From Cinnamomum chago (taxonomy: Eukaryota; Streptophyta; Magnoliopsida; Laurales; Lauraceae), in the NCBI GenBank assembly GCA_038049695.1, contig CP142452.1:33406501-33470500 (forward strand): a stretch of DNA of 64,000 nucleotides. Direction: 5' to 3'. The notes under the pieces were generated by a model that was not told the origin of the DNA, searched no databases, and was given only the letters and a program-made list of their open reading frames with translations. A program made the position numbers and the translations under genes. Positions within the stretch are counted from its first letter, which is position 1. Each line of letters starts with the position of its first letter. Positions 1 through 64,000 of this stretch are shown in pieces.

Positions 1-912
1 ATGTTCATGTTCATGCCTGGTATTGTATTTGAAACTAGGAAAGTGTTCCGGCTTTCAATTCATGTGTAGCTGGATTTTTTAGATAACACCCAACACTTGA
101 ATAGGATCTGATTACAGGATCATTTGATGGGTATATTATGAAATGTATGTTCATTAGGTGGATAAGAATCAGTTTTATGTATTAATTGTAATGGAGAGCT
201 AATGTATGTCAATTGGGTGGATTTTAGTCTGCATTAATGGATTTCCTTTTCTGTAAGTTATATCATGGTATAGATTGAAGTTATCCTTGTAAAATTTTGA
301 AGTCTTCTTACTAGTTCTGTTCATGTTCATGCTTGATACTGTATTTGAAACTAAGAAAGTGTTTCAACTTTTAATTCACGTGCATCTGGATTCTTTAGAT
401 AACACCCAACACTTGAACAAGGTCTGATTATAGGCTCATTTGATGTTAGATGCTATCTCAGTGTCAAATGGATTAATTTTCGGGAAGACTTTCAATTAAT
501 ATGTTTTAATATTTTTTTTTTTGGTTTCATGATTGAGAGAGTTTAGTTCTTTATGCATGTGTCAATTTGAGAAAAATGATGCCTTTTTACTATTTAGGTT
601 GTTGGCATCTATCACTTGCCATTGATTTTTTCTTTTGATTAATTATCATTTGCAATTGATTTTGTCGTAAGATTTAACAATTTGGGTGTTGTAAATGGTA
701 TGATTCATGAGAAGATTTTCAATATGTATATTTTAGAAATTTTGTTCTTCTAAGTTTCTGTTGGTGTGCTTGAACCAAAAAAGAATATAGGGCTTCAATA
801 TAATGCTATGCGATGTGCCAATAATATGCAGTCGTTTGTTATTGCACAGTGTATTAGCTAGTGTGAGGATGGAGTTTCATGTTTAGAGGAGCATAGGCAT
901 TATTGGAGTTTC
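1..912. other. Flanking DNA left of the nest, no gene recognised
   Basis: This AT-rich stretch is the left half of the site into which element A inserted; it continues at 49913 after the second TSD copy. I see no coding region or RNA gene. It contains a direct duplication: about 1-127 and about 318-437 share the same order of words (an ATGTTCATG-like start, then TTTGAAACTA, then AGATAACACCCAACACTTGAA), with roughly 85-90% identity by eye. It could be an intron, intergenic DNA or an older decayed transposon; nothing seen decides between these. Confidence 0.6.
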
Positions 913-3757
913 TGTCACATCCCGGTCCCGAATCACCCTGGCCTAGGGTAATCCCCAGGGTGTGGCACACGTACTCCCGTGATGCAGTACCTATCTCGAG
1001 TCAAATACAACACACGAAGGAGAGAAAAATAACTTTTTTCATACGTGAGTCAAGCTCACCATACATATCAATAGCAATTAATCATAACGGAAGCTGTAAT
1101 TCAGACATAAGGTATCATTGTCCATTTAGTCTATATAGTTGTTTAAGTTTGATACAAAAGAATTATACAAGTAGAAACATTACTTTTACAAAAGAGGATG
1201 CATAAAAGAATGCTATACAACACTACCAAAAGTATAAACAAAAGAATAACTGAAGTCTAGTGTGACCCACACAAAAAGGGGTTCGTCACACCCTAATGAG
1301 GCTCTCAAAAGATATGTTCACGCGCTCCGAAGAGAATTTCTATGTAGGCCCTTGTTCTGGCCACTCCTCTAGTCCTAGAGGTACCTCTTGGGTAACCTCC
1401 TCTCCCTCCTGTGCCTCCTCAGGACAGGGAGCTGCTCCTGCGCCTGTGACACCAAGAATAGCATCATGAATACGACGATTCAGCAAGTATAGGCATTAAT
1501 AATAAATTACATGATGTAATAAGTTGAGTTTATAGACAATTGATTAAAAGATATCAATATCAAGTAATAACTAGGCAATTGTGCTAAAATTGAATAATTC
1601 ATGCCTTACGAATCAATGAGGAATAAAACACACTAGTTTGCTACCACATTAAGCTCATCCTCTCAAATAGAGAGCGAATCTAGTTGGGATGTCACCAGCG
1701 GCTAGGCTAAAGGCTAGCTGGCTACCCGGTTCTAGAGTTCTGGTGCTCCAGATGATCTACTACAGTGATCTTAAATAACTAAACCAAGTTTAACCCCGTC
1801 GGGTATCACGAGGTCGAAGCTCAGTAGTGCCAGACCAATCGAATCGAATAAATACACACATGAGTAAGATTGTTTTTACTTGAATCGAATCAAATCATTA
1901 ATATCCAGAATATTCCACATATAAACTTACTCATCTCGAATTTCAATTGAACATCATATAACCATACAAGGATAATGAATAGGAACGAAACAGTTTATGG
2001 ATATAAATCGTTCTTTAGATTTTGGAAGTTGAATGAAAATGAATCTCAATATGCACATGCATTGATTAAGAAGAATCAATGGTCATTTACTAAGCTCTCG
2101 TCCTTCACATTCTCATACGGTGAAGTTTGGAGATCTGGTGTACGACTATCTTTAATTTGGTGCCACTTTGTATAAGTGTAGTATACCGATTCTCCAAGCC
2201 TCGTCCATGACAAGGTGTTAGACAAAGATAAATTTCACATGAGATGATCTTAGCCTCAATGATTTCTCATGTGGTTAATTACCGTTGGTCCGTTGATCTC
2301 GTCAAAAGTGCCATTTTCTAGGGTCCTATAAACCCCTCGGAGTCCAAGATCTTAATTGGTTTAATAAATATACAAGCCAAGGGTATTCATCAACTTTTAG
2401 TGTGCAAAAGAAGCAATTTTGTCAAAAAAATTTTGGGCCCAGCAGAACCACACCTCGCTCACCTCTCGCTATAGCGAGGAGCACGTCTGCCCCATTTCCC
2501 CTTTTCACCTGCACACACTTATAATTCCATTTACATTGTCAACATGACCTAACACATGTCGTTAACTAAGCCACCCATCTCACCATTCCACATGCATTTA
2601 TAAAACAAATTCACCCATTTCAACCTCCTGCACACATCATCACATATAACTGCATATGTTTTGTCTCACCTACTTTGTATACTCCATGTACACACACTTT
2701 TACATACACCTTCCACCCACATGGCTTTCATCATTATTTAACTATACTACTACATTACTAATCTCATTTCCTCTTTACCATTCTAATTTAAATCTACTAA
2801 CAACCAAACTCAAATCCATATTATAATCATTCTCTAATTATAATTAAAGAGGCTAATTACATTAAAGAGGAAAAAATTAATAGAATTTGATAATCCAAAT
2901 CAAGGAGTAAAACCACATGCATTAATCATTAAAGCTTATACTTGCCTCAATAGAGCTTTCCAGAGCTTCTTTCACAACCTAGCTCAAGGACCCAAAAGTC
3001 CTCAAATATCCAAACCCTAGACACAAATACCTATCAAAACACCAATAAATGTTTATACATACTTATAAGAGGGTCTTTTGACTCTAATGCAACTAAAAAA
3101 TCCAAACAAAAAGAGTTTGAAGCTTACCTCTCGCAATGATTCCGAATTTGAAGGAAATGGAAGATGATGGGGGGTATTTTTCTTGCTAACAAAATGAAGA
3201 GAGGAAGATGAAGAAGATGTAAAGGATGAAGAAATCTCTACTTCTAGCCTTCAATGTACTCGCAATCACTCCCACTTAGTGATGAGGAAGAGGAAGAGAT
3301 GAAGAAGAAGAAGAGTAGAGAGAAAGGAATGGAAAGGAAATGAAAGAAAAGGGTAAAGTAGCTTATAAGTGATAAGGATGCCCATTTTTGCAAGAAAGCC
3401 CACTAAAGTTTGATATTTCCAATTTGAGTCAAATGGAGATTCACTAATTCAATGGTTGGTCAAATGAGGTAGTGCCCAATATAAAAATTAATGTGGTCGT
3501 AAAAATACGCGTGTTGACGCCAAGATGATGTGAAAATGATGAAAAATACGAAAATCTATAATTATGAAAAAGTCCTTGACTCTACCCAAGTGAGTCAACT
3601 CTACACCACTCACCTATCCAAATTTCAAGACTCATTTGACTCAGTCTAAAAAGACTAATGAGTACTAATTTTGATGATTAACAACTAAGCACAATTAATT
3701 AAGCTAAATCCTCATTAATTAGCACTAATTAAGATTAATTTGGGTTGGGGTGTAACA
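913..3757 (-). repeat. Element A downstream (3') LTR
   Basis: This 2845-bp LTR matches the other LTR, which is split into 18517-19848 and 48653-49907. It carries about 290 bp (1261-1550) absent from the other copy. A TATA-like CTTATAAG lies at 3362-3369 on the minus strand. A 14-bp perfect palindrome, CTCGCTATAGCGAG, is at 2465-2478. Near the element's terminal end, 933-963 can fold as a hairpin with stem CACCCTGG / CCAGGGTG. The small open frames within it have no recognisable product. Confidence 0.92.
3362..3369 (-). promoter_or_regulatory. Putative TATA box of the element A LTR
   Basis: CTTATAAG on the minus strand is followed downstream by a pyrimidine-rich leader-like stretch. The same motif is present in the other LTR at 49512-49519. 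Its position relative to the LTR start resembles the TATA motifs of S1 and S2. This is inferred from the motif alone. Confidence 0.45.
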
Positions 3758-3770
3758 TTTCTCCCCCACT
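3758..3770 (-). other. Polypurine tract of element A
   Basis: On the minus strand the sequence AGTGGGGGAGAAA directly abuts the LTR start TGTTACACC. This is where second-strand synthesis is primed in LTR elements, and it fixes the element's orientation as minus. Confidence 0.85.
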
Positions 3771-4453
3771 AAGACTCATTCGGTTCTCCGAATGATCTTA
3801 CCTGCGCGTAGAGTTCGGGGTAGTGTCGTGTAACTTGCTCCTCAAGTTCCCACGTGGCTTCTTCGGGTCCATGGTGATCCCAAAGTAGTTTCACCCATCG
3901 AATGGTCCTCGTCCGCAACACTTGTTCTTTCTCATCGATGATTCGAAGTGGACGTTCGACATACATGGAGTCAGGATTAATTTCAACTTCTTCATATTGG
4001 ATGATATGAGATGGATCCCGGATGTACTTGCGGAGCATAGATACATGGAATGCGTCATGTACTCCTGCGAATTCGGGAGGAAGTTTCAATCTATAAGCCA
4101 CATCACCTATTCGGCTTTTGATCTCGAACTGTCCCACATATCTTGGGGAGAGTTTTCCTTTTTGTCCGAACCGAATGGTGCCTTTCATCGGAGATGTCTT
4201 CAAAACTACCCAATCTCCAACTTGGAATTCAAGTTTCCTTCTTCTATTGTCCGCGTAGCTTTTCTGTTCGATTGTGCAGTCTTCAATCTTTCTCTGACTT
4301 GGAGGACTTTCTCAGCTGTATCTGCAATAATAGTAGGTCCATGAAAACTCATGGAGCCGACTTCTTCCCAAAAAACCGGAGTCTGCAACTACGACCGTAA
4401 AGAGCTTCAAAAGGAGGCATTCCAATGGTCGAATGAAAACTGTTGTTGTATAC
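3769..4453 (-). pseudogene. Element A integrase C-terminal part with chromodomain-like tail, broken
   Basis: This is the downstream half of the integrase gene, separated from its upstream half (14374-15096) by the copia insertion. Reading from 4453 it shows typical integrase C-terminal sequence such as GMPPFEALYGR. The frame then ends at a stop at 4206-4208, just upstream of the next open stretch (from 4203), which is in a different frame, so an indel lies near 4230. The second stretch has the GPY/F-like module, with LSPRYVGQFEI and VHDAFHVSMLRKY. It ends with a chromodomain-like LLWDHHGPEEATWE, which in chromoviruses is thought to steer integration to heterochromatin. The stop lies next to the polypurine tract. 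It cannot be functional as it stands. Confidence 0.88.
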
Positions 4454-6464
4454 TGATAGTAAATGCATTACAGATCTGAAATCAGATTCAAGAGGACGTC
4501 CATGGCTGATCTAGTTTTAAAAACTTGAAACTAATCTGATTTTCCAGCCATGAATCATGCATAAAAACTCCATGAAATCATAATCAACATGTGTATAATG
4601 TAAGGAGATGATAGAGGACTATTACCTTGATGATTTGAGTGCCTCTAAACTCTAAAAAGAAAGACTTCAAAGGTCTAAAACCAGCCTGCAACCAGCAATA
4701 CAGGTGCAGGAATTTGTTGCAGAATTTTTCTCTCCTTTGATCTTCTCTCCTATTCCACTTCCCAATCTAATTGGTCTTGATGGTGGGATCAAACTATGGA
4801 ATCCTAAGAAAGGTTTTCTGAACTACTCTTTGTGGAAACAACCCAGGACCTGATCACCTCTCTCCAATGAAGAAGAAGAGGGCAGCTAGGGCTGGGCGTG
4901 AATGCCTCTTTTATGTCTTGGGCGGCCAATGGGGTTTCTTACTTGTTGCAAGCCCTAGGGTAGAATTCCAGCCACTTGATCATTCATGTGTGTTGCACGC
5001 CCAAGGGGACTCTCTTATATTTATAATGATTAGATTCCTCTTTGGGAATCCTAATTCCACTAGGAATGTCAATCCCTAAAAAGAATAGCAACCTTCCCCT
5101 TTAGTTGTGCAATACTTACTAATTAAAGACACTAAAATTAGTAACCTTTAATCAATGGAATTCTTACCCAAAGAGGATTCTTTCCTTCCAAGTAAAGATA
5201 CCTAATCAAACTTGGAAACCTCACACAAGGGGCTCCACTTATGGCTGGCCCACAAGATAGCTAAACACACCATGGCCCACTAGTAAATAATTTAGCTAGA
5301 GTTAAATTCATGTATGCCATCAAGAGCCTATTAGAATTTAAACTCAAAATTATTCTTCCACAAAATAATTCAACCACATATCATCTAATTAAATTAGGAA
5401 ACCATGCCAATATAGGAAAGTGGCTAGAAGAGGGACCAAACGACATATTTGCCCTTGGCTCCCAAAATGACCAAAATGTCCATGCTAACCCCATAGCAAC
5501 ATTAAGATCATTTTAACCCTAACTCATTCCACTAGAGAGTTATGATTGCACTCCAGGGACAAATATTAAATTGTAAATAAAGCTCATCATAAATAGACGA
5601 TTGTCTTTGACCTACCAAGTACAATGACCATAATGCCCCTCTATGTAACATCCATAATCAAGTAGGTTAACCGATGTACTATCTACCTTCTTGATTACAT
5701 CTCAACCTTAGAACTTCATACCCTTGACTTAATCATCATCCTGATATCATTCTCTTGATCCAGGGAGCGACCCACAAGTTTAATATCCATATGGAACATC
5801 CGTATACTAAGATCTTAGATTCTGATGATTAATCGGATAATTCTAAGGGGACGATCATTCCATCATTTGATGGCATAGATTCCATATTGCATTTGCACGT
5901 CCCAACTAATCAAGCCCGAGTACCCAAAACATAGAGTTGTTGACCCATGAACAGGATCTCACCCATAGTGAATTAAAGTACAAGAACTCGACTTCGTCAG
6001 TTCATCCACAAATGCTCAAGATTAAGAGCACTGGTCACTTAGTAGCAAGAGGTGAGTTGATCTCTCTCTGTGATAGTACTATTTTAGAGATCACACCTTC
6101 AAGTGGTCCTGTTCAATGCATGACACATGCACTAATGAGATAAATCCGGAAAAGCCATCCGTGACTTAGGTAAGTCACCCTGAATACAGGAGAGTATCTC
6201 ATTATAACTTATACCAAGATGAAGTGCCCAACTCCATCTCTCAGTTATGAACAAGTTTATTGTTTCAAGTGTCCATGACTCAGACCTAACTGTGTGTAGC
6301 CACTACACACCCAAGTCATTTACCAGAAACAATGGGCCTTATACAACCATACATAGACACAAGTAATAAGAGAAAGAAGTCATTCCATTAAATAACCAAT
6401 AAATATCCAGTTACAGAGATGTGAGTGCAGTCAGTGGGCTTTAGGGCATACACCAATCCCAACA
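4454..6464 (-). repeat. Copia 3' LTR (2011 bp)
   Basis: In plus orientation it begins TGATAGTAAATGC and ends CAATCCCAACA; in element orientation this is TGTTGGGATTGG to ACTATCA. It matches 12358-14368 throughout with the same length. A TATAAATA box lies at 5018-5025 on the minus strand. Short open frames at 4867-5079, 5310-5516 and 5937-6143 recur at +7904 in the other LTR and are not genes. Confidence 0.95.
5018..5025 (-). promoter_or_regulatory. TATA box in the copia 3' LTR
   Basis: TATAAATA on the minus strand marks the U3/R area of this LTR. The identical motif at 12922-12929 in the 5' LTR is the one expected to drive the element's transcript. Confidence 0.7.
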
Positions 6465-6480
6465 ATCTCCCACTTGCACT
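6465..6480 (-). other. Copia polypurine tract
   Basis: The sequence AAGTGGGAGAT on the minus strand directly precedes the LTR start TGTTGGGA. It abuts the pol stop codon (6479-6481). Confidence 0.85.
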
Positions 6481-8704
6481 AAAGATCACTACGACCTAAC
6501 CTAACTCCCATAGACTCAACATGTGAAGTAAAGACTTTCTCAGTAAGAGTCTTAGTAAATGGGTCAGCTAAGTTATTAGCTGAGGCAATCTGCTCTACCA
6601 CTATTTCTCCATCCTGGACAAATTCCCGGATTAAGTGGTACTTTCTCTGAATATGCTTGCCTTTCTTGTGATTCTTGGGCTCTTTGCAGTTAGCTACTGC
6701 ACCAGTATTGTCGCAGTACATGACAATCGGTTTTTGCACTACAGGAACTACTCCCAATTCCAATAGGAATTTTCTGAGCCATACTGCTTCCTTCGCAGCT
6801 TCCGATGCCGCCACATACTCTGCTTCCATGGTAGAATCAGCAGTACAATCTTGCTTGACACTTCTCCATGATATAGCCCCTCCTGATAGAGTAAAGACGT
6901 ATCCCGAGGTAGACTTTTTGCCATCTACATCCGACTGGAAATCAGAGTCTGTATACGCCAGTGGCGTTAGATCATCTGCTCGGTAGACTAGCATATAATC
7001 TTTCGTTCTCCGAAGATACTTGAATATATGCTTAACAGCTGTCCAGTGCATAGGTCCAGGGTTTGATTGATATCTGCTAACCATGCCAACGGCAAAGCAA
7101 ATATCTGGTCTAGTACACAACATTGCATACATGAGGCTTCCAACAGCTGATGCATATGGTACTCTCCTCATGCTTTCTATCTCCTCAGGTGTCTTCGGAC
7201 ATTGATTCCGAGATAGTGGTACTCCATGTCTAGAAGGTAGCAAGCCCTTCTTGGAGTCATGCATGTTATACTTGACCAATATCTTCTCAATATACGAAGA
7301 TTGGGATAAGGCTAACATCTTGTTCTTGCGATCTCGCAAAAGCTTGATCCCTAAGACATAGCTCGCCTCACCCAAATCCTTCATCTGAAATTGAGATGAT
7401 AACCAAACCTTAGTAGATGACAAGATGCCAACATCATTTCCAATGAGTAATATGTCATCCACATATAGGACTAAAAATGCAACTGCGTTTCCACTCCCTT
7501 TCTTATACACACATGGTTCATCAATGTTTTGATCAAAGCCAAAGGATTTGACTGCCTGATTAAACTTGATGTTCCATGCCCTAGATGCTTGCTTAAGTCC
7601 ATAAATGGACTTCTTAAGTTTACAGACCATGTTCTCTTGGCCACCAGCAATGAATCCCTCTAGTTGCATCATATAGATGCATTCGTCAAGACTTCCATTT
7701 AGAAAAGCTGTCTTGACATCCATTTGCCATATCTCGTAGTCATAATGACATGCGATGGCTAAGAGAATCCTTATGGACTTGAGCATGGCTACTGGCGAGA
7801 AGGTTTCCTCATAATCGATACCCTCTTTCTGAGTATATCCTTTCGCCACCAGTCTTGCTTTGAAGGTTTCAACCTTCCCATCCACTCCTCTCTTTCTCTT
7901 GTAGATCCACTTGCACCCTATGGGTTTGATCCCTTCAGGTGCATCCACAAGTTCCCAGACTTGATTGGAATACAGAGAATCCAATTCAGATTTCATCGCT
8001 TGCTGCCACATGTCAGCATCTATGTCCGTTACTGCTTCATCGTAACTAGTAGGATCCTCAACCAGATCCTCGGAGTCTGCCATGAAAGACACTCCCAGGT
8101 ATCTATCTGGTGGTCTAGAAATTCTCCCACTACGACGAGGCTCTGGAGTGTTAAAAGGAATGTCTTGATTTTCTACAATCTCAGGATCTGGCACAGATGT
8201 TGCAGGAGTTTCTGAAAGACTCTCCTCAAGTGTTTCTTTACAACCAAGCTCTTGGTGCATCATGCAATCATCCTCCAAGTATCTAGCATGAGTGTTGATA
8301 AGCACCTTTTGCTCCTTTGGATGATAAAAGATGCCTCCTCTCGTTCCCTTAGGATACCCAATGAAGTAGCACATTTCCGATCTGGGTTCTAGCTTGGTAG
8401 CTTTATCATTCAGTACATAAGCTGGACAACCCCAAATGTGGATATGTTTTAAACTGGGTTTTCCTCCTGTCCACATTTCTTGAGGTGTCCTAGGTACTGA
8501 TTTAGAAGGTACCAGATTCAAAATGTATGCTGCTGCTTCTAGGGCATATCCCCAAAAAGATATGGGTAGGGTTGCATGACTCATCATGGACCTTACCATA
8601 TCAAGAAGGGTCCGGTTTCTTCTCTCTGCTACACCATTTTGCTGGGGTGTACCCGGTGCAGACAACTGAGACACAATCCCATGTTGTGTGAGGTACTCCT
8701 TGAA
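6479..8704 (-). pseudogene. Copia pol: integrase end, reverse transcriptase, RNase H (frame 2)
   Basis: This is an open frame of about 730 codons after the frameshift. Domains in order: the integrase catalytic Glu in PQQNGVAERRNRTL; the integrase C-terminal region; reverse transcriptase with WQMDVKTAFLNG and the catalytic LYVDDILLIGND; and copia RNase H with AYTDSDFQSD and MEAEYVAASEAAKEA. The polyprotein stop TAG is at 6479-6481, beside the polypurine tract. All catalytic residues I can check are present. It belongs to the same polyprotein as 8705-10410 but lies in another frame, apparently because of a single-base loss near 8708-8711. It is marked pseudogene because of that shift; no internal stop was seen. 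Confidence 0.92.
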
Positions 8705-10410
8705 CTCACCAGGAGGTATTCGCCACCTCGATCGGATCGAAGAGCTTTGATATGTTTCCCTAGTTGTAGCTCCGCCTCAGCCTTGAATTGTTTGAACTTA
8801 TCAAACGCTTCAGACTTGCGTCGCATTAGGTACACATATCCATACCTAGAGTAATCATCAGTGAAGGTGATGAAATACTCATAACCTCCTCTAGCTAGTT
8901 TGTTCATAGGACCACACACATCAGTGTGAACCAATTCTAACAACTCCTTTGACCTCAGTCCCTTTCCAGAGAATGACCTTTTGGTCATCTTTCCCATGAG
9001 ACAAGATTCACACTGAAGAAAAGGTTCGAGATCTAATGAGCTCAGAAGCCCATCCTCTACCAACCTCTGAATCCGTTTTAGGTTAATATGACCCAAACGT
9101 AAGTGCCAAAGATAAGTGTCATTGGTCGAAGATACCTTCCTCTTAAGGGAAGATGAGCTTTCTAGTTGTACATTATGAAGTGAGGGAGTAATAGGATATA
9201 TATAAAATAAGTTATCATGCATTCTACCGGAACATATAATATTTCCATCTCTACTGATATCAATACCAGAATGGAAAGAAACTGAATAATTAAATTCAAT
9301 GAGTCTAGAAACTGAAATTAAATTCTTCCTTATGTCCGGAACATAGATAACATTGTTTAAAACTAATATCCTATCATGCGGAAAATGTAAGGTAACTACT
9401 CCCACTGCAACAACCCAAATCTTTGCTCCATTTCCAACTCTAAGGTCAAACTCCCCTTTCTCAAGCTTTTTCATTATCTGAAACCCCTGCAATGAATTGC
9501 AGATATGATTAGTGGCTCCAGAGTCTACTATCCAGGAATCAGTAGAATCAACCACATGACAGGTTTCAATGTAGTAGGAAAGAGATATACCTTTCTTATC
9601 TGAGCCTAGGAGCTTGGGACAATCTTTCTTCCAGTGACCTTTGAGGCCGCACTTGAAGCATTTCCCTTTGGGCTTTTCACCTGTACCTTTGTCCTTCTTC
9701 CCAGCATTGCCCTTTTTCTGTCCTTTTCCCTTACCCTGCTTCTTCTTGAACTTTTTCCCTTTCGGGTTCAGTTCAGAGGAAAACTGGGAAAAGTGAAGTT
9801 GGCCTTTAGGCTTCATGATGGCCTCTGCCGCCTGGAGTTCTTTCATTAACTCAGAGAGAGTCATGTCCATCTTGCTCATGTTGAAGTTGAGCTTGAACTG
9901 GTTGAAAGACCCCGGCAGAGTTTCGAGAATCATATCAGTCTGACTCCCTGCATCAATCTCAGCCCCTAGGATCTCAGCTTCATTGAAACAATCCATCATT
10001 TTGAGCATGTGCTCTCTGACAGGTGTTCCCTCAGCCATCCTAGAATTCATGATTGTCCTTAAAGCAGCTTGCCTAGCTGGCCTGCTTCTGTCTGCGAACA
10101 TCTCAGACAAGGACAACATGATATCTGAAGCTGTGTCCATTTGCTCATGCTGCGTTTGCAACACGTTGTACATGGAAGCAAGCATGTAGCATTTGGCCAT
10201 GCTATTCGCCTTTTTCCATTTCTTTTCAGCCTCTAGCTGGTCATCTGTAGAATAATCATCAATGGTAGGACAGGGTTCCGACAAAACATACTTGTACTCC
10301 TCAGCGGTGAGTACTATGTTAAGGTTTCTTTTCCAGTCTACGTAATTTGGGCCAGTCAATTTGTTCTCACGCAGAATACTCATCAACGGGCTAAAGGAAT
10401 CCTTCCCCAT
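8705..10410 (-). pseudogene. Copia gag, protease and integrase N-terminal part (frame 1)
   Basis: Translation should start at the Met codon 10408-10410 (MGKDSFSPL), because the copia gag core (LTGPNYVDWKRNL) follows at once; an upstream Met at 10506 would add an unrelated Tyr-rich stretch. Next come a lysine-rich segment and one CX2CX4HX4C zinc knuckle (CFKCGLKGHWKKDC, about residues 251-264), the protease active site DSWIVDSGATNH (about residue 296), the integrase zinc finger (HLRLGH and CESC), then the first two catalytic Asp residues in VHTDVCGP and LRSDRGGE. Just after GGEY the frame breaks near 8708-8711. Gag packages the RNA; protease and integrase process and insert the element. Confidence 0.92.
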
Positions 10411-10830
10411 CTCTCTAGATATATATATATATAACAGGTTATAATTAGACAAGTAGTATATATGTAACATGTATATTGTGCTTGTAATAAAAGGAAAAAC
10501 ATGCACAAGACTTTTTACATTATTTAACCCTAATAATAATGTATCAGTGTCTCAACCTCCTCATAGACCCTCCATCGAAGGGATGGCCGAGCCTACAGTC
10601 ACGTTGAGTTAAGGTCTGCTTATTTGGATCATCACTGTCTGGATACGCATATCCAGGTATAGTCCAATCACTGATTGGTTTGGCCTCATATGACAAACAA
10701 CTCTAACTCCTAGGGAGAGGTCATTACCGTCTTATGTCAAGTGTATTACCATCTTTTATGAACGTTCCCAGAATGTCTATGACTTAAGTCCTCCGAAGGG
10801 AAGTGACTCCAATCAACCCTTGAAGTGAAC

Positions 10831-11041
10831 CTTAGTAAAGAGCTCCACCGAAGGGATGGCCGCTCCCACCAACACTTCATTGACATTCTATAGAAGTGAT
10901 CTTTAGTAAAGAACTCCACCGAAAGGATGGCCGCTCCCACTAACACCTCATTACGAATATTCACATTGGTTCACCCACTAACCCATCGAAGCGATCTTTA
11001 GTAAAGAACTCCATCGAAGGGATGGCCGCTCCCACTAACAC
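10831..11041. repeat. Leader repeat array 1 (70-95 bp spacing)
   Basis: Three clear copies of a roughly 45-bp word containing TTTAGTAAAGAACTCCA and GGATGGCCGCTCCCAC start near 10831, 10901 and 10995. A decayed copy is near 10566-10590. Spacing is irregular, so whole-unit slippage was followed by divergence. Confidence 0.8.
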
Positions 11042-12017
11042 TCTAATGAGATAGCATGAACCTAAAATGGAAGGCCGTGGGGTTTTCCCAAACCCCTCTC
11101 CCACTTGATTATTTAACACTAGGGTTTTGAAAAAAACTCTTTTTGACCTTAGCATCGTTACTCAAATCTTGTTTAAATCTAGCAAACTTAGTTAACAATT
11201 TTCATGACTCAATTGCTTAAGTCATCTCAAAAAATGAATAACCTTTGCTTTAAAACATATTGAGTAAATGTCTTCGGACCTGAGGGTTATGGGCCCACTA
11301 GGGTAGCAACATATTAGATTTTAGTTTGGCCTCTCTTGGAAACTTAGGGTACCAAGATAAACTAAACCCTATCCAATTTTAAACCTTAGACAAATAGAAG
11401 GTGCTGATCTAAGATCCGTTTAAAACAATTTGCCAAACAAAAACAATCCAATATAGAAAGATGCCAATTTTAAGAACCTAGTGGTGGCCATGTTACTAGG
11501 TGATAAACATAGCAATTATATAAAGCATTCAACCATGCATTCCATATATAAAAGCAAATTAAAGAATGCAATCCTTGATGGCTCCCTGCTATTTTTGGAC
11601 TTCAAATCCTTTTCCATTTAGGAAACTTGGTTAAGAGCCCTTCTTGCGCTAGGAAACCTCCGTTGCCTCCGTCACCATGGGACCCGGTTTGTTGCAACCT
11701 TCCTCGCTTGAAACTTTCCTTTTCTTGCTTGTTACAATAAATCAAATTTATACAAGCAAACCCATGAAAAACAAAAACCCAAAATTACATTGGAGATACC
11801 TATGCTTTTCAAGAAAGCTTACATCAAGACTAGTTGAAATATAAACAAGGAAATAATTACAACTTCCTATGATTGCTAACCGCGCAATCGTACACTTTTC
11901 AACTAATTAAAAACATCCAAATCCACACACATACATGCGAACCATCAAGGATGCAATTATATGGCTGCAAACAAAGAGGTTAATGCATTCAAAGTGCTAT
12001 GTACAGCACTTTCATCA

Positions 12018-12275
12018 TCCTGAAATTATTCCAGCAGGCTGGAAAATATTCCTGCACTCCTTAACTGCAGTAAACTGAGTTCTGGAAAAAATTCCAGCAG
12101 CCTGGAAAAATTTCTGCACACTATATATGCAGTAAACACCAATCTGAAATTGTTCCAGCAGCATGGAAAAAATTTCTGCACCCCTAACATGCAATCAGCT
12201 GTGCTCTGGGCAAATTCCAGCAGCCTGGAATAATTTCTGCACACTATATATGCAGTAAACAACAATCTAAAGGGC
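12018..12275. repeat. Leader repeat array 2 (about 60-bp unit, four copies)
   Basis: Each unit combines TTCCAGCAGCCTGGAA (an imperfect palindrome) with ATTTCTGCAC and ATGCAGTAAAC. The array lies just inside the primer-binding site, where RNA packaging or dimerisation signals often sit. That role is inference only. Confidence 0.8.
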
Positions 12276-12340
12276 GCCACCATGCCCTTAATTAATCTAG
12301 GATTGAAAACCACACAACATGGGATCATGATTTCACATGG

Positions 12341-12356
12341 AGTGGCTCTGATACCA
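12341..12356 (-). other. Copia primer-binding site (initiator Met tRNA)
   Basis: The minus-strand sequence TGGTATCAGAGCCACT starts one base inside the 5' LTR. It has the form TGGTATCAGAGC, complementary to the 3' end of plant initiator Met-tRNA. Confidence 0.92.
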
Positions 12357-12357
12357 T

Positions 12358-14368
12358 TGATAGTAAATGCATTACAGATCTGAAATCAGATTCAAGAGGA
12401 CGTCCATGGCTGATCTAGTTTTAAAAACTTGAAACTAATCTGATTTTCCAGCCATGAATCATGCATAAAAACTCCATGAAATCATAATCAACATGTGTAT
12501 AATGTAAGGAGATGATAGAGGACTATTACCTTGATGATTTGAGTGCCTCTAAACTCTAAAAAGAAAGACTTCAAAGGTCTGAAACCAGCCTGCAACCAGC
12601 AATACAGGTGCAGGAATTTGTTGCAGAATTTTTCTCTCCTTTGATCTTCTCTCCTATTCCACTTCCCAATCTAATTGGTCTTGATGGTGGGATCAAACTA
12701 TGGAATCCTAAGAAGGGTTTTCTGAACTACTCTTTGTGGAAACAACCCAGGACCTGATCACCTCTCTCCAATGAAGAAGAAGAGGGCAGCAAGGGCTGGG
12801 CGTGAATGCCTCTTTTATGTCTTGGGCGGCCAATGGGGTTTCTTACTTGTTGCAAGCCCTAGGGTAGAATTCCAGCCACTTGATCATTCATGTGTGTTGC
12901 ACGCCCAAGGGGACTCTCTTATATTTATAATGATTAGATTCCTCTTTGGGAATCCTAATTCCACTAGGAATGTCAATCCCTAAAAAGAATAGCAACCTTC
13001 CCCTTTAGTTGTGCAATACTTACTAATTAAAGACACTAAAATTAGTAACCTTTAATCAATGGAATTCTTACCCAAAGAGGAGTCTTTCCTTCCAAGTAAA
13101 GATACCTAATCAAACTTGGAAACCTCACACAAGGGGCTCCACTTATGGCTGGCCCACAAGATAGCTAAACACACCATGGCCCACTAGTAAATAATTTAGC
13201 TAGAGTTAAATTCATGTATGCCATCAAGAGCCTATTAGAATTTAAACTCAAAATTATTCTTCCACAAAATAATTCAACCACATATCATCTAATTAAATTA
13301 GGAAACCATGCCAATATAGGAAAGTGGCTAGAAGAGGGACCAAACGACATATTTGCCCTTGGCTCCCAAAATGACCAAAATGTCCATGCTAACCCCATAG
13401 CAACATTAAGATCATTTTAACCCTAACTCATTCCACTAGAGAGTTATGATTGCACTCCAGGGACAAATATTAAATTGTAAATAAAGCTCATCATAAATAG
13501 ACGATTGTCTTTGACCTACCAAGTACAATGACCATAATGCCCCTCTATGTAACATCCATAATCAAGTAGGTTAACCGATGTACTATCTACCTTCTTGATT
13601 ACATCTCAACCTTAGAACTTCATACCCTTGACTTAATCATCATCCTGATATCATTCTCTTGATCCAGGGAGCGACCCACAAGTTCAATATCCATATGGAA
13701 CATCCATATACTAAGATCTTAGATTCTGATGATTAATCGGATAATTCTAAGGGGACGATCATTCCATCATTTGATGGCATAGATTCCATATTGCATTTGC
13801 ACGTCCCAACTAATCAAGCCCGAGTACCCAAAACATAGAGCTGTTGACCCATGAACAGGATCTCACCCATAGTGAATTAAAGTACAAGAACTCGACTTCG
13901 TCAGTTCATCCACAAATGCTCAAGATTAAGAGCACTGGTCACTTAGTAGCAAGAGGTGAGTTGATCTCTCTCTGTGATAGTACTATTTTAGAGATCACAC
14001 CTTCAAGTGGTCCTGTTCAATGCATGACACATGCACTAATGAGATAAATCCGGAAAAGCCTTCCGTGACTTAGGTAAGTCACCCTGAATACAGGAGAGTA
14101 TCTCATTATAACTTATACCAAGATGAAGTGCCCAACTCCATCTCTCAGTTATGAACAAATTTATTGTTTCAAGTGTCCATGACTCAGACCTAACTGTGTG
14201 TAGCCACTACACACCCAAGTCATTTACCAGAAACAATGGGCCTTATACAACCATACATATACACAAGTAATAAGAGAAAGAAGTCATTCCATTAAATAAC
14301 CAATAAATATCCAGTTACAGAGATGTGAGTGCAGTCAGTGGGCTTTAGGGCATACACCAATCCCAACA
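12358..14368 (-). repeat. Copia 5' LTR (2011 bp)
   Basis: This is the same length as 4454-6464, with about ten substitutions seen by eye (for example at the positions matching 4676, 4808, 6148 and 6249). The TATAAATA box is at 12922-12929 on the minus strand. Its outer edge abuts the TSD copy TATAC at 14369-14373. Confidence 0.95.
12922..12929 (-). promoter_or_regulatory. TATA box in the copia 5' LTR (element promoter)
   Basis: TATAAATA on the minus strand is identical to 5018-5025. Because this LTR is upstream of gag-pol, it is the likely promoter of the element. Confidence 0.7.
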
Positions 14369-14373
14369 TATAC

Positions 14374-15096
14374 GAACTCACATAGAGCCAAATGCTCATC
14401 CCACTCACCACCAAAATCGAGAACGCTAGCTCGGAGCGTGTCTTCTAACGTCTGAATGGTGCGTTCGGACTGTCCGTCTATTTGCGGATGGTAGGCGGTA
14501 CTGAAGCTGAGTTTGGTGCCCATGGATTGCTGAAATGACTGCCAAAATGAAGAAACGAACCTCGTATCTCGGTCAGAGACTATCGAGACTGGGGTACCAT
14601 GCAATCGAACGATCTCTTTCACAAAAAGTTTTGCCATCTCATTGAACTTCATACCCTTCTTAAAAGGGAGAAAGTGAGCTGATTTCGTCAACCGATCAAC
14701 TATTACCCAAATTACGTTGTTCTTTCGGCTAGTCAATGGTAAACCTGAAACGAAGTCCATCGATATATGTTCCCATTTCCACTGGGGAATAGATAAAGGA
14801 TGCAACAAACCCGGAGGTTTCCTGTGCTCAAACTTTACACGCTGACAAGTGTAACACTTGGATACGAATTCCGTAATTTCCCTCTTCATATTATTCCACC
14901 AAAATCGCCTCTTGAGATCTCGATAGATCTTCGTACTTCCAAGGTGCATCGCATATCTGGCATTGTGTGCTTCTGTTAAAATTGAAACTATCAATTGATT
15001 TGTTTTCGGCACACACAAGCGATTCCTAAAATACAAGATTCCATCCACCAACTGAAAATCAGGTTTCTCGGCAATGTGATCTCTTATCTTAGCCAA
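14374..15096 (-). pseudogene. Element A integrase, N-terminal and catalytic part
   Basis: This is the upstream half of a Ty3/gypsy integrase. It has the zinc-binding pattern (HNARYAMHLG, then CYTCQ), and all three catalytic acids are present: Asp in MDFVSGLP, Asp in SDRDTRF and Glu in GQSERT. The frame stops being integrase at 14374, where the copia insertion begins; reading beyond runs into copia LTR. The rest of the gene resumes at 4453. A stop just upstream, near 15124, separates it from the RNase H region. Dead as a gene because it is split. Confidence 0.92.
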
Positions 15097-16344
15097 GTTA
15101 GGATCTTCGAACTTTTCATTCTTAATTCAATTCATCAATTCTGGTTCGTACACTGACATGGATGCCATCATCACTGAGTCATTAAGCAATCGGACCTCTA
15201 CATCTAATTCCTGGAAAGCATCAAACTTGAACCATTGTGTGCCCATAGCTGTAACTAAAGAAGATTTCCGGCTCAAAGCATCAGCCACAACATTTCCTTT
15301 TCCCGGAATATATTTGATTGGAAAATCATAGTCCTTTATGAATTCTAGCCACCGTCTTTATCTCATTTTTAGATCCCGTTGAGAAAATAAAAACTGTAGG
15401 CTGCGATGATCTGAATGTACTTCGAATTGTTCTCCATATAAATAATGTCTCCAAAGCTTTAGTGCAAATACAATAGCTACTAATTCCAGATCATAAGTGG
15501 CATAATTTCTCTCATGGTTCTTCAACTGTCTTGATCCATAGGCTATAACTTTTCCATTCTGCATAGGAACACACCCCAAGCCGACTCTAGATGCGTCCGA
15601 ATATATCACAAATCCTCCTGTGCCTTTAGGTAAAGACAAAACTGGGGCGGTCGTCAACTTCTCCTTTAAAGTCTGGAAACTGGTTTCACATTCATTAGTC
15701 CACACGAAGGGCACATCTTTTCTAATCAACTTAGTCAACGGGGCTGAGATCTTGGAAAAATCTTGAACAAATCTACGGTAGTACCCTGCAAGACCTAGAA
15801 AGCTTCGAATTTCTGCCACCGTTTTCGGACTCTGCCAATTTATGACGGCTTCTACCTTCGCTGGATCCACTCTTAGGCCATCTCGAGTGATAATGTGTCC
15901 CAAAAAAGCTACTTGTTCAAGCCAAAAATCACACTTCTCGAGTTTAGCATACAACTGATGCATCCTCAAAAGCTGAAGTGATGATCTGAGATGATCTGCA
16001 TGTTCTTCTATAGACTTGGAGTACACCAAAATGTCGTCGATGAAGACCACGATAAACCGATCGAGGTAGGGAGCGAAGATTCTATTCATCAATGCCATAA
16101 ATACCGCCGGGGCATTGGTCAAGCCAAAGGGCATCACGAGAAATTCGTAGTGACCGTATCTCGTCCTAAAAGTTGTCTTATCAATATCTTGCTCATGGAC
16201 TCTCAACTGGTGATATCCGAATCTGAGATCGATCTTCAAAAAGTAAGCTGCTCCCTGAAGTTGGTCAAACAGTTCATCGATTCGAGGCAATGGGTACTTG
16301 TTCTTTATCGTTACTTGATTAATTTGCCTGTAGTCTATGCACAT
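15097..16344 (-). pseudogene. Element A reverse transcriptase and RNase H
   Basis: The reverse transcriptase core opens [20 protein letters not shown]. It shows [10 protein letters not shown] and the catalytic [11 protein letters not shown] at about residues 99-109 of the open stretch; FIDD instead of YVDD is normal for chromoviruses. RNase H follows, with [10 protein letters not shown], the acidic [11 protein letters not shown] and [14 protein letters not shown] stop at 15355-15357 interrupts just before RRWLEF, and another stop lies near 15124, before the integrase. The first stop fits a CAA-to-TAA change. Confidence 0.92.
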
Positions 16345-17856
16345 TCAGAGAGTCCCGTCTTTCTTCCTCACAAACAACACCGGAGCTCCCCATGGTGATA
16401 CGCTAGGACGTATAAGTCCCTTATTTAGCAAGTCTTGCAACTGCTCCTTTAATTCTCAGAGTTCTACTGGGGCCATTCTGTACGGAGCCTTCGAAATCGG
16501 AGCGGTGCTCGGTACTAAATCGATGGAAAAGTCAATTTCCCTAGACGGAGGTAATCCTGGAACCTCATCCGGAAACACATCCGGAAATTCACATGCCACT
16601 GGAATCTCTTCTAACTTTATGGGCGGTTTCTTCTTTGAGATAAAAGCAAAGTAGCCTTCACAGCTACTCTCTAGAAGTTTGACAGCATCCAACGCTGACA
16701 TGCGTCCGGACTTAGATCTTTCTCTGCGCACACCCTCGAATATCACATTCGACTCGGGCTCCTCCACCTTAAAGGTGATAGTCTTGTGGAAGCAGTCCAC
16801 ACAAGCTCGATATTTCGCGAGCTAATCCATTCCAAGGATGACGTCAAAGTCTTGCATCGCTAAGATGATCAAATCTGCTGGCATTGGCAAATCTCCGATC
16901 TGGACGTTACAATCGGGATAGTAGTTATCACAAGCTACTCGCTTACCCACCAGGGCAGTCACCATTAACACGAATGGAAGCAACTCAAGCGGTTGCTGAA
17001 GACCACTAGCAAAATGGGGCACCACAAATGAATGTGTAGACCCTGAATCGAATAAGGTCCTTGCATCTCTAGCACATATCAGGACAGTACCTTCTACTAC
17101 ATTACCGGCTGCTTCTGCTTGCTCAAGGTTTGCTGCAAAAAGTCTCCCAGCTTGTTGTGGCAACTGTCTGGCTTGCTGACACTGTGGTCCTAGCCTTCCT
17201 GGCTGTTGTCGTTGCTGCTGCTGAGGTCTTGGAGGAGGTGCCGGTAATGCCAACCTCTGAGGTGGGGCCAGAAGTGCTGGCCTGGCTGGTTGCTGAGGAT
17301 ATTGTTGCTGGGGTGCTCCATAACCACCTCTGTTTCTGGGACAAGTTGTTGCTCGATGCTCCATAGATCCACAGTGAACGCATGCACTGGTGTTTCTCCA
17401 ACACCTCTCAGTAGGGTGTCCTTTTCCACAAGTCCCACACTTAGGTGCATTAAGGCCAAAGGCTACACCCTTTTGTTTCTTGTGCTGAAAGTTCTTTCCA
17501 GAGTGAGACATACTCCGCTTAGGATCAGTATTTCTCTTCTTAATAGCCATTTCTTCTGCAGTGTAGGCTCTGTCTACTGCATCTTGAAAAGTTTCAGGCC
17601 TTTTGTACATTATTACATGTTCTTCATACATCGGGTGAAGGCCACCGACAAATCTTTTCACCTTCTTCTCTTCCGTGTCCACTAGATCTTTAGTAAACTT
17701 GGACAATTGAATGAAAGTGTGCACATACGTTGCCACTGTCATCTGGTTCTGCTTAAGAGTGATGAATTCTTCTTCTTTCTTTCGGTATAAGTGCTCCAGT
17801 ATGAACTTGCAACGGAACTGTTCTTGGAATGTTTCCCATATGGTGGCATTGGGCAT
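16345..17856 (-). pseudogene. Element A gag C-terminal half and protease, linker to RT
   Basis: The retrotransposon-gag domain end is followed by two zinc knuckles (CGTCGKGHPTERC at about residues 140-152 and CVHCGSMEHRATTC at about 159-172), a Gln/Pro-rich linker, and the aspartic protease DSGSTHSFV at about residues 270-278. In-frame stops occur at 16822-16824 (where a Trp codon is expected), 16456-16458 and about 16345-16347 (the last two where Arg CGA is expected). It joins RT directly downstream and, in another frame, the gag start upstream. Confidence 0.9.
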
Positions 17857-17905
17857 GACCTTGTAAGCCTCTCTTACGGTTTTCCACCAATCTTTGGCAA
17901 CTCCT

Positions 17906-18298
17906 CTAAAACATAGAAGTGGTGAGTACTACTCGTCGCTTGTTGTCGCGTACTACTGTTTCAAATACATCATTTATGTGCTCTAACCATTTGTCAGCTT
18001 GAATAACATCTTCTTTTCCTTGGAACTTTGTAGCTCCTCTTTTTCTGCACTTGTCAAACAATGCATTTGGGACATTTTCTTTAGATTGGATGACCACTTG
18101 AGTGCCCGGGTTTGGTTGTGGTTGACCTTGTCTAGCCATCAATGTTGTTAGATGCTCGTTTGTCTTGGCCATTTGTTCCATTAAGGCCATCATTCGTGCT
18201 TCCATTGGGGGAGGGTCATTCTCTAATACAACGAACTGTTCGTCATTGTGTGACTCATCATACCCACCGTTATGTCCATTCCCGGAATCGGATGCCAT
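17906..18298 (-). pseudogene. Element A gag N-terminal part
   Basis: The start is chosen at 18296-18298 (MASDSGNGHNGG); a Met five codons upstream lies closer to the leader and is less likely. The stretch includes MEARMMALMEQMAKTNEHL, a coiled-coil-like helix, and KFQGKEDVIQADKWLEHI, typical of the chromovirus gag start. The frame ends at 17906 while homologous gag sequence continues in another frame from 17856, so an indel lies between. About 200 bp separate it from the primer-binding site. Confidence 0.85.
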
Positions 18299-18493
18299 TG
18301 TCCTACAAAACAATTATAAGAGTTAAGACTATATTCTATCTCTATCCATACAGTACTAACACTAAACACAAAATACTAACAATTAACGCACAACTATCAA
18401 TAAACTAGTCTTGACAACTCTATACTCACAATCGAATCTAACGTGTCCTCACAACGTTTCTAATTGTTTCTAAGTCTTTTATGAAGACTTTCA

Positions 18494-18507
18494 GTCTCTG
18501 ATACCAT
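18494..18507 (-). other. Element A primer-binding site
   Basis: The minus-strand sequence TGGTATCAGAGAC lies about ten bases inside the LTR end. It matches the initiator-Met-tRNA type, with a change at its inner end. Confidence 0.85.
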
Positions 18508-18516
18508 ACTTACGTA

Positions 18517-19848
18517 TGTCACATCCCGGTCCCGAATCACCCAGGCCTAGGGTAATCCCCAAGGTGTGGCACACGTACTCCCGTGATGCTGTACCGGTCT
18601 CGAGCCAAATACAACACACGAAGGAGAGAAAAATAACTTTTTCCATACATGAGTCAAGCTCACCATACATATCAATAGCAATTAATCATAACGGAAGCTG
18701 TAATTCGGACATAAGGTATCATTGTCCATTTAGTCTAAATAACTGTTTAAGTTTGATACAAAAGAATTACACAAGTAGAAACATTACTTTTACAAAAGAG
18801 GATGCATAAAAGAACCCTATACAACACTACCAAAAGTATAAACAAAAGAATAACTGAAGTCTAGTATATCAATATCAAGTAATAACTAGGCAATTGTGCT
18901 AAAATTGAATAATTCATGCCTTACGAATCAATGAGGAATAAAACACACTAGTTTGCTACCACATTAAGCTCATCCTCTCAAATAGAGAGCGAATCTAGTT
19001 GGGATGTCACCAGCGGCTCGGCCAAAGGCTAGCTGGCTACCCGGTTCTGGAGTTCCGGTGCTCCAGATGATCTACTACAGTGATCTTAAATAACTAAACC
19101 AAGTTTAACCCCGTCGGGTATCACGAGGTCGAAGCTCAGTAGTGCCAGACCAATCGAATCGAATAAATACACACATGAGTAAGATTGTTTATACTTGAAT
19201 CGAATCAAATCATTAATATCCAGAATATTTCACATATAAACTTACTCACCTCGAATTTCAATTGAACATCATATAACCATACAAGGATAATGAATAGGAA
19301 CGAAACAGTTTATGGATATAAATCGTTCTTTAGATTTTAGAAGTTGAATGAAAATGAATCTCAATATGCACATGCATTGATTAAGAAGAATCAATGGTCA
19401 TTTACTAAGCTCTCGTCCTTCACATTCTCATACGGTGAAGTTTGGAGATCCGGTGTACGGCTATCTTTAATTTGGTGCCACTTTGTATAAGTGTAGTATA
19501 CCGGTTCTCCAAGCCTCATCCATGACAAGGTGTTAGACAAAGATAAATTTCACATGAGATGATCTTAGCCTCAATGATTTCTCATGTGGTTAATTACCGT
19601 TGGTCCATTGATCTCGTCAAAGGTGCCATTTTCTAGGGTCCTATAAACCCCTCGGAGTCAAAGATCCTAATTGGTTTAATAAATATACAAGCCAAGAGTA
19701 TTCATCAACTTTTAGTGTGCAAAAGAAGCAATTTTGTCAAAAAAAAATTGGGCCCAGCAGAACCACACGTCGCTATAGCGAGCTTGTGGGACTCAGGAAG
19801 TGGCCTCGCTATAGCGAAGAGCACGTCTGCCCCATTTCCCCTTTTCAC
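18517..19848 (-). repeat. Element A upstream (5') LTR, first fragment
   Basis: It matches 913-2508 of the other LTR but lacks about 290 bp equivalent to 1261-1550. It holds two palindrome copies, TCGCTATAGCGA at 19770-19781 and 19806-19817, where the other LTR has one full copy and one half. It is cut at 19848 by the CACTA-like transposon and resumes at 48653. Confidence 0.93.
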
Positions 19849-20605
19849 GCTACAAGAAAGTTGTCTTTTAGTGGCGACTTTTTTTGGCCGGTCTAATCTT
19901 CACCACTAAAACCCCTCATTTAGTGGCAAATATTTGATGTTGCCACTGAAGGCATTATAATGCCCACATTTAGTGGCAACTTATATGTTGTAGCTAAATT
20001 TCGCCACTAATTCCTTGGCGGGAATTTTTGGCGCCATGGGATTTTGGAGGGAAAGAGATTTAGTGGCAAGTCTTAATTTATCGCCACTAATGGTGTACGG
20101 TTTTAGTGACAACTTTTTATGATCGCCACTAATTTCTTCGATTCTTACATTTAGCCGCAGTATATTTTTTGCCACTGTATGTTCTATTTTTTGTGGCTAG
20201 TTTATATTGCCACTAAAGATATATCACAAGAAAGTTGACTTTTAATGGCAACACTTTCTGCCATAATTTAATTTTCGCCACTAAAACTCACCTTTAGTAG
20301 TGAAGCTGGATGTTGACACTAAAACTATTATGTGATCACATTTAATGACAACTTATATGTTGTAGCTAAAGGTCATTTTGGAGGGGAAGGAGATTTAGTG
20401 GCAAGTTTTCTTTTTGTGCCACTAATGGTCTAGGAGTTTAGTGGTAACTTTTTATTTTCGTGGTTAAATGCTTAGTTGTCGTGTTTTCGCCACCTTTTGC
20501 GGCGACTTTCTATTGCCACTAAAAATATATTATATGAAAGCCAGCTTTTAGTGGCGACACTTCTAGCCACACAGTTATTTTTGCCACAAAAGACTCACTT
20601 TAGTG
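19849..20605. repeat. CACTA left subterminal repeats, tandem 310-370 bp units
   Basis: Units start near 19852 (TACAAGAAAGTTGTCTTTTA), 20223 (CACAAGAAAGTTGACTTTTA) and 20536 (TATGAAAGCCAGCTTTTAG). Each repeats the order GTGGC words, CACATTTAGTGGCAAC, GGTCATTTTGGAGGG, GCCACTAATGG. The third unit is cut at 20605 by element B and continues at 46739. Confidence 0.8.
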
Positions 20606-22008
20606 TGTTGACACCAAAAATGTCACTTTGCCTCTTCACACCAAAAGCTACATGGAGCCGCATCCTACCAAAAATAGGCAGGCCCCACTTCAAGCATCAG
20701 ATCTTGTCAGAATCAAACAAAAACTGCAAGGTCATTCAAAACAACCAAAAGAGAGGTACACATGAAGTTTTGGGCCATTCCGACATCATTTGGCCTAGCT
20801 TCACTTCTCCAACAGCTAAGCAGCAGCTCCCGGTGGCGACAGTGTCGAAGACCCCAAATCTTTGATCAGAGCCTACGGATGGTCTCAAAATACCTCCGAA
20901 AGGCTACATGTCAAGTTTCAAGTCAAACCGACACCGTTTGACCCTCCATCAACTCTCGAGCAGCAAAATCAAGCCCTTAGGTAGCGAGAACTACCGAGGT
21001 CGTCACTCATCAAACAGAGCACATGGGCGGCTTCTACATACTCTCAAAGGGCCAAACGTCAGATTTCAGGTCATTCCGACGACGTTTTACCCAGTTTCGA
21101 TGCTCGGAAACAAAATCAAGTCTACCGGCAGCAGAGCACCCCGGGACTATGGCACCCAATTTGGAGCTTCTGGATCATCTCAAAATGACTCCAGTAGGCT
21201 CCCCATCGAATTTCAGGTCAATCGGACATCGTTTGACCAGAAGTCAAAGCTCGACATTTCCCTCGCGGTGAAATAAAGGCAAGCGTTTGCATGACCCCAA
21301 ACAGCTTCAAAACTCAAACGAAAGCCTATGGTTGGTCTTATCTACTGATAAGGGAGTCACACGTCGAAATTCAGGTCAATCAGACATCGTTTGACCAAAA
21401 GTCAAAGCTCGGCATTTCCCTCGCTGTGAAATCAAGTCAAGCGTTTACGGGACCCCAAGCGGCTTCAAAACCAGAACAAAATCCTATGGCTGGTCTTGTC
21501 TACTGCTCAAGAAGCTACATGTCGAATTTCAGGTCATTCCGACATCGTTTGACCTAGTTTCGACGCTTGACAAAAAATCGGCAGTTCTCCACAGCAAAGT
21601 CTTCGGCTTTTCAGAAAATGGGAAACTTTGCGATCCGATTTGCACGGATTCTCGTCAGGTTTTCTTGAGGGAAATCCAGCCAATAAATGAGAGGAAATTC
21701 CAAGAAAAATGCACGAGAAAACAGAAGCGAAAAAGGACGAAAAACGGCGAAGAAAAGGCGACCGGAAGACGGCCGACCATGGAGGTCCGGGCCGCCGGAA
21801 CTCGCCCAAAAACCCCGTTTTTCGGGTATCTTTCGCGTTCCGAGTTGATTGGCCCCTGTGATTTTTCCAAATTCTGATTTTTTGAGCATGAAATCCGTCG
21901 ATCTTCGTCAACATCGTGGATCCGCCGCCGGAATCATGGAATCATCATCCGACACCTCAAAATTGTCAACCGACCGATCAAGAAAATGCACTTTCTGCCC
22001 AACCGATC
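20606..22008 (+). repeat. Element B 5' LTR, truncated
   Basis: It aligns with 43950 to about 45434 of the 3' LTR up to CTTTCTGCCC(A/G)ACC, then stops matching. The remaining roughly 1.3 kb of the LTR, including the TATA box, and any primer-binding site are absent, presumably by deletion into the leader. It contains about five 145-bp U3 repeats (20890-21560), each with a word like AGGTCATTCCGACATCGTTTG. The palindrome zone near 21777-21800 is contracted relative to the 3' LTR. Confidence 0.88.
20890..21560 (+). repeat. U3 tandem repeats of element B (about 145-bp period, five copies)
   Basis: Each copy carries TTTCAGGTCA(A/T)TC(C/G)GACATCGTTTGACC or a variant, then AAGTCAAAGCTCGG-like sequence. 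The matching array in the 3' LTR lies at about 44240-44900. Repeated U3 blocks often act as enhancer modules; that is inference here. Confidence 0.75.
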
Positions 22009-23567
22009 CAGTCTTTCTTGTTTCTAAAAAAAAATAAATTCTCAAAAAGAAACAAAATCTGATTTATAAAAATTTCAGATTTCCCTCTTTTGGATTCACA
22101 GTTGAGAAAGTTTGGTTTCTTCCTTTTCGGACTTTTGAGCTCGCAGAAATGTTGAGCTCATTTTCGGAATGGAACACCATTTGTTCTCTTCTATGAATCC
22201 ATGAAAAAAAAAATTAAAAAAAAATCTGATTTACAAAAAAAAAAAAAATTCAGATTTTCCTCTTTTGGATTCACAGTTGAGAAACTTTGGTTTCTTCCTT
22301 TTCGGACTTTTGAGCTCGCAGAAATGTTGAGCTCATTTTCGGAATGGAACACCATTTGCTCTCTTCTATGAATCCATGAAAAAAAAAATTAAAAAAATCT
22401 GATTTACAAAAAAGAAAATTCAGATTTCCCTCTTTTGGATTCACAGTTGAGAAACTTTGGTTTCTTCCTTTTCGGACTTTTGAGCTCGCAGAAATGTTGA
22501 GCTCATTTTCGGAATGGAACACCATTTGCTCTCTTCTATGAATCCATAAAAAAAAAAAAAAAAAAAATCTGATTTACAATTTTTTTTTTCAGATTTTCCT
22601 CTTTTGGATTCATAGTTGATAAACTTTGGTTTCTTCCTTTTCGGACTTCGAGATCGCAGAAATGTTGAACTCATTTTCGGAATGGAACACCATTCGCTCT
22701 TTTCTATGAATCTATAAAAAAAAAATCTTTCAAAAAAAAAAAAAAAAAGAACCACTAAGGTTGCACCAATTGTGTTGTTTGACCAAAGTGGATCTAAGAA
22801 AAGCCTTGTCCAGAGTGTGGAGACAGCTAGACTGTTCTAGGCAAGGGTCCTCCAAACGGGTTCATTAAGTAATCCTACCCTTACCTGGGGGCTGATCTAT
22901 CAACTGAGGTTTCATAAGATCGAAATGGAGATCTATGTGAATTCTTAAAAAAAAAATCTTCAAAAAAAAAAAATCTCTAAAAAAAAAAATCTCTAAAAAA
23001 AAAAAAGAAGAACAAAAAAAAAAAACTTCCGTCACTTTTGGATTCACACTTGAGAAATCTTGGTTCCTTCCCTTTCAGGATTTCGAGCTCGCAGAGAATG
23101 TTGAGCTCATTCTCGGAATGGAACACCATTTGCTCTCTTCTATGAATCCAATCTTGACCTTTCAAAAATCCCATCTCGTGTCCTTTCCAAGGATGCAATT
23201 TGCAACATTTGTGCCTAGCGGTGCTAGTACGCCCTTTCGGGTCTACTGTATTCGTAACCGACACATTTGTATCTCAACCTTATATCATTTTACCTTGAGT
23301 GAGTTGTGCTTCTCGGTAATTTGAATTAAGGTTCACAATTGCTTCTAGCAGTCACTGGGACGCTCATTCTGAGCTGACCCTACCTGCGTTTAGAACAATT
23401 GTGCCCTCTATTGGGTTTCTGCCTTCCTCATGTTGCTTGGGCTGGGCCATGTCCCCTCAGGCGACTTGAAGAGGCGAAACCATAGTATTTTCCATTTATG
23501 ATCACCATATTCTTGTGATTACTAATGGATATGGTCTTGTTTCAGAAGTTTTTCAAAAAAACTAACA
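22009..23567 (+). repeat. Element B leader with about 150-170 bp tandem repeats
   Basis: Four adjacent copies (about 22060-22715) and a diverged fifth (about 23030-23155) contain TTTGGATTCACAGTTGAGAAA, CTCGCAGAAATGTTGAGCTC and GAATGGAACACCATTTGCTC. They are separated by A-rich tracts of variable length. From 23160 to 23567 there is unique leader sequence running up to the gag start. No primer-binding site was found at the left end. Confidence 0.8.
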
Positions 23568-24462
23568 ATGGCAGCTTCGTTAACCATCACCTTCGATGAG
23601 AACAAGTACCAGCTCATGCTCCAAGACAAACAAACCAAGCGCACTTACAAGCGCCCTGCCAGCTGCCGAAGTGTCATTTCCCTCGGCAACTCAGAAGACA
23701 CCGGGTCAAACTCTACTCCCTGGACCACTGTCTTCGGGTCATTGGGACCATTCCCACTACCCGCAGAAGAAACTGCACCTGCCCAGAAGCAGAGAACCGC
23801 CCCTCAACGTATCACTACAGTGATACCAAGGGCGATCATCAAGAAGCCTGAGGCCCGTAGCGCTCCTGCGAAGCCTCAACCAGCAAGAAACCAGGTATGC
23901 TCAAAGACTTGGTCCCCAAGACCTTCATCCAAACAAAGAAGGTCACAAAAATCTGCAAAGCCAGCCTACCAGGCCCCGCTAAAGGAGAACCGGTTCTACC
24001 CTCTTGCATACATGAAAGAGGAGAAGCCTACCCTCCACCAAACAAAAAAAACCAACTCAGCACGAGCCGGCTTGCTCATACAAGCCCAAAATCAAATCGT
24101 GCATCATAAGGCCTCCGCAAGAACCTGCCAAGGCCTGCACACCTGCGAGTCGACCCTTCCTCTCAACAGGGGCCGAACTTGCCAAATTCAAAGCTTTGCT
24201 ACGACAGGCCAAGGACCGCGTCCGGATCCTGTCCCTGCCAGTCTTCAAAGAAGACAAGCTCGGCTGCTGCGCACCAGGAACTACGTCCTTCATTGCCAGA
24301 GCACAGCCAGAGCTAACCGAAGCTCAAATCGCTCGTCGTATGCGCCGCCGTACGGCATATCGACAAAAGAGACTAGAGAAGCAAAGAACCCAAGATTCTA
24401 CACTTCAGGTCTTCTAAAAATGGGTCGAAAAAGAAAGACTCGACCAAGTTGTTGCTGTCCAT
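23568..24462 (+). pseudogene. Element B gag N-terminal extension, frameshifted
   Basis: The probable start is the ATG at 23568 (MAASLTITFDENKYQ). Coding-like sequence begins in this frame, but from about 24061 the convincing frame is the one that continues into gag, with ELAKFKALLRQAKDRV and AQIARRMRRRTAYRQK, so at least one indel lies between. A stop at about 24415-24417 follows. It is Pro/Lys/Arg-rich with no domain I recognise; Tat elements often have a long basic region ahead of the gag core. Confidence 0.65.
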
Positions 24463-26473
24463 ATGGTTGGCAAGACCAGAAGACGTCAGAAGTCATCAAC
24501 AAAAATTCATGTCAGGCGTCCGGTGACTCGAAGCGTCTCCCGGACACGAAGACATAAAGAAAACTCTCCCGCTCCTTCAAGCCAAGGACATCGGAGTGAC
24601 CACTCTTCGAGCTCTTCATCTAAAAGGATGAGCTCCAGTTCAGTCACCAAGACTGTATCCTCTTTCGACTCTCGAAGAGTGAACGTCTTGGTCACAAATG
24701 CTGAGCAACCTCCGCCACATGATGACGTAGCTGCACGCATCCAGCAGCTGGAACAAGGATAGCAGAGAATAGAGGCCCTAATGGAAAACCTCCTTCTCAC
24801 TATCCAACGTCCGCCAAACAATGAAACTCCTCCGAGCCATCAAGGCGACGAAGAAAATGCGGAAAACAGTGAGTCACGTGCCCTTACCAAAAAGGACGTT
24901 GACGATATCCTCGCCAAAGCAAAAGAAGAGGATACACTAAAGGAGCATGGGATCAAGCCACCATATCCCTTGTGGATGGACTCGGTCCCGGTCCCTACAA
25001 AATTCAAGCAACCTACTCTCCAAACACATACAGGGAAAGGTTCAACCAGACAGCACGTCATCCATTTCAAGATCCTGACGGGAGCTATTACGGATCAAGA
25101 TGCCCTCAAAATCCGCCTCTTTGCAAGTACCCTAAAAGGTACGGCCTTTGATTGGTACTCCACTCTGCCGGAGGACTCCATTCAAAATTGGGCCATGATG
25201 GAGACACGCTTCCTAACCCACTTCAAAGGTGAGGATCATCCTGTTACTATGGCTCAGCTCTGCAGCCTAAAACAGGGAGAGAATGAGTCAACATATGACT
25301 TCATTCACAAGTGGAAGGCAATGGCATACAAATGCTCCGATGTACTGCCACAAGCGTCACTGGTCGACATCTGCCGAAACAACATGAGAGCAAGAATCCG
25401 CTCCATGATCATCGGCAACAAATCAAAGAACCTGGGAGAACTCCTGGAAGCAGCTATGGAAGCTGAAACGGTGATCAAAGACCTCAACAGTCAGAAATCA
25501 TCAAAGAAAGAGCCGACTGCCATTGCAACCTCAAAACCAAAGAAAAAGGAGGTTCTCAATGTGCAAACCAAGTCAGCTCCTCAGCAGCCAAAGAAAGCTG
25601 AAAACAAAGCTGCAGGTAAAAAGCCTGAACTCTCTGATGCATTCAAAGAACGAGTAGAGAAGAAATACCCGTTCGTTGAAGATGTTGAAGAAATCTTTGG
25701 GGCACTTCTCGCAAACGGTAAACTCACCTTGCCTGACCCCAAAAGACCAGGAGATGTGGGCAAAACCAACGATCCTCGGTACTATCCATACCTTCAGATG
25801 GTCTCGCATCCTCTCAGTCAATGCTTTGTTGTGAGAGAGAAGATAAATGAGATGTGGAAAAACGGAGTCATTACCTTCGACAAGAACTATGGGTCTGCCT
25901 CCGTCAACATGGTGTCGTGTGGACAAAAATAAAAATCACCAAAAGAGAAGATCACTACTTCCTTCAAGGTGATAAAGATGACCCAAATGTCCCAAGAGTT
26001 GGTTCCATATCTAACATCAGACGGACAGCCCATATGGGTACACCCCGATATCCTAGAAGATGAAAATTGGGAGGTCATCAAAACAAAGCCAACCGCTCGA
26101 CAGCGAAGGCAAGCCAGGAGACAACTCCGCAAGCTCAAACAGCAGGAGAAAGCTCCGAAAAAGCAAGAAGTCACTGAAAAGGCAGAGACCTCCTCTACCG
26201 CTTCACTGGGGACAACAGAAGAGTCCTCTCCTAAGACTTCAAAGGCGGCAAGAAAATTCACTCTTGGTGATTTCATGCCACCACACCTCAAAGATGAAAC
26301 TATGCAAGGGGCATCATACTCTTGCAACTCGGTGGTCAGATTCCCCATGGATGGATACGAGTCCAGTGACATCGATGAATGGGAAGAATCCCTCAAAACA
26401 GGAGAATATCTCTCTGACGAGGAATGGATCCCTGAATCTCATCTTATGCCAGTAATCTGGTATAACCCATTAC
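24463..26473 (+). pseudogene. Element B gag core
   Basis: The stretch opens Arg/Ser-rich and contains the gag core, with LKIRLFASTLKGTAFDWY and FIHKWKAMAYKCSD, the classic plant Ty3/gypsy gag signature. It then becomes Lys-rich. A TAG stop sits at 24760-24762 and a TAA at 25930-25932; the same frame reopens after each. The second could be a natural gag end or a mutation. At 26473 the frame is cut by S1 and resumes in register at 30528, after the duplicated ATTAC. Confidence 0.88.
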
Positions 26474-29034
26474 TGTCACGCCCCCGAACCGAAACCTCGG
26501 GGGCGGGAATGGGATTAAGAATAAATGTATTTTACTTCTCCCAAGATCCGCGTGTGTGAAGACAACACATTCTGAATATTTTGCGGAAGCATTTGTGGCG
26601 TTGCGACCCGAAGTCCGTGGCCACCGGATTCCGCGTCGCACTCAACCTTTAGCCCATAGCTATTATATCAAGAATCATACCAGACTGGAGTAACCATCAC
26701 GATAATTTACAGAGCTGACAGTAACAGGATATTGCATTCCCAAATATGTTCAAGTTACAATTATCAATGTACATTAATTAAGAATCCCAAGAAAAGGCTA
26801 ATAAAGCCATACAACAAGAAGCTATAAACTACTACCCAAATGTGACGTAGCTCCGATGTCAAGCTCAATGTCTATATGACATAGCCGACAAACCAACCTG
26901 CAAGGCATGGCTCCACAGCCAACAAAACACTCAACTCGGGACGAAGAAATCTGAACCTGAGTACCAAAAGTACTGGGTCAGACAAGACGGTCTGGCAGGT
27001 GGATGAAAAGATCACAATTATACTAAAGAATAAAACATATAATAAATCATGCTAATCGATCAAGTACTGCATATAATTAAACGGGTGCAAAGTCGGGAAT
27101 CTCGGGGAAAACTTGTATTCATTTCAAGCACGGGTAAAACATGAACATCTAATAAAACATGTAGTCATTTACATCATCTATAATCATAGATATTTGACAA
27201 TCGGGTATTCCTCTAAAACATGTATAAATATAGTGGTTTGACAAAACAAACGTTCATTTGAAACTTAAGTAAAACACAAGTATACAACAAATCAGGTATC
27301 CATAACAGTCTAGCAAAACCAATGTCCATTTGAAACCTATGTAGAAATACGGATATTTAACAAACCGGTTATCGTTTAAAACAGGTATAAACGTAGGGAT
27401 CTTGCAAACAAATGTCATCTGAAACATATTTCAAAGCATGGATATTTAGAAATCGGGTAATCATTTAAAACATGTATAAACATGGGAATCTCACAAGTCA
27501 AATGTCATTTAAAACAAAGCACGGATATTTAACAATTCGGGTATTCCTTTAAAACATGTGAAATCATATAAATCTAGCAAAATCATTTATCGTTTGAAAC
27601 ATATGTAAAAGCACGGGTATTCGCCCAACCGGCATTCCTGTAAAACATGTACGTGTGCAAAGGACATAAAACAATATAATAGTGACTGAATTTACAATAG
27701 AGAGCATTAACACTTATCTAAATAACAACTTTCATAAAAGCAATGAATCATTTAACTGAAAACAAGTAAGCAATATAAACCATGTCGGGTGTCCAAGGAA
27801 TCGGGAACTGGCAAGATGGCAATCACAAGAAGCTAAGTCCTCTATCACCGAAGTGACAAGAGCGGGACGTTGGTCTCAGTCACACAAGGTGAGGAGACTC
27901 AACGTAAATCATATACAATAATAAATATACGGGAACGGGACCACGGTAGCGAACCGGGTATCGGGACGGGACCACGGCAATAACCGGGTATCGGGATCCA
28001 AACTGCAGCTGGCGGGACGGGAGAGGGATTTCCAAGTCGGTAGATCAAACCGACAAGGTATCCAAGCTTAGTGATGCCGACTCATAGGTCAAAACCAATC
28101 GAGACATATGCAAGTAAATCAAGTACAGTAAATAAGCGGGTAAAACGGGGGTGCTCAAGGGCACACTGTCACTTCATATCGGGAATACATCTCGGGACAA
28201 ATAACTGTTACTAAAGTAACTTCAATGCTTTCGGGAAACAAGTCAATCAAGTACAATAAATAAACGGGTAAAACGGGGTGCTCAAGGGCACACTGTCGTA
28301 TCATGTGATGCAATGCACTTCGGGACAAATGACTGTTACCAGAGTAACTCCAATGCTTTCGGGAAACAAGTCATGTAATGCAAATCTCGGGAAAAGAGGT
28401 GAAACAATGAACTCTAATAATTTCGGGTAAAAATATCGGTTTCAAGATCTATTTAAGTGAATAGGAGTCCCGTATGCCGATTATAACAATTACTTGGTAC
28501 TCCTTGAGTTTAAAGACATTCCGGGCTCCTTATGCACTTTTACTATTTTTTTCCAAACTTAAAATGAGCTTATGGGTAGTACTAGGTATTACAATAGCAA
28601 GAATCAAGATTATAAACGGTCCATCCTAGGCATGACATTACTCCGGAAACATCGAGTAACCGATTCAGTCATCGAAAGGAATAGAATTAGCGATAACCAA
28701 GGAAATAGACTTGTGTTTAGGTATAAAGAAGATATCGCATCGTTCCATCCCGTTCAAGATTGAAATGGATTGAACTTCGATGCCACCGAACCAATCGTGA
28801 GGCGTGTCGGCTCAAGACATTCTCACACATGGTCCAAACAGTCCAAGAAGGGTAGCCAAGTAATCACCTAAACCAAGAATTAGTGTCTAGATCAACACCA
28901 TTCTTTTCTTTTAGTCCCCTAGCCTTAGAGACCTTAGAATAGGGTACAATTGGTCTTAACACTAAGGTGTATACCCCTAGGACTCATAGAAAGCCCAAAG
29001 GTTCCAAAAAAAGCAAATATCAAATTTCACTGGA

Positions 29035-29150
29035 CCGATCGATCGGCCCGAAAAACCTCAAATTTCTGTACCCGAATGTACAGGGTCCGATCGATCGGCC
29101 AATCGATCGGCCCGAAAAACCTTACAGTTACTGACAGTCCGATCGATCGG
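29035..29150. repeat. S1 palindrome cluster (CCGATCGATCGG)
   Basis: The perfect 12-bp palindrome CCGATCGATCGG occurs at 29035-29046, 29087-29098 and 29139-29150, with a partial copy at 29101-29110. Short words such as CCCGAAAAACCT lie between copies. The cluster is about 860-980 bp downstream of the S1 TATA motif. Confidence 0.9.
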
Positions 29151-30006
29151 ACCTGGGCGTGCAGGTCCGGGAAACACTGATTTTCTTCCTTTTCTTTCCT
29201 TTCCTTCCAACATATAATCAATCACATAAAACTATAAACAAGGGGACTTAAACACATGTTTCCAAGACATTAAAATGAGCTAAAGAGCTCCTCATTTCAA
29301 GTTCCTCCATTTCCATCCTTTCCATTCACAATAAATCTCAAAAGTGGAGAAAACTCATTCATGTGAAACCATTTGAAATCTTGACACTATGATACATACA
29401 TTTCCAAGAGATTAACAAGGGAGAAATAACTCATCAATAAGCACATCTAGTAATCAATATTAATCATATTAAAGACAACTATTAAAATCACCAAAACCAT
29501 TAATGAATCAAGATTTTCTCACACAACATGTTAACAATCAAAACAATCCAATCAACCACTTGCCTTTGACTCTAATCAAGCAAATCAAGCTCCTAATCAC
29601 CTCTCAAGCTCAAGATCCACAATCTCTACAAAAACCCCCAAAACAACCCTAAAATGGGTTAAACAATGAAATGACAATGAAACCTTTCAATAATCAAGGT
29701 GGAGCTTCTCTAAGGCTAGTAGATTACAATTCTAGAAGATGGGAAGAATCACTTACTTGGATGACCTTCAAATGAGAAGAACAAGCTCAAGGGAAGTCTT
29801 GTGATGGAGGGTTCTCTTCACAAATGGTACCAATGGAAAGCTTGCAAGATGAGGAAGAAGAAGACGGTCTCCATTTCGAGTTTGGTGAACTATTGGTGTG
29901 GCTTGGAGATGAAGAAGCAAGAAGAAGAAGAGAGCACAAGGAACCCTAGGCTCAATAGTTGCTGATTTGTGCTGGAAATGAAGATGGGGAAGAAGGGAGG
30001 TGGGTT

Positions 30007-30014
30007 CTCTTATA
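30007..30014 (-). promoter_or_regulatory. Putative TATA box of S1
   Basis: TATAAGAG on the minus strand is preceded by TTGC and followed by a leader whose words match the S2 leader downstream of its own TATA. Position conservation between the two LTRs supports the call. Confidence 0.6.
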
Positions 30015-30523
30015 GCAAGTGAGAAGGGGTCCCACAACTTAAGGAACTTGGGTGGCTGGAATCATCTATTTGTGGGCCTCGGATGCGATCGACGAAGAAG
30101 AGAAAAATGATCGTCGAAATATCTAGTTTCCAAAAAGTGTATGTTTCACGGATTTCGAGAATATCGAGTTTTGGGTACAGATTTGGTGTGAAAAGACTGT
30201 TTTGCCCTCAAGGCCAAGAAATCGGGTTTTGGGTTCTCAAATGGATACGAGATCAACATGAAAGTTGTAGAATTCCTCAAGATGAATGCAATGGGACAAA
30301 AACACAATACGAAACAAATCGGGAAAATCTCACAAGAAAATGCAAAGCCGAAAAGGGAACCCCCAAAGGGCCCCACAAGCTACCAAAGCACTCAAAAGCC
30401 CAAAACTAGAAGAAAAATCATTCTAACTCACAAACTCAACCCAACAAATACTAATCCCACTAAAAGAACTAATCCACAAACAAAACAACACTAATCCAAG
30501 AGATTAGGGGTCGGGTTCTCACA

Positions 30524-33215
30524 ATTACAGCCGCAAGGATCCTGGTCTGATGATGAAGAAGACCAAGAGGCTGTTCAAGAAAACACTTTAGTGGAACCCA
30601 GCCATGTTGAACCACAAGGAGCAAACGAAGAAGAAGATTTGGCTCCCGTGCCTGATCTCGATGAATACGCAAGGATCTTGCAGCACCTTGCTATAGAGCA
30701 AGAACAAGGTCGCATCAATCAGCTTCGTCACAACCCAGCACCGGAAGTTCTTGAAAATCTACAAGAATCTCCTCCGGTAACCCCGGAAAACGAAGAAAGC
30801 TGTTGGATCGATGATCCTCCTACATCTGAGGACGAATCTAATTCCCAACAGTTCATCTTGGAGGCATCTTCTGTCAAAGTTACTTGCAATGCAATAGCTC
30901 AGGATGATAATTCCTCACCTTCTCAGGCTTCGTCTCCTGGAACAGTGACATCGGAACTCAAACCTCTTTCGACGGATCACCTTGAAGAAATTCCAGCCGG
31001 TGAAATCTTCTTCAGAGAAAATCCGGTCAATTGGTCCCAAATGCCCGATCTCATCAGTGATGTCTGGACCGACAAAATATTCGATAAAGAAGGAAAGTTG
31101 CTGGATGTTGTTCAGGACTTGCTCCCGGAAAATGCTCCATGCAACACAATTACTGAAGATGGCAATGCTGACACAGAGACATCTTCAGCAAATGAGAAGG
31201 AACAACCCCTCGATCTCGAGGGTGATCTTCCAAACAAAGACCCTTCTCCAGAAGCTCTTGAAGTTGGTAGAGGTACCCGTTCTGGCCGGGATTATCACAA
31301 AAACTACAACCAACCTTCTGCTTCTTATGTAAATCCTTTGGGAAAACAAGCTGTAAACGCCCCTAGTGGCAAGAATAATGAAAATGCAGGCCTCAAGGAG
31401 GCTTTCAAGTACGACTTGATTCAGCACTTCAAACACATACCTGCACTTCTGCACATCCTAGACTTATTACGAATGTCACCACAGACTCGTGATAGTCTCA
31501 TTTCAGAACTACAAATGCTAGATGCGGATGTCGACAAACATGCCCCACAAGTCCTACAAATTGAAATGGACTATAGGGTCAAAAAATCAAAAACTCCCTC
31601 AAAAGGAGAAAAGAAGAAAACTGAGGGATCCTGCATCGAATGCCTCTCGGTTCAAAAAGCAGCAAGTGCAACCATCGCCTTCACCAAGGAAGACCTCCTG
31701 CTAGGCGAGACAAAGCACAACCGACCCCTGTACTTCATTGGGTACATCAGAGAGGTGCCGGTACGCAGAATCCAGATCGATCCAGGTTCTGCACTCAACC
31801 TCATCTCCACTTCGGCACTTGAAGAACTGGGCATTCCGCCTAGCAAGCTGAGCCACACGTCCGTGTCCATCTTTGGATATGATGGCAGCGCTCAAAGGTC
31901 GATCAGCAAAATCAGGTTCAAGTTGCAAATCGGTGATCTTTTCTCCGAGGTCACTGTCTATGCAATAAAGACCCCTTCATGCTACAACATCCTTCTCGGA
32001 CGCCCCTGGATACACGAGAATGGTGTTGTCCCTTCGACTTTACATCAGTGCATCAAGTTCGTTGGCAATGATGGCTTGATACATCGAGTGTTTGCAGACA
32101 AAAAGCCCTTCAAAGGCAAAGAAGTCTATTTCGTAGATGCTCAGATGTACAAAGATGAAAAAGAAGAAAGGGAGGAAGAAACAACACCCTTTGCCGAAAA
32201 TCTCCAGAAAGACAAAGGCAAGGCTCCTCAGCAATCACCGGAAGAAAACAAACCCTCTATCAAAACCGAAGAGAATAATCAATCTCCCTTCATGGTCTCC
32301 CTCAAGTCTTCAAAGCCTCTGGTGATCACCACCAAAGCAAAGAAGACAAAACAAAAGGCTGGGGGCAAGTTTGATGTCCCCTTCGTGTCTATCTTGCAAG
32401 ACACGGATTCGGACTTAGAGCCAGAAGATGACACATCGTCAAGCCAAGCTGATGATCAACAAGTTCAGCCCGCTCTCACTCCGATGGAGACAACTGTTGA
32501 CATAGAAGATCCGGCATCTGCTTCCTTCGTTGTTCCAGCAACATCAGCAGAAGAAAAGCCAATCTTCTTCCATAAATCGGGAGTTTCTTCATCAAATTCT
32601 TCGCTTGAACCTTTCCAAAACGAAGGTATGCCTCAACTATCCCTTTATAGTCCAATGGCACAAGCTATCATGAAGAAAATGGGCTACGACGCTCAGAACC
32701 CAATCGGTTTGGGAGGTGGCCGTGGTATTATCACGCCATTGGAACCAACCCTGACCAAAAGTCAACTGGAAGGTTGGAAACCCCACCACCACATAGAAAA
32801 GTCTTCACATGGGCTGGGGTATGATCCTGACGCTCCCTTGAGACAGTTGACACAAAGGCTGCAAAGTCGTCTTGCCGACCAAGCCTCAACATCTCATATT
32901 AATGAAGACATCGATCTCCCCGGATATCTCTTTGAAGAGTCACCCGTCAAAGATTCAGGAAGCTCACCCAATTGGTATGATTTCTCGGATGATGAAGAGG
33001 AATTGACCGATGATACGGATACACGATTTTCTAGCCCAGAAGAACCATCATCTCCAAAAGAAGTGCCCTACTTCGACCTAGTTTCAACAGGTGATTGGGA
33101 CCATCTCATAGCAAATCTTGAGAAAAGTACCAATCAAGAAGACTCCAGAAGGCTTTGTTGGGCTGGAAGCCTCCAAAAATATTGTGGAGGAACCACCTTC
33201 AAACCTTCCAACTGA
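30524..33215 (+). pseudogene. Element B protease and G-patch region
   Basis: An open frame of about 890 codons continues gag in register after S1. An acidic low-complexity part comes first; then the aspartic protease with IDPGSALNLIS (about 31779) and its second motif YNILLGRPWIH. A second acidic linker follows, then a G-patch-like motif at about 32653-32830 (MKKMGYDAQNPIGLGGGRG, HGLGYDP). The D-P-G-S active site, rather than D-S/T-G, is common in Tat elements. The frame is lost near 33130-33170, where RT-linked sequence continues in another frame. Confidence 0.88.
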
Positions 33216-35247
33216 AGATTCTGTTCAAAAGATAGACTTGGGAACACCTGATCACCCACGTCCTGTATTCATAAGCAAGAATATAAAGGATGATGAGTTA
33301 CCCGAGTATATCGCGTTTTTTCATGAGTACGTTGATTGTTTTGCATGGTCTTACACTGAGATGCCTGGCTTAGACCCCAAAATAGCAGTCCACAAACTCA
33401 ATCTTCAAAAAGATATCAAGCCTGTCAAACACGGCCAAAGAAGGTTCCGTCCTGACGTGATGGACAAAATTGAACAAGAAGTTCAAAAACTCAAAAGCGT
33501 TGGCTTCATCCGTGAGGAACAGCATCCTGAATGGTTGGCCAACATCGTCCCCGTGACAAAGAAAATTGGGCAAATCAGGGTCTGCATTGATTACAGAGAC
33601 CTGAACAATGCATGCCCAAAAGATGAATTCCCGCTCCCTATACCGGAGGTGATGATCGACAACACCTGTGGGTTCGAGTGAATGACATTCATGGATGGCT
33701 TCTCTGGCTACAATCAGATAAAGATGCATCCTGAAGATGAAAAACATACAGCATTTCGGACCCCGTTTGGCGTGTATTGCTACACTGTCATGCCATTCGG
33801 TCTGAAGAGTGTCGGCGCTACATATCAGAGGGCTATGATGAAGATATTCCAAGATATGCAGCACAAGACGGTCGAATGTTATGTCGACGACCTCACCGTC
33901 AAAAGCAAAAGAAAAGAAGACCATCTCAAAGATCTTCGAGAAGTCTTCCTCCGACTTCGCAAACACAAACTGCGAATGAATCCCCTCAAATGCTTCTTCG
34001 GTGTTTCATCGGGTAAGTTTCTCGGATTCATAGTACGGAAAGCTGGCATAGAGCTTGACCCCATCAAAGTCAAGGCTATCCTAGAAATGCCATCTCCAAG
34101 AACCCTAAGACAATTAAAAGGGCTCCAAGGAAGATTGGCATACATTCGACGGTTCATCTCCAACCTATCAGGGAAGTGCCGTCCATTCTCTCGGTTAATG
34201 AAGAAAGGTGTCGATTTTGTCTGGGATGCTGAATGTGAAGCCGCGTTCCAGGACATCAAGTCATACCTGACTAAACCTCCAGTGTTGGCTGCCCCCACAA
34301 CTGGAAAACCATTCCTCTTGTACACAAGAGCCCTTGACTGTTCTTTAGGGGCTCTACTCGCACAGAAGAATGACGAGGGAAAAGAAGCTGCTCTATATTA
34401 CCTTAGCCGCATGTTGATAGGTGCAGAGCATCGCTACTCTCCAGTCGAAAAAGAATGCTTGGCAGTAATGTTCGCCGTACAAAAACTACGTCACTACCTG
34501 CTATCCAACACAGTGTACCTAATTTCGAGGATCAACCTCCTAAAGGTCCTTGTCACAAAAGCAGGTTCTCTCAATGCCCGACTGACAAAATGGTCCATCC
34601 TCCTGTCACAATTTGACATTAGGTATGTACCACAAAAAGCAATCAAAGGCCAAGCTCTAGCAGACTTCCTCGCGGAGCATCCATTGCCTAAAGATTCTCC
34701 ACTCAGGGACGACCTCCCAGACGAATCGGTCTACAGTGTGGAGACTTCCTTATCAAATGCTTCCTGGCACATGTACTTCGATGGCGCAACCAGGACAAAT
34801 GAAAAGGGAAATCAAATATCGGGAATTGGCATTCTCTTTGTTAGTCCCGACAAATACATGATTCCACACGCATTCTCGCTACTGGAACCATGTTCAAACA
34901 ATGTAGCTGAGTACCAAGCCCTCATCGCAGGATTGGAGCTCGCCCTCGAATCCGGCATCACTACGCTGGAAGCTTTTGGAGACTCTCAACTGATCGTCAA
35001 CCAGATGAATCAGAAATTTGAAGTCAGGAAGCCCGATCTGTTGCCTTACTACAACAAGGCACAATCGCTTCGCCAAAAGTTCGACATCTGTCACATCACC
35101 CACATCCTCAGAGGTGAAAACATTCGTGCAGATGCCCTGGCTGGACTTGCTGCGTCTCTGGCAATCCAAGAAGGGGAAAACATGCAAGTTACAGTGTGTC
35201 AAAAAAAGGATTCTCCCTCCTCTCAACACACATCAAGCAGTTGCTAA
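33118..35247 (+). pseudogene. Element B reverse transcriptase, RNase H and second (archaeal-type) RNase H
   Basis: RT begins before VCIDYRDLNNACPKDEFPLP. A TGA at 33679-33681 interrupts where Trp is expected (before MTFMDGFSGYNQ). MPFGLKSVGATYQ and the catalytic YVDD (33880-33891) follow. The first RNase H has ALDCSLGALLAQ and YSPVEKECLA. From about 34765 a second RNase H appears (MYFDGATRTNEKG, NNVAEYQALIAGLELAL, GDSQLIVNQM, RADALAGLA); this duplicate, archaeal-type domain is the best single marker of the Tat lineage. A frameshift near 35200 separates it from integrase. Confidence 0.93.
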
Positions 35248-36559
35248 ATGCCACCAAGTGGTTGGAAGTCGGATCTCCGTCCTTAAACCTCTGATCGGCG
35301 ACTGGAGGGATCCGTTCATTGATTACATCATGTTCGGAATCCTACCTGAGGATCCAAAAGAGCGGGTAAGCATCCAAAGGCGAACCCCAAACTTTCATTT
35401 GGATATTCCTTCAAAAATGTTTTATAGGAAATCCTACAATGGAGTACTTCTACGCTGCTTGTCACAACAAGAGGCTGAGGAAACACTCAAAGAAGTACAT
35501 GCTGGTCTTTGTGGAGCCCATCAGGCTAGGCCTAAGCTCTACGATCAGATAAAAAGGTTAGGTTATTATTGGCCTACCATGGTGGCTGATGCAATGCAAT
35601 TTGCTAAGCGTTGCCAACAATGCCAAGTTCATGGAGATTATGTCCACATGCCTCCGGAATGGCTACATCCTATAGCAATCTCATGGCCTTTTGAAGCCTG
35701 GGGTATGGACATCATAGGTCCTATCTCTCCCCCATCAAGCAAAGGTCATCGCTTCATTTTCGCTGCTACGGATTATTTCTCCAAGTGGTCAGAAGCATTC
35801 GCGCTCAACGAAATGAAAACCTCGTCAGCCCTTTAATTCTTGCACACTAATATAATTTGTCGCTTCGGCATACCTAAAAGATTCGTCCATGATAACGGAC
35901 CACAGTTCCGCGATCACCGATTCTACAGGTTCTGCGACAAATACAAAATCCAAAGTTGTCCTTCAACTCCGTACAATCCGGCAGCGAATGGACTAGCAAA
36001 GGCTTTCAACAAAACGCTCTGCAAAATCCTCAAGAAAATGGTCTCTAGTCACAAAAGAGATTGGGGCGACAAACTGCCTAAAGCTTTGTGGGCCTATCGA
36101 ACCACCGTTCGAGGACCAACCCATAGCACACCATTCTCCTTGGTCTATGGATGCGAAGCTGTTGTCCCTTTGGAAGTTCAAATTCCTTCCTTAAGGGTAT
36201 CTCTGCAAAATGACATGATGCAAGAAAGTAATGTCAAATTGAGACTCCAAGAGCTGGATAACCTTGATGAGAGACGGCTCGAAGCTCTACAAAGCATTGA
36301 ACTCTACCAAGCACGCATGGCAGGATCTTTTGACAAGAAGGTCAGGCAACGCGCCTACAAAAAGGGAGACTTGGTTCTTACAGTAAAAAGACCAATGGTT
36401 TTTGCCAACAAATCCAAAAGCAAATTTGAACCAAAATGGGAGGGACCTTTCGTCATCGACAAAGTCTTCTCCAACGGCGCATACGCTCTTCTAAACATGG
36501 AGGGTGACAGATGTATGCTGCCCATCAATGGAAAGTTCTTGAAGCGGTACTACCCTTGA
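35200..36559 (+). pseudogene. Element B integrase
   Basis: The zinc finger (HAGLCGAH, then CQQC) is intact and the catalytic Asp residues are present in MDIIGP and VHDNGPQF. The third catalytic position is Lys (codon AAG, 35999-36001, in ANGLAKAFNKT) where Glu is required; one G-to-A change explains it. A TAA at 35834-35836 also breaks the frame. The C-terminal part ends with KWEGPFVIDKV and FLKRYYP; no chromodomain is seen, as expected for Tat. The stop is at 36557-36559. Confidence 0.92.
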
Positions 36560-36934
36560 AGGCTTCTTCCATCGGGTCAGAGCGACGCCTGCACGGCCAA
36601 AGCCTATTCCTAGGTATCTGCTCGTCAAACCCACTCCTTTTGGAATTTTCATCCTCTTGTTGAAATTTCTAAAAAAAAAACCCCTCAAAACAATGTCTCT
36701 TTCATCGTTTCATTGTTAAAAAAAAAGCAAATCCAAAAATCCAAGTTTAGGAGCCTCTTCCCAAACTAGACCAAAATTTTTGATCCTTGAACCCAAAATT
36801 CATGGTTTGAAACAAAATCAGGACCTAGGGATTTCAGCCCTAGTCCACCCCGACTTTTACCACCAAAATGGTTTTGAGTCAAAATTTACGACCCTCGTGT
36901 CTTTAAACAAAAAATGGTTTTTCAAAAATCGCAG
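36560..36934 (+). other. Element B spacer after integrase
   Basis: This is A-rich non-coding sequence between the integrase stop and the first tandem array. No feature is recognised. Confidence 0.6.
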
Positions 36935-37330
36935 GGAAGCGACGTTCAGTCGATACTTGCAAAACCCAAAATCGGAAGGATGCGAACCCCATTCGATACT
37001 TCCAAAACCCCAAAATTTCAAAAATCGTGGACACGCAACGTTCCAATTGATATCCACAACCCAAATTTTAAAACAAACAAAAAACAAAACAAAGGTTCGA
37101 AAAAACCTCAAACTTCAAAAATCATGGGGAAGCGACATTCCATCGATACCCACAAAACAAAATTTTTGAAGACAAAAGCAGGGAAGCGACGCTTAGTCGA
37201 TACTTGCACCCAAATCCGCGAGGAGGCGACATTCCATCGATACTCGCAACCGAATGAGCAAGGAGGCGACATTCCATCGATACTTGCAATACCATTCAGC
37301 AGGGATGCGACTTTTAGTCGATACTTGCAT
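36935..37330 (+). repeat. Element B array: about 60-70 bp units with GCGAC...CGATACTTGC
   Basis: About seven or eight imperfect copies contain AGGGAAGCGAC, TTC(A/C)(G/A)TCGATACTTGCA or close variants. They lie in the 3' part of the element, sense to B. The array is downstream of the antisense gene's stop and so would fall in or after that gene's 3' untranslated region. Confidence 0.8.
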
Positions 37331-37805
37331 TTTTGAAAACCAAAAACCTGGCTTTCACGCCAAAAACTCGGCTTTTATGCCAAAAATCAAAATTCGGCTT
37401 CCATGCCAACAAAACAAAACTCGGTTTTCAAAACAAAAAATCTGGCTTCCATACCAAAAAGAAATTTCGGCTTTCATGCCAAAAACAAAATCTGGTTCTT
37501 ACACAAAAAAAAATCTGCTTTCATGCCACAAACTAAAAAATCGGCTTTCATGCCACCTCAAAATTCGGCTTTCATGCCATCTCAAGAAAAATTGGCTCTC
37601 ATGCCATCCCAAAATTTGGCTTTCACGCCACCAAAATCAGCTTTTATGCCACCTCAAAATTTCGGCTTCCACGCCATCCAAAATTTTGGCTCTCATGCCA
37701 TAAACCCAAATTTCGGCTTTCATGCCATCTCGAAATTCGGCTTTCAAACCACACAAAAAAAACCCTGGCTTTTGCTGCAAAATCTGGCTTTCATGCCAAA
37801 ACAAC
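37325..37805 (+). repeat. Element B array: about 20-30 bp units with GGCTTTCATGCCA
   Basis: Some seventeen or more short units contain the semi-palindromic GGCTTTCATGCC, spaced by A-rich text. Several frames stay open across the array because the unit lacks stops, which produces spurious Ala-Phe-Met-Pro peptides. A related word, CGCCTTTCACGGCA, recurs at 46393-46475 in the 3' LTR. Confidence 0.85.
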
Positions 37806-38085
37806 CCTTTTGACAAAAGATTTTCACAAAATGATAACCTTTTGATCAAAATTTTCAAACAAACATTTTCATCCAACCTTTGCTTATTTTCATCAAAAAG
37901 AATTTAAGTAAAAGGTACACAGAATACCAAAAATGTTTTACATAGAGGTACCAAAAAAAAAAAAAAAAAAAAAGAAGAAAAGAGTTTGTTATAAAGAGCT
38001 CAGTCTAGCATGGTCTTCAACCAAAGATCCAGCTCCTCAAGCAGACTCTTGGCCTTAGCCTCTAAAGCTTCCAGGCCGCGCTTCT

Positions 38086-41000
38086 TCAAGATCTTGCCAT
38101 AAAATACGGCAGAACGCCGCGACCCTCTTCCCAGAGAATTTGCCACTGCTCATACTCCTGAGTCTTTCTCTGAAGGCTGCTACCGGCTTCTTCAACTTGG
38201 CGAATCAGAGTTCCCTCTTTAGCACGGGCTTCTACAATGGCAGTCCATTTGGCAGCACTTTGTTCTTGCAATTGCTCAAGGCGCTGCCTAGCTTCTGTGA
38301 CCTCCCTATCAAGACGGCGCAGGTCCTGTGTTAGCTCGATGATAGCCAACTCGGTAACGTTCCTCTCCCGAACGAATTGCTTCCGAGCCCGTGAGATCTC
38401 ATCCATTTCAGATTTGATCTTACCGGATGGCTGCAAAAACATCTCATTGAAGAAGTCACTGCTTGGGAAATTCTTGGTCTCAGTCCATTTGTTGCCTAAA
38501 GCAATGACTTCATCAACAAAGGCCTTGGCACTTGCAATGTCCAGACCGACCTCTGCACTGTCAGCAAGGATGTCCTGTACATGCTTGACCATGCCAAAAC
38601 CAGCTTCCAAATGGCCAGAAGAGAGAGTTTCAACCCATGAGCTCAGCACACTCTTCAACACCTTCTTTGCATATTGAAGGGATGGTCCGGATGGAGATTC
38701 ACCACGCTCTGTTGGCTGACTGCCCATGTCAGGCCGTGGTGGAGAAGAAATCAAAAGGCTCTTTCCAATCGGAGCCACTGAAGAAGCAATATCACCACAA
38801 AGTCCCGCCTCTGCCGTGACAGGACTGGTAGAAGAAGCCCCTACTTCTGGATCGGCTGCTGGCATCTCCTGCTCTGGCCCTGAGGAAGACGAAGGAACTT
38901 CTCCTGTTGCTTCACAACCTGCTGGCAAAAACACAAGAAAAGGTATGAATATGATATTGTCAAAAAAAAAATCAATGTCAAGATTATCACTATGAAATAC
39001 CTTCTTCCATGATGGGTGGAGTACTTTCTGTCTCCATTTGCTCATCTGAGGCATCGTCAAAAGCCATATCCATAGATGGCTCGAAGTCGGAACCCTCTGG
39101 CAAGTCAACTGACAAGAAAACAAAAAATATATATGTGTCAGCAAATTCAAAAAAAAAAAAAATCATCCTCATACCAGGTGGAGATTCTGGGTCCTCCCCA
39201 GAGTCCCTCAATTCTTCTTCAGATGCCGCAACTGGATCCATCACCGCCTCATTGACAGGAACCCCGGGCATCACCAAGTTTCCATCTTCTGCAAAAGAAA
39301 GAAAACAGCAGATCAAAAAACAAAAAAAAATCCCTCATAAAAGGAAAGAAGCGGAAATAGAAAAGAAGGAGAATCATACCAACATCGGCAGTCTCTTCTT
39401 CACGACTCCTCTTCTCTGGAGGCTCATCAGCATCTCCTGATACCTCCTCAGTAATGGTAGGAGGGACTTCCAGATCAGGAGAGTCTTCGTGGCGTCTCTC
39501 AGTGCGACGTTGTCCTCTCATCCTCTTTTTTCTACGAGCCGGTCTACTTGAAGTACCTGCCTCACTGTCAAAGTCAGGACTTCCACTTGGCTCCTCACTG
39601 GACGGCCCGCTCCTACCAGTGGACCCCATGGAAGCCTTCATTCGCTCTGCTTGCATCCAAGTGTCGATCTCGGCTTCCTCCTCCTCGAGTTGTCTCAAGA
39701 CCTCAGCAGGTATCTCTTGTGCGGCTCCAGATCTGATGACGTCCTGTTCCTCGAGAAAGCCTATCCTATGCTTCTCTCCAGAAAGTAAGAACAAAACCTC
39801 CTCTCGACGGACGCCATCTGATCTACCAAGACCCTTCCCAGGAGATTGCTTAATATTCAGCTCCTTCTTGGAAAGCCCTCGGTACACAGCAAAGCTCTCC
39901 ACGAACCACTTCGTGAAGCCAGCAGTCCGAAAAGTGGGCAACTCAGGATAGGAAATCATAGCAGTGGTGTCTTCTGCACTATAGAAGGCCCATGCATTTC
40001 TTCCGTCCTGCAAACCTCCAAAGCGCTTCACCATTCTCGAAGGCGCTCCAACAACGCCTTGAGAGAAGCCTAACTGCAAAGCAAAACGCGAAGGGACATA
40101 CGGCTGGATGTCAACAAAAAGATGTCTGCGGTACACCGTCGTGCCAACACGTATGTTTAAAAGCCACCTCTTCTCTGCGGTGGTCAAAGAATAGTGTCTT
40201 CCCGATCCTGCCCTGGTGGAATCACGGGAGACACCAAAATCAAAAGCCTTCTTCCGCAAATCTGGAGAAAGCTTTACTGAAGACTGCCCCATCTCGACGT
40301 CCCTAAACCATCGGATTCTCAAACGGGCAGACAAAAGAGATTCAGAGACGGCTTTTCCTCTAGCCAACCGAATCATAAAAGGGTCATCATCCTGAGCAGC
40401 GCCCAAACGGTGGAAGCCAGGACAGTGGTACACATACCACGAATAAAAAATATGGGCTGAAAATACCCTATTCATAGGAAGCCCAAGCCAAACCAGAAAA
40501 GCAGCAGCCTGCAGTTCGGTGCACAAATAGGAGTAAAGAGCAGGCACCAAAGCCAACTGCTCTCCGAACGCCATCTGACAAGCCGGAAATATACAATGCG
40601 GCCTGATGTGTGTTCCGTCTCCTCCAGCAAAAACAGCTTCACCCAGCCAATAAGTGAGGTACGCAGCAACGTCTCTCCGCAGCGCAATGTCGGAGCAAAC
40701 GGCGTCTGTACTTGCGAGAAAGTTCTTCAAATTCTCTCGCATGGCGGAAATCTTCTTCCCCGGATTCTTAGCCTTGGCTTCTTGGGTCATACTCTCAGAA
40801 GGTTCTTCGCCGCCAAAAAAGTTTGGAGACAAAGAGCTGAAACTCCTCCAACTGCTACACCGGACTTTCGAGCCCTCCTTCTCCTTCAAAAAATCATAGA
40901 AGGCGACGAGCTGAAAGTACAAGAGCCTAAACTCCTCAGACCGCTCCTCAAGGACGCTGTCGAATGGCATAAACTCCTCATAGAGATTGCCAAGGATGGG

Positions 41001-42829
41001 CAACCTGGTAATGGCACTCAACTCCTTCAAAGTAAAACCAATCTCACCATTCGTGACAACGAAAGTGTTGGTTTGTGGAAGGAAAGACTCCAGCATGGCC
41101 ATAAAAGCCTCATCGGAGAAAACTACGGTTTGACGAAAAGCACGAACCGCATCGAAAATCTCGGCCTCCTTCAGAATGGCACCGCCAATCTGCAGGATAT
41201 GATCAGTCCACGACTCCCAGCCTGAGTCTGCACTGAAGCGGCCACGAAGCCGAAATGGCTTTACCCGATTGCTGCCATCGCCCCTGAAAATGCCAAGGCC
41301 CACCAGTCTCAAATCGACCGATGGATGATCAGATCCTTGGTAGCCGCTGGCCGGCATCAACATGTCCAGACGGACAGGCGACTTCTTTGCATAACCAGAA
41401 GGACCACCAACAAAAACCCCGGTCTTGACCACATTGGTCCTCTTCACCCAGCTTGGAGGATCTTCTCTCTTAGAGCATGTGGGAGAAAGACTCATGATCG
41501 AAATAGTACGATCAAAAGTCGATCGGGTAGAAATGGTTCTCTCCTCACCATCAGCTGTGTAAGAGAATTGAAAGCATCTCCTTTGGTATGACGAGTCATC
41601 AGGGGCTGCATCACCAAAGAAAAAGGTAGGCTTGGGCACAACGCTCTGATCGTCCATGACCCAAGGACGATTGCTTGCCATAATCTTGTAGAACTCCTCA
41701 TCCTTGAGAGCGATCAGTCGCTGTCTCATCTCATCTCGGTTGAGCGAGTCACACTCTTCCAAATTTCTCTCCACATATTGGACCTTCTCCCAGGCCTGCT
41801 GTACGGCCGCATTGAAAGATCTGGCAGATCGACGAGGTGCATCAGTAACGGGCTCCTTACCCTTGTTCGTTCTGAAGGAACTACCTGCAATGGAAGAAAA
41901 AGAAAGAAAATCAATCACCAAAATGACAGAATTTTGCTAAAAAAAAATATCCTAGCGAAATTTTGACAAGGCTCCGGGGCAATTCCGAAGAAAAGGGAAA
42001 CACCCCGAAAAAAAGATTGGAAGCCTGAAGATGAGCTCAACATCACCACGAGCTCATAATCAACGAAGGATCCTCAAAGAAAGCTTGAACTCAAACATTG
42101 TTGCAAGATCAAGTTAGTCTTCTCAAATCTCCGCAAGATCGGAAAAGAGCTCAACATTGCTGCGAGCTTCAAATTCCAGAACTTGCAAAGCTCCTCAAAA
42201 TCCCGCAAGACTAGGAAAGAGCTCAACATTGCTTCGAGCTTCAAATCCCAAGACTTGCAAAAGATTTTCAGGTGTGCATCATCATGCTCCCAATCAATTT
42301 ACCAAATCTCATGCATAAAAGAAAAAAAAGTCATCATGCATTAGACGCTAGGAAAACTTTGACAAAAAGTTTGACCAATTCCAACCCAACTTGGTCAAAA
42401 TCAATCAAACTTTGTTTAAGTCAAAATTCATGTTGGCTTAACCTAGAGACTCTAACTTTTTATCTTGATGCATAAAAAAAAAAGTATGTAGACGAACATT
42501 TTGGATTGCATAAACCTCATTATCATGGTGAGCAAAAAAAGTAGAGAGAGAGAAAACCTCATTCAAAAAAAAAAAAAAAATTTCTGAGCTGGCCCACAAG
42601 CCACGTGGCTGTACGGTCTAGGCCGTACAGCAGCAAAAAAAAAAAAGAAAAAAAAAGGAAAAGAAAAAAGAGAAAAAAAAAAGGAGAAAAAAAAAACGTG
42701 TGAAAAAAAAGAAGGAAAACACGTGAAAAAAAGAAGAAAAGAAGAAAAAAAAAAGAAGGAGAAAAGAAACTTTTTTCTACTTTTACATGCAATCTCTTGT
42801 TGAGAAAAAAAAAACTCACTTGAAGCCAT
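38086..42829 (-). CDS. Antisense spliced gene in element B: plant-mobile-domain-like protein
   Basis: It lies opposite to gag-pol. Predicted coding exons are 42829-42820, 41884-39380, 39288-39175, 39108-39001 and 38921-38086. Introns start GTGAGT, GTATGA, GTATGA, GTATTT and end in pyrimidine-rich tracts with CAG. All junctions are phase 1 and the total is 3573 nt, 1191 codons including the stop. The start ATG (42827-42829) sits in CCATGG context, about 110 bp downstream of a TATA box. About residues 245-505 resemble the aminotransferase-like plant mobile domain (FLPQTNTFVVTNGEIGFTLKEL, shown in part: NGEIGFTLKELSAITRLP; RPHCIFPACQMAFGEQLAL). Then come a basic NLS-like RPARRKKRMRGQRR, acidic segments and a C-terminal coiled coil. 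After the stop, another frame continues with Leu/Lys-rich coding-like sequence to 38000, so the original C-terminus may have been longer. The function is unknown. Confidence 0.75.
41885..42819 (-). other. Predicted first intron of the antisense gene, with about 80-bp repeats
   Basis: This 935-bp intron runs from GTGAGTTTTT to TTCTTCCATTGCAG. At about 42030-42260 it contains three copies of a block with GAGCTCAACATTGCTGCGAGCTTCAAAT-like content (word GAGCTCAACATTGC) and ACTTGCAA. Its 5' end is extremely pyrimidine-rich on the transcribed strand (about 42560-42780). Confidence 0.6.
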
Positions 42830-42940
42830 GGAGAAGAAAAAGAAGAACTTGAAGGTCTTTGAAGAAGAGAAGATCTTGGAGCACTCTTGAAGGTTTTTGC
42901 AAAAAGAAAAGCAATAGGAGCAAGAGATCCCACCCCTTTG

Positions 42941-42948
42941 CTTTTATA
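42941..42948 (-). promoter_or_regulatory. TATA box of the antisense gene
   Basis: The minus-strand TTCTATAAAAGCAAAG contains a consensus TATAAAAG 112 bp upstream of the ATG. This leaves room for a start site about 30 bp downstream and a roughly 80-nt CT-rich 5' untranslated region. It lies about 1.0 kb inside the 3' LTR and points away from it. Confidence 0.65.
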
Positions 42949-43019
42949 GAAGAAAGCAAACCAAAAGAGGAAAGAGGAGAAAAGTAAGGAGGTAAGTGCT
43001 AAAAATTAGCAACCTTCCC

Positions 43020-43200
43020 AAAAGAAAAGGAAACTTGGGATATTCTCTCCCAAAACAAAGATTCTTTGAGAAATTCTCTCCCAAAGAAAGATATTTTGAG
43101 AGAATCTCTCTCAAAATCAAGAAAACTTGAGAAAATCTCTCAAAGTAAAGATATTTTTAGATATTCTCCACCCAAAGGAGATATCTTTAGATATTCTTTA
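43020..43200. repeat. Short repeats upstream of the antisense promoter
   Basis: Some four or five units of about 35-40 bp contain AGATATTTTGAGA and AATTCTCTCCCAAA words. They begin about 75 bp upstream of the antisense TATA box, a position fit for promoter-proximal elements (inference). Confidence 0.65.
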
Positions 43201-43529
43201 TGAAAATGACACCATATGAGATCTAAGCCATCCATCAAAGCTTAAGGTCCCATGGGTTAGCCCATATGAGCCAGGTTTGACCACCTAGGCACTAAAAGTG
43301 GCTTTTAGTCAAAATATTCTCTTACCAAGAGCATACAAAAATGGTTCCATGCCTCCTTTGAGTTGATTGGACCATACCATACAAAAATCCAAGCTTCATG
43401 AGTTTCCAAAAATCCAAACCATCCCACCTCATGAACCAAATTAAGCCAAAATCTTGAAATTGACATTCCACAAAAGCCCAAACCACTCCAATGGACCCAA
43501 AATTGTCCCAAAGAGTGAACCAAAAATCA

Positions 43530-43720
43530 AACCATGGTCCCCTAACTCGCCACATACAGCTTGTTAGGTCACAAGACCAAAACCAAAAATCAAAACCCGA
43601 CCCCCTAACTTGCCACATACAGCCTGTTAGGTCACAAGGTCAAAACCAAAACCAAAAACCTGACCCCCTAACCTGCCACATACAGCTTGTTAGGTCACAA
43701 GGTCAAAATCAAAACCAAAA
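43530..43720. repeat. 63-bp tandem repeat, three copies
   Basis: Each copy reads CCCCTAACTTGCCACATACAG, shown here only in part (GCCACATACAGC), then TTGTTAGGTCACAAGG and a run of ACCAAAA. It lies between the antisense promoter and the 3' polypurine tract. Confidence 0.85.
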
Positions 43721-43936
43721 AACCAAAAAACCAAAACCAAATCCAAATCCAAGTGTCATTCTCAAAATCTTGCCTTGAGACGGTACATGACTCCTCTCAC
43801 TATCATGAAATCCCTTGGAAGCTCAAAAGGCTACTCTATAAAAAAAATGCTCAAAGACTCTTGGTCAAGTCAGAAGCTCTTCTTCAAGATTCTCTTCGAG
43901 GCACATCGACTGCAAAAGCTATATCGTCGCTGTACC

Positions 43937-43949
43937 TCGAGGGGGCATT
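43937..43949 (+). other. Polypurine tract of element B
   Basis: CGAGGGGGCATT directly precedes the 3' LTR start TGTTGACACC. It confirms the plus orientation. Confidence 0.85.
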
Positions 43950-46733
43950 TGTTGACACCAAAAATGTCACTTTGCCTCTTCACACCAAAAGCTACATGGA
44001 GCCGCATCCTACCAAAAATAGGCAGGCGCCACTTCAAGCATCAGATCTTGTCAGAATCAAACAAAAACTGCAAGGTCATTCAAAACAACCAAAAGCGAGG
44101 TACACATGAAGTTTTGGGCCATTCCGACATCATTTGGCCTAGCTTCACTTCTCCAATAGCTAAGCAGCAGCTCCCGGCGGCGACAGTGTCGAAGACCCCA
44201 AATCTTCGATCAGAGCCTACGGATGGTCTCAAAATACCTCCGAAAGGCTACATGTCAAGTTTCAAGTCAAACCGACACCGTTTGACCCTCCATCAACTCT
44301 CGAGCAGCAAAATCAAGCCCTTAGGTAGCGAGAACTACCGAGGTTGTCACTCATCAAACAGAGCACATGGGTGGCTTCTACATACTCTCAAAGGGCCACA
44401 CGTCAGGTTTCAGGTCATTCCGATGACGTTTGACCCAGTTTCGATGCTCGGAAACAAAATCAAGCCTACCGGCAGCAGAGCACCCCGGGACTATGGCACC
44501 CAATTTGGAGCTTGTGGATCATCTCAAAATGACTCCAGTAGGCTCCCCATCAAATTTCAGGTCAATCGGACATCGTTTGACCAGAAGTCAAAGCTCGGCA
44601 TTTCCCTCGCGGTGAAATAAAGGCAAGCATTTGCATGACCCCAAACAGCTTCAAAACTCAAACGAAAGCCTATGGTTGGTCTTATCTACTGATGAGGGAG
44701 TCACACGTCGAATTTCAGGTCAATCAGACATCGTTTGACCAAAAGTCAAAGCTCTGCATTTCCCTCGCGGTGAAATCAAGTCAAGCGTTTGTGGGACCCC
44801 AAGCGGCTTCAAAACCTGAACAAAAGCCTATGGTTGGTCTTGTCTACTGCTCAAGAAGCTACACGTCGAATTTCAGGTCATTCCGACATCGTTTGACCTA
44901 GTTTCGACGCTTGACAAAAAATCGGCAGTTCTCCACAGCAAAGTCTTCGGCTTTTCAGAAAATGGGAAACTTTGCGATCCGATTTGCACGGCTTCTTGTC
45001 AGGTTTTCTTGAGGGAAATCCAGCCAATAAATGAGAGGAAATTCCAAGAAAAATGCAGGAGAAAACAGAAGCGAAAAACGACGAAAAACGGCGAAGAAAA
45101 GGCGACCGGAAGACGGCCGACCATGGGGCACAAACCCCATGGTCGCCGGCGACCATGGCCCATAGTCGCCGGCCCCATGGTCGCCGCCGACCATGGTGCA
45201 TGGTCACCGGCGACCATGGCCCGGACCTCGCCCAAAAACCCCGTTTTTCGGGTATCTTTCGCGTTCCGAGTTGATTGGCCTCTGTGATTTTTCCAAATTC
45301 TGATTTTTTGAGCATGAAATCCGTCGATCTTCGTCAACATCATGGATCCGCCTCCGGAATCATGGAATCATCATCCGACACCTCAAAATTGTCAACCGAC
45401 CGATCAAGAAAATGCACTTTCTGCCCGACCAATCAAGAAATCGACTGGACAGATGTCGCCGGCTTGTTGATATTAATCAAAGTCTGAAATTGCATGATCA
45501 TCCGATGTCGATCAATATGAAGATCCATCGATGATCATCGCCAAAAGAATTCCAAAGGACGCGGCGCGGCCCGTGACTCTTCAAGCGACCGGGAGACCAT
45601 TTAATGCTGTTAATTGACTTGTTTATGGCAACTTATTACAGTCATTAACTCATTATCTTGGACGGCCCAATCAAAAGCAAGCAAATGAGAGTTACAAATC
45701 CAAGTATTCATGGCATTAAAACCATGAAACTCTCCTCATTATGGAGATTAAAGGCAACTAAATGCCCATTATCCTCCACCGGCCAATCAGAAGCCAAGGA
45801 AAAGGAGTTACAAAACAAGTAAATTAAAACTTGTAACTCCTTCCATTATGAGCATTAATACAAATAAATGCTCATAAACTCTCCTAAACGACTACCAAAT
45901 GCCTATAAATAGGAGGCCATTCCAAGGGAAACAGATCCAGAAAAATCGCCAGAAAATCATTCAAAAATCATCGGAGAAATCTCTGCAACCATGCTCCTTC
46001 AAGAAAACTCTACTGCAACAAGCACTACAAGGTGATCAAAGCCCCTTGGGGGGGCCACCCCCCCCCCAAGGCCACCTCTCCTTCTATCCAACATGGCTAG
46101 ATGCGGCTTTTCAGCCCATCTACTCGGCTTTTTACCGGATATAGGACCTTACCTTGGTCCTTATCCTCTAAAAATCTGAGGTTGGAGCCAAGCCAAGAAA
46201 TCAAGCATCAAAGTTCTCATCTGAAGGACGATGGCGGAGTCCATACATGACTCGCGACCGTCGATCTGAACAGGTCCCCCACAATCGCATGAAAAGTTAG
46301 ATTCCTTTTCTTTCTTTTCTGTTGCATTGTATTTTTTTATAAAGAGACAAAAAAATCACATCTCTTGTCTTTCATTATTGATAAGATTTGTAAATCGCCT
46401 TTCACGGCAAAATCGCCTTTTACGGCACCAAAATCGCCTTTCACGGCAAACAAAGAAAACCGCCTCTCACGGCATTAAAAAAAAAACAAACCTTGTCTCT
46501 TTTCTTTAAAAATATGTGTGCAATGGAAAGATGGAAAAAAGTTGATTTCCTTTTCTACTTGTGAAGGTGAATCTCCGGATCACCATTCTAAATTCTAAGT
46601 AGAATAGAAAATCTGGCATACCCAAAAAAAAATGTTGATACCCGTTTCTCCCATTTCCTCCACCCTCCTTCCGGACCCCGACAGACCCGGGGTGGATGGC
46701 AGCGGAGGAGGAACGGAGGGGCGCGGTCCATCA
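43950..46733 (+). repeat. Element B 3' LTR (2784 bp, complete)
   Basis: It runs from TGTTGACACC to GTCCATCA, followed by the TSD TAGTG. It contains the five-unit U3 array (44240-44900), an expanded palindrome zone (45113-45232) with a perfect 22-bp palindrome at 45137-45158 (half-site CCATGGTCGCC), a TATA box at about 45903, and CGCC-TTTCACGGCA repeats at 46393-46475. It is the only complete copy of this LTR here. Confidence 0.92.
45903..45911 (+). promoter_or_regulatory. TATA box of the element B 3' LTR
   Basis: GCCTATAAATAGGAGG is a strong plant TATA context. It lies in the part of the LTR missing from the 5' copy, so it now points out of the element rather than into gag. Confidence 0.75.
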
Positions 46734-46738
46734 TAGTG

Positions 46739-46920
46739 AAGGTATTATAGTGATCACATTTAGTGGCAACTTATATGTTGTGGCTAAAGGTCATTTTGGA
46801 GGGGAAAGAGAATTAGTGGCGAGTTTTAATCTTTTGCCCCTAATGTGGTCCAGGAGTCTAGGAGTTTAGCAACAACCTTTTTTTCATAGCTAATTTCTTT
46901 TGTGTCTTTCTTTTAGCGAT
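46739..46920. repeat. Continuation of the third CACTA subterminal unit
   Basis: After the TSD, the words GATCACATTTAGTGGCAACT and GGTCATTTTGGAGGGG resume the unit interrupted at 20605. This proves that element B inserted into the CACTA element. Confidence 0.85.
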
Positions 46921-47074
46921 ACTTTTTTATGGGGCATCGTCAAATTTTACTTTGAATGGAGTGGGTCCCACTGCACGACTGATCACACACCATCAAAGAT
47001 GCCAACAAAGTCTTCTAGCATAATCAACGAGTCTTAAAATCAAATTGGGTTGAGATTTGAGCTAGAAAATATAC

Positions 47075-47267
47075 TGATGAGCGACAAGACAAAGAACCTC
47101 GGCACAATGAACAAGCATCCAGCCTTCAACTGAGTCTCCAACACCCGTTGACCATTGATTCCAACTACCTGAACTCGGCCGCTCCCACTAACAATGTAAG
47201 TCACCTGATAGGCTGAGTCAGAGGAGAACCCAGGATCCTCAAAACTCTTACCATACACTTAGTTTAT
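47075..47267 (-). pseudogene. Captured exon of a cupin (11S-globulin-like) gene inside the CACTA element
   Basis: The minus-strand translation contains PGFSSDSAYQVTYIVSGSG, then RVQVVGINGQRVLET and AGCLFIVPRFFV. This is the conserved second-cupin-domain sequence of plant 11S-globulin-like / RmlC-like cupin proteins. It is flanked by a splice-acceptor-like TTTACAG (AG at 47268-47269) and a donor-like GTATAT starting at 47074, so a genomic copy with introns was taken, not a cDNA. Neighbouring exons were not recognised. It cannot make the full protein. Capture of host fragments is well known for CACTA elements. Confidence 0.75.
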
Positions 47268-48384
47268 CTGTAAATCTAATTGTGTAGAACTCTACTTACC
47301 GGTAATTGATTATCACAAAAACAAAACAACTGTCAAGTATAGGCGATTAGGATCATTAACCAAACACATGAATTCTGATTTATGAATAAACTGAGTGACC
47401 TCGCAAGGTTTAGGAAGAATTCTTACTACTCTAACAAGAAATGGAAAAAAAGTTTCCAACAAACTGCCAATTCTCAATAGCGGTCTCTGTTTATTTTCAA
47501 CAAATATTCAGAAAAGGGGAACATACAAACAGGAAGAAGTGGTCCCAACATAACATTAGCCAGTACATAAATGTTTGGAATGAAGACAATGATTTTAAAA
47601 CTGCTTTTGTTCCCATATAGGTCATGTCCAACATAAAAAACCAAGTCCATATCTTGATAATCTGTCTCTTTTGATATTTTACAAATATTCCAACACTTAC
47701 AAATTGAACGTCTTGATTTTCAGTGATGTTTATGATGATTTACACCTGAATAAAACCTTGTCCTATCATACAATGGTGGAGATAATAAAGACTTTGACAA
47801 TTTAATGTTTCAAACTAATTCCATAAAAAATAACAAATGGGGGCAATACATATCAGTTTATGCAGAAACCTTGAACCAAGAAAAACCATTCCAATCCCAT
47901 GTAGATTAAGGCCCCTACCTGGACCATGACTCAGACTAGTTGAATTGATCTATCTGAAACCTGATACAATTTGGGGGGGAAATTGCCATGGTTTTCGGCT
48001 TCAGTAAAAACTTCAGAACAATAAACGAAATCCCAAAAGCTAAATCAACTGAGACAGTATCAAGAACAAGATATTCAAATGGAATTAATGCAAAAGTGGA
48101 TAGAAAAACAGGTTCCAAAAGAAACACCTCAAGCATTTTCCTTCAAAAATATTGTCCTACTAGTCTAATACATTTTCTTCTATAAACAATGATTTTGAAG
48201 AACCCATTTTAAATCTAAACCATTAATCTATCATCTCATGGCCCTATAACAAAATAATAGTAATACAAAACTCATTGCCAAAGTTACTTTGCCCTGGACC
48301 TCATAAACCATTGGCTCCAATCAGGATGCCATAATAAAAGGCCTAACAGCAAGGTACTAAAGTACCTAAATAAAAACAGAGCAC
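47268..48384. other. CACTA interior, no further gene recognised
   Basis: This AT-rich sequence may be intron or untranslated DNA captured with the cupin exon. The short open frames near 47936-48185 show no domain I recognise. Confidence 0.5.
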
Positions 48385-48652
48385 ATGACTTTTAGCGGCG
48401 ATTTTACACTTTTAGTGACAACAATTTTTTAAATAAGCGGCGATAAATCTTGCGGCTAATTATTAGACTTTTAGCTACAACTTTGCAGTTGTGGGTAAAA
48501 GTCTAACTTTTAGCCGCGATGTTTTAAAATCGCGGCTAAAAGAATTAGTGACAGCACTTATAGCAACGACTCAGCGGCGATCAAAATATTGTCGCTAAAA
48601 CTTTTAGCCGCGAAAATTTTCGCAGTTAAATGTCAAGTTTCTTGTCGTGGAT
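48385..48652. repeat. CACTA right subterminal repeats and inverted end
   Basis: TTTTAGCGGCGA, TTTTAGCCGCGA and their reverses are packed here, ending ...TTTCTTGTCGTGG. The words are variants of the left-end GTGGC words, with a C/G shift (GCGGC). The two ends therefore diverged from each other. Confidence 0.75.
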
Positions 48653-49907
48653 CACCTGCACACACTTATAATTCCATTTACATTGTAAACATGACCTAAC
48701 ACATGTCATTAACTAAGCCACCCATCTCACCATTCCACATGCATTTATAAAACAAATTCACCCATTTCAACCTCCTGCACACATCATCACATATAATTGC
48801 ATCTGTTTTGTCTCACCTACTTTGTATACTCCATGTACACACTTTTACATACACCTTCCACCCACATGGCTTTCATCATTATTTAACTATACTACTACAT
48901 CACTAATCTCATTTCCTCTTTACCATTCTAATTTAAATCTACTAACACCCAAACTCAAATCCATATTATAATCATTCTCTAATTATAATTAAAGAGGTTA
49001 ATTACATTAAAGAGGAAAAAATTAATAGAATTTGATAATCCAAATCAAGGAATAAAACCACATGCATTAATCATTAAAGCTTATACTTGCCTCAATAGAG
49101 CTTTCCAAAGCTTCTTTCACAACCTATCTCAAGGACCCAAAAGTCCCCAAATATCCAAACCCTAGACACAAATACCTATCAAAACACCAATAAATGTTTA
49201 TACATACTTATAAGAGGGTCTTTTGACTCTAATGCAACTAAAAAATCCAAACAAAAAGAGTTAGAAGCCTACCTCTTGCAATGATTCCGAATTTGAAGGA
49301 AATGGAAGATGATGGGGGGTGTTTTTCTTGATAGCAATGAAGAGAGGAAGATGAGGAAGATGAAGAGGATGAAGAAATCTCTACTTCTAGTCTTCAATGT
49401 ACTCACAATCACTCCCACTTAGTGATGAGGAAGAGGAAGAGATGAAGAAGAAGAAGAAGAAGAGTAGAGGGAAAGGAATGGAAAGGAAATGAAAAGAAAA
49501 GGGTAAAGTAGCTTATAAGTGATAAGGATGCCCATTTTTGCAAGAAAGCCCACTAAAGTTTGATATTTCCAATTTGAGTCAAATGGAGGTCCACTAGTTC
49601 AATGGTTGGTCAAATGAGGTAGAGCCCAATACAAAAATTAATGTGGTCGTAAAAATACGCGCGTTGACGCCAAGATGACGTGAAAATGATGAAAAATGCG
49701 AAAATCTATAATTACGAAAAAGTCCTTGACTCTACCCAAGTGAGTCAACTCTACACCACTCACCTATCCAAATTTCAAGACTCACTTGACTCAGTCTAAA
49801 AAGACTAATGAGTACTAATTTCGATGATTAACAACTAAGCACAATTAATCAAGCTAAATCCTCATTAATTAGCACTAATTAAGATTAATTTGGGTTGGGG
49901 TGTAACA
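48653..49907 (-). repeat. Element A upstream LTR, second fragment
   Basis: It continues the LTR from CACCTGCACACAC and matches about 2506-3757 with some 2% differences, ending GGGGTGTAACA. The TATA-like motif is at 49512-49519 on the minus strand. The TSD GTTTC follows at 49908-49912. Confidence 0.93.
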
Positions 49908-49912
49908 GTTTC

Positions 49913-50007
49913 AAAGAGAGAACTTCAGAGATTTTGATCCTCTCTTTCAATCAGTGGGTTTAACCATTGTCAACATGTTTCTTTTAATGGGAGGTTTAAT
50001 CATCATC

Positions 50008-50043
<36 letters not shown>

Positions 50044-51338
50044 ATTAACAAAATTATATGAAACTAGGATAGATTTATTCAAAATTTCTGTTTAACAAAT
50101 ATGACAATCAAAAAGCAAAACAAAACAATACAATACAATACTAATGAGATACATTCGTCTAAAGCAGAACAACAAATTCGATATTGAACATCCACCAAAT
50201 TAACCAATTGAACCCGTGACAAAATACATGACAAATCATATAAACAAGTGGGAATTGAACATGGGCCATGACTTGAAAAGGGTCTTTTTAATCTATCATT
50301 CGGAAGAAAAATAAAATGGTAGTACAACAACAATCCTCAAGTAAAGCACGTTCATTATTAGATGATCCCAATCCCAGTTTACTAATCAATTGAAGTATCA
50401 TTAAGTGTAGCTGTTGGGGCTCAAGCCCTCCATTTGGTTTTCTCCTTTGATCTTACTTGCGCTTTTTTTTTTTTTTTTTTTGTGGAGACAAAGAAAGAAG
50501 AAGACAATTGCATGCAACATAAACTTTAAAAAATATATATATTCCCAAATTCCTTTCCACTGTTCCTTTTACTAATATAAGGTGTGTGTGGGTGTGTCTA
50601 AGAAGTTAGATTAATTAGTTTCCTGCTTTTTGTATCTCCTTCTTATCAATACTGGTTGTACATCATAGCTAACCCTGGTCTTGGAGGTTTTTTTTTTCCA
50701 TATATTTCTTAAATAGTTTTTCCTTTCAGTAGACATATTTGTTATATAGTTAATAATTTACTGGGCAATTCTTGATTCAACCTTCATCCACAAGGTCACA
50801 CTTGAAGGAAGTTCTTTTGTACACCACAAAAAATAGATGGATAAGATTAATCATATAGCTAAATACTCACAAAAGGTGGGGATTTTTAATATTGGGCTAG
50901 AAGGGCCTAACTAGGGGATTTTACTTGGATTTACGTGATTAATGCTTTTTTTTCTGAACATCCGATTGACCCGAACCTAAGGTCCTAGACCGCCCACATC
51001 AGCTCTCCTGGTCCCTTAACGAAGCAGGAAAAGTGATGGGACGAAGCCTAATGCTCTTACCTTTCTAATGTGGGAAGTCCGATTTATTCCTAGGGTGCTA
51101 ATAGCCTAAGTTTGATAATTGTTGTACCTAAGCAATTTGGTTATGATCTTAATTGGTTTGGTTAACTTGATTTATGTTGAAGGTTGATTAAGAGTGATTT
51201 AGGGATGTTTTAAGGTTCTGATTAATGTGTTTTTAAATATATTAATGTTCTATTTTAGTTGTTGAAGGTTCTGGAGTTTTAGGTTTTACTTCAAATGATG
51301 AAAAGATGTCGAAAACGGTGAAATAGGACTGACAGAGG
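49913..51338. other. Flanking DNA right of the nest, no gene recognised
   Basis: This is the continuation of 1-912. It contains a (CT)n microsatellite of about 16 repeats at 50011-50042, a T-run of about 20 at 50460-50480, and a GT-rich stretch near 50580. No coding region is supported. The boundary with element C is not visible; 51339 is simply where its hairpin word first appears. Confidence 0.55.
50011..50042. repeat. (CT)n microsatellite
   Basis: A perfect dinucleotide run of about 32 bp in plus orientation. Confidence 0.95.
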
Positions 51339-52139
51339 ACTTGGGCTCACAGATAGTGGTGCCCAAGTGCCAGGTCTCGTGTGCTTAGGCTGGTGGTGAT
51401 TAATCGACTTGATCTTCGGAGTTCGTATGGTTTCTATTTGATGCAAGTCTCTGTTTTGATGTTGTTTTAGGTTCTGGATCGATTTTTATCTTAATGATTT
51501 AAGTCCGGAACTCGAAATGTAACCAAGATTCACAACTTGGGCTAGACAGGAAACCTGGGCACACTTGTGTGTGCGCCTAGGTGTTTTTGTGAATTTGGGC
51601 GCACCTGTATGGGCGCCCAAGTGGTGCCTTGATGTTCTTCGCCCGTCCGACTTTGGTTCGAGGTTCCGGATGGGTTTAAGTTAACTAAACCTTTAATTTC
51701 TGGGTTGTTGTTGGTTCGATAAGGATTCAGAGATGTTTATTGAGATCGAGGTTGGATGTGAATAGGGATTCGGTGGTCTCAGGGAATGGAGATGAACTTG
51801 GGCGCACCTGTGGTTGCGCCTATGTTCCCTGGGTGACTTGGGCACACCTGTGGTGGCGCACGAGTGTCTGATTCGTGTCTTTTGGTTCTCTCCGGGATTC
51901 TTTCACCTAGGCTTGGAGTTTCAGGTGATCTATGTTAATAAATCTATATCTCGAGTTGGTCTTGAGTCTATAAACCTTAAATGTGGCAGTGGTTTGTGTT
52001 CGGGAGTTGAAGTGCAATCGAACCGCGCTTCGGGATTGGAACAAGAAGTTAAGTGCGCCCAGGTTCCTGGGGTAACTTGGGCGCACCTATAGGGGCGCCT
52101 TGTCTGCCTATTGGGTGATTCCGGGTTCGTTCGATTTCG

Positions 52140-52225
52140 TCCAATTCTAGAGTGTTTCTAAGTCAGATTCGGGTAGTCCAATTCTAGAGTGTTTCTAAGT
52201 CGGATTCGGGTAGTCCAATTCGTTC
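52140..52225. repeat. Short tandem duplication
   Basis: CCAATTCTAGAGTGTTTCTA and GTC(A/G)GATTCGGGTAGT occur twice in direct succession (about 43-bp period), with a partial third copy. Confidence 0.85.
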
Positions 52226-54389
52226 CTTGATTGAGGGATGTCTTTTATTCTTTAGATGTGAATTGTCTATTGTTTTAATTAGATCTTGACTAGGGTCTTA
52301 AAGTTTGAATTTAGGTGGGGGTTATCAATTATAATTGTGTTGGTCAAGGTTTGAATTAAAGTTTGATTTGAGTTTTAAGTTCAGGTTATGATTTTATTAA
52401 TTTGACTTTGTAAATTAAGGCTTGAATTAAAGGTTTGTTGTTTAAATTTATTAATTGAGATTTTAATTCGATCTTTGAGTGATTAAGGTTTATTAATTAC
52501 GGTTTTGATTGTAGTCTTGTTGATTAGGGATTGCTTAAAGTTTTAAACTAGGGGTTTTAGTTAAAGTATTTTATTAGGGTTGATTTATTAGGGTTTAATT
52601 AATTAAGTTTGGAAATTAGAATTCAGGTCAATGGTTTTAATTAAAATTAATTTAGGTGTTTTAATTAAGGTTAAATTAGGTGTTTTGATTAAGTATTATT
52701 TTTTTAAGTGTACTAATTTGCTTAGGTGCAAATACAATAACCTAGGTTTATCTACCTAATATCTACCTTTTTTGGACGTTTCTATTTCTTTTAATTTTTT
52801 TATTCTCTTCTCTAATTACTAAAGAGTAAGATGAGAAGGGAAGAGTTTTATGGTTTTATGATTTTTTTGGTATTTTATGCAATAGCAATGCAACCCAACC
52901 TAAAGAGCAAATTATGATCCTCTACTTAGTGTCTATCGTTATAATTCTACTACTTCTTTTAATTACTTACCCTTTTTTTTGTGTTCACTTCTCTAATTAC
53001 TGGAGAGCAAGACGAGAGGAGAAGTGTTTTATGATTTTTTTGGTTTTTTTATGCAATATTAATGTAACCTAACTTAAAATGATGATGATTCGATGACTCA
53101 AAGCCTAGAAGTCCAGTAGTCAATTGAAATCACCACCAAGATAAAACAACAAGCTAAATGGAATGCAAAGATATGGAAAATGTGGGCCGGAAAAAGAATT
53201 GGGACTTGAGCGCACACACAGGGGCGCCCAAGTGTCTCTGCACAACTTGGGCTGGCACACAGTGGCGCCCAAGTGTCTCCCCTGCGGGTTGTGATGCACG
53301 TGCAATTTTCTACGATATTCCAATTCGATTTTCGACACTTCGTGACTAAATATAAGGTCCTAATATGAATTATTGATATAATAACCTTCGGATTCGGAAA
53401 TAATGACACGAGGACCGAAGTCCAAGAGGCGGGTCTCTTTGGCAGGAACTTGGGCGCACCCACAGTGGCGCCCAAGTACACTGTCCTTTTTTCTTTCCCT
53501 TTTGGTAATAGATTTTGGTATTCCTTTGATTCTTTCCACGCCTTTTGTGGATCTGAAGACTTTAATATCATTATATATGAAGATAGACTCGGATCTAAGA
53601 ACCAGAATGCGTGCGAAATGAAATCGGGGCCAAAGCCCTATCCAGAAACTTGGGCGCACACACAGTTGCGCCCAAGATTTTTCCTGCACCTTTCTTCCTC
53701 TTTTGTTTCTTTTCTCAATATTTTTCGCACGATTTGGAATGCAAAACTACAGATCCGAAGGTCCCAATATCAATATGTATGAAAACGAGTTCGGATCTAA
53801 GAAATAAAATATGCTTTATATGAAAATCGGGGTTGAAACCCAATGCAGACACTTGGGCGCACCCACAGTTGCGCCCAAGTGTTCTGTTGCACATTTTTTT
53901 TTTTTTTCAGATTCGGTTTTTCCTTAATGAAAATGAGATGGATGTGAAGTCTACCCTAATCACAAGTTCAGAATGCTAAAAATAATGCAGATCTACAGAG
54001 TATGAATGATCCTAAGCATGTTACTAATGATAAATGATTACTAAGTATTAAATCTACTGAAAAACACTATTATTAATGCAGATCTACAATGCATGCATGA
54101 TCCTAAGCATTAATGATGTTGAATATCACTTGAAGAGAACCTAAATCTAGAAATACCGGTTTAAGTTGTATCTTCAAGTCCTAGATCGAAGATCTCGCGC
54201 GAATCCATGGCTTTCACAAGTCTCCTCCATTGCTAATCTTGGGAAACCAGAAGGCTTCTTCTTCTCTTTCCTTCTAGATCTAAAGTACTCTCTTTGGTTA
54301 TGGTGGCTACTCTCTTTTTCTCTCTTTTCTTCGAGTTTTTCTATTCTTTTTTTGGTAGCCTCCTTTGTAAATGGTATAAGAGATCCTTA

Positions 54390-54402
54390 TATAAAGGTTT
54401 TG
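54390..54402 (-). promoter_or_regulatory. Putative TATA box of the element C LTR
   Basis: The minus-strand CTTTATATAAGGATC is a good TATA context. Removing S2, it lies about 1.4 kb inside the LTR start at 61299, a sensible U3 length. Confidence 0.5.
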
Positions 54403-54488
54403 GCATGGAGGAGGGGTTTAGGGTTGCTATGTGCACGAGTCTCTAGAAGTTTCACGCAAACCAAGGTAGGTTTAGGGTTTGTCTGGGT

Positions 54489-55405
54489 ACTTGGGCCCAC
54501 ACACAGGTGCGCCCATGTTTTGTTTTGGGGCTAAGTGGGCTTAGGGTTTGGTTTCAGACTATTTTTGGGCTGAGGTCAGGTCGGAACTGTGAAAGATAGA
54601 GTGAAACCCACCTAAGTATGCATTGAAGTGCTTTCCTAGGGAAACTGCGGACCTGGGTGCACCTGTGTGTGCGCCCAAGCACAGGCTGAGACATGGGCGG
54701 ACCTAGGGCGGCGCCCAAGTATGTCTCTAGTGGGGGGGCGTTAGGGCAATCTTTTGTGGGCCATAACTCTTGGACCGTTTGTCGGAATTGGACGTTCTAC
54801 ATATCGTTGGAAAGCTCTTGAAATGTATAATCTATTGGTCCATACAACATAATGATCAGAGGTCGGGAAAAGGTATGGACTTGGGGTTAAGTTGACCTAG
54901 GGTTTGGTTCGGGTTGTTTTCTAGTTGAATTTGGACTAAAACAGAGGAAATTGGACTTAGGCGCACTTGTGGGGGCGCCCAAGTGAATTTTAGGACTTGG
55001 GCGCACACACAGGTGCGCCCATGTCATCTTTTGGGTCGAATGGGCTTGGGGTTTGGCTTTGGTCTATTTTTTGGGCTGATATTGGGTTGGAACTATGAAG
55101 AGTGAAGTAGAACCGACCTAAATATGCACTAGAGTGCTTTCTAGGGCAACCAAAGACTTGGGCGCACACACAGTGTGACCTTGGGACCTGGGCGCACCTG
55201 TGTGTGCACCCAAGCATAGTTTGGGACTTGGGCGCACCTATATTGGCGCCCAAGTGTCCCTGGTACGGGACCACTTGTGTAGTCTTCCGAGGGCCATATC
55301 TTTTGATCCGTTGGTCGGAATTGGACGTTCTATATATCGTCGGAAAGCTCTTGGAATGTAGAATATTTTGGTCTATAGATCCTAATGGTCAGAGGTCAGG
55401 AAAAT
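54489..55405. repeat. About 500-bp tandem duplication in element C
   Basis: The blocks at about 54489-54880 and 54995-55405 share hairpins at the same places, then GTCGGAATTGGACGTTCTA and GGAAAGCTCTTG. Divergence is moderate, so the duplication is not recent. Confidence 0.85.
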
Positions 55406-56141
55406 AAGGGATACTTGGATCAATGATTCTAACCTCCTAATTCGTGCTAATCGTATCGTACTTAGGCAAACTATGTGTAATCTCTTTAGGAACAACCTGA
55501 GTGCGTTCTATGTAATGGGAAGGGGCTTGGATGGTGTTATAGTCCATTCCTTGTATGAGTAGTGGGTTGAACTCGAGATCTCAACGTGATTTGACCTTTT
55601 CTCTCACAATTTCTATGAATCGTCGAACTAAGTGTAAGACCCCGACCCGAGTGAACTCGATTAGTATTAATTAAGTTGTGTGTTAGTTCTAAGCTTGATT
55701 AGTGATTTTGGCTAAGTTGGGTTTGGAATAGCTTTTGAAATAGTTTTGGGGAATTTTAATTGCTTTGTGATTAGTGGAGGGGGCCCTTTGGGGGTTCCTT
55801 CTTTATGACCTTGCATGCGCTTGAGGATTTATCGTAGATTTTTGCATTCATTGTTTTAATCCTATTTTATTTGTATTGATAATCCCTACAACTTTCATAT
55901 TGATCCCGTCCCCGTTCGAGCTCCCGAATCCCGATTTCATAGCCTTGAGGGCAAAACAGTCATTGTGCACTAAATCTGTACCCAAAACTTGATGTTCCCG
56001 AAACCCGCGAAACATATACTTTTTGGAAACTAGATATTTCGACGATCAATTTTATTTTCTTCATCGAGTTCATTAGAAGCCCCGAAAGCCAAGATTTCAG
56101 CCCTTGAATGTCGTAAGTAGTGGGACCCATTTCCATTTGCT

Positions 56142-56149
56142 TATATAAG
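56142..56149 (+). promoter_or_regulatory. TATA box of S2
   Basis: TTGCTTATATAAGGAGACCC matches the S1 context TTGCTATAAGAGAACCC in position and flanks. It could start transcripts running right into S3. Confidence 0.65.
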
Positions 56150-56984
56150 GAGACCCATCTTCCTCATTTCACTTTTTCCAGCACAAAAGGCAGCCTAGGG
56201 TTTCTTTGGAAACTTTTCGTCTTCTTCTTGCTCTCTCCACCTCCAATCCACACCAAACTTGCATCAATCAAGAAATGGAGGTTATCATTCTCTTCCCCAC
56301 CTTGCAAACTTTCTTTTGATACTATTTGTTGAGAAATCCATCAGCTTTGAGATCTTCATTGAGCTTCCTCTTTCCATTAGAGGACCTTACAAGTAAGTAA
56401 TCCTTCCCTTCTTCTAGATTTGTGTTCTCCTAGCCTAAGGGAATCTCCATCCCCATTATTGAAGCTTCTTTCTCCCCATGATATGTTTTGACTCTTTTAG
56501 GGTTTTATTTTGGGGTTTTTGCTTGTAGCTTGGACCATTGATTTGGAGGGCTTGTTAGAGCTTGATTTGCTTATTAGAAGACTTAAGGTAAGTGGATGAT
56601 TTGATTTTTATAAGCTTTCAATGATTTTGGTATTTTTCCACTCATGCCTATTTATTGCATTGGTTTGAAATAAATGTTCATGATAGAGTTTGGTAGTACA
56701 TTTATGGCTTATAAGTGTATTGGTGAATGGAATTTATTTTCTTCTTGTTTGTACCAAATGTACTCTATTGTGAAATGGTTTCCTTCTTTCTTTATTTATA
56801 TTGGATTTGATGTTGATGGAGGAGGTGGTGGAATGAACACATATTGGGGTTTTAGAGAAGTGTAGATAGATGCATTGTAGGAGCTTTTAGCTTAGTTTAT
56901 TGCAGGGATTAAATGGAAGTGAGAAGAGTGGTTTTGAGGAGGAAAAATGGCTCAAATCTGAACATAGTAGGTGCTTCCCCCACC

Positions 56985-57475
56985 TGGCGGTCAGCCAGCG
57001 GTCACCTGTCGGCTAGCCGTCTGGTGACTGGCGGCTAACCGCCAGCTAGCCGAACAGTCGCGGTTACTTTTCCAGAGAGCAACATTTTCCTCCTGAAAAC
57101 ACGGTCAGCCTCACGGTTAGCAAGCGGCTAACCGCCGAACCCATCGACGGCTAACCGCCAGCCAACTGACCCATTCGGTTACTTCTCCAGAGAGCAACAT
57201 TTTCCACCTGAAAGCACAATCAGTCTCACGGTTAGCAAGCGGCTAACCACCGAACCTATCAGTGGCTAACCGCCAGCCAACCGAACCATTTAGGTTACAT
57301 TTCCAGTAACCTGTCTTTCTGTCAGGCCAGCCGCGCGGTTAGCCAACGGCTAACCGCCTAACCCAATGGCGGCTAACATCCATCTGACCGCTAGGTAACT
57401 GAAATTACCCAGACAATATTTCCGGAGAGCTCCTCGCTCGAGCGAACTCTCCGGTTCGCTCGAGCGCTGAGCTTT
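56985..57475. repeat. S2 palindrome clusters (CGGCTAACCGCC and GCTCGAGC)
   Basis: From about 56985 to 57400, words such as GGCGGCTAACCGCC, CGGTTAGC and GGCTAGCC recur. They include about three tandem units of roughly 118 bp that start near GGTTAC and TCCAGAGAGCAACATTTTCC. At 57436-57470 a second, different palindrome (CTCGCTCGAGCG) is present twice. The region begins about 840 bp downstream of the TATA box. Confidence 0.88.
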
Positions 57476-58127
57476 GTCGGTCAGAGGAGATTCACTAGGC
57501 ATTGTATGAGGCCATTCGAGAAAGAAACCATATTACGAAGATGTCATTCGAAGTTTTGAAAATTCAAAGTGTATAAGGAGCCCGAGATGTCCCCAAACTC
57601 AAAGAGTACCAAATTATTATTAGATCAACATACGAGATCCCTATTCACTTCAAATAAATCTTGAACCGATGCTTTACCCGAAATTCCAATTGTTTATTGT
57701 ACTTTATCGATCCCGAGATTTATACTACATGCCTGTTAGGAATTTTGTAGATTGCAATTTGATGGATGCATTAATCATTCTAGCATCATTTGATTTACAC
57801 ACTTGCATTGGTTTTAAATAAACTTGAAATCTTGTTTTATTCATGCATTGCTTTTAAGATTTGTAAAAGTATTGATTTATGCATGATTTGTATTTTCATC
57901 TTGGATGCATTTGTTTTAGAAAAGAGTTTTCAAGAAATCAAGCTAGCCTTTGTTTTAAAAGTTTTGAATCTTTTTAGGCTTTTTATGTCATGTTTTAAAA
58001 ACCATTAGAATCTTTAAAACATGTTTTCCAAGCTTGATTTAGTGGCAAAAAGGTCCCCCAAAGAAATAACTTTGAAATGGCAAAAGTTGGATTTTTTGTC
58101 AAAGGGAGGCAGTCCCGGCAGTGTTGC

Positions 58128-58265
58128 CGGTCGACCGAGAGGCAGGTCTCGGTCGACCGAGACAACTGGAGGTAATTTCTGCAGTTTTGAACTGAAACCT
58201 CCAACGGTCAGAAATCTGACCGTTGTGCCTTCCCGGTCGACCGAGACCTCTTTGTCGGTCGACCG
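58128..58265. repeat. S3 palindrome cluster (CGGTCGACCG, four copies)
   Basis: CGGTCGACCG is found at 58128-58137, 58150-58159, 58234-58243 and 58256-58265. The copies are arranged as two pairs, each with about 22-bp spacing. The last copy ends about 26 bp upstream of the TATA box. Confidence 0.92.
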
Positions 58266-58290
58266 AGGACTAGCCGTTGGCAACTTTTTG

Positions 58291-58298
58291 CTATAAAT
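58291..58298 (+). promoter_or_regulatory. TATA box of S3
   Basis: GCTATAAATATGAG is a consensus plant TATA, immediately downstream of the GGTCGACC cluster. Confidence 0.65.
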
Positions 58299-61150
58299 AT
58301 GAGTTCTTTCCCTTGCCAAATGTTGGGAATTTTTAACCCCTCCTTGAGAGGATTTGAGGCATATCAAAAGGGAAAAGAACCAAGGGATGAAGGGGAAGAT
58401 TAGGAAAGCTAAAGCTTGGATTAATGAAGTTAAACCACCAAGTAGGCTCTTCCTTTCTTAATCATATGTTTGCATGCTTTTGTTTTATTTTTGGTAAATC
58501 ATTTCTAGCATGTTAAACTATGTTTGTGTTGTGTCCTTAACATGTGTTATGTTTTGAGTTGATTTATTGTTTTGGATACAACACCATATGATTCAATCCA
58601 AGTAGTACTTGAATTGGTAAATCAAAGTAGATCATGTTAATGAAAGAAACTTGGTAAATCATATGTAACATGATTCTTATACTTGGTTGAATCTTTGGTT
58701 GTTGTTTTCCATCATAAGAAAATCACTTTCAAAAGTATCTTATGTTTTGGACTCAACTTCTTTACAAATCATATGTTTTCATGTTTTGTTTTATCATTGG
58801 TAAATCTTTAGTAACATGATAATATATGATGTGTTGTATCCTTAGCATGTTTTATAATTTGAATTGATCTATTGTTTTGGATGCATCACCATTTGATTCA
58901 ATACAAGTAGTACTTAATCTTTGGTAAATCTAAGTAAATCATGTTAATGGAAACATCTTTGAAATTAGATGTAACATGATTCATATACTTGATTGAATCT
59001 TTGGTTGTTGTTTTTCCATCATAAGAAAATCTCTTTCAAATGTATCTTATGTTTTGGATTCAACATGTTTACAAATCATATGTGTATTATTGTTTTAATG
59101 CTTCACAACTTGCCTTACTTTGATTGGTAAATCATTTTCAAGTTGTCCTTATAATTACATATGATTTGTCCCCTCTTTTCAATCAAATCTATTTTTATGT
59201 TTTGAGCTTCATTGATGATTTGATTGACATCCCTATGCATCACATGTTTAGAGCTAATCCATTTCATACAACTTGTGTAACTTTGATATCATTAACAAGT
59301 TGTTACTTTTAACATGTGATTGCATTATATCCTCAATCATAAATGTTTTATAAGCTAAAACTTTCAAAAGCCTTAGGCTTACATTTATGAACTTTCATTT
59401 TCAAAATGATTGAGGATCACACACACACACTTCATTTGTTTTCATCTTTGCATTCATAGTGTGAGTGTGTATTTGTATTTCACTTCCATATCCGCCTATT
59501 TAAGAGGCAATGTAATGAGCTTAATTGAATCTCCATCAAGTGTATGTTAGACACTAAATTAGTGAGATAACCAACCTTTGGTTGAAGAGGTTATTGCTTA
59601 GCCTATAAAAGCATAATGTATAGGTTGATGTTAAGCCTTGAAAAACATCATTGTAAGGTTATTGCTTAGCCTTGGAAAGCATATTGTAAAGGTTATTGCT
59701 TAGCCTATTGAAAAGCATAAATAGTGGAAATCCGGTGGGGTGTTGGATCACAAGCCGGTAGTGGATGTAGGCATTGAGGCCGAACCACTATAAATACTTG
59801 TGTGATGGTGCTTGCTTTGTGGTGATTGCTTATATTAGCTTCCGCATATTGTTTGATAATCATCACTTGTGACTAGTTTGTTTTAAAGAAGTTAAAATTG
59901 TTAAAATTGGTCATAAAAGAAGCTCACCCTATTCACCCCCCCTCTAGGGTTCGGATCCCCATGGACTTACAATGCCTTGTTTTCCCGAAAGCATCGAAGT
60001 ACACTTACAATGGTTATTTTTCTTGAAGTGCATTGCACCACATGAAATGACAGCGTGCCCTTGAGCACTCCCGTCCTGCCCGTTTGTTTATTTGTACTTG
60101 ATTTACTTGCACATGTCTCGATTTGTTATTTGACCTATTAGTCGGCACCACTAAGCTTGGATAACCCTGTTGGTCTGATCCACCGACTTGGAGATCCCCC
60201 TCTTGTCCCGCTAGCTGCAGTTTGGATCCCGTTACCCGGTTATTACCATGGTCTTATCCCGATGCCGCAGATTGCTACTGTGGTTCCCGATGCCTGGCTC
60301 GCTACCGTGGTCATGTATAGTATATGTATATGTATTTATAAGTTCCATTGTTTCTCCTCACCTCGAGTGACTGAGATCAGTGCCTAGTTATTGCTCTATC
60401 GCTTTAGTGATCGAGGACTTAGCTTCGTGTGGCTGCCATCTTGCTTGTTTCCCGTTTCCTTGGTTACCTTTACATATTTTACAATGCATATGTGTATTTG
60501 AATAAATGTTTTATCTCGTCTATAGAAATTGTTATTTAAACAGGTTTAAATGCTTTTGAAGGTAAATTCATTTATTATCATATTGTCATTGTATTTTACC
60601 CATTTTCCAAACCGTCGTGTTTGACCCACTCTTTGGTACTCAGGTCCCGTTGTTGGTTATCCCGAGGAGGAGCACGAGGAGGCGGTCGGAGAACCGCAGC
60701 AGTTAGTTGAGTGGCGTGCTGATGATGTCATTTAGACATTGGTTTGCTAGAGAGAGAGATAACATTTTGGGAAAACTTTTAACCATTCTTTTGGGGATTG
60801 GTATTTTGTTTATATTGGCCTTTGTTGGCCTCTATTTTTGAAAAATGTAATTAAATGATCTTTGTATAAACTTTAACTTACTTTTGGGTAACATGCTAAT
60901 GATCATGCTCATTCTGATACGGTACTATACTTGTGATATTATCTTTATGATTTGGGATGGATTGAATATTTGATTTGCTACACGCTTCCGCAATTAATAG
61001 AAATGTTCATATATGGTTGTGATATCCTCACCGCGGACACCTGCGGGAAATTAAATAAATGTATGGCATTAAACCGATGATGTGGTATTATCATCATCAT
61101 TAGCGCCCCGATCCCAGATTAGTCCTTCGGGCCGGTCCGGGGTTGCGACA

Positions 61151-61299
61151 CTAAGTCTAACATTATCAACAAGCATCTTCATTGTCATTAATTAATTTGA
61201 ATTATGCCATTAACCATTCAATTATGGGTGAAATGGGGGCATCATTATATATGATAAGTGTTTAAGGCTATCATAGGGGGCCAAAATGAGGTGTCTACA
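61151..61299 (-). repeat. Outer end of the element C LTR
   Basis: This piece lies between S2's second TSD copy and the LTR edge at 61299. Its continuation is at 55632 and leftward. Confidence 0.55.
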
Positions 61300-62660
61300 G
61301 TATGCCTCTCTTTGGAGAACAACACATGGAGAGTTGTACTCCAAAGAAAGTAGACACACCGCTCATGATTCACGGGAGCCTTTGAGCTCGTGTGACCTAC
61401 GGATGTATACAATTGCAAACTTGTTCTAAAGGTGAGGTTCACTTTTCTAGGATCGATCCTGATTCAGTGGAAAAAATAAAAAAGAAGAAGTTACGTGCCT
61501 ATTGATTTGATTGGAAACCCGAGATCTGTGCATCGGTGCCCGTGGTATTGCCACGTGGCAGGTTGGGAACTGTGCCCCGGTTGCTTAATTTAAAGTGATG
61601 GTGGGAACTGTGCCCCAGTGGTCTGAATCAGAAGTCGATCTTTCGATTGGTTAAGTCACTATTAGAATTTCATTTGTTCTTGCAATAGAGTTCTATTCAA
61701 TTTGTCATATATAATGTATTTTGACTTTCATCCACAGTTGAATGCTCAAGGTATAATTAAAACTAACTAGCAATAATGGAGATCTTGAAGGCAATCGCAA
61801 ACATAGTTCAAGCAATGGTGTGAGGTGCATGTGAGAATGAGATGCATTTTTTTGAAAAGAGATTTTTATTTTGAAACTCAGGTATGCATTGAAAAAGCTA
61901 AATCAATGGAAAATGTCCACCGGAATAACCGTCACTCCCTAGGGATCTTGGTCTTCACCCAAGCTTGGATGAGAACCTAGGATAGATTCAATCATCATTT
62001 AGTGCTTATCATGGAGAGTTTTGAACTACATGGATTCCATTCTCCAACGTCAAGATTTGAGTTGCCAAACACCACAATTCGTGATAACACAGTATTATGG
62101 TCGTTGTACCAATTATAAGCGCTTAAGGGAGGCCTACGACGACTCAATTTCTAGACGTGAAATAAAATCATGAAGATCCATAGTTAGGGGTACTTACCTC
62201 AAGAGCTTTCCACAAATCCGACGATGGGGCTCATTGCCGCTTTCTTCCCTTTTTTTTTTTTTTTTGCCGAAGTTTGTGTCATTCACCTCCATTGGCGTGC
62301 TTGAATCACCTTTGGTGTTCTCATTTTTGGGTTGGAAATCTACAATGGACAAACACTAAAAGATTCTGCGCTCTTGTCTGTTAGTACTCAATTTTATAAT
62401 TTGCAGAAATAACAATTCTAATTTCTACTGATGGAGATGACATAGAACGCAATGCACAATGTTAGATGTATGCGTGATGGGATTAGAGTGTATGCAATGA
62501 GTTTCCAAGTGAAGGGGTGTGTTTTTTTGGCTACTCAATCGCTTTCATTACTCTCTTTTGGTTGTTACTTGTTGTTGCCTTTGTTTGATTTGATCACTAA
62601 TCATCAGAGAACCATTTTGGTTTTAAATCCATACATTGCAGGGTTCTCTGGGTTAAAAGA
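61300..62660. other. Element C interior next to the 3' LTR, no gene recognised
   Basis: The first bases form the putative polypurine tract (61300-61320). The rest is non-coding-looking sequence, with a T-run at about 62250-62266. In element B the equivalent stretch is also non-coding and repeat-rich. Confidence 0.5.
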
Positions 62661-62666
62661 TGGGGT

Positions 62667-62843
62667 TGGGCGCGCATGAAGGGGCGCCCATGTGTTCCTG
62701 TGCACTTGGGCTCACCTCTATGTGCGCCCAAGTAGTCCTTCCTACTGGGTTTAGAATTCTCGTGAGGTGGTCATGTGAGGTGCCCTTTGCGGGATAGAAT
62801 TGAAAAGTGGGGAACTTGGGCGCCACTAGGAGTGCGCCCAAGT
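62667..62843. repeat. Element C hairpin words upstream of a plus-strand TATA
   Basis: Three copies of the TTGGGCGC / GCGCCCAAG hairpin start near 62667, 62704 and 62814. The last ends about 36 bp upstream of the TATA box at 62879. Confidence 0.88.
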
Positions 62844-62878
62844 GGCATTCGTCTCCTTCCGAAACTAGGACACCAACC

Positions 62879-62887
62879 TATATAATG
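62879..62887 (+). promoter_or_regulatory. Putative antisense promoter of element C (TATA)
   Basis: CCTATATAATGG lies about 1.6 kb inside the LTR edge and points into the element, opposite to C's own sense. It mirrors the antisense TATA of element B. A CT-rich leader follows, with a donor-like CAAGTAAGC near 62968-62975. Confidence 0.45.
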
Positions 62888-64000
62888 GAAGGGCTGCCTA
62901 TGGGTTTCCCCACGTTTTCCACTCCCTAAACTTCGAGTTCGAGGGTCTTTGGTCTCCCTCTTGTCTTCAAGTAAGCACTCTTTTCTCTCTTTTGGTCTTG
63001 AAGTATGCAACATGCTTTATAGTTGCTTTGCTCTTCTTTGAGAGATGATGGGATGTTCTTTTATGTTTCAATCTCAAATTGGTTTTGATTCTAGCCATGC
63101 TATGCTTTTGTTTCTTTTCTTGGATTTGATTATCTTCTTCATTCCTCTTCTCTTTTCAAAATAAAGGTGTTTCTTTCCTCCTTTTTTTTTTGTCTAATCA
63201 TTATTTTTGCCAATTTCCTAGGCTCTCGGGGCAGAAATGGGTGTAAGCGTGGTTGGCACCCAGCCTTTCAAAGTTGCTTTTCCACATTTTGTGTGCAGAG
63301 AGCCCCTTTACTCTCCTTTACATATTTTCCTTCAATTCTGAACTCCGAATGTGAGAGCTTTCAACTCATCTTTTATCTGAGTGGTGTTTCTTGTCTAAGT
63401 CGATTGTTTAAGTTTGATTAGTTTGTTTGTTTTTAGATTAATCATTTTAATTATGTTGTTCTATCATGTGTGTTGGTGGGTTTTATCATATTTATATTCA
63501 GGTTTAAGTTCCTTAGACTTTTTATTCATTTTAGTGTTGTTTTGAATCGGTTTGTGATTTTTAGGCTCTTTGTGTTTTAGTTCTTGAATTGGACATGGTC
63601 CCCTTTCTTTCACTTTTCATTATTTTTATCCAAAAATCTTGAACCCATGTGGTCCGGTCCTAAATTTTCAAAGATGGATAATTATTGATCAAAGATAGCT
63701 TTAGGAGTAGACCATGGATTAGGTTTGTTCAAATTCTATGGCATATACCTCCAAGTTTTCTATCTCCTTTCTGTTTTCTTAAATGAAGTTCTAAGATGTG
63801 GGATGAGGTTCGACCATTAGCTGTGATGGCCATATAGGTGATGGTTCTTCATGGAAATGGTGGGGCATGTCCGCTTCAGCCCGGGGATGAAGGTCCTAGC
63901 CTCTAATTAAATTAAAAATGGACATGTTGATGGGGAGATCAATGCCTAACGGGATTTAGGTAAAATTTGGGGAAAAAGGGAATTTTGTGCAATTCGTGGA
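62888..64000. other. Element C interior after the putative antisense promoter
   Basis: After the leader and possible splice donor the sequence is T-rich and intron-like. There is no convincing long open frame before the window ends. If the analogy with element B holds, the main antisense exon lies beyond 64000. Confidence 0.4.

Follow-up and report, generated by a model that had tools for sequence, protein, structure and literature searches.

The DNA analysed here, hereafter the window, is a 64,000-nucleotide stretch of the Cinnamomum chago genome (GCA_038049695.1, contig CP142452.1, positions 33,406,501 to 33,470,500). Between 20606 and approximately 45435, it contains a Tat-type LTR retrotransposon of ~24.8 kb, which carries an antisense gene of five exons on its minus strand. 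The 5′ LTR (20606..22010, plus strand) begins with TGTTGACACC, and comparison of the LTR pair places its 3′ boundary to within a few bases. The 3′ LTR (43950..45435, plus strand) is preceded by the purine tract AGGGGG. The two LTRs are 97.45% identical over 1177 nt and 97.2% identical over 214 nt (BLAST), with a K2P divergence of 0.032 (1403 aligned columns and 82 gap columns). On inspection by eye, no PBS of the main element was recognised after the 5′ LTR, and inspection by eye likewise revealed no TSD. Further along the plus strand are 170-bp tandem repeats within the gag-pol leader (22068..22726), an open gag frame (24763..25932; Retrotrans_gag, E=1.9e-12), and a broken prot-pol region (30495..36559), interrupted in frame by stops at 33679 and 35834 and shifted in frame one or more times.

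The domains recovered from prot-pol were Asp_protease_2 (below cut-off), RVT_1, RT_RNaseH, RVT_3, Integrase_H2C2, and a partial rve (below cut-off). In the frame 33682-35244, RT_RNaseH (residues 208-311) is followed by an additional RNase H (RVT_3, E=8.5e-21, residues 372-488), and the integrase zinc domain comes next, in the frame 35009-35836. The element therefore has the second RNase H by which Tat elements are recognised, and has it between RNase H and integrase, which is the arrangement of Ogre and Retand (PMC6317226). Ogre is also defined by a PBS for tRNA-Arg and by an intron-like gap between the gag-prot and RT frames; at the place corresponding to the gap, which is a lesioned region, the frames 30495-33215 and 33112 onward overlap. 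We conclude that the element is a Ty3/gypsy retrotransposon of the Tat type, on the Ogre or Retand side, with Ogre the more likely of the two. An earlier note on this DNA had placed the gene in antisense inside a Tat element, and both the additional RNase H and the LTR pair bear this out; the gene lies downstream of pol and ahead of the 3′ LTR.

Read along the minus strand, the gene is preceded by tandem repeats of about 30 bp (43035..43197), which lie just upstream of a candidate TATA box (TATAAAAG, 42941..42948) that ends 112 nt before the ATG. Exon 1 (42820..42829) supplies only 10 coding nt (ATGGCTTCAA), with the ATG at 42829 in the context CCATGG. It is followed by intron 1 (41885..42819), exon 2 (39380..41884, 2505 nt), which contains the plant mobile domain (PMD) and a basic patch, exon 3 (39175..39288, 114 nt), exon 4 (39001..39108, 108 nt), and exon 5 (38086..38918, with an alternative start at 38921), which encodes a coiled-coil-like C-terminus and ends in an early stop. 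The four introns (935, 91, 66, and 79 nt) are T-rich and of the GT-AG type, and every junction is in phase 1. On the gene's strand, their GC content is 0.24-0.35 and their T content 0.44-0.59, as against 0.48-0.54 and 0.21-0.27, respectively, in the four longer exons. The exons, phase-1 GT-AG introns, TATA string, and CCATGG start proposed in the earlier note were all found as described. The same note's count of 1191 codons without an internal stop holds if exon 5 begins at 38921 (1190 aa plus the stop); however, 38918 is the likelier start, given the tandem acceptor CAGCAG, and yields 1189 aa.

Several other features of this region were considered and set aside. The Evening-Element-like string AAAATATCT has two copies ahead of the TATA box, which is chance level (1.54 expected per window; 44 of 100 shuffles reach 2). 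Some avocado protein models (P0009, P0012, P0028, and P0029) read through intron 1 as coding sequence, where the window is interrupted by stops and shifts of frame. A nested DNA transposon was rejected as the source of the gene; there are no flanking inverted repeats longer than 16 nt, and the 16-nt pairs are scattered in a chance-like manner.

Could an open frame and a set of splice signals have come together by accident? GT and AG are common, and TATA strings occur at the density expected by chance (3 in the window vs. 3.36 expected), so that only its placement counts in favor of the TATA box candidate. However, the open frame spans about 835 codons; when the 4-kb region was simulated 2000 times with an order-2 Markov model, the longest open frame over all six reading frames had a median of 187 and a maximum of 498 codons. 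An accident would also leave the Pfam match and the 29 relatives described below to be explained. We regard the probability of such a coincidence as negligible and, judged by sequence comparison, a chance origin of exon 2 is already refuted by its homologues.

The predicted protein matches the PMD profile PF10536 with E=2.3e-15 and 57.1 bits, above the curated cut-off of 34.9, in keeping with the PMD-like protein of the earlier note. The match joins residues 246-463 to positions 2-163 of the 347 in the profile, so that the best stretch covers the N-terminal half of the profile; the same profile is also matched by 10 of the 14 members of relative group A1. The basic patch proposed earlier is likewise supported, and lies in exon 2. 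A Pfam search with the predicted protein listed four families at E up to 10, and PF04195 (Transposase_28) was not one of them. Structure prediction for exon 2 (700 aa, 26 sequences) returned no confident fold (mean pLDDT 31.1, pTM 0.19).

Relatives of the predicted protein numbered 29; 26 are protein models from avocado (Persea americana) and three are other records. The avocado set consists of predicted genes drawn from two annotations of a single species, so its entries are not all independent. Of the 13 avocado models containing exon 3, nine repeat the exon 2-3 junction; nine of the 13 make the exon 3-4 join and the other four skip exon 4. The GCE acceptor of exon 5 recurs in nine models. 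The 10-nt exon 1 is repeated by P0020 (MTSSSSSRTNKG) alone among the seven models with this N-terminal segment, and many avocado models skip parts of exon 2. Pooled identity is 0.84-0.90 in most windows of the PMD region, falls to 0.56-0.69 in the linkers at residues 751-1000, and is 0.86 at 1001-1050. Elsewhere, a scan of viral contigs with P0006 gave two pattern matches and a scan of genome contigs with A1 gave 63, with no relatives in either.

We then compared six of the 29 relatives, chosen by us, with 200 runs of a neutral amino-acid simulation (kappa 3, window as ancestor). Replacements in P0006 (80% identity) and P0015 were more conservative than in all 200 simulations, these being the two of the six relatives with that property, and in three of the six the unevenness of distribution exceeded all neutral simulations. 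The closest relative, P0001, was indistinguishable from the neutral simulations. These proxies for protein-level selection thus present a mixed picture. Nor is the window copy itself intact at its 3′ end: two of the three models that extend past 38086 (P0005 and P0011) run on in another frame when compared with the window by tblastn, leaving an out-of-frame C-terminal remainder (38000..38085, minus strand) in which the match stops at 38003 and is followed by TGA. P0001, read against the window, is likewise frameshifted near its end. The window copy of the antisense gene is probably decayed. The earlier note's caution that intactness might be luck was a fair one, given the lesion density of pol, at which one lesion in 3.6 kb is unremarkable.

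These observations bear on the idea that the gene is a passive passenger, captured from the host or from a MULE, now useless, and open by virtue of recent origin only. The 3′ frameshifts in the window copy and P0001, the neutral-looking differences of the latter, and the many avocado models that bypass parts of exon 2 are what one might expect of such a passenger. We nevertheless consider it unlikely, as relatives at 63-87% identity still encode it and for the most part share its junctions, P0006 and P0015 depart from the neutral simulations, and the PMD recurs in Ogre elements, being present in 57% of them (PMC6317226). The case for the gene, as far as sequence can make it, is carried by conservation between species and not by the intactness of the window copy; a multi-exon gene encoding a PMD protein, with relatives in avocado, looks real.

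New in the present analysis is a 23-bp motif with a double GAGCTC that is common to the gag-pol leader and antisense intron 1. There are four copies within the leader repeats (22137, 22312, 22482, and 22650) and three in intron 1 (42033, 42147, and 42219), with no further match anywhere in the window. The motif sits just downstream of both start regions, and each copy is oriented with its own transcript, gag-pol or antisense, which would also permit action at the RNA level. One could envisage a self-regulated circuit of two promoters, in which the PMD protein, or a competing host factor, would recognise the motif and spare both units from silencing; we hold this to be a rather doubtful proposal. 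The sequence of the DOWN motif was not found in the available part of PMC7156037. We also hold it improbable that the antisense RNA, rather than the protein, is what matters, through double-stranded RNA or interference with the sense RNA. There is sequence overlap between the gene and the 3′ portion of the element RNA, and such a role has been discussed for antisense frames (PMC7264820), but it would leave the protein-level conservation and the frame-keeping phase-1 introns unexplained.

The explanation we prefer, and consider reasonably probable, is that of an accessory gene of a Tat element, antisense, transcribed from its own promoter and spliced, whose nuclear-acting protein affects the expression of the element. 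Pol II would initiate at about 42.95 kb, and the protein encoded by the spliced antisense transcript would be roughly 1190-1230 residues long, with a predicted N-terminal PMD, basic patch, acidic linker, and helical C-terminus, and with probable entry into the nucleus. Its most likely effect would be on expression of the element itself: the protein might serve as a transcription or chromatin factor, or it might interfere with silencing by host PMD proteins of the MAIN/MAIL type. The introns of the gene would outlast copying, since the genomic RNA corresponds to the opposite strand and they do not act as introns there; an intron-bearing gene can thus ride in a retrotransposon, but only in antisense.

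The promoter-like and intron structure would suit a domesticated host gene that lies by accident inside a dead element, and the host PMD proteins MAIN and MAIL1 do silence transposons (PMC7156037, PMC5418596). We find this highly improbable, since the gene occupies the exact pol-to-3′ LTR position of Tat antisense frames, has many avocado paralogues on many chromosomes (judged partly from gene names), and is frameshifted in the window. The window copy of the accessory gene that we favor has well-defined exons, a promoter candidate, relatives in avocado, a crop tree with a sequenced genome, and a motif common to both leaders; it thereby offers concrete junctions and a concrete candidate site for testing.

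Additional PMD frames in Ogre elements were reportedly the subject of Steinbauerova 2011. That paper and Gomez-Orte 2013 lay outside the literature searched, within which we saw no antisense PMD gene with introns described. Clades of the PMD-A type are encoded by Gypsy elements (PMC5418596), and these and the Ogre PMD frames share with our gene a PMD in a Tat-type Ty3/gypsy element with an additional RNase H, whereas the available parts of PMC6317226 and PMC5418596 describe no antisense gene of five exons under a promoter of its own. A role in silencing for PMDs encoded by transposable elements is a published hypothesis (PMC8616336, PMC5418596). MAIN and MAIL1 have the same Pfam domain, but are host genes of clade PMD-C without a retroelement context. 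The TRP28 antisense frames of Retand (PMC11963269) are of the PF04195 type, in contrast to the protein predicted here. HBZ and other antisense genes of HTLV (PMC11963269) are also antisense accessory genes of a reverse-transcribing element, with a nuclear product; the likeness drawn here is one of description, and the HBZ promoter, unlike that proposed here, is in the 3′ LTR. Our gene has the arrangement that defines aORF-3R, an antisense frame located after pol and before the 3′ LTR. Such genes are also marked by antisense transcription from their own promoter, for which the window shows a TATA string in a suitable position. In Grande of maize, no PMD or introns are described for gene23 in the available part of PMC7264820, unlike here, but that gene too is antisense, lies between pol and the 3′ LTR, has its own promoter upstream, and reportedly encodes a nuclear protein. 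The antisense gene of the window belongs to a type of accessory gene that is known from earlier work.

In the DNA of the minus strand we read the gene structure that the earlier note had claimed, with a candidate antisense TATA box, an ATG and four phase-1 introns. The TATA string TATAAAAG (42948-42941, minus strand), which by a frequency check in the window is not rare in itself, is followed after 112 nt by the ATG at 42829. The five joined exons (42829-42820, 41884-39380, 39288-39175, 39108-39001 and 38918 or 38921-38086) encode a plant mobile domain (PMD) protein of 1190 aa, or 1189 aa if the second of two tandem acceptors in intron 4 (CAGCAG, 38919-38924), which would add or drop one residue, is used. 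Every intron is phase 1, with lower GC and higher T than the exons, and the longest frame in 2000 order-2 Markov trials never exceeded 498 codons. Tandem repeats of ~30 bp lie immediately upstream of the TATA box (43035-43197); AAAATATCT occurs in the window as only two strings, both within these repeats, a count at chance level.

Three protein searches gave 13, 29 and 13 proteins, with a union of 29 relatives: 26 avocado (Persea americana) models from two annotations, two ENA contigs (P0001, 95% identity; P0022, 87%) and P0006 (80%), a PMD transposon protein of plant type that is recorded for Yersinia pestis on a 4348-base contig and is most likely a plant contaminant in the assembly. Each search scored only the ~8000 candidates sharing most words, and wider relatives may therefore be missed.

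Junctions were read from the relatives' sequences together with a listing of joins. Among 13 avocado models containing exon 3, nine have the exon 2-3 join of the window (P0002, P0003, P0004, P0007, P0008, P0009, P0010, P0024, P0025), and four enter exon 3 by another join (P0005, P0011, P0013, P0014). Nine of the 13 proceed from exon 3 to exon 4, which the other four skip (P0004, P0005, P0011, P0024), as is possible because the exons are phase-1. Exon 5 starts with GC(E/V) in nine models (P0002, P0003, P0004, P0005, P0010, P0011, P0023, P0024, P0025), all of them lacking the additional Ala that the upstream acceptor would give; five exon-4-holding models use other joins after exon 4 (P0007, P0008, P0009, P0013, P0014). 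P0006 reads through the exon-2 donor into the intron, where similarity is lost. Exon 1 is repeated exactly in one of seven models with the N-terminal SSRTNKG segment (P0020, starting MTSSSSS); P0001 and P0022 are contiguous frames extending backwards across the acceptor (FAG), a portion of intron 1 is translated in P0012, P0028 and P0029, and P0015 differs.

At the 3′ end, three models continue beyond WEE, close to the C-terminus, with sequence that can be compared. P0024 ends ...FMAKF, like the window's FMARS. P0005 and P0011 continue ...ILKKRGLE-LEAKAKSLL-EL--WLKTM-D, a match to the window (38122/38125-38003) that is out of frame with the gene model. The 1191 summed codons claimed earlier are thus real in length, but the last of them most likely result from a frameshift in the window's copy. 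P0001, too, departs from the shared frame shortly before it ends.

Pooled identity of the relatives to the window, in 50-residue blocks, was 0.79-0.90 at 1-350, 0.67 at 351-400, 0.81-0.90 at 401-700, 0.56-0.69 at 751-1000 and 0.72-0.86 at 1001-1150. For six of the 29 relatives we ran 200 neutral simulations each. The mean BLOSUM62 of the differences lay above the neutral mean in all six and above every simulation in two (P0006, P0015), and the differences were spread more unevenly than in any simulation in three (P0004, P0006, P0022); P0001 was neutral-like in both respects. No stops were observed against 2.0-7.8 expected, although open-frame databases conceal stops. As an amino-acid proxy, no substitute for dN/dS, this leans towards longer-term selection with decay of recent copies.

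The host element, ~24.8 kb, is delimited by an aligned LTR pair (20606 to ~22010 and 43950 to ~45435; 96.9% identity, 1403 aligned and 82 gap columns, K2P 0.032). Between the LTRs, the plus strand carries in turn 170-bp tandem repeats, gag, protease, RT, RNase H, RVT_3 and pieces of integrase. RVT_3, a second RNase H-like domain, sits between RNase H and integrase, a mark of Ogre or Retand within Tat (PMC6317226). Its sense genes are broken by in-frame stops (33679, 35834) and frame changes, and gag-prot is split by a nested 4.05-kb insert (26474-30523; TG...CA ends, 5-bp repeat ATTAC either side). Inverted pieces of a 74-76% relative lie at 55741-60586. Elsewhere, 2011-nt direct repeats (99.5% identical) at 4454-14368 (minus strand) enclose copia-like gag and pol frames, seen by eye; this is a young LTR retrotransposon.

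Intron 1 and the gag-pol leader repeats have a stretch in common. A 23-bp motif with two GAGCTC ends, chosen post hoc once the similarity had been noticed, matches four times in the leader (22137-22672, plus) and three times in intron 1 (42033-42241, minus), each set oriented along its own transcript. Searched across the whole window with ≤6 mismatches, GAGCTCGCAGAAATGTTGAGCTC gave these seven matches versus four in total (0.2 each) in 20 order-1 Markov sequences; as copies inside each set are tandem repeats, there are effectively two occurrences, not seven. In avocado models that read intron 1, the translated motif, LAAM(L/F), appears four times in P0012 and P0028 and once in P0009, with three similar copies in P0029, which suggests, from protein models rather than DNA, that the array is retained in avocado intron 1.

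During retrotransposon copying, antisense-strand introns stay in the sense genomic RNA, so that an intron-bearing gene is transportable only antisense; the gene was probably acquired as DNA or unspliced sequence. Its product may be a nuclear protein acting in the element's expression. Transposon PMDs (PMC8616336) and MULE-captured PMDs (PMC5418596) are proposed to counter silencing. We found no description of the five-exon form and shared motif in the literature searched, where coverage of key papers was incomplete; PMD in Gypsy elements (PMC5418596), its presence in 57% of Ogre elements (PMC6317226) and antisense accessory genes (PMC7264820) are already published. Short tandem-repeat arrays are described in Retand, and the window element has such arrays at 37197-37758, between pol and the antisense gene. 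For Grande gene23, the antisense gene of maize Grande, an own promoter is reported (PMC7264820), and the window gene would likewise be transcribed from its own.
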